DNA of 40,066 nucleotides from a virus. A program made the translations under genes and the position numbers. The notes beneath the pieces are model-generated. The model saw nothing but the letters and a program-made list of their open reading frames with translations, searched no databases and was not told the origin of the DNA. Below, piece by piece: positions 1 through 40,066 of this stretch. Position 1 is the first letter of the stretch, and every line of letters begins with the position of its first letter. Location of the stretch: positions 1 through 40,066 of the IMG/VR virus record IMGVR_UViG_3300042691_026507. One strand, given 5' to 3'.

Positions 1-69
1 GCCGCCGAGCCCGTAGACGAGCCCGGACAACGTGGCCCACCGCAGCCCGGTCGCCTCTCCGCTGTCCGC
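1..69. repeat. terminal direct repeat, left copy (circular contig overlap)
   Basis: Bases 1-69 are identical to the last 69 bases of the window. A coding frame runs unbroken through the join, so this is an overlap left when a circular assembly was opened, not a gene boundary. The unit length without the duplicate is 39,997 bp. Confidence 0.95.
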
Positions 70-330
70 CACGAGCAACGTGCCGTTGCTGCCGACCGTC
101 AGCTTCGATGCGGTGTTCGCGCCCGTGCCGGCAGCGAGGTCGCCTTTCGCGTCCCACAGCGCGTCCGTCGCGACCGACCCGCCGACCGCGGTCTTCAAGT
201 TCGCGACCGTGATCTTCTTGTTGGTGCCCGACGCCGCCATCGTCGTGTCGCCGACATCGACGATCTCGAGCAGGTCCGCCGTGTCGGCGCTCGTCAGTTC
301 GGTGAGCGCCGAGATCTTCTGATCGGGCAC
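1..330 (-). CDS. glycine-rich tail fibre/tail tip protein, N-terminal part (continues at the other end of the window)
   Basis: This is the first 110 codons of a 373-residue protein whose remainder is at 39,206-39,997. The GTG start at 330 lies 5 bases after the previous stop, and the frame is open to base 1. The N-terminus contains ISALTEL, LLEIVDVGDTT and NKKITVANL, a pattern I recognise from the start of many phage tail-fibre and minor tail proteins, where it anchors the fibre to the tail tip. The role as an adhesin is inferred from this and from its position among tail genes. Confidence 0.8.
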   Translation of the reverse strand, partial: MPDQKISALTELTSADTADLLEIVDVGDTTMAASGTNKKITVANLKTAVGGSVATDALWDAKGDLAAGTGANTASKLTVGSNGTLLVADSGEATGLRWATLSGLVYGLGG

Positions 331-334
331 GGGT

Positions 335-805
335 CTACGCCACCCGGAACGTCTGAGCGTTCATCGTGATGTCCGTCGTCGCGGGCGACGTGGCGAGGGT
401 GAGCGGCAGGCCGGTTGTCGTGTCGACGCAGAACAACGGGATGTTCAGGGTGTCGTCGGACCCGGAGACGTGCCGGTAGACGAGGAGCTGCCGGACGGTA
501 CCCGTGTTGGTGCCGGTCCACGACGCCGTGCCCGTGGTTGCGTCCGACCGGTTGTTGGCGTTGTCGGTCGTGACCGTGAACGTCACGGTCTTGCGGCCGC
601 TGCCCCCGGCGCCGCCCGCGTAGCCCGTGGCGCCGGTCAGCTCGGCCGCAGCGGCGAGCACCGCAGCGACCGTGGCGTGATCGGGGTCCGGTGCGGTCGA
701 CCCCTCGAGCAGCGCGACCTTGAACGTCGCGCCCGACGCGATGTCGGTCGACAGCAGGTCGTCCAACAGGTTGGTCTTGGCGATGTTATAAATCGTGTTC
801 CCCAC
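335..805 (-). CDS. minor tail or virion-associated protein
   Basis: 156 residues, GTG start at 805 preceded by GGAGGG. The sequence is rich in Thr, Ala, Gly and Ser (for example TTDNANNRSDATTGTASW), as in beta-rich phage tail accessory proteins, and has no signal peptide or membrane segment. It lies between the holin-like genes and the fibre gene in one tightly packed operon, which suggests a tail-tip or fibre-associated protein. I do not recognise a named family. Confidence 0.7.
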   Translation of the reverse strand: MGNTIYNIAKTNLLDDLLSTDIASGATFKVALLEGSTAPDPDHATVAAVLAAAAELTGATGYAGGAGGSGRKTVTFTVTTDNANNRSDATTGTASWTGTNTGTVRQLLVYRHVSGSDDTLNIPLFCVDTTTGLPLTLATSPATTDITMNAQTFRVA

Positions 806-808
806 TGC

Positions 809-991
809 TCAGCCCTCCTGCGGCTTCGTCGAGGTGTTCGCGGTCGCAAGGCCGGCGCCGAGCACGGCAGTGATGACGGCGGCCCACATGGCGGCTTGTT
901 CGCTGCTGGCGAGTCCGTAGGCGACGACGAGCGGCTGCACGGCGACGAGCACCCGGTAGATCCACGCACGCGTGGCTTGGTTCGCGATCAC
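809..991 (-). CDS. small membrane protein, candidate holin
   Basis: 60 residues with two hydrophobic stretches (about 11-28 and 33-50), a short positively charged N-terminus and a polar tail. The start overlaps the preceding stop by 4 bases (ATGA). Two small membrane proteins directly after the endolysin are the usual lysis arrangement in actinophages. One probably makes the membrane hole and the other may act as partner or antiholin; the sequence does not show which. Confidence 0.7.
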   Translation of the reverse strand: MIANQATRAWIYRVLVAVQPLVVAYGLASSEQAAMWAAVITAVLGAGLATANTSTKPQEG

Positions 992-1230
992 TGCTGCTCC
1001 TTGAGGTGTTGCTCGACGACCGCGAGGCGTTCGCCGTGGCTGTCGAGCTTGAGGTCGATGTGGTGCAGTCGGTTGTCCATGGACTGCAACAGGTCGTAGC
1101 TGTCACCGTGCTGCCTGGTGTTCTCCGCTCGGAGCTGCTCGGTCGAGCGGTGTGCCTTGATCAGCGCGACGAGCACACCGGACAGGGCCGTGACGATGAC
1201 GCCGACAGCGGTCCACGCCTCGGGTGTCAC
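988..1230 (-). CDS. small membrane protein with coiled-coil tail, candidate holin or lysis accessory protein
   Basis: 80 residues. A single hydrophobic segment (about residues 6-25, VGVIVTALSGVLVALI) is followed by a charged heptad-like helix (STEQLRAENTRQ, SMDNRLHHIDLKL, LAVVEQHLKEQQ). The GTG start overlaps the endolysin stop by 4 bases (GTGA), implying translational coupling. One membrane helix plus a coiled coil is seen in several actinophage holins and phage hemolysin-like proteins. The function rests on position and topology only. Confidence 0.7.
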   Translation of the reverse strand: MTPEAWTAVGVIVTALSGVLVALIKAHRSTEQLRAENTRQHGDSYDLLQSMDNRLHHIDLKLDSHGERLAVVEQHLKEQQ

Positions 1231-1769
1231 GAGTCGAGCTTGTCCTTGATGCGCTGCACGAGCAGGTCGTCGCGCTGCACCTCGTCCAAGATGAACGCAA
1301 CGACGTTCGCCAGCGGAAAGACCTTGTCGCCTACGGGGACGACGGCGCGGCCGAAACCGTCGAGCGTGCAGCCGAGTAGGTGCGCCATCTCCTGCGGGGT
1401 CATGTCGTGGTCCTCCGGTTCGACCCACGCGGGGTCCGCTTGCACATGCCAGTCCTCGGACGGGATCGGGAAGCACAGCCCGTAGGTGCCGGCGGCGAGG
1501 TGGACCTCGCGCCAGGTCACCGAGCTGTCGACGATGCGCAGGTCCGCGGCGGCGCCGCGTTCGTGCAGCGACGTGCCCGGGCGAGCGGCGAGCGGACCGC
1601 CGGCGAGGTACTGCTCCCACAGCACCTGCTGCTCGGCGTAGCTGCGCCGGCCGGAGATGATCAGCACCCGCCCACCGAACAGCGTCAGAAGCCGCAGGAG
1701 ACGTTCTGCGAGCGGGTCGACGAGGCCGACGTCGACGCCGTCGTGCACCCGATACTCGGCGAGGCTCAT
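1227..1769 (-). CDS. endolysin, M15-family peptidase
   Basis: 180 residues. The M15 (VanY/L-Ala-D-Glu peptidase-like) zinc signature is visible: SLHERGAAADLR around residues 67-78 gives zinc ligands H69 and D76, and EDWHVQ at 105-110 gives H108. ISGRRSYAEQQVLW at about 38-51 is the expected upstream segment. The enzyme should cut a peptide bond in the host cell-wall peptidoglycan. There is no signal peptide, so it would need the adjacent holin-like proteins for release. The C-terminal 60 residues (from about 120) lack an obvious wall-binding repeat. ATGA overlap with the preceding gene. Confidence 0.88.
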   Translation of the reverse strand: MSLAEYRVHDGVDVGLVDPLAERLLRLLTLFGGRVLIISGRRSYAEQQVLWEQYLAGGPLAARPGTSLHERGAAADLRIVDSSVTWREVHLAAGTYGLCFPIPSEDWHVQADPAWVEPEDHDMTPQEMAHLLGCTLDGFGRAVVPVGDKVFPLANVVAFILDEVQRDDLLVQRIKDKLDS

Positions 1770-2323
1770 CCGACGCCGATCCAGTGAGCAGAGAACTCCG
1801 GCGACTCGGCCGACGCGTACTCGACGTTCAGCAGGCCGCCGGACGCTTGGTACACCTGGAGCTCGACGTAGTCGGTGTCCGCCAGTTTGTAGTCGCAGGC
1901 CAGGCCGATGTGGCACGGGTCGGTTGAAGTGGCGCTGCTGTTGCGCTGCGCGATCGATGTGGTCGCGTTCAACAGCAACCGCACTGCGCGAATGCCAGTT
2001 GCGTTCGTGGCGAACCGCACCTGGCCGGACAAGTGATACACCCCGGCGCCGCCCGACGGCACGGTGATCCGACCGGTGTTCGTCGAGGTGCTGTGCATCC
2101 CGCCGACGTCGAACCGCTCGGAGTTGAGCGTGACGGTCGTCCAGGTCGCCGTCGCGATGCTGAGGTTCGCGTTGTTGTACACGCGACACATCGGCTTGCT
2201 GTTGCCGGACGTGGCGTCGCCGGCGACCCAGCACAACGAGTCGCGCACCACGTCACCCCACGCTGCGGGAGGCGACGTGCCGGTCGCCGGGTTGTGCGTC
2301 GCCTGCGGGTCAGCCCATGGCAT
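1766..2323 (-). CDS. minor tail protein
   Basis: 185 residues. The middle section (RFDVGGMHSTSTNTG, then RITVPSGGAGVYHLSGQVRFA) matches a pattern common in actinophage minor tail proteins, probably a beta-sandwich resembling C1q/TNF-type trimers. A likely ribosome-binding site (GGAGCTGA) lies inside the end of the preceding tail gene, 3 bases separating stop and start. The partner is probably the tail tip or a baseplate spike. Confidence 0.72.
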   Translation of the reverse strand: MPWADPQATHNPATGTSPPAAWGDVVRDSLCWVAGDATSGNSKPMCRVYNNANLSIATATWTTVTLNSERFDVGGMHSTSTNTGRITVPSGGAGVYHLSGQVRFATNATGIRAVRLLLNATTSIAQRNSSATSTDPCHIGLACDYKLADTDYVELQVYQASGGLLNVEYASAESPEFSAHWIGVG

Positions 2324-2326
2324 GGT

Positions 2327-4159
2327 TCAGCTCCATCCGTCCGTGCCGCCCCAATTCGACGTGCCCCAACGGAACGAGCCGGCCGTGTACGCCGGAGCCC
2401 CGCTGAACGTAACCTCCCAGCGGCCTGCGGGAAGTACGACGTCGTGCTCGATCGCCGTGATCTGCACCGTCTTCGTGATCGCCGACCCGGTCGCCGGCGT
2501 GCGCTTGATCGTGACGATGTCGCCGAGCTCGCGGCCGAGCACCGTCGCCCACGCCAACGTGCTCGAGCCGATCAGCGTGCGCTCCGGCGCGACCGTCCAC
2601 GAACGCCCACGGGTCGACGGTGTCGCGTAGCGGGTCGTCAACAGGTCGGCGACGTCACGGCACGCGTTCGACGACGGCAACGCCGTCTGCACCGAGTACG
2701 ACCGTTTGGAGTACGTGGTCTGCGAGGTGCCGTTGCGCGACGTGTGGCTGGCGTCGTCCACGCCGGTGACGGTGACGAGGTTGTAGATCAGCCGCTCGTC
2801 GAGCTCAAGCCCGAAGCCGCTGTAGCGCACAGCGTTCGCAGTGCTGTCGTCGGCGAACGTCGCAGCCGACGCTGCGCCCATGTCGTCCGTCTTCGCCTCG
2901 AACGTCAGCACGCCGGAGCGTGACACGAACAGGCGCCCCTGATCGGACCGGGCGGCGAGGATCATTGCCGACAGCGCGTCGGACGCATCCACGTACGCGC
3001 CCACCGAACTGCTCGACGTCTGCGACGACACGAGCCCGGCAGGGACGCCGAGCAGGTCGGTGAACCGGGAGATGCGCGACCCGACAGACTCTGCCGCCCA
3101 CCCCGTGCGTGCAGCGGCCAGGACGCCGATCTGCGTAGCCGTGAGCGCGGTCCCGTAGAACACCGCGAACTCGTCCATGACGAGCCAGCCCGGCGTGTCC
3201 TTGTACCCGATCGTCACGTACCGCGGGTCCATGGTGAGCATCGGGTTGACCGAGGTCGCAGTCCCGTCACTCACGCCGTCTACGTAGATCGTGATCGTGT
3301 TGCCGTTGCGCACACAGGCGATGTGGTGGACGTTGCCGTCGGCCACCGGCACCGTGCCGGTCGCCGTGGCCGTCTCGTTCGCGCCTGCGCCGCCGCCCTG
3401 ATAGAAGCGGATCCGTCCACCGTCGATGTCGATGTCGGCACGTTGGTTACCGGCCAGCACGTTCGTCTGAAAGAACTCGACGAGCTGGCAGTCGGAATTG
3501 GCCTGCACGTAGAAGCTGACCGTGTACACGCCCGACGTTCCGAAGCTCAGGTTGCGGGCAGCGATCGTGACCGCCTCGTTGGCCCCGACGTCGATGCGCG
3601 ACGCACCGTCGCCGCCCGGGTTCAGCGCAGCAGCGGCCCTTCTCCCCTGCCCGTACCGCGCGTTGTAGCTGCCGGCGTTGTCCTTCGCCGTCGTGTCATC
3701 GCCGAGCGACCACCACAACGTCGGCGCGAGCGGCTCGATCGCCGCTGCGTGCGCGTCCTGCGGCAGCTCCCACGTCGCGAGCAACGAGAACAGGTCGGCG
3801 CACTGCAGCGTCGTCGTCGCGTCCCGGCCGAGCGCCGGATAGCCCTGCACCCACGACGTCGTCACACCACGAAAGATGGGGTAGGTGACGCCGCTGTAGA
3901 CGCCTTCGACCTTGACCTGCCGGCGCGGCAAGATGTTGCCGAAGTACGGGCCCGCCGAGTAATCGGGATCGAACCGGCGGGTGCGGTTGTCGAGCACGAT
4001 CGTCGCCGTGCCCGCCTGGAAGTCGTCGAGCTCGTTGCTGCGGCCCCTCGAGGTGCGCACCGAGCGGACGTAGGCGGTGACCTCGGTCCACGTCGGCGAC
4101 GCGACGAGGGGGCCGTCGGAGAACGCTACGTACACGCGACACTGCGCGGACAGTGCCAT
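2327..4159 (-). CDS. minor tail protein with LamG/concanavalin-type insert
   Basis: 610 residues, first gene after the tape measure (TGATG overlap), the position of the distal tail/baseplate hub protein in siphoviruses. The N-terminal 110 residues (TSRGRSNELDDFQAGTATIV, RFDPDYSAGPYFGNILPRRQ) match the start typical of these proteins in actinophages. Residues about 145-350 look like a LamG or concanavalin A-like jelly roll (LWWSLGDDTTAKDN, VYTVSFYVQ, HHIACVRNGNTITIYVDGV), which often binds carbohydrate. The C-terminal part resembles the hub domain. It probably contacts the host surface. Confidence 0.82.
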   Translation of the reverse strand: MALSAQCRVYVAFSDGPLVASPTWTEVTAYVRSVRTSRGRSNELDDFQAGTATIVLDNRTRRFDPDYSAGPYFGNILPRRQVKVEGVYSGVTYPIFRGVTTSWVQGYPALGRDATTTLQCADLFSLLATWELPQDAHAAAIEPLAPTLWWSLGDDTTAKDNAGSYNARYGQGRRAAAALNPGGDGASRIDVGANEAVTIAARNLSFGTSGVYTVSFYVQANSDCQLVEFFQTNVLAGNQRADIDIDGGRIRFYQGGGAGANETATATGTVPVADGNVHHIACVRNGNTITIYVDGVSDGTATSVNPMLTMDPRYVTIGYKDTPGWLVMDEFAVFYGTALTATQIGVLAAARTGWAAESVGSRISRFTDLLGVPAGLVSSQTSSSSVGAYVDASDALSAMILAARSDQGRLFVSRSGVLTFEAKTDDMGAASAATFADDSTANAVRYSGFGLELDERLIYNLVTVTGVDDASHTSRNGTSQTTYSKRSYSVQTALPSSNACRDVADLLTTRYATPSTRGRSWTVAPERTLIGSSTLAWATVLGRELGDIVTIKRTPATGSAITKTVQITAIEHDVVLPAGRWEVTFSGAPAYTAGSFRWGTSNWGGTDGWS

Positions 4160-6414
4160 CAGCGCACCTTGATCGGGATCGGGCCGTTGGAGTTCTGGTA
4201 GGCGAGCAGTCCGGTGACGACCACCTCACCGAACGACCGACCGTCGATCTGCATGACGACCTTCGTGTCCGGCACCGACGTGAATGCGTTCATCGGGTCC
4301 GACGAGAACCCGCCCGGCGCCGTCGGAAGGTTCTGAAGGTTCTTGACGAGGCCGTACGCCTCGCTCGCCTTAGAGATCCACGTGTCGAGATCGGAAGTCA
4401 TCCCGGCACGGTCGGCGACGTCTTTCAACGACTTGTAGATCTCGGCGATCGCGTCGTTGAACTCGCTGACTGGGCGCTTGTTCTTGATGAGGTACTGCAC
4501 CCAGCCGTCTGCTGCGGAGACGCCGGCGATGAGCTGGTCGTTGACGGACTTCTGCGAACCGGCGACGCGACTGGTCGCGTCGTTCAGCGAGTCTTGCGCT
4601 TCGACGAGGTCGCGTTGCGCCGACTCGACCTTGCGCGACGCTTCCTCAACCGCCTTGTTGGCTTCGGCGAGCTCTTTGGAGCCTTCCTTGCCGCGGTTGG
4701 TGACGTCGACCAGTTCTTGGCGCGTATCGCGCAGGTTGATCTCGGCCTGGAGGACACCGTCTTGCGCTGCGGCGACTCGTTCTTGCGCGAGGCCGTATTC
4801 GTCTGACGTGGTCGGGTCGAGCGACTGGTTGTACGCCTTCTGCGTGCGGATCAGGTCGGCGTTGGCCTTCAGGAGCTTGACCTTGTCGCCTTCGCGTTCG
4901 GCGGCGACCACGTCACGCTGCGCTTGGATGTACGCCGCCTCGGCATCCATCACGCCGGCCTTGTCGACCTCGCGCAATGCGTTGAGGTCGGACAGCGCCT
5001 GCGCGAGGTCGCGCTTTGACTGCGTCAACGCCCGTGTGGCGTTCCGCTCGTTGATCTGCGCTTCCGCGACCTCGTCTGCTGTCGGACCGAGCGACGTCAG
5101 GAACAGCGCGACCTGCGCTTCTTGCAGCTCGGCCTGCGCGTCGGCGACGCTGCGCTGCGCGTCTTCGATCCGCCGGTACGCCCGCTCGACCTTGCTGGCC
5201 GTGTCGGACGCAGTGCCGCCGGTCTGCGCGATCGAGTTGCGGAAACTGTTCTGCACGGTGAACGCGCCGAATACCTCGTCGCGCAACCCCGCCGCAGTGT
5301 TTACGGCGTCGGTGTTCAGCTTGGTGATCTGCTCGGCCGTGTACGACACCGCAGCGTTCAAGTTGGCGAGGTAGCTGTTCAGTCCCTGCGCGAGCGCGTC
5401 GGGCAGCGTGTACGTCCAGATCTCAAGCTTCTTGAGGTTCTTTTCGGTCGCGACGAACGGCTGCTCGAACTCGGGTCCGGTGATAGCCCACTTGAGGCCC
5501 TTCGCGGTTGCGTTCGACAGCTTGATCCACGCTGCGGTCAGCTCGGCGATGTTGCTGGCCGTCTCCGCGATGACGGGCAGCGCTTCACGCATCGACTTCG
5601 TGATCTCGCTGAGCGCCGGGAGGAGCCGGGCGCCGATCTCCGCTTGGATGTTCGCCCACTCGGCGCGCAGACGCTGCTGCTGGCCGAGGAGCGTGTCGGA
5701 CCGTTCGGCGAACGATCCTTGGAACTTGGCGGCCTGCTCGGTCGCGAGCGACAACGCGGCGATCGCTGTGCTGTTGTTCTTCGCTGCGACAGTCGACATG
5801 TCCAGGCCCATCGCTTGCGCGCGAGCCTGGATGTCGATCTCTTTGATCTTGATACCGAACTTCTCGATGGTGTCGAACTCGCCGCGCAGCAACGCCGTGA
5901 GGCCTTGCATGGCTTCCTCGGTCGACCGGCCGAACGCGGCGCCGAGATCCGACGCGATCGTGACGAGCTTCTGCGACGTTTCTGCCGCTACGGCCTGCGT
6001 GTAGCCGAGGTTCTGAAGCAGCGACCCGACGGCGGCGACGTTCTGGAACACTGCGGCCTTGGACAGACCGAGGTTGGTCGCAGCGGTGCTCGCGAACTGT
6101 TCGACCGAACGGGAGCTCGACTGGAACACCGCTTCAACGGACGCCTGCGCCTGCTCGAGCTGCGACGCCTGGTCGACCGCTGCGCGAGCCTGGTTGATCA
6201 CGAACCCTGCGGTGGCCTTCAACGCTGACACGGCGCCGCCGACCGCTTCGACGCCGACGCCGACGCCGGCGCCGACCATCGCTGCGGACTTGAGCTTGTC
6301 GAGCTTCGACATCGTTTCCGATGCCGTCAGCCCGAGCCGCTTCATGTCGGCTTGCGCGCCTGCGCTGTTGGAATCGATGAGGATCCGCAGGACTTGGGTC
6401 AGCGCACCGGCCAC
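4159..6414 (-). CDS. tape measure protein
   Basis: 751 residues, the longest gene in the window, GTG start 4 bases after the gpGT stop. The N-terminus (LTQVLRILIDSNSAGAQADM) and the segment around 75-270 (ASQLEQAQASVEAVFQ, LGYTQAVAAETSQKLV, EEAMQGLTALLRGEFD) are typical of tape-measure proteins. A hydrophobic glycine/valine patch lies near residues 44-65. Long charged helices follow from about residue 400 to 600. At about 1.5 angstrom per residue it would set a tail of roughly 110 nm. This length is an inference from the usual relation. Confidence 0.93.
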   Translation of the reverse strand: MAGALTQVLRILIDSNSAGAQADMKRLGLTASETMSKLDKLKSAAMVGAGVGVGVEAVGGAVSALKATAGFVINQARAAVDQASQLEQAQASVEAVFQSSSRSVEQFASTAATNLGLSKAAVFQNVAAVGSLLQNLGYTQAVAAETSQKLVTIASDLGAAFGRSTEEAMQGLTALLRGEFDTIEKFGIKIKEIDIQARAQAMGLDMSTVAAKNNSTAIAALSLATEQAAKFQGSFAERSDTLLGQQQRLRAEWANIQAEIGARLLPALSEITKSMREALPVIAETASNIAELTAAWIKLSNATAKGLKWAITGPEFEQPFVATEKNLKKLEIWTYTLPDALAQGLNSYLANLNAAVSYTAEQITKLNTDAVNTAAGLRDEVFGAFTVQNSFRNSIAQTGGTASDTASKVERAYRRIEDAQRSVADAQAELQEAQVALFLTSLGPTADEVAEAQINERNATRALTQSKRDLAQALSDLNALREVDKAGVMDAEAAYIQAQRDVVAAEREGDKVKLLKANADLIRTQKAYNQSLDPTTSDEYGLAQERVAAAQDGVLQAEINLRDTRQELVDVTNRGKEGSKELAEANKAVEEASRKVESAQRDLVEAQDSLNDATSRVAGSQKSVNDQLIAGVSAADGWVQYLIKNKRPVSEFNDAIAEIYKSLKDVADRAGMTSDLDTWISKASEAYGLVKNLQNLPTAPGGFSSDPMNAFTSVPDTKVVMQIDGRSFGEVVVTGLLAYQNSNGPIPIKVR

Positions 6415-6418
6415 GAGA

Positions 6419-6834
6419 TCACCCCATCGATTCCAAGATCAAGCGCAAGTCGCGCAGCCGTTGCGTGCGGGTCACTGTTGGCGGCCATCCGAACGGCGGA
6501 CGAGCGAAGAACACCAGATAGGCGTCTAGCGGTCGTCCGCCTTCGGAGGGTTTCCGTCGACGTACATCGTCGGCAGGTCGTCGTCGTAGGAACCGACGAG
6601 CGTGAGGAAGTCGCCGATGGTCATCGTCCCGGTGCGCTCGAGGACGGCACGTTCAGGTTCGCCGGTGGCAGCGGAGTGCATGACGGCGAGGATGGCTTTG
6701 GCGTGCTTTGCTGAGCGCAACGGTGCGATGTTGAGCCACGACTCGCCGATGAGTTCCTCGATGCGCTCGGCTTGCGTGAGCGTGAGGTCGTTTTCTCGGT
6801 GAATGTGGCCTTCCCAGGTGATCTGCCAGGGCAT
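6419..6834 (-). CDS. tail assembly chaperone gpGT (frameshift product)
   Basis: 138 residues predicted if ribosomes slip by -1 at 6550-6556. The first 95 residues are shared with gpG. After the slip the frame is open for 43 codons and contains LDAYLVFFARPPFGWPP and RTQRLRDLRLILESM, the aromatic/proline motif and arginine-leucine helix usual in the T part of these proteins. The stop sits 4 bases before the tape-measure start, as expected. Programmed frameshifting here is conserved in siphoviruses; the slip itself is inferred. Confidence 0.78.
6526..6834 (-). CDS. tail assembly chaperone gpG
   Basis: 102 residues, ATG start at 6834 preceded by a GGGGGGAA ribosome-binding site. It lies between major tail protein and tape measure, the fixed position of gpG. 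It is thought to coat the tape measure during tail assembly and is absent from the virion. The C-terminus is acidic (SYDDDLPTMYVDG). The end of this gene overlaps the second reading frame that makes gpGT. Confidence 0.83.
   Translation of the reverse strand: MPWQITWEGHIHRENDLTLTQAERIEELIGESWLNIAPLRSAKHAKAILAVMHSAATGEPERAVLERTGTMTIGDFLTLVGSYDDDLPTMYVDGNPPKADDR
6550..6556 (-). other. candidate -1 ribosomal slippery site
   Basis: On the minus strand this reads CGGAAAC, phased C GGA AAC in the gpG frame (codons 94-95). A -1 shift here opens exactly the frame carrying the gpT motifs. It differs from the canonical XXXYYYZ heptamer (GGGAAAC would fit fully) at its first base, so efficiency is uncertain. 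Confidence 0.6.
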
Positions 6835-6856
6835 GTGTGTTCCCCCCTGTGTGGTG

Positions 6857-7255
6857 TCAGCCGACCCGGTTGATCGCAGACGCGGCGGCCCACGAACCGG
6901 AGATGGACACGGGCCCGGAGAGGTTCTCTTCGATGGTGAAGTCGAAGAACGCCTGGCCGAACCAGTAGCGCGACGTCGACGCCGTGTCGGGATACCAGTA
7001 GAAGGACCTTGCGACGCCGTCGACCGCTGCGGTGTACAGCTGCCGGCTGGCGTCGTCCCAGAAGCCCGAGAACGAGCCCTGGGCGTCGCTGAACCCGCTC
7101 ACGTAGACCTTGTTGGTATCACCGAAGGCCGTCGCTTCTTGACGGTCCTGGGTCGCCTGAAGACTGAACGAGTTGATGAACGCGATCGGCTCTGCGGAGC
7201 CGCCGCTGTTGATCGCCGCGTAGAGGCGACCGTTCTTTCCACTGATGCGTGCCAC
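6857..7255 (-). CDS. major tail tube protein
   Basis: 132 residues, GTG start with GGAGG 8 bases upstream and a 63-base gap before it, suggesting strong independent translation as expected for an abundant virion protein. The sequence (MARISGKNGRLYAAINSGG, FINSFSLQATQDRQEATAFG, FDFTIEENLSGPVSISGSW) fits small tail-tube proteins of the lambda gpV-like fold. Position directly before gpG supports this. The adjacent upstream glycosyltransferase could modify it. Confidence 0.85.
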   Translation of the reverse strand: MARISGKNGRLYAAINSGGSAEPIAFINSFSLQATQDRQEATAFGDTNKVYVSGFSDAQGSFSGFWDDASRQLYTAAVDGVARSFYWYPDTASTSRYWFGQAFFDFTIEENLSGPVSISGSWAAASAINRVG

Positions 7256-7318
7256 GAGATGGCCTCCTTGATTGCTGGATGCCGCCCCGGCGCGCGGCGA
7301 ACAGTTGGAGCCGGAGGA

Positions 7319-8320
7319 CTACGCGCCGATGTGGCGCAGGAACTGTGCGACGGTCCCGGCGAACGAACGGTCCGCGACTGCTTCGCGTGCACGTGCCGCA
7401 GCGGTCCGTCGGGCGTTCGGATTGTCTTGCGCCCACCGGATCACGTCAGCGAGCTCGCCCGGTTCGGTCACCTGCGGCAAGAACGGGAACAGGCCGTCGC
7501 CCTCGCCTCGAGGTTCCCGGGCGAAGAACGTGCCGGTCGCCGCGAGCTCGCATTCCCGGGGGCCCATCGCCCAGCCTTCGACCAGCGTCGGCGACATCGC
7601 TTCTTTGCGGTAGAGGTTGAACGAACAGGCCGACGCCCGGTACAGAGCGGCGGTGTCTGCGTTGTCGATGCACACGCCACGGTCGTGCGCGAGGAACGCT
7701 ACGAGCGGGCTGTCGTCGGCGACCTGCTGCCAGTTCCCGGCGAGGACGCTGCCGGCGGGCAGCTCGGCCTTCTCGAGGAACTCGATCCGCGACGCGTAGC
7801 CGGTGCCGACAAACGAAAACGGGTGTTCGTCGGTGCGGCCGTCGGCGTGGTGCAAGGCGGGGTCGTAGCCGTGCGGCACGTAGTAGGTGCGCGGGTTGTG
7901 CTGCCGGTACTCGTCGATGTTGATCGGGTCGTTGAGGATGACGGTGTCGGCGTAGCGGGCCTGGCGGATCTGCCGCTCGTCTTCGTACGGCGACTCGGTG
8001 CACCACAGGACGACGTGCACGCCGCGGTTGCGGAGCGACACGAACACCTCGGGCGGCACGAAGAACGAGCTGACCACGATGACGATGTCCGGGCCCCAGT
8101 CCCACGCAGCGGCCCGGATCGATTGGCAGGCGAGACGGCACGCTTCCTCATAGGCGAACGCGCGTACCCCGTTGATCTCGGCCTGCGTGTAGAACGACAG
8201 GCGGTCGCCGAGGTTGAACGATTGTGCGGTCACGCCGTTCGCGGCGAGGCCGACGAGCAGGCCACGGTGCACGTCTGCGACGGAGAAGTTCGGTCCCGGT
8301 TCGATCAACAGGGTTCTCAC
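7319..8320 (-). CDS. glycosyltransferase, GT-B fold (CgeB-like)
   Basis: 333 residues, GTG start overlapping the preceding stop by 4 bases. Two Rossmann-like halves are suggested: DIVIVVSSFFVPPEVFVSL, HVVLWCTESPYEDERQ and DTVILNDPINIDEY in the first, YYVPHGYDPALHH then FVGTGYASRIEFLEKAEL in the second. The ECELAATGTFFAREPRGEG segment near residue 285 matches the nucleotide-sugar-binding region of GT4/CgeB-like enzymes. It lies immediately before the major tail protein, so a virion glycosylation role is likely but not shown. Sugar donor and acceptor cannot be read from sequence. Confidence 0.82.
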   Translation of the reverse strand: MRTLLIEPGPNFSVADVHRGLLVGLAANGVTAQSFNLGDRLSFYTQAEINGVRAFAYEEACRLACQSIRAAAWDWGPDIVIVVSSFFVPPEVFVSLRNRGVHVVLWCTESPYEDERQIRQARYADTVILNDPINIDEYRQHNPRTYYVPHGYDPALHHADGRTDEHPFSFVGTGYASRIEFLEKAELPAGSVLAGNWQQVADDSPLVAFLAHDRGVCIDNADTAALYRASACSFNLYRKEAMSPTLVEGWAMGPRECELAATGTFFAREPRGEGDGLFPFLPQVTEPGELADVIRWAQDNPNARRTAAARAREAVADRSFAGTVAQFLRHIGA

Positions 8321-8964
8321 AAGGCACGCACCAAGGCTTCGCGCAGCAGCCGCATAGACGGGTTCGCGATCTCCCGCTGCGTCTTGTCCAGCGCACGCGC
8401 CCACGACTTCTTGCCTGCACGCTTCGGCGCGTACACCGAGTGCTTGTACCCGTACGGCGTCTTCAAAGCCTTGGCCCTCCCCTTTTGGCCTGCTTCGGTG
8501 TTCCGCCCGGCGCGCGGCGTCGGCTTGCGGATCCCAGGCATGAGCTCGCGGTCTTTGTTCCGGGCGTTGCGGCGTTCTTTCCGCAGGAACGGCCCTTCGA
8601 TCGCGAGTTTCTTCAACCCGGCCGGCGAGATGAGGTGCGGCGCCGCCTTGTTCTCAATGAGCTGCCACGGGCCGCCGGCCCACACCCAGTAGCGGGCGTT
8701 CTGCTGCGTCGCGCCTTTGAACGGCTTGCGGTACACCGACAGTTTCGCCCCCGCCGGCCGGCGGCGGCCGTTGACACCAGCGACGAGCCGCCCGGCGTTC
8801 GTGACCGTCGACTGGGCGTTGGTGTCACGCCGGATCTGCTTCTCGGCGTTCGCTTTCGCGATTCGCGAGTTGTTCGCTGCGATCGATCGGGTGACGTTGT
8901 CGACCTGACGCGGGATCTTGTCGATCGCCCGGACGAGCTGCCGGGGATTCTTGTACGTAGCCAT
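8317..8964 (-). CDS. tail completion/neck protein, HK97 gp10-like
   Basis: 215 residues, very basic. The N-terminal half (KNPRQLVRAIDKIPRQVDNV, SRIAKANAEKQIRRDTNAQ) resembles the helix-rich start of HK97 gp10-like neck proteins that join head to tail. The C-terminal half is unusually rich in Lys and Arg (PAGAKLSVYRKPFKG, PKRAGKKSWARALDK). TGATG overlap with the gene before it. Assignment is by position and general pattern. Confidence 0.65.
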   Translation of the reverse strand: MATYKNPRQLVRAIDKIPRQVDNVTRSIAANNSRIAKANAEKQIRRDTNAQSTVTNAGRLVAGVNGRRRPAGAKLSVYRKPFKGATQQNARYWVWAGGPWQLIENKAAPHLISPAGLKKLAIEGPFLRKERRNARNKDRELMPGIRKPTPRAGRNTEAGQKGRAKALKTPYGYKHSVYAPKRAGKKSWARALDKTQREIANPSMRLLREALVRAL

Positions 8965-9335
8965 CAGCAGGTCGCGGTGATCGCGACCGTGAACCCCAAC
9001 GCGACACCGTCGTTGAACTCGACGTCGGCGCCGATGTTGTCGATGTTCACGACCCCTGCGACACAGTCGGCGTGGTGGAGCGCGTCGATGATCACGTTGT
9101 CGTCGAGGAGCTGCCACATCTGGTCCCACGCGTCGACACGGTCGGCGCGCGACGCGAGCACGGTGACGGTCATCGCGATGTCGTTCTCGCCGCCCCACGC
9201 CGCCGGGGTGATCTGGTCGACCGACAGGACCGCTGCGGGGAACCCTGCGACGTTCGCGTTCCGGTTCCGGGCCACGTACACACCGACGCCCTCGAGGGCG
9301 GCGGTGACGTCGTCGAGGAGCACCTGGAGGTTCAT
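8964..9335 (-). CDS. head-tail joining or tail terminator protein
   Basis: 123 residues (MNLQVLLDDVTAALEGVGVYV, FPAAVLSVDQITPA). It begins with a short helix predicted to address a small alpha/beta fold, as in tail-terminator or neck proteins. ATGA overlap with the connector gene. Its order after the connector and before the gp10-like gene is consistent with a head-tail joining role; no motif proves it. Confidence 0.65.
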   Translation of the reverse strand: MNLQVLLDDVTAALEGVGVYVARNRNANVAGFPAAVLSVDQITPAAWGGENDIAMTVTVLASRADRVDAWDQMWQLLDDNVIIDALHHADCVAGVVNIDNIGADVEFNDGVALGFTVAITATC

Positions 9336-9952
9336 GCGATGCCCAGGACACGGTCGTGGCGGACCCACGGGTCGAGCAGCCCGAGTACCCGTGCCGGGAT
9401 CCGGGCGCCGAGCACGATCCCTTCGCCGGCGACGGCAAGGCCGCCGAACTGGGACTCGGGGTCGCGGAGCAGATCCTGAGCGAGGATCGCTGTTGCCCGC
9501 TTCACGTCGTCGGGCACCGAGCTCCACCCCCACAGGCCGGTCACTTTCACCGAGCCGAGCCGGTCGAGGTCGTACTTCCACGTCGTAAGTGACAGGCCGA
9601 GCAGCTCGGTGTACGGGACGGCTCCGAGACGCGGGTCCCGACCGTACGGGGGGAGCGCTTGGTAGTCGGTGGTGACGGTGATGTGCGTGCCGTCGTCGTT
9701 GGTGTCGACCGCGACCTGGGTGATCGACCGGCAGTCGTCGATCGGCACGATCTTGCCGACCGGGTCGAAGTAGCGGGCCGACCCGATCGCGCCGCTGTCG
9801 TGGAACTGGCGGCCGCATCGCTTTTCCACCCATCGCGACGCGACGGTGATCGCGTCGTCCCACTGGGCGGAGCGTCCCGGGTCCGACGGCGGAGTGACGC
9901 CGACGTAGGCGCCGTACTCGGCGGCGGTGATGAGCCCGTTGGTGATCGTCAT
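9332..9952 (-). CDS. head-tail connector protein (gp6/gp15-like adaptor)
   Basis: 206 residues from the ATG at 9952, which has GAGGG 5 bases upstream; an upstream GTG would add 6 residues. Helical content and ITAAEYGAYVGVTPPSDPGR, DDAITVASRWVEKRCGRQF fit the adaptor family that docks below the portal. LGLSLTTWKYDLDRL, VTGLWGWSSVPDDVKRAT matches the usual middle and end. In most related phages this gene follows the capsid gene directly; here five sugar genes separate them. Confidence 0.82.
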   Translation of the reverse strand: MTITNGLITAAEYGAYVGVTPPSDPGRSAQWDDAITVASRWVEKRCGRQFHDSGAIGSARYFDPVGKIVPIDDCRSITQVAVDTNDDGTHITVTTDYQALPPYGRDPRLGAVPYTELLGLSLTTWKYDLDRLGSVKVTGLWGWSSVPDDVKRATAILAQDLLRDPESQFGGLAVAGEGIVLGARIPARVLGLLDPWVRHDRVLGIA

Positions 9953-9959
9953 GATGCCC

Positions 9960-10490
9960 TCACAGGCCACCCAGGGCCTTCTGCGGGCCTCCGTGGCGCC
10001 GGTAGCGCCACGTCACCCTCGGGACGTACTTGAAGCGTGCTTCGGCGTCGAGGAGCCGCAACCACAGCGCCCAGTCCTGCATCCGTTCGTCGGGCCAGCC
10101 GCCGACCTCGCGAAGCTTCTCGGTGCGCACCAGCGCGGTGGTCGGGATGTAGTTGCCTTGCCGGAGCCGGGCCGGGTCGAACGGGACGTTGACGTCGAAG
10201 CCCATTTCGCAGTCGCACCACGAGTAGACGACGTCAGCGAGTGTTGACGCGCCGACGAGCGTCTCGAGGTGCCACGGGTACAGCAGGTCGTCGTCGTCGA
10301 GCACGGCGACCCATTCGGACGTGACTGCGGCGAGCGCCCGGTTCAGTGTCTGTGCGGTGTCGCGCCGGTCGTAGTCGACGACGACGATGTGCTCGTCCGG
10401 TCGCAGGGTCTGCGCGGCGACCGAGTCGAGCGCCTCGCGCAACAGGCCGAAGCGTTCGGGGATCGCTGCGGTGACGACGGCGACGGTCAC
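9960..10490 (-). CDS. glycosyltransferase family 2 (GT-A)
   Basis: 176 residues, short for the family (usually 230 or more), covering mainly the nucleotide-sugar-binding half. Key features: the N-terminal strand VAVVTAAIPERF, VVVDYDRRD, and the metal-binding acidic cluster LDDDDLLYPW (D65-D68). QDWALWLRLLDAEARF matches the acceptor-side motif. ATGA overlap with the methyltransferase. Last gene of the sugar cassette between capsid and connector genes. Confidence 0.85.
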   Translation of the reverse strand: MTVAVVTAAIPERFGLLREALDSVAAQTLRPDEHIVVVDYDRRDTAQTLNRALAAVTSEWVAVLDDDDLLYPWHLETLVGASTLADVVYSWCDCEMGFDVNVPFDPARLRQGNYIPTTALVRTEKLREVGGWPDERMQDWALWLRLLDAEARFKYVPRVTWRYRRHGGPQKALGGL

Positions 10491-11035
10491 TGCTCGCGCT
10501 CCAGCACGAGGTGCGACCCGTTCCGTTTCACGACCCGGTGCCCCTCGCAGAGCCGGTCGTAGAACGCGTCGTCGATGCGGGTGATGTGGTCCCAGCCGGT
10601 GCCGTCAGGTTCGATCGGATGGAAGCCGACCCAGTTGGTGAACACGACCCGGGTGCCGGCCGGGATCCGGGCCCAGATGTCGTCGAACACGTCGCCGGGG
10701 AGGTGCTCGACGGACTCGACGAACAGCACGGTCCCTGCGTGGCCCGGGTAGCGGTCGACGAGCACGGTGCCCTGGTACAGGGCCTGCGCGCCCGGTGACG
10801 GGTCGACCCCGATCACCGTGTAGCCGAGATCCTCGAGGAACCGCTCGAGGACACCGTCGCCGCAGCCGATCGATGTGATCACCCCCGGGTAGCGGGGCGT
10901 GTCGACGTCGGCGCCGTCGAACCGGAGACCGAGCGTGTAGCACGCCGCCGCGTACTGGTCGGGTCTTAGCAGGCCGACCTGCTTGTACTGGTACTCGGTG
11001 ATGTTCCGCCGGTAGTAGCCCTCGTCGTAGCCCAT
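10487..11035 (-). CDS. SAM-dependent methyltransferase
   Basis: 182 residues. Class I methyltransferase motif I is SIGCGDG at 55-61, with the acidic ribose-binding D78 in VIGVDPS. The region ESVEHLPGDVFDDIW (108-121) corresponds to motif IV. It starts inside the stop of the dehydrogenase gene and ends in a 4-base overlap with a glycosyltransferase, so it probably methylates a sugar or a nucleotide-sugar made by its neighbours. A protein substrate is possible. Confidence 0.82.
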   Translation of the reverse strand: MGYDEGYYRRNITEYQYKQVGLLRPDQYAAACYTLGLRFDGADVDTPRYPGVITSIGCGDGVLERFLEDLGYTVIGVDPSPGAQALYQGTVLVDRYPGHAGTVLFVESVEHLPGDVFDDIWARIPAGTRVVFTNWVGFHPIEPDGTGWDHITRIDDAFYDRLCEGHRVVKRNGSHLVLEREQ

Positions 11036-12210
11036 CAGCGGCCGATCCGATGCACGGTCACGCCCGGTGTGTCGGGGATGTTCCCGAACGGGTCGACGAT
11101 CACCGAGCCTTTCGGCCACTTCCAGGTGCGGTACTTGGCGTGGTCGCAGCCGATGACGTAGACGCCCGGCTCGGCGGGTTCGTAGTCGCAGAACCCGCAC
11201 AGCAGCATGCTGGCGAGCAGCCGCGACGGCGAGCCGTTCGTCAGGTTCGTCTCCGGCTTGTACTCGCGGCCGCACACCCAGGCTTGGAGCCCGGTCTGGC
11301 GGCACCAGCCTTTGACGATGTCGGCGAGCCACTGGCAGTGCGCCTCGCGCGACGCAGTGACCCAGCCGCCGACATCGACCGAGAGATCGAGCCGCTCGGC
11401 GAGGTGCGACAGGGCGATGTTGTCACGCGGGTGGCAGCCTCCGCCATCGCCCATCCCGGCCTTGAAGTACCGGGGTGACCACAGCCGGTCGACAGCATGC
11501 GACAGGGCTGTGTGCACTTCGTCGGCGTCCGCTGCGGTCTTCTCGCAGATCTCGCCGACCCAGTTCGCGAGCACGATCTTGGCGGAGATGACGCCGTTGT
11601 AGGCGACCTTGACCAGCTCGGCCGACGCGACCGACGTGGTCACGACCGGGCGGGCGTGGATCGTCTTGTAGAACCGGCGCATGTGGTCGACGGCGACCGG
11701 GTCGTCGGCTCCGACGATGACGAACTCGGGCTTGAGGAAGTCCTCGGTCACGGTGCCCATGGCGATGAAGAACGGGTTGTAGACCGTGCGAGCGGCGCCT
11801 TGCGGCAGGATGACCCGTTGCATGGTGCCGGGCAGCACGGTCGAGATCACTGCGACGGTCTGCGTGGTGACGTGCCGGCAGACCTCCCGGTACGCGTTCG
11901 CCAGGTACTGGTACTCGAAGTCACGGCGCTCGGCCGGCGCCGGGGTGACGCCCTCGTAGGCCGGGTCATGCGGCGTCTGCACCGCCACGAACACCAGCTC
12001 GGACGACGCGACCACCTCGGCGACCGTGTCGCACCAGCGGACCCGTGTGAGGTCGCACAAGCCAGCTTCTTGATACGGCACCTCGCCCGATGCGATGTAG
12101 CCGGCGACCGTCGGGTTGGCGTCGGTGCCGCACACCGTGTGGCCCTTCGACGCGATCGCCGCAGCGACCGGCAGGCCGAGCTTGCCGAGGCCTACGAACC
12201 CGATCTTCAT
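11035..12210 (-). CDS. nucleotide-sugar dehydrogenase (UDP-glucose/GDP-mannose dehydrogenase family)
   Basis: 391 residues. The NAD-binding motif is VGLGKLG (residues 6-12) with D30 in VCGTDAN. Family residues are present: E162 in LKPEFVIVG, K201 in AELVKVAYN, and the candidate catalytic C259 in GGGCHPRDN (aligned with SCFPKD of UDP-glucose dehydrogenase). It would oxidise a nucleotide sugar to a uronic acid or similar. A phage copy inside the head module, flanked by glycosyltransferases, suggests it supplies an unusual donor for virion or host glycan modification. Confidence 0.88.
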   Translation of the reverse strand: MKIGFVGLGKLGLPVAAAIASKGHTVCGTDANPTVAGYIASGEVPYQEAGLCDLTRVRWCDTVAEVVASSELVFVAVQTPHDPAYEGVTPAPAERRDFEYQYLANAYREVCRHVTTQTVAVISTVLPGTMQRVILPQGAARTVYNPFFIAMGTVTEDFLKPEFVIVGADDPVAVDHMRRFYKTIHARPVVTTSVASAELVKVAYNGVISAKIVLANWVGEICEKTAADADEVHTALSHAVDRLWSPRYFKAGMGDGGGCHPRDNIALSHLAERLDLSVDVGGWVTASREAHCQWLADIVKGWCRQTGLQAWVCGREYKPETNLTNGSPSRLLASMLLCGFCDYEPAEPGVYVIGCDHAKYRTWKWPKGSVIVDPFGNIPDTPGVTVHRIGR

Positions 12211-12866
12211 CCGAACACCTCCGCGATACGCATCGCGTCGTCTCGGATCTCCGCCTGGGTGGCGTCGTTCCAGAACGTGTCCGGGTCGTAGTTGTTCCCG
12301 GCACGGGTGGCGTCGTCGTGGCCGCCGGTCAGGTCCGAGCGATCATGGGTGATGTACACGCCGAGGTTGCGTTGCGCGCCGAGCATCTGGCCGACGAACT
12401 GCCACCACGTGTCGTTTGCGCCGTTGCGGGCCCAGCCGACCAGCTCGACCCACACCCGGGGTACGGCCGGGAACACGTTGAGGCCGGTTCCATGGCTCTG
12501 GTGGTTCGTGTCGGGGTTCAGCACACAGTTGATGGGGTGCCGGCGGAGCTGCACGTCCCACTTCGGTGTGGTCATCAACGCGTCGTCGTTCCACAACCAC
12601 AGCCACTCGCCGCGCGCTCGGGGGATGAGGTCGTTGGCGATGCACTCGTTGAGGCGGGCGTAGCCGAGCGGCGGGCCGACGAGCATGAACACTTGGTAGT
12701 AGTCACGGAACGTCGCCCGGTAGGCGTCGAGCTCGGGGTCGTCGGCGTCGAGGTAGACGAGCACTTCGAAGCAGCGGTCGTCGTAGGCGTGTTCGTACAG
12801 CGTGTCGATCGACGCGCGGAGCGACTCGGGCCGTCCGCGCGATGGGCAGAGGAACGTGCACCACAT
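12207..12866 (-). CDS. glycosyltransferase, GT-A fold
   Basis: 219 residues. CTFLCPSRGRPESLRASID at the N-terminus is a typical GT2-like start. Acidic clusters VYLDADDPEL (D40, D42, D43) and LWLWNDDALMT (D94, D95) are the expected nucleotide- and metal-binding sites. The C-terminal half contains GHDDATRAGNNYDPDTFW. The start overlaps the preceding stop by one base (TGATG) and the stop overlaps the dehydrogenase start. Donor and acceptor unknown. Confidence 0.82.
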   Translation of the reverse strand: MWCTFLCPSRGRPESLRASIDTLYEHAYDDRCFEVLVYLDADDPELDAYRATFRDYYQVFMLVGPPLGYARLNECIANDLIPRARGEWLWLWNDDALMTTPKWDVQLRRHPINCVLNPDTNHQSHGTGLNVFPAVPRVWVELVGWARNGANDTWWQFVGQMLGAQRNLGVYITHDRSDLTGGHDDATRAGNNYDPDTFWNDATQAEIRDDAMRIAEVFG

Positions 12867-13618
12867 CAGATGGTCCACCGTTCGTACGGCATCGTGAACG
12901 AATCCAACACGATGCTCTTGACGTGGCCGACCTGGATGCCGCAGTGCACGAACTGGGGCACCCCGACGTTCGCGCACATCCGGGCGAAGAACAGATCCTC
13001 GCCCTCGGCCAACTGCGGCGGATACACCGGGGCCTGGAACCAGCACCAGTGCTCGCCGATCCCCTGGCTGGTCACCCAATCACGGATCTTCACGAACACC
13101 GACTTGTGGACCAGCATGATGCCGGTACCGACGCCGGCGCACTGCACGAGAGCGTCCTCGCCGAGCGGGAGGTCTTCGTACTCAACGAACCGCCACGGCA
13201 CCGTGTCACCGTCCACCGGTGGGGCGGCGGCGAACACGTTGTGGCCGACCGTCGCCTCGCGCTTCACCGGGTCCGCTGCTTTCAAGCACGGGACGGCGAC
13301 GCCGATCACCGGCCGGTCGACCGGGTCAGCGGACGCGAGGAGCCGCTCGAGGATGTCGGCGTCGAACGTCTGATCGGTGTCGATAAACAGCAACCAGTCA
13401 GAGCCGCCGTACTCGAGGAACGATCGGACGATCTCGTTGCGGGACTTGTGCAGCAACGTGGTGCCGATGTTCCACGACTGCGGCCGCCGGTGGTTGAACC
13501 GGCCTTTCTTGGACGCCCACGCATCCCACAAGAACAGGTCGCCGACACAGCGCGAGAAGTGCGCGGTGACCGTGCTTGCAGCGATGACGCCGAGCGACAC
13601 CTTGTCTTCGGTGCCCAT
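12866..13618 (-). CDS. glycosyltransferase, GT-A fold (GT2-like)
   Basis: 250 residues from the ATG at 13618. A further upstream TTG would start inside the terminator hairpin and is unlikely. DWLLFIDTDQTFDADILERL gives a DxD at D80-D82. GVGTGIMLVHKSVF and EGEDLFFARM (206-) are the acceptor-side acidic motif. It is the first gene after the capsid terminator and begins the five-gene sugar cassette. No strong ribosome-binding site is visible. Confidence 0.83.
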   Translation of the reverse strand: MGTEDKVSLGVIAASTVTAHFSRCVGDLFLWDAWASKKGRFNHRRPQSWNIGTTLLHKSRNEIVRSFLEYGGSDWLLFIDTDQTFDADILERLLASADPVDRPVIGVAVPCLKAADPVKREATVGHNVFAAAPPVDGDTVPWRFVEYEDLPLGEDALVQCAGVGTGIMLVHKSVFVKIRDWVTSQGIGEHWCWFQAPVYPPQLAEGEDLFFARMCANVGVPQFVHCGIQVGHVKSIVLDSFTMPYERWTI

Positions 13619-13655
13619 CCGGGTATCTGCCTTGTCTGCCTTGGATGCCTTGGAA

Positions 13656-13691
13656 CCTCCCCGCGCCGCCAAGGCAAACGGCGCGGGGAGG
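13656..13691 (-). terminator. hairpin terminator after the capsid gene
   Basis: Perfect 13-bp arms (CCTCCCCGCGCCG and its complement) with a 10-base loop, 14 bases past the capsid stop. There is no T-run, as is common for GC-rich actinobacterial terminators. It could partly end transcripts after the capsid gene so that capsid mRNA exceeds the sugar genes. Confidence 0.7.
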
Positions 13692-13704
13692 GAACGGTGG
13701 CGAC

Positions 13705-15057
13705 CTAGAAGGTCGGGGCGACGAGGCCGGTACCGACGAGCACCTGGGTCGAGACGGTGTACCGCTCGGCGGTGAACGCCGAGTAGCCCATGACCGCCAT
13801 GCGGATCGTGGTCGGCGGGGTGATGAACTGCTCGAACTGGAAGCTCATGAGGTCGCCTTCGGCGAACACGGCGTCGGACAGGCGGGTCACGATCACCCGG
13901 TCCTCGTTCGACGACGCGCCTTCGGTGAGGCTCATGTTGCCGTCCACGATGACGGGCACACCGGCGAGGGTGCCGGCGATCGCGTCGACGCTGGTGCCGC
14001 CGGTGCCCATCACGTTGAACCCGGCGCCCGGGTTCGGGACGACGATCGGGCGGCCCGACGTGTCGGACTGGGCGAGCAGCCAGTGCCAGCGGCGAGGCGC
14101 CATGATGATCACCTCGGCGGCCCGGTACCGGTTCGACGCGACGCCGGACAGCAGGCCGACGACCTTGCTGTAGAACGACGCCACGGTCGTGCCGGTGAAC
14201 GACGCGGTGGTCGCGCCGATGTTCAGCAGGCCCTTGTGCTGGCCGTTGGAACCCGACCCTGAGATGAGCTGGGTGTCGAGCTTCTGCGCGTAGTCGGCGA
14301 CGAGCTCGTTCATGATGAGCTGGTCGGTGACGGCGCCACGCTGGAGGGCCTGACGGGAGATGTCCTGCACGCCGATCAGCGAGTTGACACCGAAGCTGAG
14401 GTCGGTGGTGACAATGTCGGTTTCCTGCGGGGCGGTGTTCTGCGACGTCTGCATCGCGGTCGCAGGCGACGTGGTGACGCGAGTCGCGTACATCGTCATG
14501 CCGAACTCGGGCAGCGGGTACTTCGGGTAGGCGTCGGCGAGGACACGGCCGGCGCGAGCGAGGCGGGCGGCCTGGTCGAGCAGGTACAGGGGCGGGACGA
14601 GGCCGTTGAGGGTGCCGGTGGTGATGTCGCGGAGCTCGACCTCGGACTCGCGCATGTGGCGCTCGATGCGGTCGGTGGCGCCGCGGTCGGACCGCTCATG
14701 CCACTTGAACGCGTCGGAGAAGAACGACTGCTCCTTCCGGTCGGGCCGGTAGGTGCGCTCCTCGGTGTGGGTGCCGTTCGCGAACGCGGGCACGGTGTAC
14801 GGGACGGCGGCGGCGGCGGCGGCCTTGCGGGCCTCGGCCTCGGCGACCTCGGCGGCGCGAGTCTTGAGGTCGGCGACGTCCTTGACGAAGCCGTCGCGCT
14901 CGGCCTTCACCGAACGGAACTCGGACGCCTCGTCGGCGGTCAGGTCACGGGCCTCGCCCTCGGCGGCCGCGATGATGTCGTCGAGCTTCGCGTCGCGCTC
15001 AGCGATGGCGGCCTGCGCGTCGGCGATCTTCTTGTTGATGATGTCCAGCAGAGACAT
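13705..15057 (-). CDS. major capsid protein, HK97 fold
   Basis: 450 residues from the ATG at 15,057, preceded by GGAGGA. The first roughly 90 residues are a charged coiled coil (IINKKIADAQAAIAERDAKL, LTADEASEFRSVKAERDGF) that matches the scaffold-like delta domain removed by the protease. The rest fits the HK97 capsid family: TTDLSFGVNSLIGVQDISRQ, IMNELVADYAQKLDTQLIS, PRRWHWLLAQSDTSGRPIV. It follows portal and protease genes. No separate scaffold gene is seen, in keeping with the delta domain doing that job. Confidence 0.93.
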   Translation of the reverse strand: MSLLDIINKKIADAQAAIAERDAKLDDIIAAAEGEARDLTADEASEFRSVKAERDGFVKDVADLKTRAAEVAEAEARKAAAAAAVPYTVPAFANGTHTEERTYRPDRKEQSFFSDAFKWHERSDRGATDRIERHMRESEVELRDITTGTLNGLVPPLYLLDQAARLARAGRVLADAYPKYPLPEFGMTMYATRVTTSPATAMQTSQNTAPQETDIVTTDLSFGVNSLIGVQDISRQALQRGAVTDQLIMNELVADYAQKLDTQLISGSGSNGQHKGLLNIGATTASFTGTTVASFYSKVVGLLSGVASNRYRAAEVIIMAPRRWHWLLAQSDTSGRPIVVPNPGAGFNVMGTGGTSVDAIAGTLAGVPVIVDGNMSLTEGASSNEDRVIVTRLSDAVFAEGDLMSFQFEQFITPPTTIRMAVMGYSAFTAERYTVSTQVLVGTGLVAPTF

Positions 15058-15177
15058 GGTTCCTCCGAAAGGTGGGGGTGGTTTCGGTGGTCCCTGGTGG
15101 TGGTCAGTCCGCTCCGGCGCGCGCCCTCTTACCGGGGGCACGGGTGGTGGCGAGTCGACTCCGGCGAGGAGACGAGT

Positions 15178-15840
15178 TCAGGCGAGACGCAACGCTCGGG
15201 CGACGCCGAGCGGCATACCCGGCGCCTGAGCCGGGGAGATCGGGTCGTCCGAGCGGACGACCTGGACAGCGGTGGCCGGGTTCGCCGGGTACGTCACGAC
15301 GGACACGTCGAACAGGCGTACTTCTTGGATGACCCGTTCGCTGTAGTCCTTGGACCACGACTGGCGGGTCACACGGAACGCGAACGACATCTCGTCGACG
15401 TCGCCGCGTTCGATCGCAGAGCGGAGCTCCTGCGCGGCCGGGTTCCGCAGATCCAGCGACGGCGCCTCCGAGTAGAGGCCGATCGTGTCGGACCGCAGCA
15501 CGAGGGTGCCGGACTTGGTGCGGGCGAGCGGGAACCCGGAGTGGTTGTTCAGCAGCCGGACGTCGTCGCGCTCGGACAGGGCCTTGTCGTAGGCGCCGCG
15601 GGCGACGACTTCGGACCAGCCGCCGTTGTCGGGGCCGCCGGCGATCGCGTACGGCGTGTCGAACGTCGACGCGTACCCGGCGATCCCGAAGGTGTCGCCG
15701 TCGGCGCGGAACTCGATGTCGCGGGCGAACCGCTCCTCCTCAAGCGACGACGTCAACGGCAGATGGACCACGAACCCGGTCTGCGGGGCGATCGTGAGCC
15801 GCTGCCGGACCTCCAGGGGTAGCGCGAGACGGTCGTTCAT
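15178..15840 (-). CDS. prohead protease, HK97 family
   Basis: 220 residues. The Ser/His protease signature is visible: H100 in LLNNHSGFPLART and S152 in DEMSFAFRV, followed by RLFDVSVVTYPANPAT. It would cleave the capsid delta domain during maturation. ATGA overlap with the portal gene. A 120-base untranslated gap with no recognisable element separates it from the capsid gene. Confidence 0.92.
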   Translation of the reverse strand: MNDRLALPLEVRQRLTIAPQTGFVVHLPLTSSLEEERFARDIEFRADGDTFGIAGYASTFDTPYAIAGGPDNGGWSEVVARGAYDKALSERDDVRLLNNHSGFPLARTKSGTLVLRSDTIGLYSEAPSLDLRNPAAQELRSAIERGDVDEMSFAFRVTRQSWSKDYSERVIQEVRLFDVSVVTYPANPATAVQVVRSDDPISPAQAPGMPLGVARALRLA

Positions 15841-17027
15841 ACGGGCTGCTCCTGCAACTGAGGCTGCGGTGATGGCGGCTGCTGTGCCTGCTGCTGACCC
15901 TTCGGTGGGAACAGCACGTCGCCCCCCGGCAAGCTCTGGCGGTTGAGAACGTTGCGGGCCTCGTTCTGCGTCAACAGGCCGCCGGCGACCTGCGCGATCA
16001 ACGTCTCAACCTTCGTACGCACGTCGGTGCGCTTGATGTACTCCTCGTCGAACTTCACGTACACCGGACGGGGAGCGATTGTCTTCGACAACTTGTACTC
16101 GAGCTTCGACATCCAGAACTGCACGCCGAACGTGAGCAGGTCGATGACCCGCCCCTCAGTGTTCGAATACGTCATGCTGTCGCCCGTGGATCCGCCGACG
16201 AGCTCGGGCGGGATCCCGACGAAGTGCGCGATGTCAGTCGAGTTGTGCCGCAACGCGTCAAGCAACGCCGAAGTCACCGGGTCGGCCTGCAACGTGTCGA
16301 ACTCGGTCTTCGGCGGCAGGATCAACGGCTCGCGGTTGCCGCGCACGATCGACAAGATCTTGTCTTTCAATGCTTGCGCGCCCACCGGCCCCGGGTCGAT
16401 CTCGGGGCGGATGATCGACGTCGGATGCGCTCCGTCGCCGTACCACTGCGCCTCATACTTCCGGGCAGCGATCGCGATGCCGGCCGTCTGCGCCATCTTC
16501 TCGATCAGGCCGACACCGAACGGCGTCCCGAGCTTCGGGCGGCCCGGCAGATGCCAGATGTCGTAGTCCGGCACCGGCTTGCGGTCGACGAACCAGTCGT
16601 AGGTACCGGTCGAACGGTTCAGCTTGACCGACACGATCTTCGGGTCGACGATCTCAATCTGCGTCGGCGTCAACCGGTTGTCGCGCGACACGATCACACC
16701 GACCGCGTCGCCGTGCATGATCATCGACTCGACGATCTGGAACACCCAGTCGGGGAACGACACGTTCGCCGACGGTTCGCGCAACAGGCGCGGCAACGTC
16801 GGCAACTCGGACCGCTCGTCGTCAAGGTCGCGGTACGCGTTCACCGGCATGACAGACACGACACCGGCGGTCAGCAGCAACGCCTTCCACACCGCCGGGA
16901 TTGAGATCATCTCCTCGTAGTTCGCGCTCACGCCGGCGTACGACGGCGCGAGACGACGCTCCGTCAGGCCACGGATCGTCGCTTCCCACTGGTCAGCGCG
17001 ACGCTCCACACGCGACAACCCGAACAT
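15837..17027 (-). CDS. portal protein, HK97 family
   Basis: 396 residues. Family hallmarks: VWKALLLTAGVVSVMPVNAY near the start, DWVFQIVESMIMHGDAVGVI, DIWHLPGRP then GVGLIEKMAQTAGIAIAARK, and DIAHFVGIPPELVG. The C-terminus is proline/glutamine rich (QQQAQQPPSPQPQLQEQ) and probably disordered. It forms the ring through which DNA enters the head. The start overlaps the preceding stop by one base. Confidence 0.94.
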   Translation of the reverse strand: MFGLSRVERRADQWEATIRGLTERRLAPSYAGVSANYEEMISIPAVWKALLLTAGVVSVMPVNAYRDLDDERSELPTLPRLLREPSANVSFPDWVFQIVESMIMHGDAVGVIVSRDNRLTPTQIEIVDPKIVSVKLNRSTGTYDWFVDRKPVPDYDIWHLPGRPKLGTPFGVGLIEKMAQTAGIAIAARKYEAQWYGDGAHPTSIIRPEIDPGPVGAQALKDKILSIVRGNREPLILPPKTEFDTLQADPVTSALLDALRHNSTDIAHFVGIPPELVGGSTGDSMTYSNTEGRVIDLLTFGVQFWMSKLEYKLSKTIAPRPVYVKFDEEYIKRTDVRTKVETLIAQVAGGLLTQNEARNVLNRQSLPGGDVLFPPKGQQQAQQPPSPQPQLQEQPV

Positions 17028-17164
17028 CAGCGGCGCTCCAGCGTGTAGCCGGCAGCGAACACCGCTACCGCCGCCACAGCGACCCCGAGCGGCAACGCCA
17101 CCATGGACGCCGCGGCCACAGCCAGGACGACACCGACGACTTGCAGGACACCGGCGAACAGCAT
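17027..17164 (-). CDS. small membrane protein in the head operon
   Basis: 45 residues, almost entirely hydrophobic, forming two short membrane helices (FAGVLQVVGVVLAVAAASM and LPLGVAVAAVAVFAAGYTL). The ATG at 17,164 has GAGAGG 8 bases upstream. It lies in a 13-base gap after terminase and joins the portal gene by TGATG. A tiny membrane protein between terminase and portal is known from other actinophages, but its function is not. Confidence 0.72.
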   Translation of the reverse strand: MLFAGVLQVVGVVLAVAAASMVALPLGVAVAAVAVFAAGYTLERR

Positions 17165-17177
17165 GTGTGGTGTCCTC

Positions 17178-18554
17178 TCAGTAGACGAAGAACGGTTGAG
17201 GTTCGGCGACCACGGTCGAAGCGAACGCGAACTTGGCGAGCGTGACGGCGACCAGCGGCGAGATGTCGACGTCGGACCGCTTGCGGTCCCACGCCCACGC
17301 ATCGCCGAGCTGGCGACGCTTCGCACCGAGCACCGCCGCGTTCAACACGCCGTCATCGAGGTGCGCGAGCGTCCGCTGCGTCACCGCGTCGTGCAGCGCA
17401 CCGCACGCCGACGCATGCTCACGCGCCGACACCAACGTGACCGCCACCCCGGCACGCTCGAGGTCCGCCAGGAGACTCCCAGCGGGCCCCGCAGGGTCCA
17501 GAGCTACCGCCACAGGGTCCCACCGTTGGTGGAGCTCCACGAGCCGCTCAACGGCCCGTGCAGTGCCTTTCATGTGGTCGACCAGTTCGACGTGGTCCGA
17601 ACCGTCGGCACGGCGGCCGGCGGCGGCGATCGACGCCCACATCCGGTCCGGTGTCACGTCCACTGCGATCGCGACCCGGCCCTCCGGGCTGCTGTTCAAG
17701 GTCGCGCACTCCGCCCAGCCGGGCAGAGCGACCTCGACGAGCTCGTCGACCTCCGGCGAGATCGACAGGCGCTCACGGGCGAACATCTCGTCGGACATCG
17801 ACGCCCGTTCCGCCATCACCGCAGCCTCAGTGATCCGGGTGCCGAGCGCAGGGTTCGCGTCCGCCCACGCCGCACGGTCATCAAGATCCGAACCCGGCGA
17901 CGCCGAGAACTCCCAGTACGCGAAGTTCGGGTCCAGCGGCGCCTCGCCGCGCTTCACGGCCTCAGCGATGCGCCGGCCCTTCGACCGGAGCCGCTGCGAC
18001 ACCGGAGACGTCAGAGACGGCGCAGAACCCGTGTAGATGGTCTGCGAACCCGGTCGGGCCGAGATTGTCGGCACCAGCGCACCCAAAGCTTCGTCGTTGA
18101 GATCCTGCGACTCGTCGAGGATCAACTTGTCGCCCGTCAGACCACGACCAGAGGTGCGGGACCGGGCGATGAACCGGATCTTGCCGCCGCCCTTGAAGTG
18201 CAGCTCGTAGCCCGACATCGGCGACGCGTACTTCTTGGTCAGCCGGGCCTTCACGCCCTTGTGCGACTCCACCAGGCTGACAAGCCGGTTGAACGCCTCA
18301 CGGGCGGTCGGGAACAGGTGCGCCGTGTGGATCAGCCAGGCGCCGGCGAGGACGAGGTCGTGAAGCTCGACGGCCTCGAGGAACCCGTTCTTGCCGTTCT
18401 GCCTAGAACAGATCACGAACGCGGTCGACGCTGCCAGCGACGCATCGGCCCGCTCCGCCAACGCCACGTTCACGATGTCCTGCTGCCACGGATCCAGCAG
18501 CAGACCGCACTCGGCTGCCAGCTGGATCGCCTCAGGGCCCGCCGTTGACGACAT
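17178..18554 (-). CDS. terL: terminase large subunit
   Basis: 458 residues from the ATG at 18,554, which overlaps the small-subunit gene by 23 bases; an in-frame GTG at 18,590 is an alternative start. ATPase motifs: Walker A-like SRQNGKN (50-56), Walker B KLILDESQ (143-150) and motif III QTIYTGSAP (171-179). The C-terminal nuclease begins near GRVAIAVDVTPDRMW, with the first acidic residue expected in VDVT. It packages DNA into proheads using ATP and cuts the concatemer. Confidence 0.94.
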   Translation of the reverse strand: MSSTAGPEAIQLAAECGLLLDPWQQDIVNVALAERADASLAASTAFVICSRQNGKNGFLEAVELHDLVLAGAWLIHTAHLFPTAREAFNRLVSLVESHKGVKARLTKKYASPMSGYELHFKGGGKIRFIARSRTSGRGLTGDKLILDESQDLNDEALGALVPTISARPGSQTIYTGSAPSLTSPVSQRLRSKGRRIAEAVKRGEAPLDPNFAYWEFSASPGSDLDDRAAWADANPALGTRITEAAVMAERASMSDEMFARERLSISPEVDELVEVALPGWAECATLNSSPEGRVAIAVDVTPDRMWASIAAAGRRADGSDHVELVDHMKGTARAVERLVELHQRWDPVAVALDPAGPAGSLLADLERAGVAVTLVSAREHASACGALHDAVTQRTLAHLDDGVLNAAVLGAKRRQLGDAWAWDRKRSDVDISPLVAVTLAKFAFASTVVAEPQPFFVY

Positions 18555-18813
18555 CCTTGCGGGCTCGACCCTTACGCGCGCTCGTTGCACGCCGAGCAGA
18601 CCGCTTGGCGGCGAGATCGTCGATGCTGTCAACGTCAGTCCCCTCAGCCTTGCGGACCGCCTCGATCTGCTCAAGGATCACGACCAGGCGCGCCGCCAAC
18701 GCAGCGACCTCAGACGGTCGCGGCTGCGTCTCGATCTCGGCCATCAGCCGGTCCCGCAACACCTCCAGGGCAGCCAACCGGCCGCGCCTGCCCGCCTCGA
18801 CAAGCTCACCCAC
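18532..18813 (-). CDS. putative terminase small subunit
   Basis: 93 residues, GTG start at 18,813. Two charged helices (RLAALEVLRDRLMAEIETQ, SEVAALAARLVVILEQIEAV) and a basic tail (AAKRSARRATSARKGRARK) match small helical proteins found before terL in many actinophages. It would recognise the packaging site. First gene of the late operon and directly downstream of a palindrome-rich non-coding region. Confidence 0.7.
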   Translation of the reverse strand: MGELVEAGRRGRLAALEVLRDRLMAEIETQPRPSEVAALAARLVVILEQIEAVRKAEGTDVDSIDDLAAKRSARRATSARKGRARKDVVNGGP

Positions 18814-18827
18814 GACGCCCCCACCAA

Positions 18828-18841
18828 TGCATAGCTATGCA
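18828..18841. repeat. 14-bp perfect palindrome upstream of the terminase operon
   Basis: TGCATAGCTATGCA, 14 bases before the GTG of the small terminase gene on the minus strand. The position fits an operator for the late operon or part of a packaging site. Confidence 0.6.
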
Positions 18842-19024
18842 GAACCCGACCGCCCGTCGCGCATCGCACGGATACCCCCCCACCCGTCGAAGCACCGGCC
18901 CGAGCCCGCCGGCCGAAAACGCCTTTCGACCAAACAAGGCGCCGGTCAGACCCCGATCCGGGCCCCGGATAGAGAAATGGAGCCTAACCGAGGGGTGCAG
19001 CCCCCCCGATCGGCCCAAAAACGG

Positions 19025-19046
19025 GTATGTGCACATACACATGTGT
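19025..19046. repeat. two overlapping palindromes with TGTGCACA core
   Basis: GTATGTGCACATAC (19,025-19,038) overlaps ACACATGTGT (19,037-19,046). The GTGCACAT core recurs at 21,465-21,488, at the other end of the plus-strand cassette. Confidence 0.6.
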
Positions 19047-19059
19047 GCGTGTTACCCTC

Positions 19060-19078
19060 GAGAATGAGTCTCATTCTC
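19060..19078. promoter_or_regulatory. 19-bp perfect inverted repeat, candidate operator (Fur-box-like)
   Basis: GAGAATGAGTCTCATTCTC has 9-base arms around one central base. It agrees with the classical Fur box (GATAATGATAATCATTATC) at 14 of 19 positions by my count. It lies about 195 bases before the GP88 start, a plausible operator for that operon. Regulator identity is inferred. Confidence 0.55.
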
Positions 19079-19090
19079 ACCCCGCCGGCA

Positions 19091-19152
19091 TACCCCCGGG
19101 GGTACCTGCGCCGGCCGCGAGCTCGGCGCATGCCTATGCATCGGCATGCATA
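19091..19152. repeat. two further inverted repeats
   Basis: TACCCCCGGGGGTA at 19,091-19,104 is a 14-bp palindrome. At 19,135-19,152 the arms TATGCAT and ATGCATA flank CGGC. Function unknown. Confidence 0.5.
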
Positions 19153-19273
19153 CCGGGCGCATAGAGCTCTGGCCGGGCCGACGGGCCGCACGGATAGGGG
19201 TGCGGCATCGGGTTGAATAGGGGTGCGTCGGGCCGATCGGTCCGATGTTCCACTACATGCGGAGGTAGCCGCG

Positions 19274-20251
19274 ATGCCCACGACCCACCGACCCACTGCT
19301 CCCACGTGGCCGATCGTTCTCAACGCAACGATCCGCACCCCCTATGGGGTTATCTGTCTCCACCGGGATAACAAGACGACCACTGCGACGCGGAAGGATG
19401 CGCAGGGTCGCTGGTCGGCCGCGCCGAACGCGATCGCTCTTCCGTCCGGGCCTACGAGCATGGGCGGAACTTGTGGTGAGCTGCCCGATACCGATGGGTT
19501 GACCGATGTGTGCGCGGGTTGCTATGCGGCCGCATTGGAAGCCGCGTACCCATCGCTCCGGCGCATGACGGAACGGAACCTTGAGACACTGCTCGCGGCC
19601 TACGCGGCCGGTGGCGTCGACGCGGTGGCCGATGTTCTGGTGATGTGCATCGAACATTCCGCCGCGCAGCAACTTCGCGCCGGGGTCACTGCGCCTATCT
19701 TCCGTCACCAGTCCGATGGGGAGATCATCGACGCGTGGCATGCCGACGCGATCCGGGCCGCCGCGCTGCGCACCCCGGCCACGGCGCAGTGGCTTTACAC
19801 GCGCAAGTCACGGCTTGCGGCCCGGATCGTTGACGCGGGCCGACCGGAGAATCTCGCGGTGACCCTTTCGGCGGATCGCGAGAACATCACGACGGTACTG
19901 CTCGCGGGCCGCGTCCTCGCGTTGCCGATCGCGTATCTGTCCGATGGCACGGAACAGGACGCGGTCAACATCGCACGCATCGCCGAACAATCGGCCCGGC
20001 GGCCGTTTACGTGCCCGGCCACGGGCGCATGGAAACATGATGGCCGCGGCCCGGCGCACATCGTTGCGCCGACGGGCCGCCGCGCAGACTTCGATCGGGA
20101 TTCACGCGTCGGGATGGGTGCGTGCGCCGCGTGCGCCGCGTGTTTGGTCGGCGATCGTCCGATTGTGTTCGATCGGCACGGGGGCGCCCCTAAGCGACGC
20201 GCTCACGACGTGTTCGTCGCTATCCGTTCGATGAGCACGCGGGGCGCGTGA
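19274..20251 (+). CDS. GP88-like phage protein
   Basis: 325 residues, ATG at 19,274 with GGAGGT 7 bases upstream. Features resemble the Gene product 88 family of actinophages: a cysteine cluster GTCGELPDTDGLTDVCAGCY, followed by a conserved RN (TERNLETLLAAY), FRHQSDGEIIDAWHAD (compare the family's FRxHxSGD motif) and WLYTRKSR. A second cysteine group is near the C-terminus (GACAACAACL). The paired cysteine clusters suggest metal or Fe-S binding. The biochemical role of the family is not known to me. First gene of a plus-strand cassette facing away from the late operon. Confidence 0.7.
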   Translation: MPTTHRPTAPTWPIVLNATIRTPYGVICLHRDNKTTTATRKDAQGRWSAAPNAIALPSGPTSMGGTCGELPDTDGLTDVCAGCYAAALEAAYPSLRRMTERNLETLLAAYAAGGVDAVADVLVMCIEHSAAQQLRAGVTAPIFRHQSDGEIIDAWHADAIRAAALRTPATAQWLYTRKSRLAARIVDAGRPENLAVTLSADRENITTVLLAGRVLALPIAYLSDGTEQDAVNIARIAEQSARRPFTCPATGAWKHDGRGPAHIVAPTGRRADFDRDSRVGMGACAACAACLVGDRPIVFDRHGGAPKRRAHDVFVAIRSMSTRGA

Positions 20252-20400
20252 TGCGCCGCGTGTTCGTCGCGTGCATCGTTGCCGCGGCCGCTACTGCGGC
20301 CGCGGCTCCGGCCGCTACAGGGGGCCCGGAGCGGCCCGTGGCAACTGTTGAGATTGGAACCGCGCGCATGTGCACGCGCGCCGGATGTTGGGAGCAGTAA
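20251..20400 (+). CDS. small predicted secreted peptide
   Basis: 49 residues. The ATG overlaps the GP88 stop by one base (TGATG). An N-terminal MRRVFVACIVAAAATAAAA looks like a signal peptide with an Ala-rich cleavage region. The short mature part contains VATVEIGTARMCTRAGCWE with two cysteines. It is coupled at both ends (TAATG with the next gene), which argues that it is real. Function unknown; no homologue recognised. Confidence 0.6.
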   Translation: MRRVFVACIVAAAATAAAAPAATGGPERPVATVEIGTARMCTRAGCWEQ

Positions 20401-20681
20401 TGGCAACGAAAATGAGACGGGCCATGGCGCATTTCCCGCGCTGGGTCGATGGGTCGGAATCGGGTTTCTGGGTTGTCTGGCAGCAGTCACCCGATGGGGG
20501 CAAGACGTGGGAAGACGTCCGGGCCGAACGCTTGACCCGCGCCAGTGACCATGAGTGCTACGCGGATGAACTGTATGAGGCGGTAGCGATCGCAGCGGAT
20601 CGTTACGGCCTTCCGTTCGCGGACGCGGACGTAGAGCTGCACGGGTGCGACCTCGCGTATTACGTGCCGCGCGAGCAGTAA
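20400..20681 (+). CDS. hypothetical protein of the plus-strand cassette
   Basis: 93 residues from the ATG at 20,400 (overlapping TAATG). Contains GSESGFWVVWQQSPDGGKTW and an acidic helical part ECYADELYEAVAIAADRYGL. The FWVVWQQSPDGGKTW segment looks like a small beta-hairpin domain seen in phage hypotheticals. Followed directly by a strong hairpin. Function unknown. Confidence 0.65.
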   Translation: MATKMRRAMAHFPRWVDGSESGFWVVWQQSPDGGKTWEDVRAERLTRASDHECYADELYEAVAIAADRYGLPFADADVELHGCDLAYYVPREQ

Positions 20682-20688
20682 CCGACAC

Positions 20689-20714
20689 GGGCCCGGGGCG
20701 CACGCTCCGGGCCC
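20689..20714 (+). terminator. hairpin terminator
   Basis: Arms GGGCCCGG and CCGGGCCC with a 10-base loop, 7 bases after the stop of the preceding plus-strand gene. No T-run. Confidence 0.6.
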
Positions 20715-20722
20715 ATCGTTGC

Positions 20723-20771
20723 CACGGGCCCCGTAGCACGTGCTACGGGGCCCGTGGGAGCGATCGCTCCC
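20723..20771 (+). promoter_or_regulatory. structured leader before the 84-residue gene: two adjacent perfect palindromes
   Basis: A 34-base perfect palindrome (20,723-20,756; centre GTAGCACGTGCTAC) is joined to a 16-base one, GGGAGCGATCGCTCCC (20,756-20,771). The ribosome-binding sequence ACGGAAGGGG starts a few bases later. The same architecture recurs at 21,121-21,178. It could control translation or transcription read-through. Confidence 0.65.
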
Positions 20772-20790
20772 ACCGACGGAAGGGGACGCC

Positions 20791-21045
20791 ATGGGGCGCA
20801 TGAAGGATGTCTTTATCGGGCGAATGGAACGGGCCGCGCGGCGCGGCGGTTATTCGGTGGCCGATGGCCGCGGGATGTTCTGCGCCGATTGCATGCGGAT
20901 CGTTGACGCGGTGATCGGTGGGCACGGGGGCCCGTATTGCGACGCGTGCTACTCGGATGATGTGCATCACGCGCCGCGGCGCGTGCGCATGCTGGCGCGT
21001 GACTTGCAAGCCGCGGAGCATGCTTTGATCCGCCGCGGCCGCTAG
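20791..21045 (+). CDS. small zinc-ribbon-like protein
   Basis: 84 residues, ATG at 20,791 with AAGGGG 6 bases upstream. Four cysteines arranged FCADCMRIVDAV and YCDACYSDD form a CxxC-x(n)-CxxC pair typical of a zinc ribbon. The flanks are basic (MERAARRGGY, RRVRMLARD). A nucleic-acid-binding role is plausible. Bounded on both sides by strong hairpins. Confidence 0.65.
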   Translation: MGRMKDVFIGRMERAARRGGYSVADGRGMFCADCMRIVDAVIGGHGGPYCDACYSDDVHHAPRRVRMLARDLQAAEHALIRRGR

Positions 21046-21062
21046 GGGCCGCGGTACGGGGC

Positions 21063-21098
21063 CGATGGGGCCCGGAGCGCATGCTCCGGGCCCCATCG
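21063..21098 (+). terminator. hairpin terminator with T-run
   Basis: 16-bp perfect stem (arm CGATGGGGCCCGGAGC) with loop GCAT, followed by CACGTTTT. It lies 17 bases after the 84-residue gene. The stem and the short T-run fit an intrinsic terminator. Confidence 0.68.
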
Positions 21099-21120
21099 CA
21101 CGTTTTGGGGCCGATCGTTG

Positions 21121-21178
21121 CCGACGGCCCCGGGGCGCATGCTCCGGGGTCGTCGGGACCGATCCGCAGCTCACGGAA
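21121..21178 (+). promoter_or_regulatory. second structured leader: wobble-paired hairpin and ribosome-binding site
   Basis: Arms of 16 bases around loop GCAT (21,121-21,156). Two positions pair only as G-U in RNA, in an otherwise perfect stem, as expected if the structure acts as RNA. It is preceded by CGATCGTTGCC and followed by ACGGAAGGGG, both shared with the leader at 20,715-20,784. Confidence 0.6.
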
Positions 21179-21191
21179 GGGGTGCGATGCC

Positions 21192-21338
21192 ATGACCAGC
21201 GATGCACGCGGCACGGGGGCCCGTAGGGGCCGCTCCGGGCCGCGTCTATGGGCACGGGCCCGGGGCGCATGCTCCGGGGCCGATGTGGGGCCGATGGGCC
21301 GCGCACGTGCTCCGGGGCCCGTACGGGGCCCGATATGA
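21192..21338 (+). CDS. possible small protein (48 residues)
   Basis: ATG at 21,192 sits at 9-13 bases after ACGGAAGGGG, the same leader arrangement as the preceding gene. The predicted peptide is dominated by Arg, Gly and Ala (GARRGRSGPRLWARARG) and includes another GCGCATGCTCCGG hairpin, so it may instead be repeat sequence or a decayed gene. Confidence 0.3.
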   Translation: MTSDARGTGARRGRSGPRLWARARGACSGADVGPMGRARAPGPVRGPI

Positions 21339-21700
21339 GCGTGTCCAGGTGCGATGTGTCGCATTTCACAGTTGCATAGTCATGCGGCCGGCGGCCCCCG
21401 GCCGGGCCGTTAGGCGCCCCTACCGCACCCCTAGGGGTGTGACGGACGTCACCCTAGGTGGTTTGAATGTGCACTTATGTGCACATTCGATAGTTGCATG
21501 CAGCATGCATCTGTCGGTTTTATCGTGCTGGACCCCCCGGGGGGGGCCATTTTTCGTGAAATCCACGGCATATTTTTCGCCGCTGCCGGCACGGTTTTCC
21601 GAGGCGGCAGGTTCGGCGGAACTGCCGTATGGCTGATCGGGCGCAACGCTGATCGGCCGGTTCGCCGGATCGGCATCGCAGTTGCGGGCCTCGAGGTCGG
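21339..21700. other. non-coding region with palindromes at the right end of the plus-strand cassette
   Basis: 362 bases without a supported gene. It holds CACCCCTAGGGGTG (21,426-21,439), the repeat at 21,465-21,488, a 15-base palindrome TGCATGCAGCATGCA (21,495-21,509), and a C6G8 run at about 21,531-21,546 followed by ATTTTTC, possibly a plus-strand terminator. The stretch 21,460-21,530 is less GC-rich than its surroundings. An origin or boundary function is possible but unproven. Confidence 0.55.
21465..21488. repeat. 10-bp inverted repeat with GTGCAC core
   Basis: Arms GAATGTGCAC and GTGCACATTC are separated by TTAT. The core matches the palindrome at 19,025-19,038 on the other side of the plus-strand cassette. 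Confidence 0.65.
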
Positions 21701-21898
21701 TCAGTCGGCTTGTCGCTCGCGGCGCCGACGGTACATCTCGGCGTTGTGGTCGGCTACGGCCTGCTTGCAGGCTTCGCACACCGGCTCACCGTTGTACCGG
21801 TGCCGGCGGGCAGCGGCCCACGTGCCGCACGGTTGCGGCTCACGGGGCGGCCCGCCGCGTAGACGGGTCCGGCGTTCACGGAAGTACTCGGCTCTCAT
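21701..21898 (-). CDS. small zinc-ribbon protein, paralogue A
   Basis: 65 residues, ATG at 21,898. The pattern PCGTWAAARRHRYNGEPVCEACKQAVADHNAEMYRRRRE (cysteine-glycine-threonine, RH, then CxxC and a basic helix) is a recurring small-protein family in actinophages, probably zinc-binding. A paralogue with the same motif is at 33,511-33,672. It lies after the HNH gene on the minus strand. Role unknown, possibly DNA binding. Confidence 0.75.
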   Translation of the reverse strand: MRAEYFRERRTRLRGGPPREPQPCGTWAAARRHRYNGEPVCEACKQAVADHNAEMYRRRRERQAD

Positions 21899-22028
21899 GA
21901 CCGAAGATTGAACCACGTTGCGCACACTGGTCACAACGGGCCCAGGTCGCCGGGCCGAAGGGACGCTGGGCCGGGACTGGGCGGTGCCGCCGTACGGAAA
22001 AACGTGCCTCTGGGAAAAACCGCGTTTT

Positions 22029-22277
22029 TCACCAGCGGCGCGAGGTGCGTCGGCGGCCGGCGACGGCGAGCTTTCCGCCTTGCCGGGACTGGCAGGGCTG
22101 GCAGGCGGGGCGGAGCTCGCCGTGCCACAGATCCGGGTGCGGGAACTCGGCGAGGGGCGGGACGTGGTCGACGGTGACGCCGGGGTTGACGCCGCAGAGG
22201 TGGCAGGCAAGGTCGCCTTGTTGGAACCGGGCGCGGACTTGCCGGTAGGTCGAGCTGCGGCGCCCTACCGAACCCAT
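22029..22277 (-). CDS. HNH endonuclease
   Basis: 82 residues. C25-C28 (ACHLCGV), D37-H38 (TVDHVPPLAE), and C59-C62 (ACQPCQSRQGGK) form the HNH fold with two zinc-binding CxxC pairs. HNH proteins near terminase genes help terminase cut packaged DNA in many cos-type phages. Here the plus-strand cassette separates it from terminase by about 3.2 kb, which is unusual. A 130-base gap without a recognisable gene follows. Confidence 0.88.
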   Translation of the reverse strand: MGSVGRRSSTYRQVRARFQQGDLACHLCGVNPGVTVDHVPPLAEFPHPDLWHGELRPACQPCQSRQGGKLAVAGRRRTSRRW

Positions 22278-22313
22278 GTTGCGCCTTGTGGTTGACTCCG
22301 GTACGGTCCGTTC

Positions 22314-22523
22314 ATGGCTGACATGACCTTGTACTGGTTGCGTGTTCCGGGCGAGCCGGCGATGCGCGCAACGATCGAAGCTGACAGCGATGACGCTGCG
22401 TATGTGGCGGCGCTGGATCTGCTGTGCGAGTACCGCTGGTGGGCGGAGCGTGGGGCTCGCCGTGTCCTGTTGACCAAGAACAACGTGCGGGTCGCCGAGA
22501 TCGACCTCGATCCGGTGGATTGA
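22314..22523 (+). CDS. hypothetical small protein
   Basis: 69 residues on the plus strand, divergent from the HNH gene, with 36 bases between. The composition (MTLYWLRVPGEPAMRATIEA, AAYVAALDLLCEYRWWAERG, VRVAEIDLDPVD) looks protein-like and the antisense frames do not. A second ATG 9 bases in is an alternative start. No clear ribosome-binding site, so translation may be leaderless. Unknown function. Confidence 0.6.
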   Translation: MADMTLYWLRVPGEPAMRATIEADSDDAAYVAALDLLCEYRWWAERGARRVLLTKNNVRVAEIDLDPVD

Positions 22524-22591
22524 ACCTGCTGCGGGTAGCTGATCCAACCCGTACCGTACGCGATCGCGCGTAGCACGTCAACGGGGGGTCG

Positions 22592-22720
22592 TCAACGGCG
22601 CCGAGGTTTCGGTCCGCGTGCCCATTGGTCGAGGATCTTGTCGGTGATCTTGCGGCCCTCGGCGTGCCAGCGGACTGCTTCGACGGGGAGCGCAGGCAGC
22701 AGGTGCATAGGATCATGCAT
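22592..22720 (-). CDS. small protein with RWHAEGR motif, paralogue 1
   Basis: 42 residues, ATG at 22,720 preceded by AGGAGG at good spacing. LPVEAVRWHAEGRKITDKIL, then DQWARGPKPRRR, closely matches the C-terminus of the 192-residue protein upstream (LPIVAVRWHAEGRRTTARDI). It looks like a short helical domain copied as a free-standing gene. Function unknown. Confidence 0.72.
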   Translation of the reverse strand: MHDPMHLLPALPVEAVRWHAEGRKITDKILDQWARGPKPRRR

Positions 22721-22908
22721 GTCGACCTCCTGGGGTCGGCCAGGCCCCGGGACGTTCGCAGCGTCGCCGGGGTCATCTATCGGTGATGGCGGATGCGCCC
22801 GATGGGGAGGCTGTGCCTCAACCCACGTAGGGCGCTTTATCCGACGCGTACCCATCTAGCACAGTTCGCGTACCGCGTGCACGGCGTATTGTCAACACGT
22901 CACCGCCG

Positions 22909-23193
22909 TCAGTCGCCGAAGTACCCACCACTCGGCTTCCTGATGGCTCGCAGGTGCGGTGGGCAGTCCATGTCGGTGCGCATGCCCGATCGGGTCATGC
23001 GTCCGTATCTGGTTGGAGCGAGCATGATCGCCGTCGCTGTCCTGACTCGCTCGTCCATCGGCATCGAGTCGTCCGCCATGATCTCGTCGGCGCGACGGCA
23101 GTCGGCTGCGAACATTGCGTCGAGCATGTCGGCGTTGCCACGCCGTTGAGCCGCCTGCTTGTCGCGCTTGCGGGTTCGCCATCGCTTCCACAT
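22909..23193 (-). CDS. hypothetical protein, basic N-terminus
   Basis: 94 residues, start joined to the previous stop by TGATG. MWKRWRTRKRDKQAAQRRG is strongly basic; the middle (DMLDAMFAADCRRADEIMAD, DERVRTATAIML) is helical. No recognised family. It is followed by a 188-base gap before the next start, in which I see only a TTGACA (22,890-22,895, minus strand) without a good -10 partner. Confidence 0.6.
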   Translation of the reverse strand: MWKRWRTRKRDKQAAQRRGNADMLDAMFAADCRRADEIMADDSMPMDERVRTATAIMLAPTRYGRMTRSGMRTDMDCPPHLRAIRKPSGGYFGD

Positions 23194-23771
23194 CACCGTC
23201 TCGCCCTGTCTCGCGCCCATGCTTCGATGTCCCGTGCTGTGGTGCGCCGGCCTTCGGCGTGCCAGCGGACGGCGACGATCGGCAGCTCGGCCATCGGTTG
23301 TTTCGACCATTCCCGCCGGACGACGTTGACGGCCCGCAGGGTGTCGTCGCACCAGCGGCAGCGTTCGCCGTGGGTGGTGCCGTTGCTGGTGCGCCTGGGT
23401 GCCATGTGCCCGGCGCGCAGGCAGGAGCGGCACCACAGCTCGTCGGGTTCCCGATCGGTGTCCCCGACCCTGCGGATGCCCCACGTCTGCACGAGTCCGA
23501 GCAGTCCTCGTGCGTGCTGTTCGGCCTGGGCGCTCAGGTGTTCGAGACGTGCACGATCGCGCAGGGCTTCGTCGCGCAGGATGACCTGCTGGCGAATGGG
23601 GCCGTTGTCGTCGCCGCTGCCGCCTCCGCTGGCGCCTCCGGGATATCCCGGCTCGGCGTCGTCGAGACGGGACACAGCGGCCCGCAGGAGGCGTCTGGCG
23701 GCGTTCAGGTCGGCGAGGGCACGGTCGAGCTGCTGCTCGAGGCGGCCGGCGGCGAGGTCGGTGGTCAGCAT
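23193..23771 (-). CDS. protein with zinc ribbon and C-terminal RWHAEGR motif
   Basis: 192 residues from the ATG at 23,771, with GAGGAGAA upstream. A helical N-terminus (RLEQQLDRALADLNAARRLL) and a glycine-rich linker (GYPGGASGGGSG) lead to a long helix. A zinc ribbon (LWCRSCLRAGHM, RCRWCDDTLR) follows, and the final 34 residues repeat the motif of the 42-residue protein downstream. Possibly a DNA-binding regulator; not recognised. Confidence 0.68.
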   Translation of the reverse strand: MLTTDLAAGRLEQQLDRALADLNAARRLLRAAVSRLDDAEPGYPGGASGGGSGDDNGPIRQQVILRDEALRDRARLEHLSAQAEQHARGLLGLVQTWGIRRVGDTDREPDELWCRSCLRAGHMAPRRTSNGTTHGERCRWCDDTLRAVNVVRREWSKQPMAELPIVAVRWHAEGRRTTARDIEAWARDRARR

Positions 23772-24079
23772 CGGTTCTCCTCGGGGATGTCGACCCACAG
23801 GCGAATTTCGTAGCCCCGAGGCTCCCAACGGCCGTTGTAGGACTCATTGATCTCATGAATGCAGTCACCGTGGACGTACTTGACCGACCCGTCGGCGTAC
23901 TGCCCCGAGCCGTACGCCTGTCGCGTGTCGATCTCGATCATCGGCACGGCGGTGACGGTGCCGTCGGGGTGGCGGGTCAGGTGGACGTGCTCGGCGTCGG
24001 GGAGGTTCGCCAAGGTCACCATCCACGGCAGCCCGTCGATGAGCTTCTGCTCGATGATGAGGTAGCGGGGGGAGGTCAT
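23765..24079 (-). CDS. hypothetical protein
   Basis: 104 residues, starting with an ATGA overlap. PRYLIIEQKLIDGLPWMVTL, EHVHLTRHPDGTVTAVPM and RWEPRGYEIRLWVDIPEEN suggest a small beta-rich domain. No family recognised. Part of the tightly packed early operon. Confidence 0.62.
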   Translation of the reverse strand: MTSPRYLIIEQKLIDGLPWMVTLANLPDAEHVHLTRHPDGTVTAVPMIEIDTRQAYGSGQYADGSVKYVHGDCIHEINESYNGRWEPRGYEIRLWVDIPEENRC

Positions 24080-24225
24080 TGGTTCTCCTCGGGGTACAGC
24101 TCGGCTAACTCGGTCGGGTCGCAGCAGAACTCGCAGACGACGGTCCCGGCGTTGAGCCGGGTCAGCCACACGTCGTCGCCGCAGCGGGCGCAGCGTGCGT
24201 CGGTCAGGTCGTCGATCGGGGTCAT
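24076..24225 (-). CDS. small zinc-ribbon protein
   Basis: 49 residues. CARCGDDVWLTRLNAGTVVC followed by EFC gives the CxxC-CxxC pattern of a minimal zinc ribbon, then an acidic tail (DPTELAELYPEEN). ATGA overlaps at both ends. Role unknown. Confidence 0.68.
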   Translation of the reverse strand: MTPIDDLTDARCARCGDDVWLTRLNAGTVVCEFCCDPTELAELYPEENQ

Positions 24226-24797
24226 GACGCTTCGCCGCGCAGGACATCGATGGCGGCGACGAGCTCGGTGAGGATCTCGGCTTCGCAGCAGCACGATGCG
24301 TCGACCCAACCTTGCGCTTCTTCCATGTGGGCAATGGCGGCGACGATGCGCTGCGCCAGCACATGGCATTCGTCCTCGAGCCGCACGATGCGGTTTGCCG
24401 CCTCGGAGCATTCGTCGTCGGCGGCGACGGCGCTGCGTTGCCGCAGGCGTTGCATGAGGTCGTCGGTCATCGGTTCCCCTTCGGCGATGGTGACGGTGAT
24501 GCGGGTCTCTTTGGCGGGTGGCGTGTCGGTGGTGTCCCAGCCGACGTGGCCTGCGGGCCCGGAGGCGGCGACGTGCCATGTGGGGTGCGCCGGCGGGTCG
24601 CGCACGTCGATCGTCATGTCGCCGAACACATCGAAGACGGTGGCGGCGAACGTGTGGGCCGAGCGTTCGACACAACGGTGGCCGCTCGCCCACCGCTCGG
24701 CTGCGGATAGGCGCAGGTGAAGTTCGGAGGCGCCGCAGCCGCACACGGCGTCGTAAGCGCCGACGTGACGTTTCCACGTGATGCTCACACGGTGCAT
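24222..24797 (-). CDS. hypothetical protein, two-part
   Basis: 191 residues from the ATG at 24,797, which overlaps the preceding gene by 13 bases. An internal ATG at 24,470 could make an 82-residue product alone. The N-terminal part holds AVCGCGASELHLRLSAAERW, the middle is beta-like, and the C-terminal part is helical (MTDDLMQRLRQRSAVAAD, ANRIVRLEDECHVLAQRIVA) with three cysteines in a row (CCC). No recognised family. Confidence 0.55.
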   Translation of the reverse strand: MHRVSITWKRHVGAYDAVCGCGASELHLRLSAAERWASGHRCVERSAHTFAATVFDVFGDMTIDVRDPPAHPTWHVAASGPAGHVGWDTTDTPPAKETRITVTIAEGEPMTDDLMQRLRQRSAVAADDECSEAANRIVRLEDECHVLAQRIVAAIAHMEEAQGWVDASCCCEAEILTELVAAIDVLRGEAS

Positions 24798-24982
24798 GTG
24801 TGGTCCTCCGCCCATCGGACAGCGTCGTCCGGAATGGTGGTGGTGTGCCGTTGCTTGCAGCGCGCGCAGGTGGCGGTGTGATCGAACCGGTGGCGCGTGA
24901 TCGTGACGCGCAGCCGGCGGCGTGCTGCGGTGATCGCAGCCTTCGCAGCTTCGGTGCGTTCTTCGTCGCGCCATGCGTTCAT
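24785..24982 (-). CDS. hypothetical zinc-finger-like protein
   Basis: 65 residues. TCARCKQRHTTTIPDD plus a C-terminal HTC (CxxC ... HxC) suggest a small metal site. A basic helical start (RTEAAKAAITAARRRLRV). The 4-base overlap with the upstream gene supports its reality. Confidence 0.6.
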   Translation of the reverse strand: MNAWRDEERTEAAKAAITAARRRLRVTITRHRFDHTATCARCKQRHTTTIPDDAVRWAEDHTCTV

Positions 24983-25455
24983 CCGAGCCTCGTGCGGAGC
25001 TCGGCGAACCGGGTGCGGGCGGTGTCGAGGTCGCAGATGTCGGCCTGGTCGACGTGCGTCCGGTGGACGTCCTGCGGACACACGGCGGACGTCCCACCGA
25101 TGTCCCTTTCTTTCTTATCTCTCTTTCTTTCTGCGCGTTCCGCTCGTTTCCGTGCGGCGTCCGCAGCGAGCCCGTCTTTGGTCTGCTGCCACGTGTCGTA
25201 CGACCGGAGCCGCCACCCGTCCCCGTCGACGAGCCACAACTCGTTGTCAACAAGCGTTGACGCCAGCGTGGCGGGGTCTGCGTCGATCCCGAACGCGAGC
25301 AGCCGCAGCGCCGACGCCGGGATGTGGCCGTCGGTCACCCGCCTGCGGGCGTAACAGATCGACCGGATGAACAGCAGCTCAGCCCGGGAGCCCGAAGCCA
25401 TGATCCGCTCGTCCTCCGGGTAGGTGGCGTCGAGCTTGACCCACACGCGGCTCAC
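24979..25455 (-). CDS. DnaD-like/replisome organiser-type protein
   Basis: 158 residues. MSRVWVKLDATYPEDERIM, ELLFIRSICYARRRVTDG, then a segment resembling a winged helix (IDADPATLASTLVDNELWLV, WRLRSYDTWQQTKDGLAAD) match a set of actinophage proteins placed with replication genes. The C-terminus is charged (KRAERAERKRDKKERD). It probably helps load replication proteins at a phage origin. Named function is by resemblance; confidence moderate. Confidence 0.6.
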   Translation of the reverse strand: MSRVWVKLDATYPEDERIMASGSRAELLFIRSICYARRRVTDGHIPASALRLLAFGIDADPATLASTLVDNELWLVDGDGWRLRSYDTWQQTKDGLAADAARKRAERAERKRDKKERDIGGTSAVCPQDVHRTHVDQADICDLDTARTRFAELRTRLG

Positions 25456-26018
25456 AGCGCCGCCCTACGGGCCTCAACGGCCTTCTGGCGGGCCGCACGG
25501 TTCTTCCGGCGCATCCTCTCCGCTTCTTTGGCTCGCGACGCAGCCCACGCGTCAGAGCACGGCCTGCACAAACAGGCGTTCTGCTTGTCGAACCCACGGG
25601 CACCGTACTGGGCGCGCGACGGTGTGCCGTGCGCACGATCGGGCCCGGACCAGCGTTCCGCCTTGTTCGCGCGTTGCTTCGGCGACTCGCCCCCATACCA
25701 GCCGATCCACAGGTTCTGCCCGATCGCGTACGCCTTGCATTCGTCGCGGACGTCGCAGCCGGCGCAGTACCGGCGGATCCGGGCCACGGTCTGGTCGCCC
25801 GGCTCAGGGAAGAAGAACGACGTCGGTTTCTGCTCGACCCGGCAGCGCGCCACATCGGACCATGCGGCCGCAGCGGGGCGCCGGTCGGCGCCGTTGTCGA
25901 TCGGCGTGCCACCCGACGGCGCCTTCCGCGCCTGCTGTTCGTGCCGGCGCCATTCCTCCATGGTCATGCCGATGCCGCCCTTGCGCCACTTGTTCGACGC
26001 GGCGGTGATCTCACCCAT
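25452..26018 (-). CDS. WhiB-family iron-sulfur transcription factor
   Basis: 188 residues from the ATG at 26,018 (AAAGGA upstream; a GTG one codon earlier is possible). Four cysteines in WhiB order: C59 (DVARCR), C85 and C88 (YCAGC), C94 (DECKAY), with WIGWYGGES (104-112) corresponding to the WhiB GVWGG turn. These proteins bind a 4Fe-4S cluster and act with the host sigma factor. It has an extra C-terminal region with three cysteines (NACLCRPCSDAW) and a basic helix, unusual for WhiB. Phage WhiB proteins can dominate host regulators. Confidence 0.9.
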   Translation of the reverse strand: MGEITAASNKWRKGGIGMTMEEWRRHEQQARKAPSGGTPIDNGADRRPAAAAWSDVARCRVEQKPTSFFFPEPGDQTVARIRRYCAGCDVRDECKAYAIGQNLWIGWYGGESPKQRANKAERWSGPDRAHGTPSRAQYGARGFDKQNACLCRPCSDAWAASRAKEAERMRRKNRAARQKAVEARRAAL

Positions 26019-26139
26019 CACGGTCCTTTCGTTCTCGGCGCCACGCCCGGGCGCAGGCGCGCATCACACCGGCGGTGTACGCGTCCGTTTGTTGGAGGTG
26101 CTCGGCTTCGGCCTCGAGAAGCTCGGGCGACGGGGTCAC
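26011..26139 (-). CDS. small helical protein
   Basis: 42 residues, GTG start overlapping the RusA stop by 4 bases and ending 8 bases into the WhiB gene. TPSPELLEAEAEHLQQTDAY, AGVMRACARAWRRERKDRDG is a single charged helical peptide. Its double overlap supports it. Function unknown. Confidence 0.6.
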   Translation of the reverse strand: MTPSPELLEAEAEHLQQTDAYTAGVMRACARAWRRERKDRDG

Positions 26140-26486
26140 GGCGTCGTCTCGCGCGCTGTGATGTTGACGAGGACGTCGCCGCCGCGCATGAGCACGGGTT
26201 CGGTGACGGTCACCCAGTCGGAGTTGTCGTCAGGCCACAGCCCGGCGTCGACGAGCCCGTCGACGATTGGTTTCACGGTGGCGAAGAAATTGTGCGGATC
26301 CCTGCGCCTGCTGTCGCGCACCGGCAACCCGACGGTGACCGTGGACGGCGGCAGCGTCCCGAGCTTTGCGTCGCGCGCTGCCAGGTAAGCGGCATGCCGC
26401 CACGCCGACGTCATGCGGGCCTTGACCGCCCAATGGGTACGGTCGTTCATCGAGATCAACTTCGCCGGCGGGGGGAACTCGATCAT
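26136..26486 (-). CDS. rusA: RusA-like Holliday junction resolvase
   Basis: 116 residues. The RusA pattern is visible: NDRTHWAVKARMTSAWR at the start, RRRDPHNFFATVKPIVDGLV with the acidic Asp, and AGLWPDDNSDWVTVTEP with the conserved DD. It would cut four-way junctions made in recombination. It follows the ERF gene with a 4-base overlap, the usual ERF-RusA pair in phage recombination modules. Confidence 0.85.
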   Translation of the reverse strand: MIEFPPPAKLISMNDRTHWAVKARMTSAWRHAAYLAARDAKLGTLPPSTVTVGLPVRDSRRRDPHNFFATVKPIVDGLVDAGLWPDDNSDWVTVTEPVLMRGGDVLVNITARETTP

Positions 26487-27118
26487 GCGAGGTCGACCCC
26501 TGCCATGAACTCTTCAACCAGATGCCACTGGTCGGCCCGCAAGCTCTGCGGCTCGCCAATCCACTGCACGAACAGCTTCTTCTTCGCCTTGCGCTCGTCG
26601 TCGGGCATGCCGTCGAAGTGGTCTTTGATGGCGACGAGCTGGTCGAAGCTGAGCGCTTCGCCGTCCGGCACCGGACGGTTCGTGTTCGCCGGCGCCGTGT
26701 GTTCGGTGACCTTCGCCCGCATCTTGCGTTTCGGCACCGACGTGGACGCTTGGGCGGCGTTGCCGTCGTCGTCGTCCTCCGCAGCAACACCGACGAGGGC
26801 GGCCAGTTGGAACCGGCGCAAGTAGGTGAGCCTGCTGCCCATGTCCTGCGGCTTGCTGTCGAGCGGCAGCGGCAACGCGCTTTCGATGCGTTCGCCGCCC
26901 TTCAACAGTGCGGTGACGAGCTCGGCGCCGTGCTCGGTGATGCGGATCGGTTGCACGATCGCGATGCCCTCGGCGGCGAGCGTCGGACGCACCGCCGCCA
27001 ACACGTCAGCCAGGTCGGCATAGGTCGATTTGAAGTGCGGGTTGGTCTTGGTCTTGTGGACCGGCGGCATTTTCGCCTGGGCGCGTGCGAGCGCCGCCAC
27101 GAGGGAGTCGTCGCTCAC
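26483..27118 (-). CDS. ERF-family single-strand annealing recombinase
   Basis: 211 residues, GTG start. The ERF signature at the N-terminus is clear: HKTKTNPHFKSTYADLADVL, AVRPTLAAEGIAIVQPI, LPLDSKPQDMGSRLTYLRRF. The C-terminal half is variable and acidic with a basic stretch (PKRKMRAK). It anneals complementary single strands and supports recombination-dependent replication. Followed by RusA. Confidence 0.9.
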   Translation of the reverse strand: MSDDSLVAALARAQAKMPPVHKTKTNPHFKSTYADLADVLAAVRPTLAAEGIAIVQPIRITEHGAELVTALLKGGERIESALPLPLDSKPQDMGSRLTYLRRFQLAALVGVAAEDDDDGNAAQASTSVPKRKMRAKVTEHTAPANTNRPVPDGEALSFDQLVAIKDHFDGMPDDERKAKKKLFVQWIGEPQSLRADQWHLVEEFMAGVDLA

Positions 27119-27288
27119 GGCTTCACCACTCTGCGAACAAGGTCAGCGACGTTGATGACCACTGCGACTGCGCACACCGCCAGCAACCACGTCGCCACGC
27201 CGACGGTGGCCGCCCACACGAACACGGCGCACAGCCACCCCGTGACGAAACCGTCAGTCGCCAGCAGTGCACGGGCTTGGCGTGTCAT
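27115..27288 (-). CDS. small membrane protein
   Basis: 57 residues with two hydrophobic segments (TGWLCAVFVWAATVGVATWL and AVCAVAVVINVADLV). ATGA overlap upstream and GTGA overlap downstream. Possible role at the cell membrane during infection, such as superinfection exclusion; not known. Confidence 0.62.
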   Translation of the reverse strand: MTRQARALLATDGFVTGWLCAVFVWAATVGVATWLLAVCAVAVVINVADLVRRVVKP

Positions 27289-27530
27289 GGCTTCGCCTCG
27301 CAGACGTGCCGGTTATGGCGTGTCCAGTTCGCACCCGGCCACGCACGGAACGGCTCCACAATCCGTCCGCCGTCGCGCGCCCACGCCCCGGCCGGGTCTT
27401 CGGCCGCGTCGAGCGGCATCCAACGGCCGTCATGCATGCCCCACCGGATCGGTGCGCCGCAGAACTTGCACGGCTTCGGCCACAGCCGACGCGTGCCGCT
27501 GTCGGTCAGGCTGCGGCGCGCCGTTACCAC
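27285..27530 (-). CDS. zinc-finger-like hypothetical protein
   Basis: 81 residues. KPCKFCGAPIRWGMHDGRWM gives C21 and C24; a later HNRHVC (H75, C77) completes a likely zinc site. This type of small protein (CKFCGxPI followed by a tryptophan-rich part) is frequent in actinophages. Function unknown. Confidence 0.68.
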   Translation of the reverse strand: MVTARRSLTDSGTRRLWPKPCKFCGAPIRWGMHDGRWMPLDAAEDPAGAWARDGGRIVEPFRAWPGANWTRHNRHVCEAKP

Positions 27531-27721
27531 GCGTCACCGCCTTGCCAGATGGTGCTGTCCATCAACGCCAGCTCGAGCACCCAGGCGAGGCGTGCGGCGG
27601 CGTCTTGGGCGAGTTCCAGCGCACACCGCTGGTCTTTGTCGTCCGTCGCGTCGACGGCGGCCGTGTGGGCGGCGGTGAGGTTGTCGAGCAGCGTCCGTGC
27701 GTCTTCCTGCCACGTGCTCAT
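27524..27721 (-). CDS. small helical protein
   Basis: 65 residues, largely helical (TLLDNLTAAHTAAVDATDDK, RCALELAQDAAARLAWVLEL). It starts with a 4-base overlap of the winged-helix gene. No recognised family. Confidence 0.6.
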   Translation of the reverse strand: MSTWQEDARTLLDNLTAAHTAAVDATDDKDQRCALELAQDAAARLAWVLELALMDSTIWQGGDAW

Positions 27722-28035
27722 GACGCCGCCTTGTACGCCGTCGCCGAGTTCCCTCGCGACGTCTGCCCGGTACCGGCAGGGACGATCAACCCGCGGCGCC
27801 GGGCCCGGGTAACCGCCGAGATGATCGTCGGGACTGTCCAGCGGTCCGAGTAGCCGGTGATGACCCGGGCGATCTGCTCGGCGATCACCGGCCGATGGAA
27901 CCATTTCACAACTTCAGCGATCGTGCGCTCCAGCTCATCGGACCCTTTCGCGACCCGCCGGGCCGCGTCAGCAGACGTTGACGGATCCGTGCGCCGTGCC
28001 GGCGGCGGCGCCGCCAAGACGAGCTGCTCGTCCAT
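27718..28035 (-). CDS. winged-helix/HTH protein
   Basis: 105 residues from the ATG at 28,035; a GTG one codon earlier is possible. A helix-turn-helix-like stretch runs through ELERTIAEVVKWFHRPVIAE, QIARVITGYSDRWTVPTIIS, then ARRRGLIVPAGT with a wing-like turn. Proteins of this kind often control early genes or replication. It directly follows a ParB-like protein. DNA binding is inferred. Confidence 0.6.
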   Translation of the reverse strand: MDEQLVLAAPPPARRTDPSTSADAARRVAKGSDELERTIAEVVKWFHRPVIAEQIARVITGYSDRWTVPTIISAVTRARRRGLIVPAGTGQTSRGNSATAYKAAS

Positions 28036-28919
28036 CACTTCACCGCCGGGAACTGCTCGGGCTTGGCGCCACCGACCCGGTAGCGGAGCAGACCGATCTG
28101 CTCACCGGCCCGGAACGCGTTCCACGCCTTCACCATGTACGCGATCGCCATGGTCCGGTTGTGCTTCAACGTCGCACGGTTCTGGACGATGTCCCGGTAG
28201 ATCGCGTCGCGGAGCACGACCGCCGGGTGCTGCGACGCGAGCGGCGCACCGTCCGGGCCGGTGCTCGACACCAGCATCTCCGCCCAGCACGCCGCGTCCT
28301 CGGAGTCGACGTTCGTCCACACGTACATGGCGGTCCCCCACCAACTGTTCGACAGGCCGACGTTGTGCCCGATCCGGCAGCCCGTCGCCGTCGCCGCCGA
28401 GAACCCGTCCGGGTCGGCGAGAAACCGGTCGATCAGCATCTGCTTCGTGATCGCACGGTCCAGGCTCGTGCCGCCCTGCGTCGGATACCCGTTCACCTCC
28501 CAGTTGCTGACCAGCGCGACGACGGCGGCGAGCGCGTTGACGTTCACGTGGCCGAGGTGGCGGAGCTGGTCGCCGAGGGTGCGCTTCAACCCGTCGTCGG
28601 TGACCACGTACGAGCCCGGCGCGACGTTGCGCATGACGAGCATGTCGACGGCCTGCCCGGACTTCACGATCGCGGACAGTCGGTGCTGGCCGTTCACGAG
28701 ACGGCCGGCGGTGTCGAACGCGATCGCGTCGGGTGACACGTGCCAGCGTCCGGCGGCCATGTCGGCGGCGAGCGCGTCGACGTGGTAGCGGCGCAGCGAC
28801 CGGTTCAGCGTGTTCGACTCGAGCATCGCTGCGGCGATGTCGGGCGTGATCCGCATGATCCCGGCGGTCGGCACCGGCGGCTGCGGTGTCCAGTTGATAC
28901 GGTCGGTGGTGACGGTCAT
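28035..28919 (-). CDS. ParB-like nuclease-domain protein
   Basis: 294 residues, ATG at 28,919. The N-terminal half contains AGRLVNGQHRLSAIVKSGQ, close to the NGQHRL/GEHRxxA motif of ParB/Srx-like domains, next to a strand (VDMLVMRNV). The C-terminal part (VNALAAVVALVSNWEVNGYP, RTMAIAYMVKAWNAFRAGE) is helical. In phages such proteins are associated with DNA modification or binding, not necessarily partition. No ParA is present here. Confidence 0.78.
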   Translation of the reverse strand: MTVTTDRINWTPQPPVPTAGIMRITPDIAAAMLESNTLNRSLRRYHVDALAADMAAGRWHVSPDAIAFDTAGRLVNGQHRLSAIVKSGQAVDMLVMRNVAPGSYVVTDDGLKRTLGDQLRHLGHVNVNALAAVVALVSNWEVNGYPTQGGTSLDRAITKQMLIDRFLADPDGFSAATATGCRIGHNVGLSNSWWGTAMYVWTNVDSEDAACWAEMLVSSTGPDGAPLASQHPAVVLRDAIYRDIVQNRATLKHNRTMAIAYMVKAWNAFRAGEQIGLLRYRVGGAKPEQFPAVK

Positions 28920-29203
28920 TGCTGTTTCCCCTTGCTGTTGCGCTCGGCCATGGCCCGGTCGAGCGTTTCGGTGATCTGGTCCACCGACCACCACTGCCTG
29001 GTGGTCGGTGGCAGCAACCTGCGGAACGAATCACGGAACTCTGATTCGTGCATCGCAGGTGCCTTTCGTGCCGGCGCCGGGTTCGGTGCCGGCTGGTTGT
29101 CGAGCTGTTGGAGGCGTCGGGCGATCGCACGGCGGAGACGGGCGTCGGCGCGCGGGTACAGGACCCGAAGCTGGTCGGCGGTCAGCGCCTCAAGGTCGGT
29201 CAC
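28916..29203 (-). CDS. hypothetical helical protein
   Basis: 95 residues, GTG start overlapping the cytosine methyltransferase stop. LEALTADQLRVLYPRADARL, RRAIARRLQQLDNQPAPNP form a charged helix and a proline-rich linker; the C-terminus (FRDSFRRLLPPTTRQWWSVD) is helical. No named family. Confidence 0.58.
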   Translation of the reverse strand: MTDLEALTADQLRVLYPRADARLRRAIARRLQQLDNQPAPNPAPARKAPAMHESEFRDSFRRLLPPTTRQWWSVDQITETLDRAMAERNSKGKQQ

Positions 29204-30393
29204 GTCCCGATCAGCGCAGCGACGACCGCTCGCGCGAGCGCGGGTGGGACGGCGTTGCCGATCTGTTGGAACTGGGCGGTGCGTGTCCCACCGAACGGGT
29301 AGCCGGGCGGGAATCCTTGGAGTACGGCGGCTTCTTCGACGGACACACGGATCGCCTTGGTGCCTGCACGGTCGCCGTAGTGCGTGTGACCGCGATCAAG
29401 GTCGGCCTGGTTGGTCTTGTGCCCCGGCGGCCAGATCCTCGGATCGCCGGCGACGGTGGTCGCCGGGCGGATCGCCGTCCACTGGTAGTTGCCGTTGTCC
29501 ATGCTCGACGTGAGCGTCGGCGCCGGTTCGTCGATCGAGCGGATGGTTCCCTTCGACGAGCGCACGTCGCCCATCCGCCACTGCCACTGAGAACCCACGC
29601 CGCCGACCGCCGGGGCCGGCTCGTCAAGCGGGATCTGCTGGGCGTCGTCGCGATCGCCGCCCTTCTTCCAGTCCCGGCCGGTGTTCAACACCCACCGGCC
29701 AGCTTCCTGTTCGCCGTAGAGGATCGACCGGGCCGCCGAACCGCCAACCTTTTCTTTGTCCGGGCCGCCGCTCTTACGAGCCGACGCGATCGTCGGGTAC
29801 GGCCTGCCGGTCATCCCCCAGCCCAGAGCGTCCGCCATCGAAACCCACGGCAACTCGCCAAGCATCCCCGGCGTCTTCGCGTGCGTCGCCGACGGCCACG
29901 CCAACGCCCCACCGTCACGTCGAGCGATCAAGATCAGCCGCTCACGGGTCTGCGGCACCCCATAATCCGCAGCGTTCAACACCCGCCACGCCACCGCGTA
30001 CCCGAGCCGCTCCAACTCCTTGACGCACCGCTCCAGATACCAGACGTGCTTCGCGAACGTCAGACCCTTCACGTTCTCCATCGCCACGATCGGCGGCAGG
30101 AGCTCCTCGACCGCCGCGACGAACGCAGGCATGCCGTCGCGCGCATCGGCCTCGCCTTGCTGCTTCCCGGCCGCCGAGAACGGCTGACACGGCGGCGACG
30201 CCCACAACAGATCCGGGGTCGGGGTGCTCGCCCAGTCCCAGTCGTTCAGATCGCAGCACACGGTGCGGTGCCCGGCCGCCTCATGGGTCGCGCAAGCAAC
30301 GTCCCACGCGTCGTAGCCGACCACGTCGAAACCCAACGACGCGATGCCGGTAGACGCGCCCCCGGCGCCGCAGAACAGATCGATCGCGATCAC
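29200..30393 (-). CDS. C5-cytosine DNA methyltransferase
   Basis: 397 residues. All main motifs are visible: motif I DLFCGAGG (5-12), motif IV with catalytic C69 in SPPCQPFS (66-73), motif VI ENVKG (106-110), motif VIII QTRERLILIA, and motif X QIGNAVPP near the end. It transfers a methyl group to cytosine C5 in DNA. No cognate restriction nuclease is seen, so it probably protects phage DNA or alters host expression. Target sequence is not readable from sequence. Confidence 0.93.
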   Translation of the reverse strand: MIAIDLFCGAGGASTGIASLGFDVVGYDAWDVACATHEAAGHRTVCCDLNDWDWASTPTPDLLWASPPCQPFSAAGKQQGEADARDGMPAFVAAVEELLPPIVAMENVKGLTFAKHVWYLERCVKELERLGYAVAWRVLNAADYGVPQTRERLILIARRDGGALAWPSATHAKTPGMLGELPWVSMADALGWGMTGRPYPTIASARKSGGPDKEKVGGSAARSILYGEQEAGRWVLNTGRDWKKGGDRDDAQQIPLDEPAPAVGGVGSQWQWRMGDVRSSKGTIRSIDEPAPTLTSSMDNGNYQWTAIRPATTVAGDPRIWPPGHKTNQADLDRGHTHYGDRAGTKAIRVSVEEAAVLQGFPPGYPFGGTRTAQFQQIGNAVPPALARAVVAALIGT

Positions 30394-30608
30394 GACCGGT
30401 CCTCACCACAGGTCCGCTTCACACGAGCTTCGACGTGGCAGAACTGCTCGCAGCGTGCCAGCTCGCCGTGCTCGTCGATCCCGACGATCCAGGTGCCTGC
30501 GCCGAGCGTCGGGACCTGGCAGTCGCAGTCGTGGCCGCCGCGCACAAGCGCAGCTGTCAAAAACCCGAGCGCAGCGCCGGCGAACGCACCGAACAGGAAC
30601 GGGATCAC
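30390..30608 (-). CDS. small membrane-anchored protein
   Basis: 72 residues, GTG start. One N-terminal membrane segment (PFLFGAFAGAALGFLTAALV) is followed by a cysteine-bearing polar part (GGHDCDCQVP, RCEQFCHVEARVKRTC). It joins the cytosine methyltransferase by a 4-base overlap. Function unknown. Confidence 0.62.
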   Translation of the reverse strand: MIPFLFGAFAGAALGFLTAALVRGGHDCDCQVPTLGAGTWIVGIDEHGELARCEQFCHVEARVKRTCGEDRS

Positions 30609-30862
30609 GGCCGCACCTCGGCGTAGGCGGCGGCCAGCAGTTCGGCCCACACCGCCGGGTGCTGTTGCTGCACGTACTGCACGGCCCGGTGCCGGGCCTT
30701 GTCCTGCGCCTTGGCCGAGTACTCGACGTGGCCCTTCGCTCGGCGCTGACGGCGGTACTGGTTCTGCATGGCGCGACAGGCGTCGCAGCGGCAGCCGCGA
30801 ACGTAGGAGCCGTACGAGATCGGCCAGCCGGCGACGTGGCCCTTGGTGGAGATGGTTTGCAT
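30605..30862 (-). CDS. small CxC-xxC basic protein
   Basis: 85 residues, ATG at 30,862 overlapping the methyltransferase stop by one base. SYGSYVRGCRCDACRAMQNQYRRQRRAKG has CxCxxC and a basic helix, a motif shared with the WhiB protein's C-terminal extension (NACLCRPCSDAW). Probably a zinc-binding DNA-associated protein of the actinophage small-protein kind. Confidence 0.65.
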   Translation of the reverse strand: MQTISTKGHVAGWPISYGSYVRGCRCDACRAMQNQYRRQRRAKGHVEYSAKAQDKARHRAVQYVQQQHPAVWAELLAAAYAEVRP

Positions 30863-31384
30863 CACGCGTCCACCTCCACGAGCGGGCGCTGCGCGCACCA
30901 TGACTGCCAGGCGCGACCCACAGCTCCGGTCCCTGGGAACAGGTCGTCGATCTCGTCTTCGGGCGACGCGCCCAACACGTTGAACACCCAATGACAGAGC
31001 GCCTCGGGCTTCGCGCCGACCAGGCCGCGCTGCAACGTGATCGACTCGGCGATCCAGTCGCGCCACAACCATCGACTTGTCCACGACGGGCTTGCGTGCC
31101 GCTTTGACGAGCACCGGCTCCCACGCGTAGGCGACGGACACGTTGCGCTTGAACGCTGCGAACGGCTTGACCCAGGCCATGACCCGGTATCCGTCTACAC
31201 CGGCTTCGTCGGCGCAGCGGATGACGTGTGCCAGCGTCGTGCTGTTCGTGTGCAGCGCCCAGCCGTCGAACGTGTCGATGCGGGCCAGCAGCTCGACGTG
31301 GTCGACCTCGCCGGCGTAGTCCGGGTGGCCCTCGTACAAGTGCGCGCAGTTCGGGTACGGCGGGTCGGCGTAGGCGAGCCTCAT
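30862..31384 (-). CDS. adenine-N6 DNA methyltransferase, MT-A70-like, with a +1 frameshift
   Basis: The first 105 codons (from the ATG at 31,384 with GGAGG upstream) hold ADPPYP (6-11), the catalytic DPPY motif. The coding then moves to the next frame near 31,064-31,069 and continues as WRDWIAESITLQRGLVGAKP, DEIDDLFPGTGAVGRAW, which carries the SAM-binding FxGxG-like motif. Both halves match the same phage methyltransferase type, so one extra base is present. It could be an assembly error, a real mutation, or programmed frameshifting. About 173 residues when joined. Confidence 0.75.
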
Positions 31385-31563
31385 GACTGCACCTCCGGGC
31401 GGTCGACGCCGAGGCGCTGCTGCTGCGCCCCGGCGTCGTCGCCCTGCAACCCGTTGCCGTGCCCACGGCCCGGGGAGGTCTGCTCGGTGTAGGTGCCGAA
31501 CCTGATGAACAGCAGGCAGCTCAGCAGCAGCAGGCCGAGCGCCGGGATCGTGTCGAGCGTCAT
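31381..31563 (-). CDS. small membrane protein
   Basis: 60 residues. MTLDTIPALGLLLLSCLLFI is one membrane segment, followed by a glycine/glutamine-rich polar tail (GRGHGNGLQGDDAGAQQQRL). ATGA overlaps at both ends. Function unknown. Confidence 0.58.
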   Translation of the reverse strand: MTLDTIPALGLLLLSCLLFIRFGTYTEQTSPGRGHGNGLQGDDAGAQQQRLGVDRPEVQS

Positions 31564-31754
31564 GCTTCCCCTTTGGTGATGCGGGCCGTGCGACACGGCC
31601 ACCGGTGGCCGCACTCGGCGCAGATGTCGCGACGCAGAGGTCGCACGACGCGCTGGTGCAGCGCCTGGATCGCGTGGAGCGCGGACTGCGCACGCGTGAG
31701 ATCGACGTGTCGCGCGGCAGCGAGGACGCGCTGGTCGAGCGGCCGGGCGTTCAT
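31560..31754 (-). CDS. small zinc-binding hypothetical protein
   Basis: 64 residues: a charged helix (LDQRVLAAARHVDLTRAQSA) and a C-terminal CAECGHRWPCRTARI, a likely partial zinc ribbon. No family named. Confidence 0.6.
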   Translation of the reverse strand: MNARPLDQRVLAAARHVDLTRAQSALHAIQALHQRVVRPLRRDICAECGHRWPCRTARITKGEA

Positions 31755-32002
31755 GACGCCTTCCGCATCTGCTGGACCATGACCATGATGCGGATCCACT
31801 GCTCGGCGTGGAAGCTGCACACCGCCGGCGGGGCGACGCGTCGCATGCCCGACGGGTGGCGGTCGAGCTCGACGCACACGGCGGCGACCCGGTAGCCGTT
31901 GTCGGCGCGTCCGTAGGCGACGTGGCTACCGCCGTGCGCGACGGTGCGGGCGGTGACGTCGCGTGCCACGGCTACTTCCGTGGCGGTCAGGCTCGGGGTC
32001 AC
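31751..32002 (-). CDS. hypothetical protein
   Basis: 83 residues from the GTG at 32,002 (overlapping the preceding stop). TPSLTATEVAVARDVTARTV and GYRVAAVCVELDRHPSGMRR. Nothing recognised. Early-operon position, just after the HTH gene. Confidence 0.52.
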   Translation of the reverse strand: MTPSLTATEVAVARDVTARTVAHGGSHVAYGRADNGYRVAAVCVELDRHPSGMRRVAPPAVCSFHAEQWIRIMVMVQQMRKAS

Positions 32003-32178
32003 CGGGCCACCTCGACGTACCACAGGCGCAGCGTCTCGTCAGAGACGCGGATGCCGGTGCGGGCGATGAGGTTGTCGGCGATCGACGCCCACGACGTGCC
32101 GCGCTCGCGTAGCGTGCGCACGTACTCGTCGAGCGTGCCGTTGAGGTGGAGGTCGAGGAGACGGCGGGTCGGTGTCAC
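31999..32178 (-). CDS. helix-turn-helix protein, candidate Cro or excisionase
   Basis: 59 residues from the GTG at 32,178, the first gene of the early minus-strand operon and divergent from the repressor. LHLNGTLDEYVRTLRERGTS followed by WASIADNLIARTGIRVSDET is an HTH fold known in actinophage regulators. A start further up (32,214) would cross the promoter and is unlikely. Its place opposite the repressor fits Cro-like control or excision. Confidence 0.7.
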   Translation of the reverse strand: MTPTRRLLDLHLNGTLDEYVRTLRERGTSWASIADNLIARTGIRVSDETLRLWYVEVAR

Positions 32179-32277
32179 GCCGAGAACCAAACCACTTGCC
32201 ACATTTTGTGTCAAGCACTTGGTCAGTTTTCCACAGGGGCCTTGCCAAATCTGTGGGCATCTGCCAATGTTGTTGGC
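32179..32277. promoter_or_regulatory. divergent control region with repressor-type operators
   Basis: On the minus strand TTGACA (32,209-32,214) is a good -35 box for the early operon, but no strong -10 is seen. It sits inside an imperfect inverted repeat CTTGCCAC...GTGTCAAG. Half-sites TGCCAA at 32,243 and 32,262, and TTGGCA at 32,273, repeat toward the repressor start; the last pair (TGCCAA-TGTTG-TTGGCA, 32,262-32,278) covers the first base of its ATG. Confidence 0.65.
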
Positions 32278-32640
32278 ATGGCTACGACATCGGAATTGCT
32301 CGAAATGGCACGGCAGTCAGCGGGCCCAAACGGGCGCCCGTTGTCCTACAACGATCTACGCGACGAAGTGCTCATCCGGCTGGGCAAAGCCCTCACGCCA
32401 ACAGCGGAAACGCTGCGTCGCATGCACACCGGCAGCGCCACCAACCTCGACCCCGTCGTGGTGGCTGCGATCGCCGATGTCTACGGGATGACGCTCGAAG
32501 AGCTGGCCCCCGACATGCTGGCGCACGCGCGCAGCATTGACGCATTGCTGCGGAAAGTCATCAAAAGTAGATGCTTCTTACCCATCGCGCGACGACCTCT
32601 TCCGGCCGGTAGCAATTCCGTGGCAGGACGGGCCGCGTGA
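32278..32640 (+). CDS. HTH (XRE-like) immunity repressor
   Basis: 120 residues, ATG at 32,278 within a palindrome. LSYNDLRDEVLIRLGKALTP, TAETLRRMHTGSATNL and VVAAIADVYGMTLEELAPD form an XRE-type helix-turn-helix (about 20-76). There is no peptidase-like C-terminal domain as in lambda CI. The last 30 residues (KSRCFLPIARRPLPAGSNSV, AGRAA) are unlike the rest and end in AA, resembling a degradation tag. Stop and integrase start overlap. See finding on integration-dependent immunity. Confidence 0.75.
   Translation: MATTSELLEMARQSAGPNGRPLSYNDLRDEVLIRLGKALTPTAETLRRMHTGSATNLDPVVVAAIADVYGMTLEELAPDMLAHARSIDALLRKVIKSRCFLPIARRPLPAGSNSVAGRAA
32545..32640. other. candidate attP region (repressor 3' end)
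   Basis: Inferred only. It is the part of the repressor gene with an atypical tail, next to the integrase start, and it is less GC-rich (around 32,555-32,590). In phages with integration-dependent immunity attP lies here. The core cannot be defined without the host genome. Confidence 0.3.
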
Positions 32641-33527
32641 TGTCATCACCTGCACCTTCGCACCTGCGGGCCGTTCGGCCCATCGTGGCCGCCCATACAC
32701 CCAATCCACCCTGTGGCATGGGGGCAATCGAGCACTACCAACAGCACATGACCCGGCGCGCGCTCGCGCTGGCGACGATCGACCGCCGGGTGCGGCTGCT
32801 GCGCACGGTCGAGGCCGAGCTCGGGCCGCTGGAGGCGCTCGAGCCCGAGCAGCTCGAGGACTGGCTCGACGCACGACGCGGCCGCGACGGCGGCCCCCTC
32901 GACGCGCGCACGCGCGTCACGATGGTGTCGCACCTCCACTGCTTCTACGCGTGGGCCATCGCGCACGACCGGGTGGCGACCGACCCGACCCGGCGCGTGG
33001 TGCGCCCGAAGTTGCGCCGCAAGCTGCCGCGACCGGTCGGCGAGGCCGACTACGAACGCGCGCTCGCATCGGCGGCCACGCCGATGTTACGGGCCTGGCT
33101 GGCCCTGGCCGGCAACGCCGGGCTCCGGTGCTGCGAGATCGCCGGCCTGCGTGCCGACGACATCAGTGACGACACGCTGCGCGTGGTCGGCAAGGGCGGC
33201 AAGGAACGGGTGATCCCACTGCACCCACGGGTGGCCGAGGTGCTCGCCGAACGGCCGCCCACCGGGCCGCTGTGGGTCGACCCGGCGACGGGCGCGCCGT
33301 ACAGCGCGCAACAGGTGTCCAAGCACCTCGGCGTCGCCCTGCGCGCCGCCGGAGTGCGCGCCACCGCCCACCAGCTCCGCCACCGGTTTGCGAGCGCGGT
33401 GTACGCGGCGACCGGCGACGTCCTCGTCGTGGCCGAGCTGTGCGGCCACGAGTCCATGGAGACCGCCAGGATCTACAGCGCCGTCTCCGGTCGCCGCATG
33501 CACGACGCGGTCAGCCGCATCGCCTGA
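32640..33527 (+). CDS. int: tyrosine integrase
   Basis: 295 residues from the ATG at 32,640 (TGATG with the repressor stop). Catalytic residues in order: R163 in GNAGLRCCEIAGL, K188 in GKGGKERVIPL, H244 and R247 in HQLRHRF, H270 in LCGHESM and nucleophile Y279 in ARIYSA. The N-terminal part carries a SAM-like core-binding domain (residues about 30-115, MTRRALALATIDRRVRLL). It inserts phage DNA at attP/attB. The N-terminal arm-binding part is short. It converges with a 53-residue gene on the minus strand, overlapping by 17 bases. Confidence 0.94.
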   Translation: MSSPAPSHLRAVRPIVAAHTPNPPCGMGAIEHYQQHMTRRALALATIDRRVRLLRTVEAELGPLEALEPEQLEDWLDARRGRDGGPLDARTRVTMVSHLHCFYAWAIAHDRVATDPTRRVVRPKLRRKLPRPVGEADYERALASAATPMLRAWLALAGNAGLRCCEIAGLRADDISDDTLRVVGKGGKERVIPLHPRVAEVLAERPPTGPLWVDPATGAPYSAQQVSKHLGVALRAAGVRATAHQLRHRFASAVYAATGDVLVVAELCGHESMETARIYSAVSGRRMHDAVSRIA

Positions 33528-33672
33528 TCGCCCGGCGCCGGTACTGCTCGGCGTTGTGCGCTCGCAGCGCCTCGCGGCACGCGTCGCACACTGGTTCGCC
33601 GCGGCGCTCGTGACGACGCGCCGCGGCGACCGTGCCGCACGGCTTCGTGGGCTGCGGCCCCGGTGGCGTCAT
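33511..33672 (-). CDS. small zinc-ribbon protein, paralogue B
   Basis: 53 residues, ATG at 33,672. KPCGTVAAARRHERRGEPVC, then CDACREALRAHNAEQYRRR, almost repeats paralogue A at 21,701-21,898. The 3' end overlaps the integrase gene by 17 bases on the opposite strand. Role unknown. Confidence 0.7.
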   Translation of the reverse strand: MTPPGPQPTKPCGTVAAARRHERRGEPVCDACREALRAHNAEQYRRRAIRRCG

Positions 33673-33980
33673 CGCGGCGTGATGCGGATGACGCCACCGC
33701 CGTCGTCCTCGGCGCCGCCGCCGAAGTCCAGGCCGGTGATCTCCGCTGCCTGACGCCGAGCTCGGGCCTCGGCCGCCTCGGACGCATCAGTACCCGGGTC
33801 GTACGCGCCCTTGGCGAGCAGCATGCCGTCGATGTCTTCCCAGGCTCGGACCCACTCGCCTTCCTCGGTCTTCCAGCCCTGGTTGATCAGAGCCTGCGTG
33901 CAGAGGTACCAGCCTGCGGGCTCGCCGCCGGCGAGGGCCTCGTCGAGGTGGGCGAGGATGTACCGCTTCTCGGCGCTCAT
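33669..33980 (-). CDS. hypothetical protein
   Basis: 103 residues, ATG at 33,980. SAEKRYILAHLDEALAGGEP, WYLCTQALINQGWKTEEGEW, VRAWEDIDGMLLAKGAYDPG. Compact helical domain, no named family. A 13-codon ORF (34,018-33,980) ending in ATGA leads into its start, possibly coupling translation. Confidence 0.62.
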   Translation of the reverse strand: MSAEKRYILAHLDEALAGGEPAGWYLCTQALINQGWKTEEGEWVRAWEDIDGMLLAKGAYDPGTDASEAAEARARRQAAEITGLDFGGGAEDDGGGVIRITPR

Positions 33981-34018
33981 CGCGCACCGGTGTTCTTCGT
34001 GGTGGTCATGTCCATCAT

Positions 34019-34270
34019 TCAACAACAGTTCAGCGGGTCCGTCAACAACAGTTCTGCGCCGGCGGGCCCGGACAGGCCGATCAGCTTCAGCACGGGCACG
34101 GGCGCCGTCGTCGTGGTCGTCGTCGTGGTCAGGTGCCGCCAGACGATGTCGTCGGCGTTCGACGTGACGTGCTCGTCGACCGGCAACAGCGCGGCACCGG
34201 CGACGACGATGCAGATGCCAGCGATCCCGGCCACGCACAGCGCCCGGAAGGCGCGCAGCAGCCCGGTCAT
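34019..34270 (-). CDS. small membrane or secreted protein
   Basis: 83 residues. A hydrophobic segment (LCVAGIAGICIVVAGAALLP) is followed by a Thr-rich stretch of eight threonines and a C-terminus ending in two cysteines. It may be anchored in the membrane with the rest outside. ATGA overlap with the upstream gene. Unknown. Confidence 0.6.
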   Translation of the reverse strand: MTGLLRAFRALCVAGIAGICIVVAGAALLPVDEHVTSNADDIVWRHLTTTTTTTTAPVPVLKLIGLSGPAGAELLLTDPLNCC

Positions 34271-34545
34271 GCCGCACCGTCGCGCAGGTCGATGATGACG
34301 TCGGAGCGGATCTCGGCGAGGAGCCGGTCGACGCCGGCTTGCACCCGGTCGGAGCCCCACTCGATCTTCTCGGGCCGCGTGCGTTCCATGAACAGCTCGC
34401 GGCCGAGCTGGTCGCAGCGGACCTCAGCGATGATCGCCCGCCGGCGGAGCCGGTCCACGTCGGCACGGTGCGCGCTGTGGCCGGCGAGCTGCCCGAGGGC
34501 GACGGCCAGGCCGTGGGTGGCGGTGAGGATCGCGAGCGACCACAT
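34267..34545 (-). CDS. membrane-anchored coiled-coil protein, possible lysis accessory
   Basis: 92 residues, ATG at 34,545 overlapping the secreted lysozyme-fold gene stop (TGATG). An N-terminal hydrophobic helix (WSLAILTATHGLAVALGQLA) and a charged helix (HRADVDRLRRRAIIAEVRCD) match the topology of Rz-type or holin-like proteins. Its partnership with the gene upstream suggests lysis or wall-related function; this is inference. Confidence 0.6.
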   Translation of the reverse strand: MWSLAILTATHGLAVALGQLAGHSAHRADVDRLRRRAIIAEVRCDQLGRELFMERTRPEKIEWGSDRVQAGVDRLLAEIRSDVIIDLRDGAA

Positions 34546-35372
34546 CACAGCACCCCGATCTCGGCGGCGGCGGCATGGAACCGGTTGAGGTTCCCGATGT
34601 GCCATCCGTTGAGATAGGCGGACCAGTCGTCGAACGGCGTCCACACCTTGCCCGTGACCTTGTTGATCTCGCCCTTGTCGCGCCGTTCCCTAGCCGACTC
34701 GTACAGCTCGACGGCAGCCGAGAAGTTTCCGGCGACGGTGCCCTGCACGCGGTCCTGGTCACGCACCGAGCCGGTGCCTCGATGCGACGAGCACGCACGG
34801 ATCTGGAACACACCGAACGAACCGACCCAGGTGCCTTTGCCGTTCGCGCACGGCGTAAGAAAGCGAGGCGCTGTGTCGCCGACGGCGGCCATGTTGCCGC
34901 CGGACTCGCCGGGGGTGATGGCGGCCATCGTGACGAGGTCGTCGCCGCGCATGCCGAGTTCGTAGAGCCATGCGACGATGGCTCGATCCGACATACGGGT
35001 GCCGTCGACCTCGCCCATCCACTTCGACACGTCGACCGGGCGGCTGACCGACACGGCCGGCGCGAGGGCGGTGCCCTGCGGGTCGCAGGTGACGGCGATC
35101 TCGTCGCCGGGCCGCACGACCGACAGGTTGGTGATCTGCGGGTTGAGCTCGGCGACCCGGTCGAGGGTGATGCCGTTCGCGGTGGCGATCGCCCACACGG
35201 TGTCGCCGGGCTGCACGACGATCGCGGTGCAGCTGTCGGGAGCTCGGCGGCCGGGGGCCTCGAGGTGGGCGTCGGCGACGCCGGGCGCCATGCACGCGGC
35301 GATGGCCGCGGCGGCGAGGCCGACGCGGGTGGAACGGGATGCACGCAGACGCGTACGGTTGATGATGGACAT
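34545..35372 (-). CDS. secreted LysM + lysozyme/transglycosylase-fold protein
   Basis: 275 residues from the ATG at 35,372 (AGAGGTAG upstream). A Sec-type signal peptide (RVGLAAAAIAACMAPGVADA, cleavage after residue 35) leads to a LysM domain at 49-96 (VVQPGDTVWAIATANGITLD, AELNPQITNLSVVRPGDEI). Then a lysozyme-like domain carries the candidate catalytic E157 in TPGESGGNMAAVGD and GSFGVFQIRA. It should cut peptidoglycan outside the membrane. It follows the tail operon terminator, so it has its own promoter; a second lysin or a prophage gene. Confidence 0.83.
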   Translation of the reverse strand: MSIINRTRLRASRSTRVGLAAAAIAACMAPGVADAHLEAPGRRAPDSCTAIVVQPGDTVWAIATANGITLDRVAELNPQITNLSVVRPGDEIAVTCDPQGTALAPAVSVSRPVDVSKWMGEVDGTRMSDRAIVAWLYELGMRGDDLVTMAAITPGESGGNMAAVGDTAPRFLTPCANGKGTWVGSFGVFQIRACSSHRGTGSVRDQDRVQGTVAGNFSAAVELYESARERRDKGEINKVTGKVWTPFDDWSAYLNGWHIGNLNRFHAAAAEIGVL

Positions 35373-35515
35373 CACAGCTACCTCTGTGGTGTTCGGCCCG
35401 GCCGGAGGCTGCAACCTTCGGTCGGGCACTCGGTTGTTGCGCCCTCTGTCGGCGGTGCCCGGCGCGTGCTGAAGCTCGGGCACCGCTGTGCACCCGAACC
35501 GCACCCGGAACGCGA
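35373..35515. other. upstream region of the LysM operon
   Basis: 143 bases between the terminator and the LysM gene. It must carry a promoter, but no clear -35/-10 pair is visible to me. Confidence 0.4.
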
Positions 35516-35560
35516 AGAAGCCCCCGCACCGAGGGGGGGGGACCCGGTGCGGGGGCTTCT
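35516..35560 (-). terminator. strong hairpin terminator of the tail operon
   Basis: Perfect 16-bp arms (AGAAGCCCCCGCACCG and its complement) with a 13-base G-rich loop, 28 bases after the stop of the last tail gene. The stem is symmetric and could end transcripts in both directions. Confidence 0.85.
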
Positions 35561-35587
35561 GGCTGACCGAAGGGGAAGACGGTCAGA

Positions 35588-35911
35588 TCATGGGCAGACG
35601 ATGCGGCCGACCGGCCAGACGCCGACCTCGGCGCCGACCGTGATGCGGGCCCACAGCCAGTACACGGTCCCGGCGGTGAGGCTGATCGTGGCGCCGGCGG
35701 CGGTTGAGCCCAACGTCGGCGTGAGCGCCATCGTCTCTTGCGTGGACGGATCCCAGGTGCCGGACCACGTGCCGTTCACCCACGACCCCGGGTCAACCTG
35801 GGAGGTCGACACCGAGAACTGTGGGGCCGTCGCGGTCGGGTCGGCCGACGTGGTGATCGGAACCCGGATCGACTCCTTCGACTCGGACTGCACGGTCTGC
35901 GTGCCGCTCAT
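35588..35911 (-). CDS. hypothetical virion-associated protein (last gene of tail operon)
   Basis: 107 residues, ATGA overlap. SADPTATAPQFSVSTSQVDP, TWSGTWDPSTQETMALTPTL and AGTVYWLWARITVGAEV fit a small beta-sandwich. Its tail-operon position suggests a structural accessory protein. No named family. Confidence 0.6.
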   Translation of the reverse strand: MSGTQTVQSESKESIRVPITTSADPTATAPQFSVSTSQVDPGSWVNGTWSGTWDPSTQETMALTPTLGSTAAGATISLTAGTVYWLWARITVGAEVGVWPVGRIVCP

Positions 35912-36825
35912 CGTCTGATCCTTCCATCGACGAGGGTGCGCTCGAGGCGCCCGTCGCCGAACCGTCTGCTGATCGTGTGATCGCCGAACCCTCGCGTGAT
36001 GCGACCGTCGCCGAAGTCGACGTTGCCGAACGTGGGCGTGACACCGGAGATATCGCCGGCGAGGATCGACACGGCGATCGCCGTGGTGGTCGACCCGATC
36101 GTGACCGGGTAGCGCCCGACGACCGACCCGGCGATGACGGTGGCGGTGACGCTCGTGGTCGAGCTCGCGATCGTCGCCGTGGTGACGGCGACGACAGAGC
36201 CTGCGACGACGGTCGCCGACGTTGTGACGACAGCAGAGCCGATCGTCGCTGGCGTCGCCGCCGTGACCGAGCCTGCGACGACGCTGGCGGCGACGCTCGT
36301 GGTCGAGCCCGAGATCGTCGCCGTGGTGACGCCGGTGACCGACCCGGCGACGACGGTGGCGGTCGCCGTGACGACCGCAGAGCCGATCGTCGACGTGCCC
36401 GACGTGCTCCCATCGACCGAACCGGCCACGACGGTGGCCGTGACGCTCGTGGTCGAGCTCGCAATCGTCGCCGCGGTGACCCCGACCACGGACCCCGCCA
36501 CGACGGTGGCCGTGACGCTCGTGGTCGAGCTCGCAATCGTCGCCGCGGTGACCCCGACCACGGACCCCGCGACGACGGTCGAAGTCGCCGTGACAGTGGC
36601 CGAGTCGATCGTCGACGTGCCCGACGTGGTGCCGTCGACCGTGCCCGCCACGACCGACGAGGTCGCAGTGACGACGGCCGAGCCGATCGTCGCCGAGCTC
36701 GAGCTGCCGGCACCTTCGGTGACGCGCGCCGAACCGTCCTCGAGGAGCCGGACGTTGCCGTCCTCAAGTAAGCGTCTATCGCCACTCGCAGGCGGCGAGC
36801 CGCCGAAGAGCAGCAGCAGGCTCAT
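35908..36825 (-). CDS. repeat-containing tail fibre-like protein
   Basis: 305 residues. MSLLLLFGGS at the start is a familiar phage structural-gene opening. Residues about 45-265 hold nine or so tandem units of about 24 residues (core ATIASSTTSVTATVVAGSVV, almost all Ala, Thr, Ser, Val, Gly), likely a beta-rich shaft. The C-terminus (GDGRITRGFGDHTISRRFGD) repeats FGDGR-like turns. A shaft or fibre role fits. The repeats invite copy-number variation. Confidence 0.75.
   Translation of the reverse strand: MSLLLLFGGSPPASGDRRLLEDGNVRLLEDGSARVTEGAGSSSSATIGSAVVTATSSVVAGTVDGTTSGTSTIDSATVTATSTVVAGSVVGVTAATIASSTTSVTATVVAGSVVGVTAATIASSTTSVTATVVAGSVDGSTSGTSTIGSAVVTATATVVAGSVTGVTTATISGSTTSVAASVVAGSVTAATPATIGSAVVTTSATVVAGSVVAVTTATIASSTTSVTATVIAGSVVGRYPVTIGSTTTAIAVSILAGDISGVTPTFGNVDFGDGRITRGFGDHTISRRFGDGRLERTLVDGRIRR
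36426..36569. repeat. perfect 72-bp tandem duplication within the repeat gene
   Basis: Bases 36,426-36,497 and 36,498-36,569 are two copies that agree base for base apart from the last position or so. 72 bp is exactly 24 codons, so the frame is kept. It indicates recent unequal recombination. Confidence 0.8.
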
Positions 36826-36828
36826 GGC

Positions 36829-36990
36829 TTACAGCGCTTCGAGGGTGGTGAGCGTGGCCTGGGTGTCGGCGGCTTCGGCGTCGATCTGTTCGACGCGCCC
36901 GGTGTCGCCGAGGCGTTCGGCGTCGGCGCGCAACGCGCTCAGGTAGGTCAACCGGGTGCGTGCCAAGGTGATGAGGTCTGCGATGTGCAT
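36829..36990 (-). CDS. small helical protein of the tail operon
   Basis: 53 residues, ATG at 36,990, stop TAA 3 bases before the next start. IADLITLARTRLTYLSALRA, then a charged helix (VEQIDAEAADTQATLTTLEA). The tight packing and protein-like helix indicate a real gene. Possibly a structural accessory or chaperone for the fibre gene after it. Confidence 0.65.
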   Translation of the reverse strand: MHIADLITLARTRLTYLSALRADAERLGDTGRVEQIDAEAADTQATLTTLEAL

Positions 36991-36991
36991 G

Positions 36992-38431
36992 TCAGATCAC
37001 CATCTGCCGGATGTGGGTGGTGGAGGTGTTCAGCAGCATGTGGATGAACGTGATGTCGACGGCGCCGTCGTGGTATGTGACGTCGAACGCCGTGTCGCCG
37101 AGCACGGCGGCGCCCTGCGTGTAGAAGAACTGGCCCCAGCCGTCCATGTTGGCCTCGGGGATGCTGTAGCGCACCCACCGGTTCGTGGCGTCTTTCTGCG
37201 CGTAGATGTAGTCGCTGTTGTAGACCCACTTGGTGCCGGTCGTGAACGTCTCCACCGCAGGGGCGTACGACACGGCGGACCACGTGTTGAGGGCGATGTC
37301 GTAGCGGTCGAGCAGCGCGCCGCCGGCGCCTCGGAACGAGTAGATGTAGCGGCCGTTCTGGATGTTCGACTCGTCGGTCCAGTCGGTCTTCGTGCACCCC
37401 CACACCCAGTGCCCGGACATGCCGATGCCGGGTGCTGCGCCGCGTGCGACGGTCGGGCTCAGCGTGGTCCAGGTGCCGCCCGAGATGCTGTAGCGGTACA
37501 GCGTGACGGCGTTCGAGCCCATGTAGTAGATGAAGTCGTCGCAGCCTTCGATGCTGTACGTGCTCGTGTTGTCGGGCGTGGTCGTCCAGGTCGGCACCGT
37601 GAGCGTCGTCGACGTGTTCGACGAGATCGTCCGCACCTGCCCGGCGCCAGTGCCGCCCGTGATCCTCACTTGGTAGTTCGTCCACTGGTTCGTGGTCCAC
37701 GTCTTGGCCGAGTTGACCAGGGTCGTGCCCGTCGCCGAGGTCGCCGTGCCGGTCGCGAACGACACGAAGTCGTCGTCGGAGAACGACGGCGTGTGCACGA
37801 GCCGGCTGTCGGTGCCGATCACCGCGGCCGGGGCGACACCATCGGTCGCGCCCGTCTCAGCCGAGGTCCAAGTGTTCAAGGCGAAGCAGTAGAACTTGAA
37901 CAGGTTGGCGGTCGTGGTGCCGCTCGCGGTGACGGCGTTCAACACGTACCAGCGGGGGGTGAGGAGCCGGTAGGTGGTCGACGTCGTCGGGGTCGACGAG
38001 AACGCCGAGGTGACCGTGATGACGCTGTTCGTGCCGATGGTGTTCGACGCAATCGTGCGAACGTCACCTGCCCCCGGCCCACCGGTCAAGTGGATCTTGT
38101 ATCCCCGGAGGTCGCGTGCCAGCGTCAGGTTGGTCGTCAGCGTCGTCGTAGTGCCTGCGGTCGCCGTGCCCGAGGGGCCGATCGCTGTGGCGGTCCCGCA
38201 CGCACCGGCGGCGAACGTACCCGCCAGCGCCGGTGAAGCGAGCGCCGTCCACCCGTCCTCTTCCGGCAGATACATCCACGCCGCCGTCGCGCTTTCGACG
38301 TACAGCTGCTGCTGGCGGTAGTGGCGCGAGGACACGACGAAGCGGGCCGCGGCGGTCGCCGTCGGCGCCGGCGCTGCCACCTCCCAACGCTTCAGATCGA
38401 GGATCTTGCGGTTCCCGTTCGTGGTCGTCAT
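36992..38431 (-). CDS. large tail/appendage protein with propeller-like repeats
   Basis: 479 residues, ATG with GAGAGGAC upstream. Two long segments repeat a motif (IHLTGGPGAGDVRTIASNT and VRITGGTGAGQVRTISSNT). Further kelch-like blades (WYVLNAVTAS, RYSISGGTWTTLSP, IYSFRGAGGALLDRYDIALN, DGWGQFFYTQGAAVLG) suggest a beta-propeller. Such proteins form adhesion or appendage structures at the tail tip. A receptor-binding role is plausible. Confidence 0.72.
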   Translation of the reverse strand: MTTTNGNRKILDLKRWEVAAPAPTATAAARFVVSSRHYRQQQLYVESATAAWMYLPEEDGWTALASPALAGTFAAGACGTATAIGPSGTATAGTTTTLTTNLTLARDLRGYKIHLTGGPGAGDVRTIASNTIGTNSVITVTSAFSSTPTTSTTYRLLTPRWYVLNAVTASGTTTANLFKFYCFALNTWTSAETGATDGVAPAAVIGTDSRLVHTPSFSDDDFVSFATGTATSATGTTLVNSAKTWTTNQWTNYQVRITGGTGAGQVRTISSNTSTTLTVPTWTTTPDNTSTYSIEGCDDFIYYMGSNAVTLYRYSISGGTWTTLSPTVARGAAPGIGMSGHWVWGCTKTDWTDESNIQNGRYIYSFRGAGGALLDRYDIALNTWSAVSYAPAVETFTTGTKWVYNSDYIYAQKDATNRWVRYSIPEANMDGWGQFFYTQGAAVLGDTAFDVTYHDGAVDITFIHMLLNTSTTHIRQMVI

Positions 38432-38440
38432 CGGGTCCTC

Positions 38441-38887
38441 TCAGGAGACGGAGATGTTGCGGCGGGCCGACGACGCAGCGATCGCCATCAACGCCGGGAT
38501 CTGATCGACAGCGGGCAGGCCGCCCATCTGGGTTTGGTTCGTCACGGTCGACACGGTGGTGACGGTGCCCGACGCGATCGTGGCCGTGGTGTTCAAGTTG
38601 GCGGCGGTCGCCTGCGCTACTTCGACGCGGAGACGGCCGGTGGCCGGGTCCATCGTCGACAGGCCGACGCCGGAGCGCAGCAACGCTTGCACGGCCATGC
38701 GCAGCGCCTCGATCGCTTCGACGAGCTCGCCGTACGCAGCGACGGGGAGCGGGTTCGACGCAGACACGTCGACCGCGGTCCCGTCCGTTCCCCACGCGGG
38801 CTTGACGCGCTGGTAGTTGACGCCGCCGATTTCGTCGGTCGCGATGACCGTGCCCGAACCGGCGGTGATTGCGACGTTGTCAGCCAC
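38441..38887 (-). CDS. minor structural (tail) protein
   Basis: 148 residues, GTG start with GGAGG; 8-base overlap with the preceding gene. ATDEIGGVNYQRVKPAWGTD, then VDVSASNPLPV, matches an opening common in siphovirus tail accessory genes. The middle is helical (ELVEAIEALRMAVQALLRSG), the end is Thr-rich. Probably a fibre-associated connector. Confidence 0.7.
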   Translation of the reverse strand: MADNVAITAGSGTVIATDEIGGVNYQRVKPAWGTDGTAVDVSASNPLPVAAYGELVEAIEALRMAVQALLRSGVGLSTMDPATGRLRVEVAQATAANLNTTATIASGTVTTVSTVTNQTQMGGLPAVDQIPALMAIAASSARRNISVS

Positions 38888-39209
38888 GCTTGTTCCTCCC
38901 TGCGCCTGCGGACCACGCTTGCGCTTCCGCCACCAAGTCCTCCGGCTTGCGGCCGACCGCGTTCGCTGCGTCGGTGATGTCGAGCACGCCGGCGACGACG
39001 AGCAGGGTCGCGAGCGCGCCCGCCGGGTCGAGCGACTGCGGTTGCGGTTCCGGTTCGGGGATCTCGTGCAGCCCGAGCGTGTCGACGCCGAGCGCAGCGA
39101 GGGACGCCGGGACGCCGTGAACGATCTCTGTAGCGCCCGCCGCCGTCGCGGCGGCGATCGTGGCAGCGTCGGCCGGGTAGGGCCGGTCGGTGATCCAGAC
39201 GCGTCTCAT
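38880..39209 (-). CDS. hypothetical protein of the tail operon
   Basis: 109 residues, ATG overlapping the fibre stop (ATGA). RVWITDRPYPADAATIAAAT and a helical end (AGALATLLVVAGVLDITDAA, KPEDLVAEAQAWSAGAGRN). An acidic proline/glutamate linker (EIPEPEPQPQ) joins two halves. No named family; a fibre assembly helper is possible. Confidence 0.6.
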   Translation of the reverse strand: MRRVWITDRPYPADAATIAAATAAGATEIVHGVPASLAALGVDTLGLHEIPEPEPQPQSLDPAGALATLLVVAGVLDITDAANAVGRKPEDLVAEAQAWSAGAGRNKRG

Positions 39210-40066
39210 GCGACACCGAGGAACACGTAGGAGCGGCCGCTGGAGCCGTTCGTTCCTGCGTTGCCGGTCCCGGCGCCGGTCCCACCGGTGCCGCCCGCCA
39301 CGTTGACGGTGTACGGGTTCGACGTGGCTTGCGTGATGAGGATCACCACGCCTCCACCTCCACCTCCACCGCCGCCGCCGTTGGTGCCGCGACCGTTCGC
39401 TCCGTTGCCGCCCTTGGCGGTGATGGTCCCGGTGCCGGCGAGACGACGAGCGGCGATCCACACGCCGCCACCGCCACCGCCACCGCCTGCGCCCGCCGCC
39501 GTAGCGTCGCCTGCACCGGTCCCTCCGCTTGAACCGGTGCCCCAGCGCGTGCCGGAGGTGACGCCGAACGCGTTCGCTTGGCAGATCCATGCGTTGGTCA
39601 TCTGCGATGGTGAGTTCACGCCGCCGAGCTCACTGCTCGGGTTGGTGACGGTGCCACCGTTGCCGCCAGCGATCGACGACCATCCGGAGCCGCCAGCGCC
39701 GCCGTTGCCACCGAGGCCGTTGCTGGTGTTCGCACCGTTCGCGCCCGCGCCGGTGGTCCCGTTCGGGCCTTGAGTCCCGGCTGACAGCCACAGGCGGTTG
39801 TTGCTGAGAATGCCGCCGCCGACGTTGTTGGCCGCGTCGTTGCCTGCGCCGCTGATCGTGCCGTTCAGTGTCAACGTCCCAGCGACGTAGATCGGGTATT
39901 GCAGGACGGTGAGCGTGACCCCTGCGTCGACCGTGAGGTTGTTGTAGAACATCGGCGCGCTGAGCGACGTGTTGCTACTGATGGTCACGTCGCCGTCGCC
40001 GCCGAGCCCGTAGACGAGCCCGGACAACGTGGCCCACCGCAGCCCGGTCGCCTCTCCGCTGTCCGC
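39206..40066 (-). CDS. glycine-rich tail fibre protein, C-terminal part (gene begins at 330)
   Basis: Continuation of the fibre gene across the contig join; full length 373 residues. After the anchor segment come VTISSNTSLSAPMFYNNLTV, a beta-helix-like strand series, and long Gly-rich tracts (GGNGGAGGSGW, GAGGGGGGGGVWI, GGGGGGGGGGVVILI). Such tracts occur in phage adhesin tips forming polyglycine-II-like sandwiches. The tip may contact the cell surface. Low-complexity Gly sequence makes assembly here error-prone. Confidence 0.8.
   Translation of the reverse strand, partial: ADSGEATGLRWATLSGLVYGLGGDGDVTISSNTSLSAPMFYNNLTVDAGVTLTVLQYPIYVAGTLTLNGTISGAGNDAANNVGGGILSNNRLWLSAGTQGPNGTTGAGANGANTSNGLGGNGGAGGSGWSSIAGGNGGTVTNPSSELGGVNSPSQMTNAWICQANAFGVTSGTRWGTGSSGGTGAGDATAAGAGGGGGGGGVWIAARRLAGTGTITAKGGNGANGRGTNGGGGGGGGGGVVILITQATSNPYTVNVAGGTGGTGAGTGNAGTNGSSGRSYVFLGVA
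39998..40066. repeat. terminal direct repeat, right copy (same as bases 1-69)
   Basis: Identical to the first 69 bases. The reading frame of the fibre gene passes through without a break. Confidence 0.95.

Follow-up and report, generated by a model that had tools for sequence, protein, structure and literature searches.

A sugar-modification cassette among the head and tail genes of an uncultured virus, with glycosyltransferases linked to the capsid and major tail genes

Gene content and layout of the cassette

The IMG/VR record IMGVR_UViG_3300042691_026507 was analyzed over its whole length of 40,066 nucleotides (hereafter the window; 68% G+C). Its recognized genes lie mostly on the minus strand and follow the usual siphovirus order, i.e., terminase, portal, protease, capsid, adaptor, tail and tape measure. 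Genes for two glycosyltransferases (GT-A1, GT-A2), a dehydrogenase, a methyltransferase and a further glycosyltransferase (GT2) occupy the slot between capsid and head-tail adaptor. GT-B directly precedes the major tail gene, which brings the glycosyltransferases within the head-tail module to four. The features are, with PHROG or Pfam matches in brackets:

17178-18674, minus strand: large terminase (phrog_9)
15837-17027, minus strand: portal (phrog_12)
15178-15840, minus strand: head maturation protease (phrog_80)
13705-15057, minus strand: HK97-type major capsid protein (PF05065, 5.6e-18; phrog_2263, 2.5e-43)
12866-13618 (possible TTG start at 13672), minus strand: GT-A1, GT2-like glycosyltransferase, capsid-tied (phrog_34859, 1.4e-10)
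12207-12866, minus strand: GT-A2, GT2-like glycosyltransferase, dehydrogenase partner (PHROG glycosyltransferase, 5.2e-10; AlphaFold model)
11035-12210, minus strand: dehydrogenase, UDPG/GDPM-dehydrogenase superfamily, GDGGGCHPRDN subfamily (PF03721, 3.8e-22; PF00984, 4.5e-16; phrog_9148, 3.5e-62)
10487-11035, minus strand: SAM-dependent methyltransferase (PF13489, 1.2e-5; SAM motif I SIGCGDG)
9960-10490, minus strand: GT2 glycosyltransferase (PF00535, 7.9e-10; phrog_14775, 4.6e-20)
9332-9970, minus strand: head-tail adaptor (phrog_442, 1.8e-16)
7319-8320, minus strand: GT-B glycosyltransferase, major-tail-tied (PF13524, 1.3e-8)
6857-7255, minus strand: major tail (tube) protein, candidate GT-B target (phrog_10528, 4.7e-11)
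4159-6414: tape measure
25452-26021, minus strand: WhiB-like regulator (phrog_472, 2.3e-10)
29200-30393: DNA methyltransferase

This gene set and order, together with an NAD site and a candidate catalytic cysteine in the dehydrogenase, had been proposed in an earlier sequence-only reading, and homology searches bore it out. Families were assigned via Pfam and PHROG, and for GT-A1 and GT-A2, whose own sequences had no Pfam match, via PHROG glycosyltransferases, with further support from the GT-A1 alignment and the GT-A2 model described below. The dehydrogenase matched the NAD-binding family PF03721 and has the cysteine, Cys259. The methyltransferase fell just below the Pfam cut-off, yet its SAM motif I is intact. 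No reading frame of the cassette is disrupted. At most junctions, neighboring genes share 1-11 bases (TGATG, ATGA, GTGA), the overlap of 11 bases being that of GT2 and the adaptor gene. Codon use is as in the neighboring genes, and GC3 values of 0.87-0.93 are typical of real genes. Given the family matches, overlaps and codon-position GC, the cassette is far beyond a chance arrangement. The overlapping junctions and the neighbor-like codon use indicate that it is very probably translated together with the structural genes.

No cassette protein has a strongly hydrophobic segment, and the annotated window genes include no initiating transferase, flippase or polymerase. An exported polysaccharide is hence an unlikely product, as judged from these gene contents.

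Megablast of the region against INPHARED gave no matches. A single-sequence scan with the capsid protein also found no capsid relatives; they were recovered once an alignment was used as query. The capsid gene starts with an ATG preceded by GGAGGA, and its product shares 34% identity with the capsids of cluster J mycobacteriophages. Isolate relatives of the capsid comprise 57 records, which are mycobacteriophages only. Together with the WhiB-like gene, and with WhiB found in 7 out of 20 records of related viruses, this points to an actinobacterial host.

Linkage of GT-A1 to the capsid gene and of GT-B to the major tail gene

We scanned IMG/VR for relatives of both enzymes and obtained 236 for GT-A1 and 218 viral ones for GT-B, retaining 80 for each enzyme. 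Among the loci examined, which are not independent since some represent one contig fetched more than once, 79 had GT-A1 downstream of a capsid gene at a distance of at most 400 bases, and 10 more at a distance of at most 2.5 kb. The other GT-A1 loci were cut (14), had room but no detected capsid gene (4) or had GT-A1 on the opposite strand (1). Wherever a capsid relative was at least 45% identical, GT-A1 was the next gene. In the GT-B loci, counted with the same redundancy, the enzyme was found at most 300 bases upstream of the major tail gene in 86 and at most 2.5 kb in 2 more; 7 others were cut and 4 (L018, L025, L026, L036) had no adjoining tail gene.

The two links are separable. GT-B and the tail gene occur without GT-A1 in L147, L162, L165, L167 and L192, and capsid and GT-A1 without GT-B in, e.g., L135, L229, L233 and L283. 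In 21 non-redundant loci, GT-B co-diverged with the tail protein (r 0.75) and less so with the capsid (r 0.42), at median identities of 49% for GT-B, 54% for the tail protein and 19% for the capsid. We therefore conclude that GT-B and the tail gene travel jointly across unlike heads. For GT-A1, the corresponding r was 0.77-0.80 against the capsid and 0.86 against the adaptor, and the test is less telling for this pair than for GT-B and the tail gene.

GT-A1 relatives are 24-64% identical to the window protein. In the alignment of 33 sequences, the DxD motif (D80, D82), E207-D208 and H232 are invariant, and 18 of the 33 members match PF00535. The structure model of GT-A1 has low confidence (pLDDT 55.7), and its fold matches go no further than consistency with GT-A. 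Profile searches of the PDB with GT-A1 or GT-B gave no useful match. Among 50,697 INPHARED phage records, GT-A1 had two weak matches and GT-B none, and GT-B relatives had zero matches in PHROGs. From these searches, the tail-linked GT-B family appears to be new and absent from both isolates and PHROGs.

The variable enzyme set between GT-A1 and the adaptor

Contents of the interval from GT-A1 to the adaptor differ greatly among relatives. In L136 and L139, the interval encodes a GT2-like enzyme, methyltransferases and a 2OG-Fe(II) oxygenase; one of the L139 methyltransferases is of the rhamnosyl O-methyltransferase type (PF04989, 2.6e-30). In L134, L135 and L138, the slot holds a hydrophobic, apparently polytopic membrane protein. 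The dehydrogenase was found in the slot in L001-L003, L004 and L173. In the short contig L017, it lies beside GT2, adaptor, GT-B and tail gene.

The dehydrogenase has NAD-binding and central domains (PF03721, PF00984) with conserved catalytic K201, N205, C259 and D263. In canonical UDP-glucose 6-dehydrogenase, the glutamates of the NPEFxxEG motif serve thioester hydrolysis. This Glu pair is missing in the window enzyme, which reads NPFFIAMG instead. Its subfamily is marked by GDGG.CHPRDNIAL, an inserted stretch similar to TPHDP.Y.G....DFDY, and NPFFIAMG or NPYLIAMG replacing NPEFLAEG. Isolates gathered by whole-protein tblastn have NPYLIAMG or NPYLIAQG at this position in Bellamy, AG-345-E15 and HTVC008M, and the canonical NPEFLAEG in SP-15 and LIS04. 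An apparent conservation of NPFFIAMG in 128 of 128 sequences was not counted as evidence, since the sequences had been retrieved with YNPFFIAM as search pattern, which selects for that motif. The subfamily lacks the usual catalytic Glu pair, and UDP-glucuronate is no more than a reasonable guess for the product.

Structure prediction had been suggested for the donor sites, and for GT-A2 it yielded a confident AlphaFold model (pLDDT 90.5) that matches GT-A enzymes in the PDB, the best match being UDP-GlcUA-bound K4 chondroitin polymerase (E 6e-9). Of 129 viral and cellular loci, 42 have a GT-A2-family gene directly beside the dehydrogenase. In L004, GT-A1 and GT-A2 form a single fused protein, immediately followed by the dehydrogenase.

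The methyltransferase is rare; a scan confirmed just two relatives in viral contigs, one in L297 and one in the L011 contig. In both, the dehydrogenase lies within about 1.6 kb of it, so that the two are near each other in all three phages in which the methyltransferase was found. GT2 is 31-34% identical to annotated glycosyltransferases of Streptomyces and Arthrobacter phages. It is plausible that the dehydrogenase makes a donor sugar which the methyltransferase then methylates, although the active site of this dehydrogenase subfamily differs from that of canonical UDP-glucose dehydrogenase.

Known systems and probable targets

Multi-enzyme cassettes in structural genes are already known in some mycobacteriophages. 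In cluster J (BAKA, Omega, Thibault), 8-10 genes are inserted between capsid and head-tail connector genes (PMC3706429). Besides homologous capsid (34%), portal and protease, these phages share with the window the use of the same slot, which in their case contains five glycosyltransferases along with a SAM methyltransferase. The gene immediately following the BAKA capsid gene encodes gp11, which is remotely homologous to GT-A1 (hhalign 96.9%, E 2e-10, 191 columns), and gp14 resembles GT2 of the window. In contrast to the window, cluster J has no GT-B match and no full dehydrogenase, gp18 matching just the C-terminal 40 residues of the enzyme; present instead are a kinase-like gene and one for a zinc protease. 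Whether viral or host molecules are the targets of this insertion was left undecided in 2013 (PMC3706429).

Cluster O (Corndog), compared by description only, likewise has an O-methyltransferase and three glycosyltransferases within the structural operon, but between portal and protease, and these enzymes were detected in infected cells (PMC4351075). Accounts of cluster O mention no nucleotide-sugar dehydrogenase there. A dehydrogenase of the same subfamily, just about 34% identical to that of the window, is present in cyanophage Bellamy and pelagiphage HTVC008M, in Bellamy directly between methyltransferase and glycosyltransferase genes. The Bellamy methyltransferase was considered as a relative of the window enzyme and rejected, not being recognizably related. 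In both phages, NadE-like and carbamoyltransferase genes lie beside the dehydrogenase, and unlike in the window, no capsid or tail gene is annotated as adjoining it. The cassette had been called richer than usual, which is right in comparison with phages that have one or two such enzymes but does not apply when cluster J or cluster O is the standard. Set against these systems, the window is new in having the dehydrogenase and a GT-B linked to the tail gene, and in that its enzymes are widespread among uncultured viruses.

We consider glycosylation of the phage's own virion proteins the best-supported role of the cassette, with a probability of about 0.7. The claim had been made from position in one window, and it gains support from the GT-A1/capsid and GT-B/tail linkage across many viral loci. 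Adjacency alone is no proof of a glycosylation target, because neighboring structural genes are often co-inherited. As to precedents, the citing literature reports virion glycosylation for Che8, Corndog and Myrna, and modification of the capsid and tail tube in mycobacteriophages, these three included (cited in PMC12363180, PMC12619734, PMC11600133).

A different target, i.e., host surface polymers such as wall polysaccharide or teichoic acid, would make the enzymes agents of a superinfection block or of a late receptor change. A pelagiphage paper interprets such genes in this way (PMC7029224), the GT-A2 fold resembles the wall teichoic acid and polysaccharide transferases TarP, TarS and SpsA, and relatives of GT-A2 and the dehydrogenase occur in contigs of cellular genomes. 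However, membrane-anchored or lipid-linked steps were not found in the cassette, two of its enzymes are firmly linked to the capsid gene and the tail gene, and exclusion would gain little from late timing, and we regard host polymers as unlikely targets. Slightly less probable still is that a mobile island of sugar genes landed in the structural operon by chance and that only the capsid- and tail-linked enzymes act on the virion, the others being passengers or decaying. The high variability from GT-A1 to the adaptor would fit this, as would BAKA gp18, in which a fragment of the dehydrogenase C-terminus stands alone, but the window frames are all intact and coupled, with normal codon use, and the pairing of GT-A2 with the dehydrogenase is seen repeatedly. 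Hypermodification of phage DNA by glycosylation is a very improbable function. Diverse phage DNA glycosyltransferases exist (Pyle 2024, cited in PMC12619734), and a DNA methyltransferase gene is likewise present in the window. Yet no base-hydroxylating or base-modifying enzyme was recognized among the scanned window genes, the cassette sits in the structural module, far from replication genes, and the genes it is linked to are those for capsid and tail.

In the favored reading, that of virion glycosylation, the proteins would be modified in the cytoplasm late in infection. GT-A1, made from the coupled late transcript of the capsid protein, would most likely add or extend capsid sugars, and GT-B those on the tail-tube protein. 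GT-A2, GT2, dehydrogenase and methyltransferase would constitute a variable elongation and capping set, in which the dehydrogenase may generate a donor, likely of uronate type, by oxidizing a nucleotide sugar, GT-A2 may transfer the oxidized sugar, and the methyltransferase may methylate the glycan or the donor sugar. We infer these activities, their substrates and the order of steps, as well as the attachment sites and a benefit that may lie in particle shielding, adhesion or stability.

In the known mycobacteriophage cases, glycans are carried by the C-terminal ends of the capsid and tail subunits, as stated in PMC12619734. When we compared capsid and tail C-termini of phages with and without the enzymes, we found no extra C-terminal tail peculiar to enzyme-bearing phages; the attachment site here would therefore differ from the known ones or be unrecognized. 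Tail proteins without GT-B were too divergent to pinpoint one acceptor residue.

We tentatively propose a more general scheme, although the odds are somewhat against it in full. Many uncultured phages, probably actinobacterial, may pair one virion protein with one dedicated glycosyltransferase, a capsid GT-A and a tail-tube GT-B each being inherited with its target, while a swappable set (dehydrogenase, methyltransferases, 2OG oxygenase) would define a phage-specific, possibly uronate-containing, methylated glycan coat. As Freeman reportedly noted in 2023, virion glycosylation is documented in few mycobacteriophages and thought to be rare elsewhere. Relatives of GT-A1 or GT-B number in the hundreds among contigs of uncultured viruses, and in nearly all loci examined they adjoin a capsid or tail gene. 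The linkage yields a direct, testable pairing of enzyme and target, and it opens the question of what role a sugar coat may have for phages that live in soil or water, out of reach of animal antibodies.

Genes between GT-A1 and the adaptor

The interval between GT-A1, the GT2-like glycosyltransferase gene directly downstream of the capsid gene, and the head-tail adaptor gene differs in content among phages. In five of the loci compared with the window it holds the following genes:

L136:2397-3155, 2OG-Fe(II) oxygenase (PF13640, about 1e-15)
L139:2529-3305, 2OG-Fe(II) oxygenase (PF13640, about 1e-15)
L134:3698-4666, hydrophobic membrane protein
L135:6332-7294, hydrophobic membrane protein
L138:5625-6875, hydrophobic membrane protein

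Glycosyltransferase and methyltransferase genes lie near both oxygenase genes, and one possible reading is that a hydroxylated residue or sugar serves as acceptor. The membrane protein is conserved and apparently polytopic; it had no Pfam match in any of its three loci. Besides the gene that follows its capsid gene, L241 has another that is GT-A1-like, and this one lies upstream of the portal.

DNA methyltransferase of the window

Two genes adjoin each other elsewhere in the window:

28035-28994, phage gene of unknown function (phrog_5931, 7e-53)
29200-30393, DNA methyltransferase (phrog_116, 4e-77)

Dehydrogenase relatives in isolate phages

Relatives of the window's dehydrogenase (GDGGGCHPRDN subfamily) occur in these isolates:

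L296:13980-14282, Mycobacterium phage BAKA gp18, stand-alone, 100 residues
L301:113-4551, cyanophage Bellamy, subfamily gene cluster
L302:1-3646, pelagiphage HTVC008M, subfamily gene cluster

BAKA gp18 is homologous to the final 40 residues of the subfamily (cf. the phrog_6896 match) and is perhaps a remnant or split-off domain. In Bellamy and HTVC008M, NadE-like, carbamoyltransferase and methyltransferase genes accompany the dehydrogenase, which suggests a pathway for an amidated or carbamoylated sugar.
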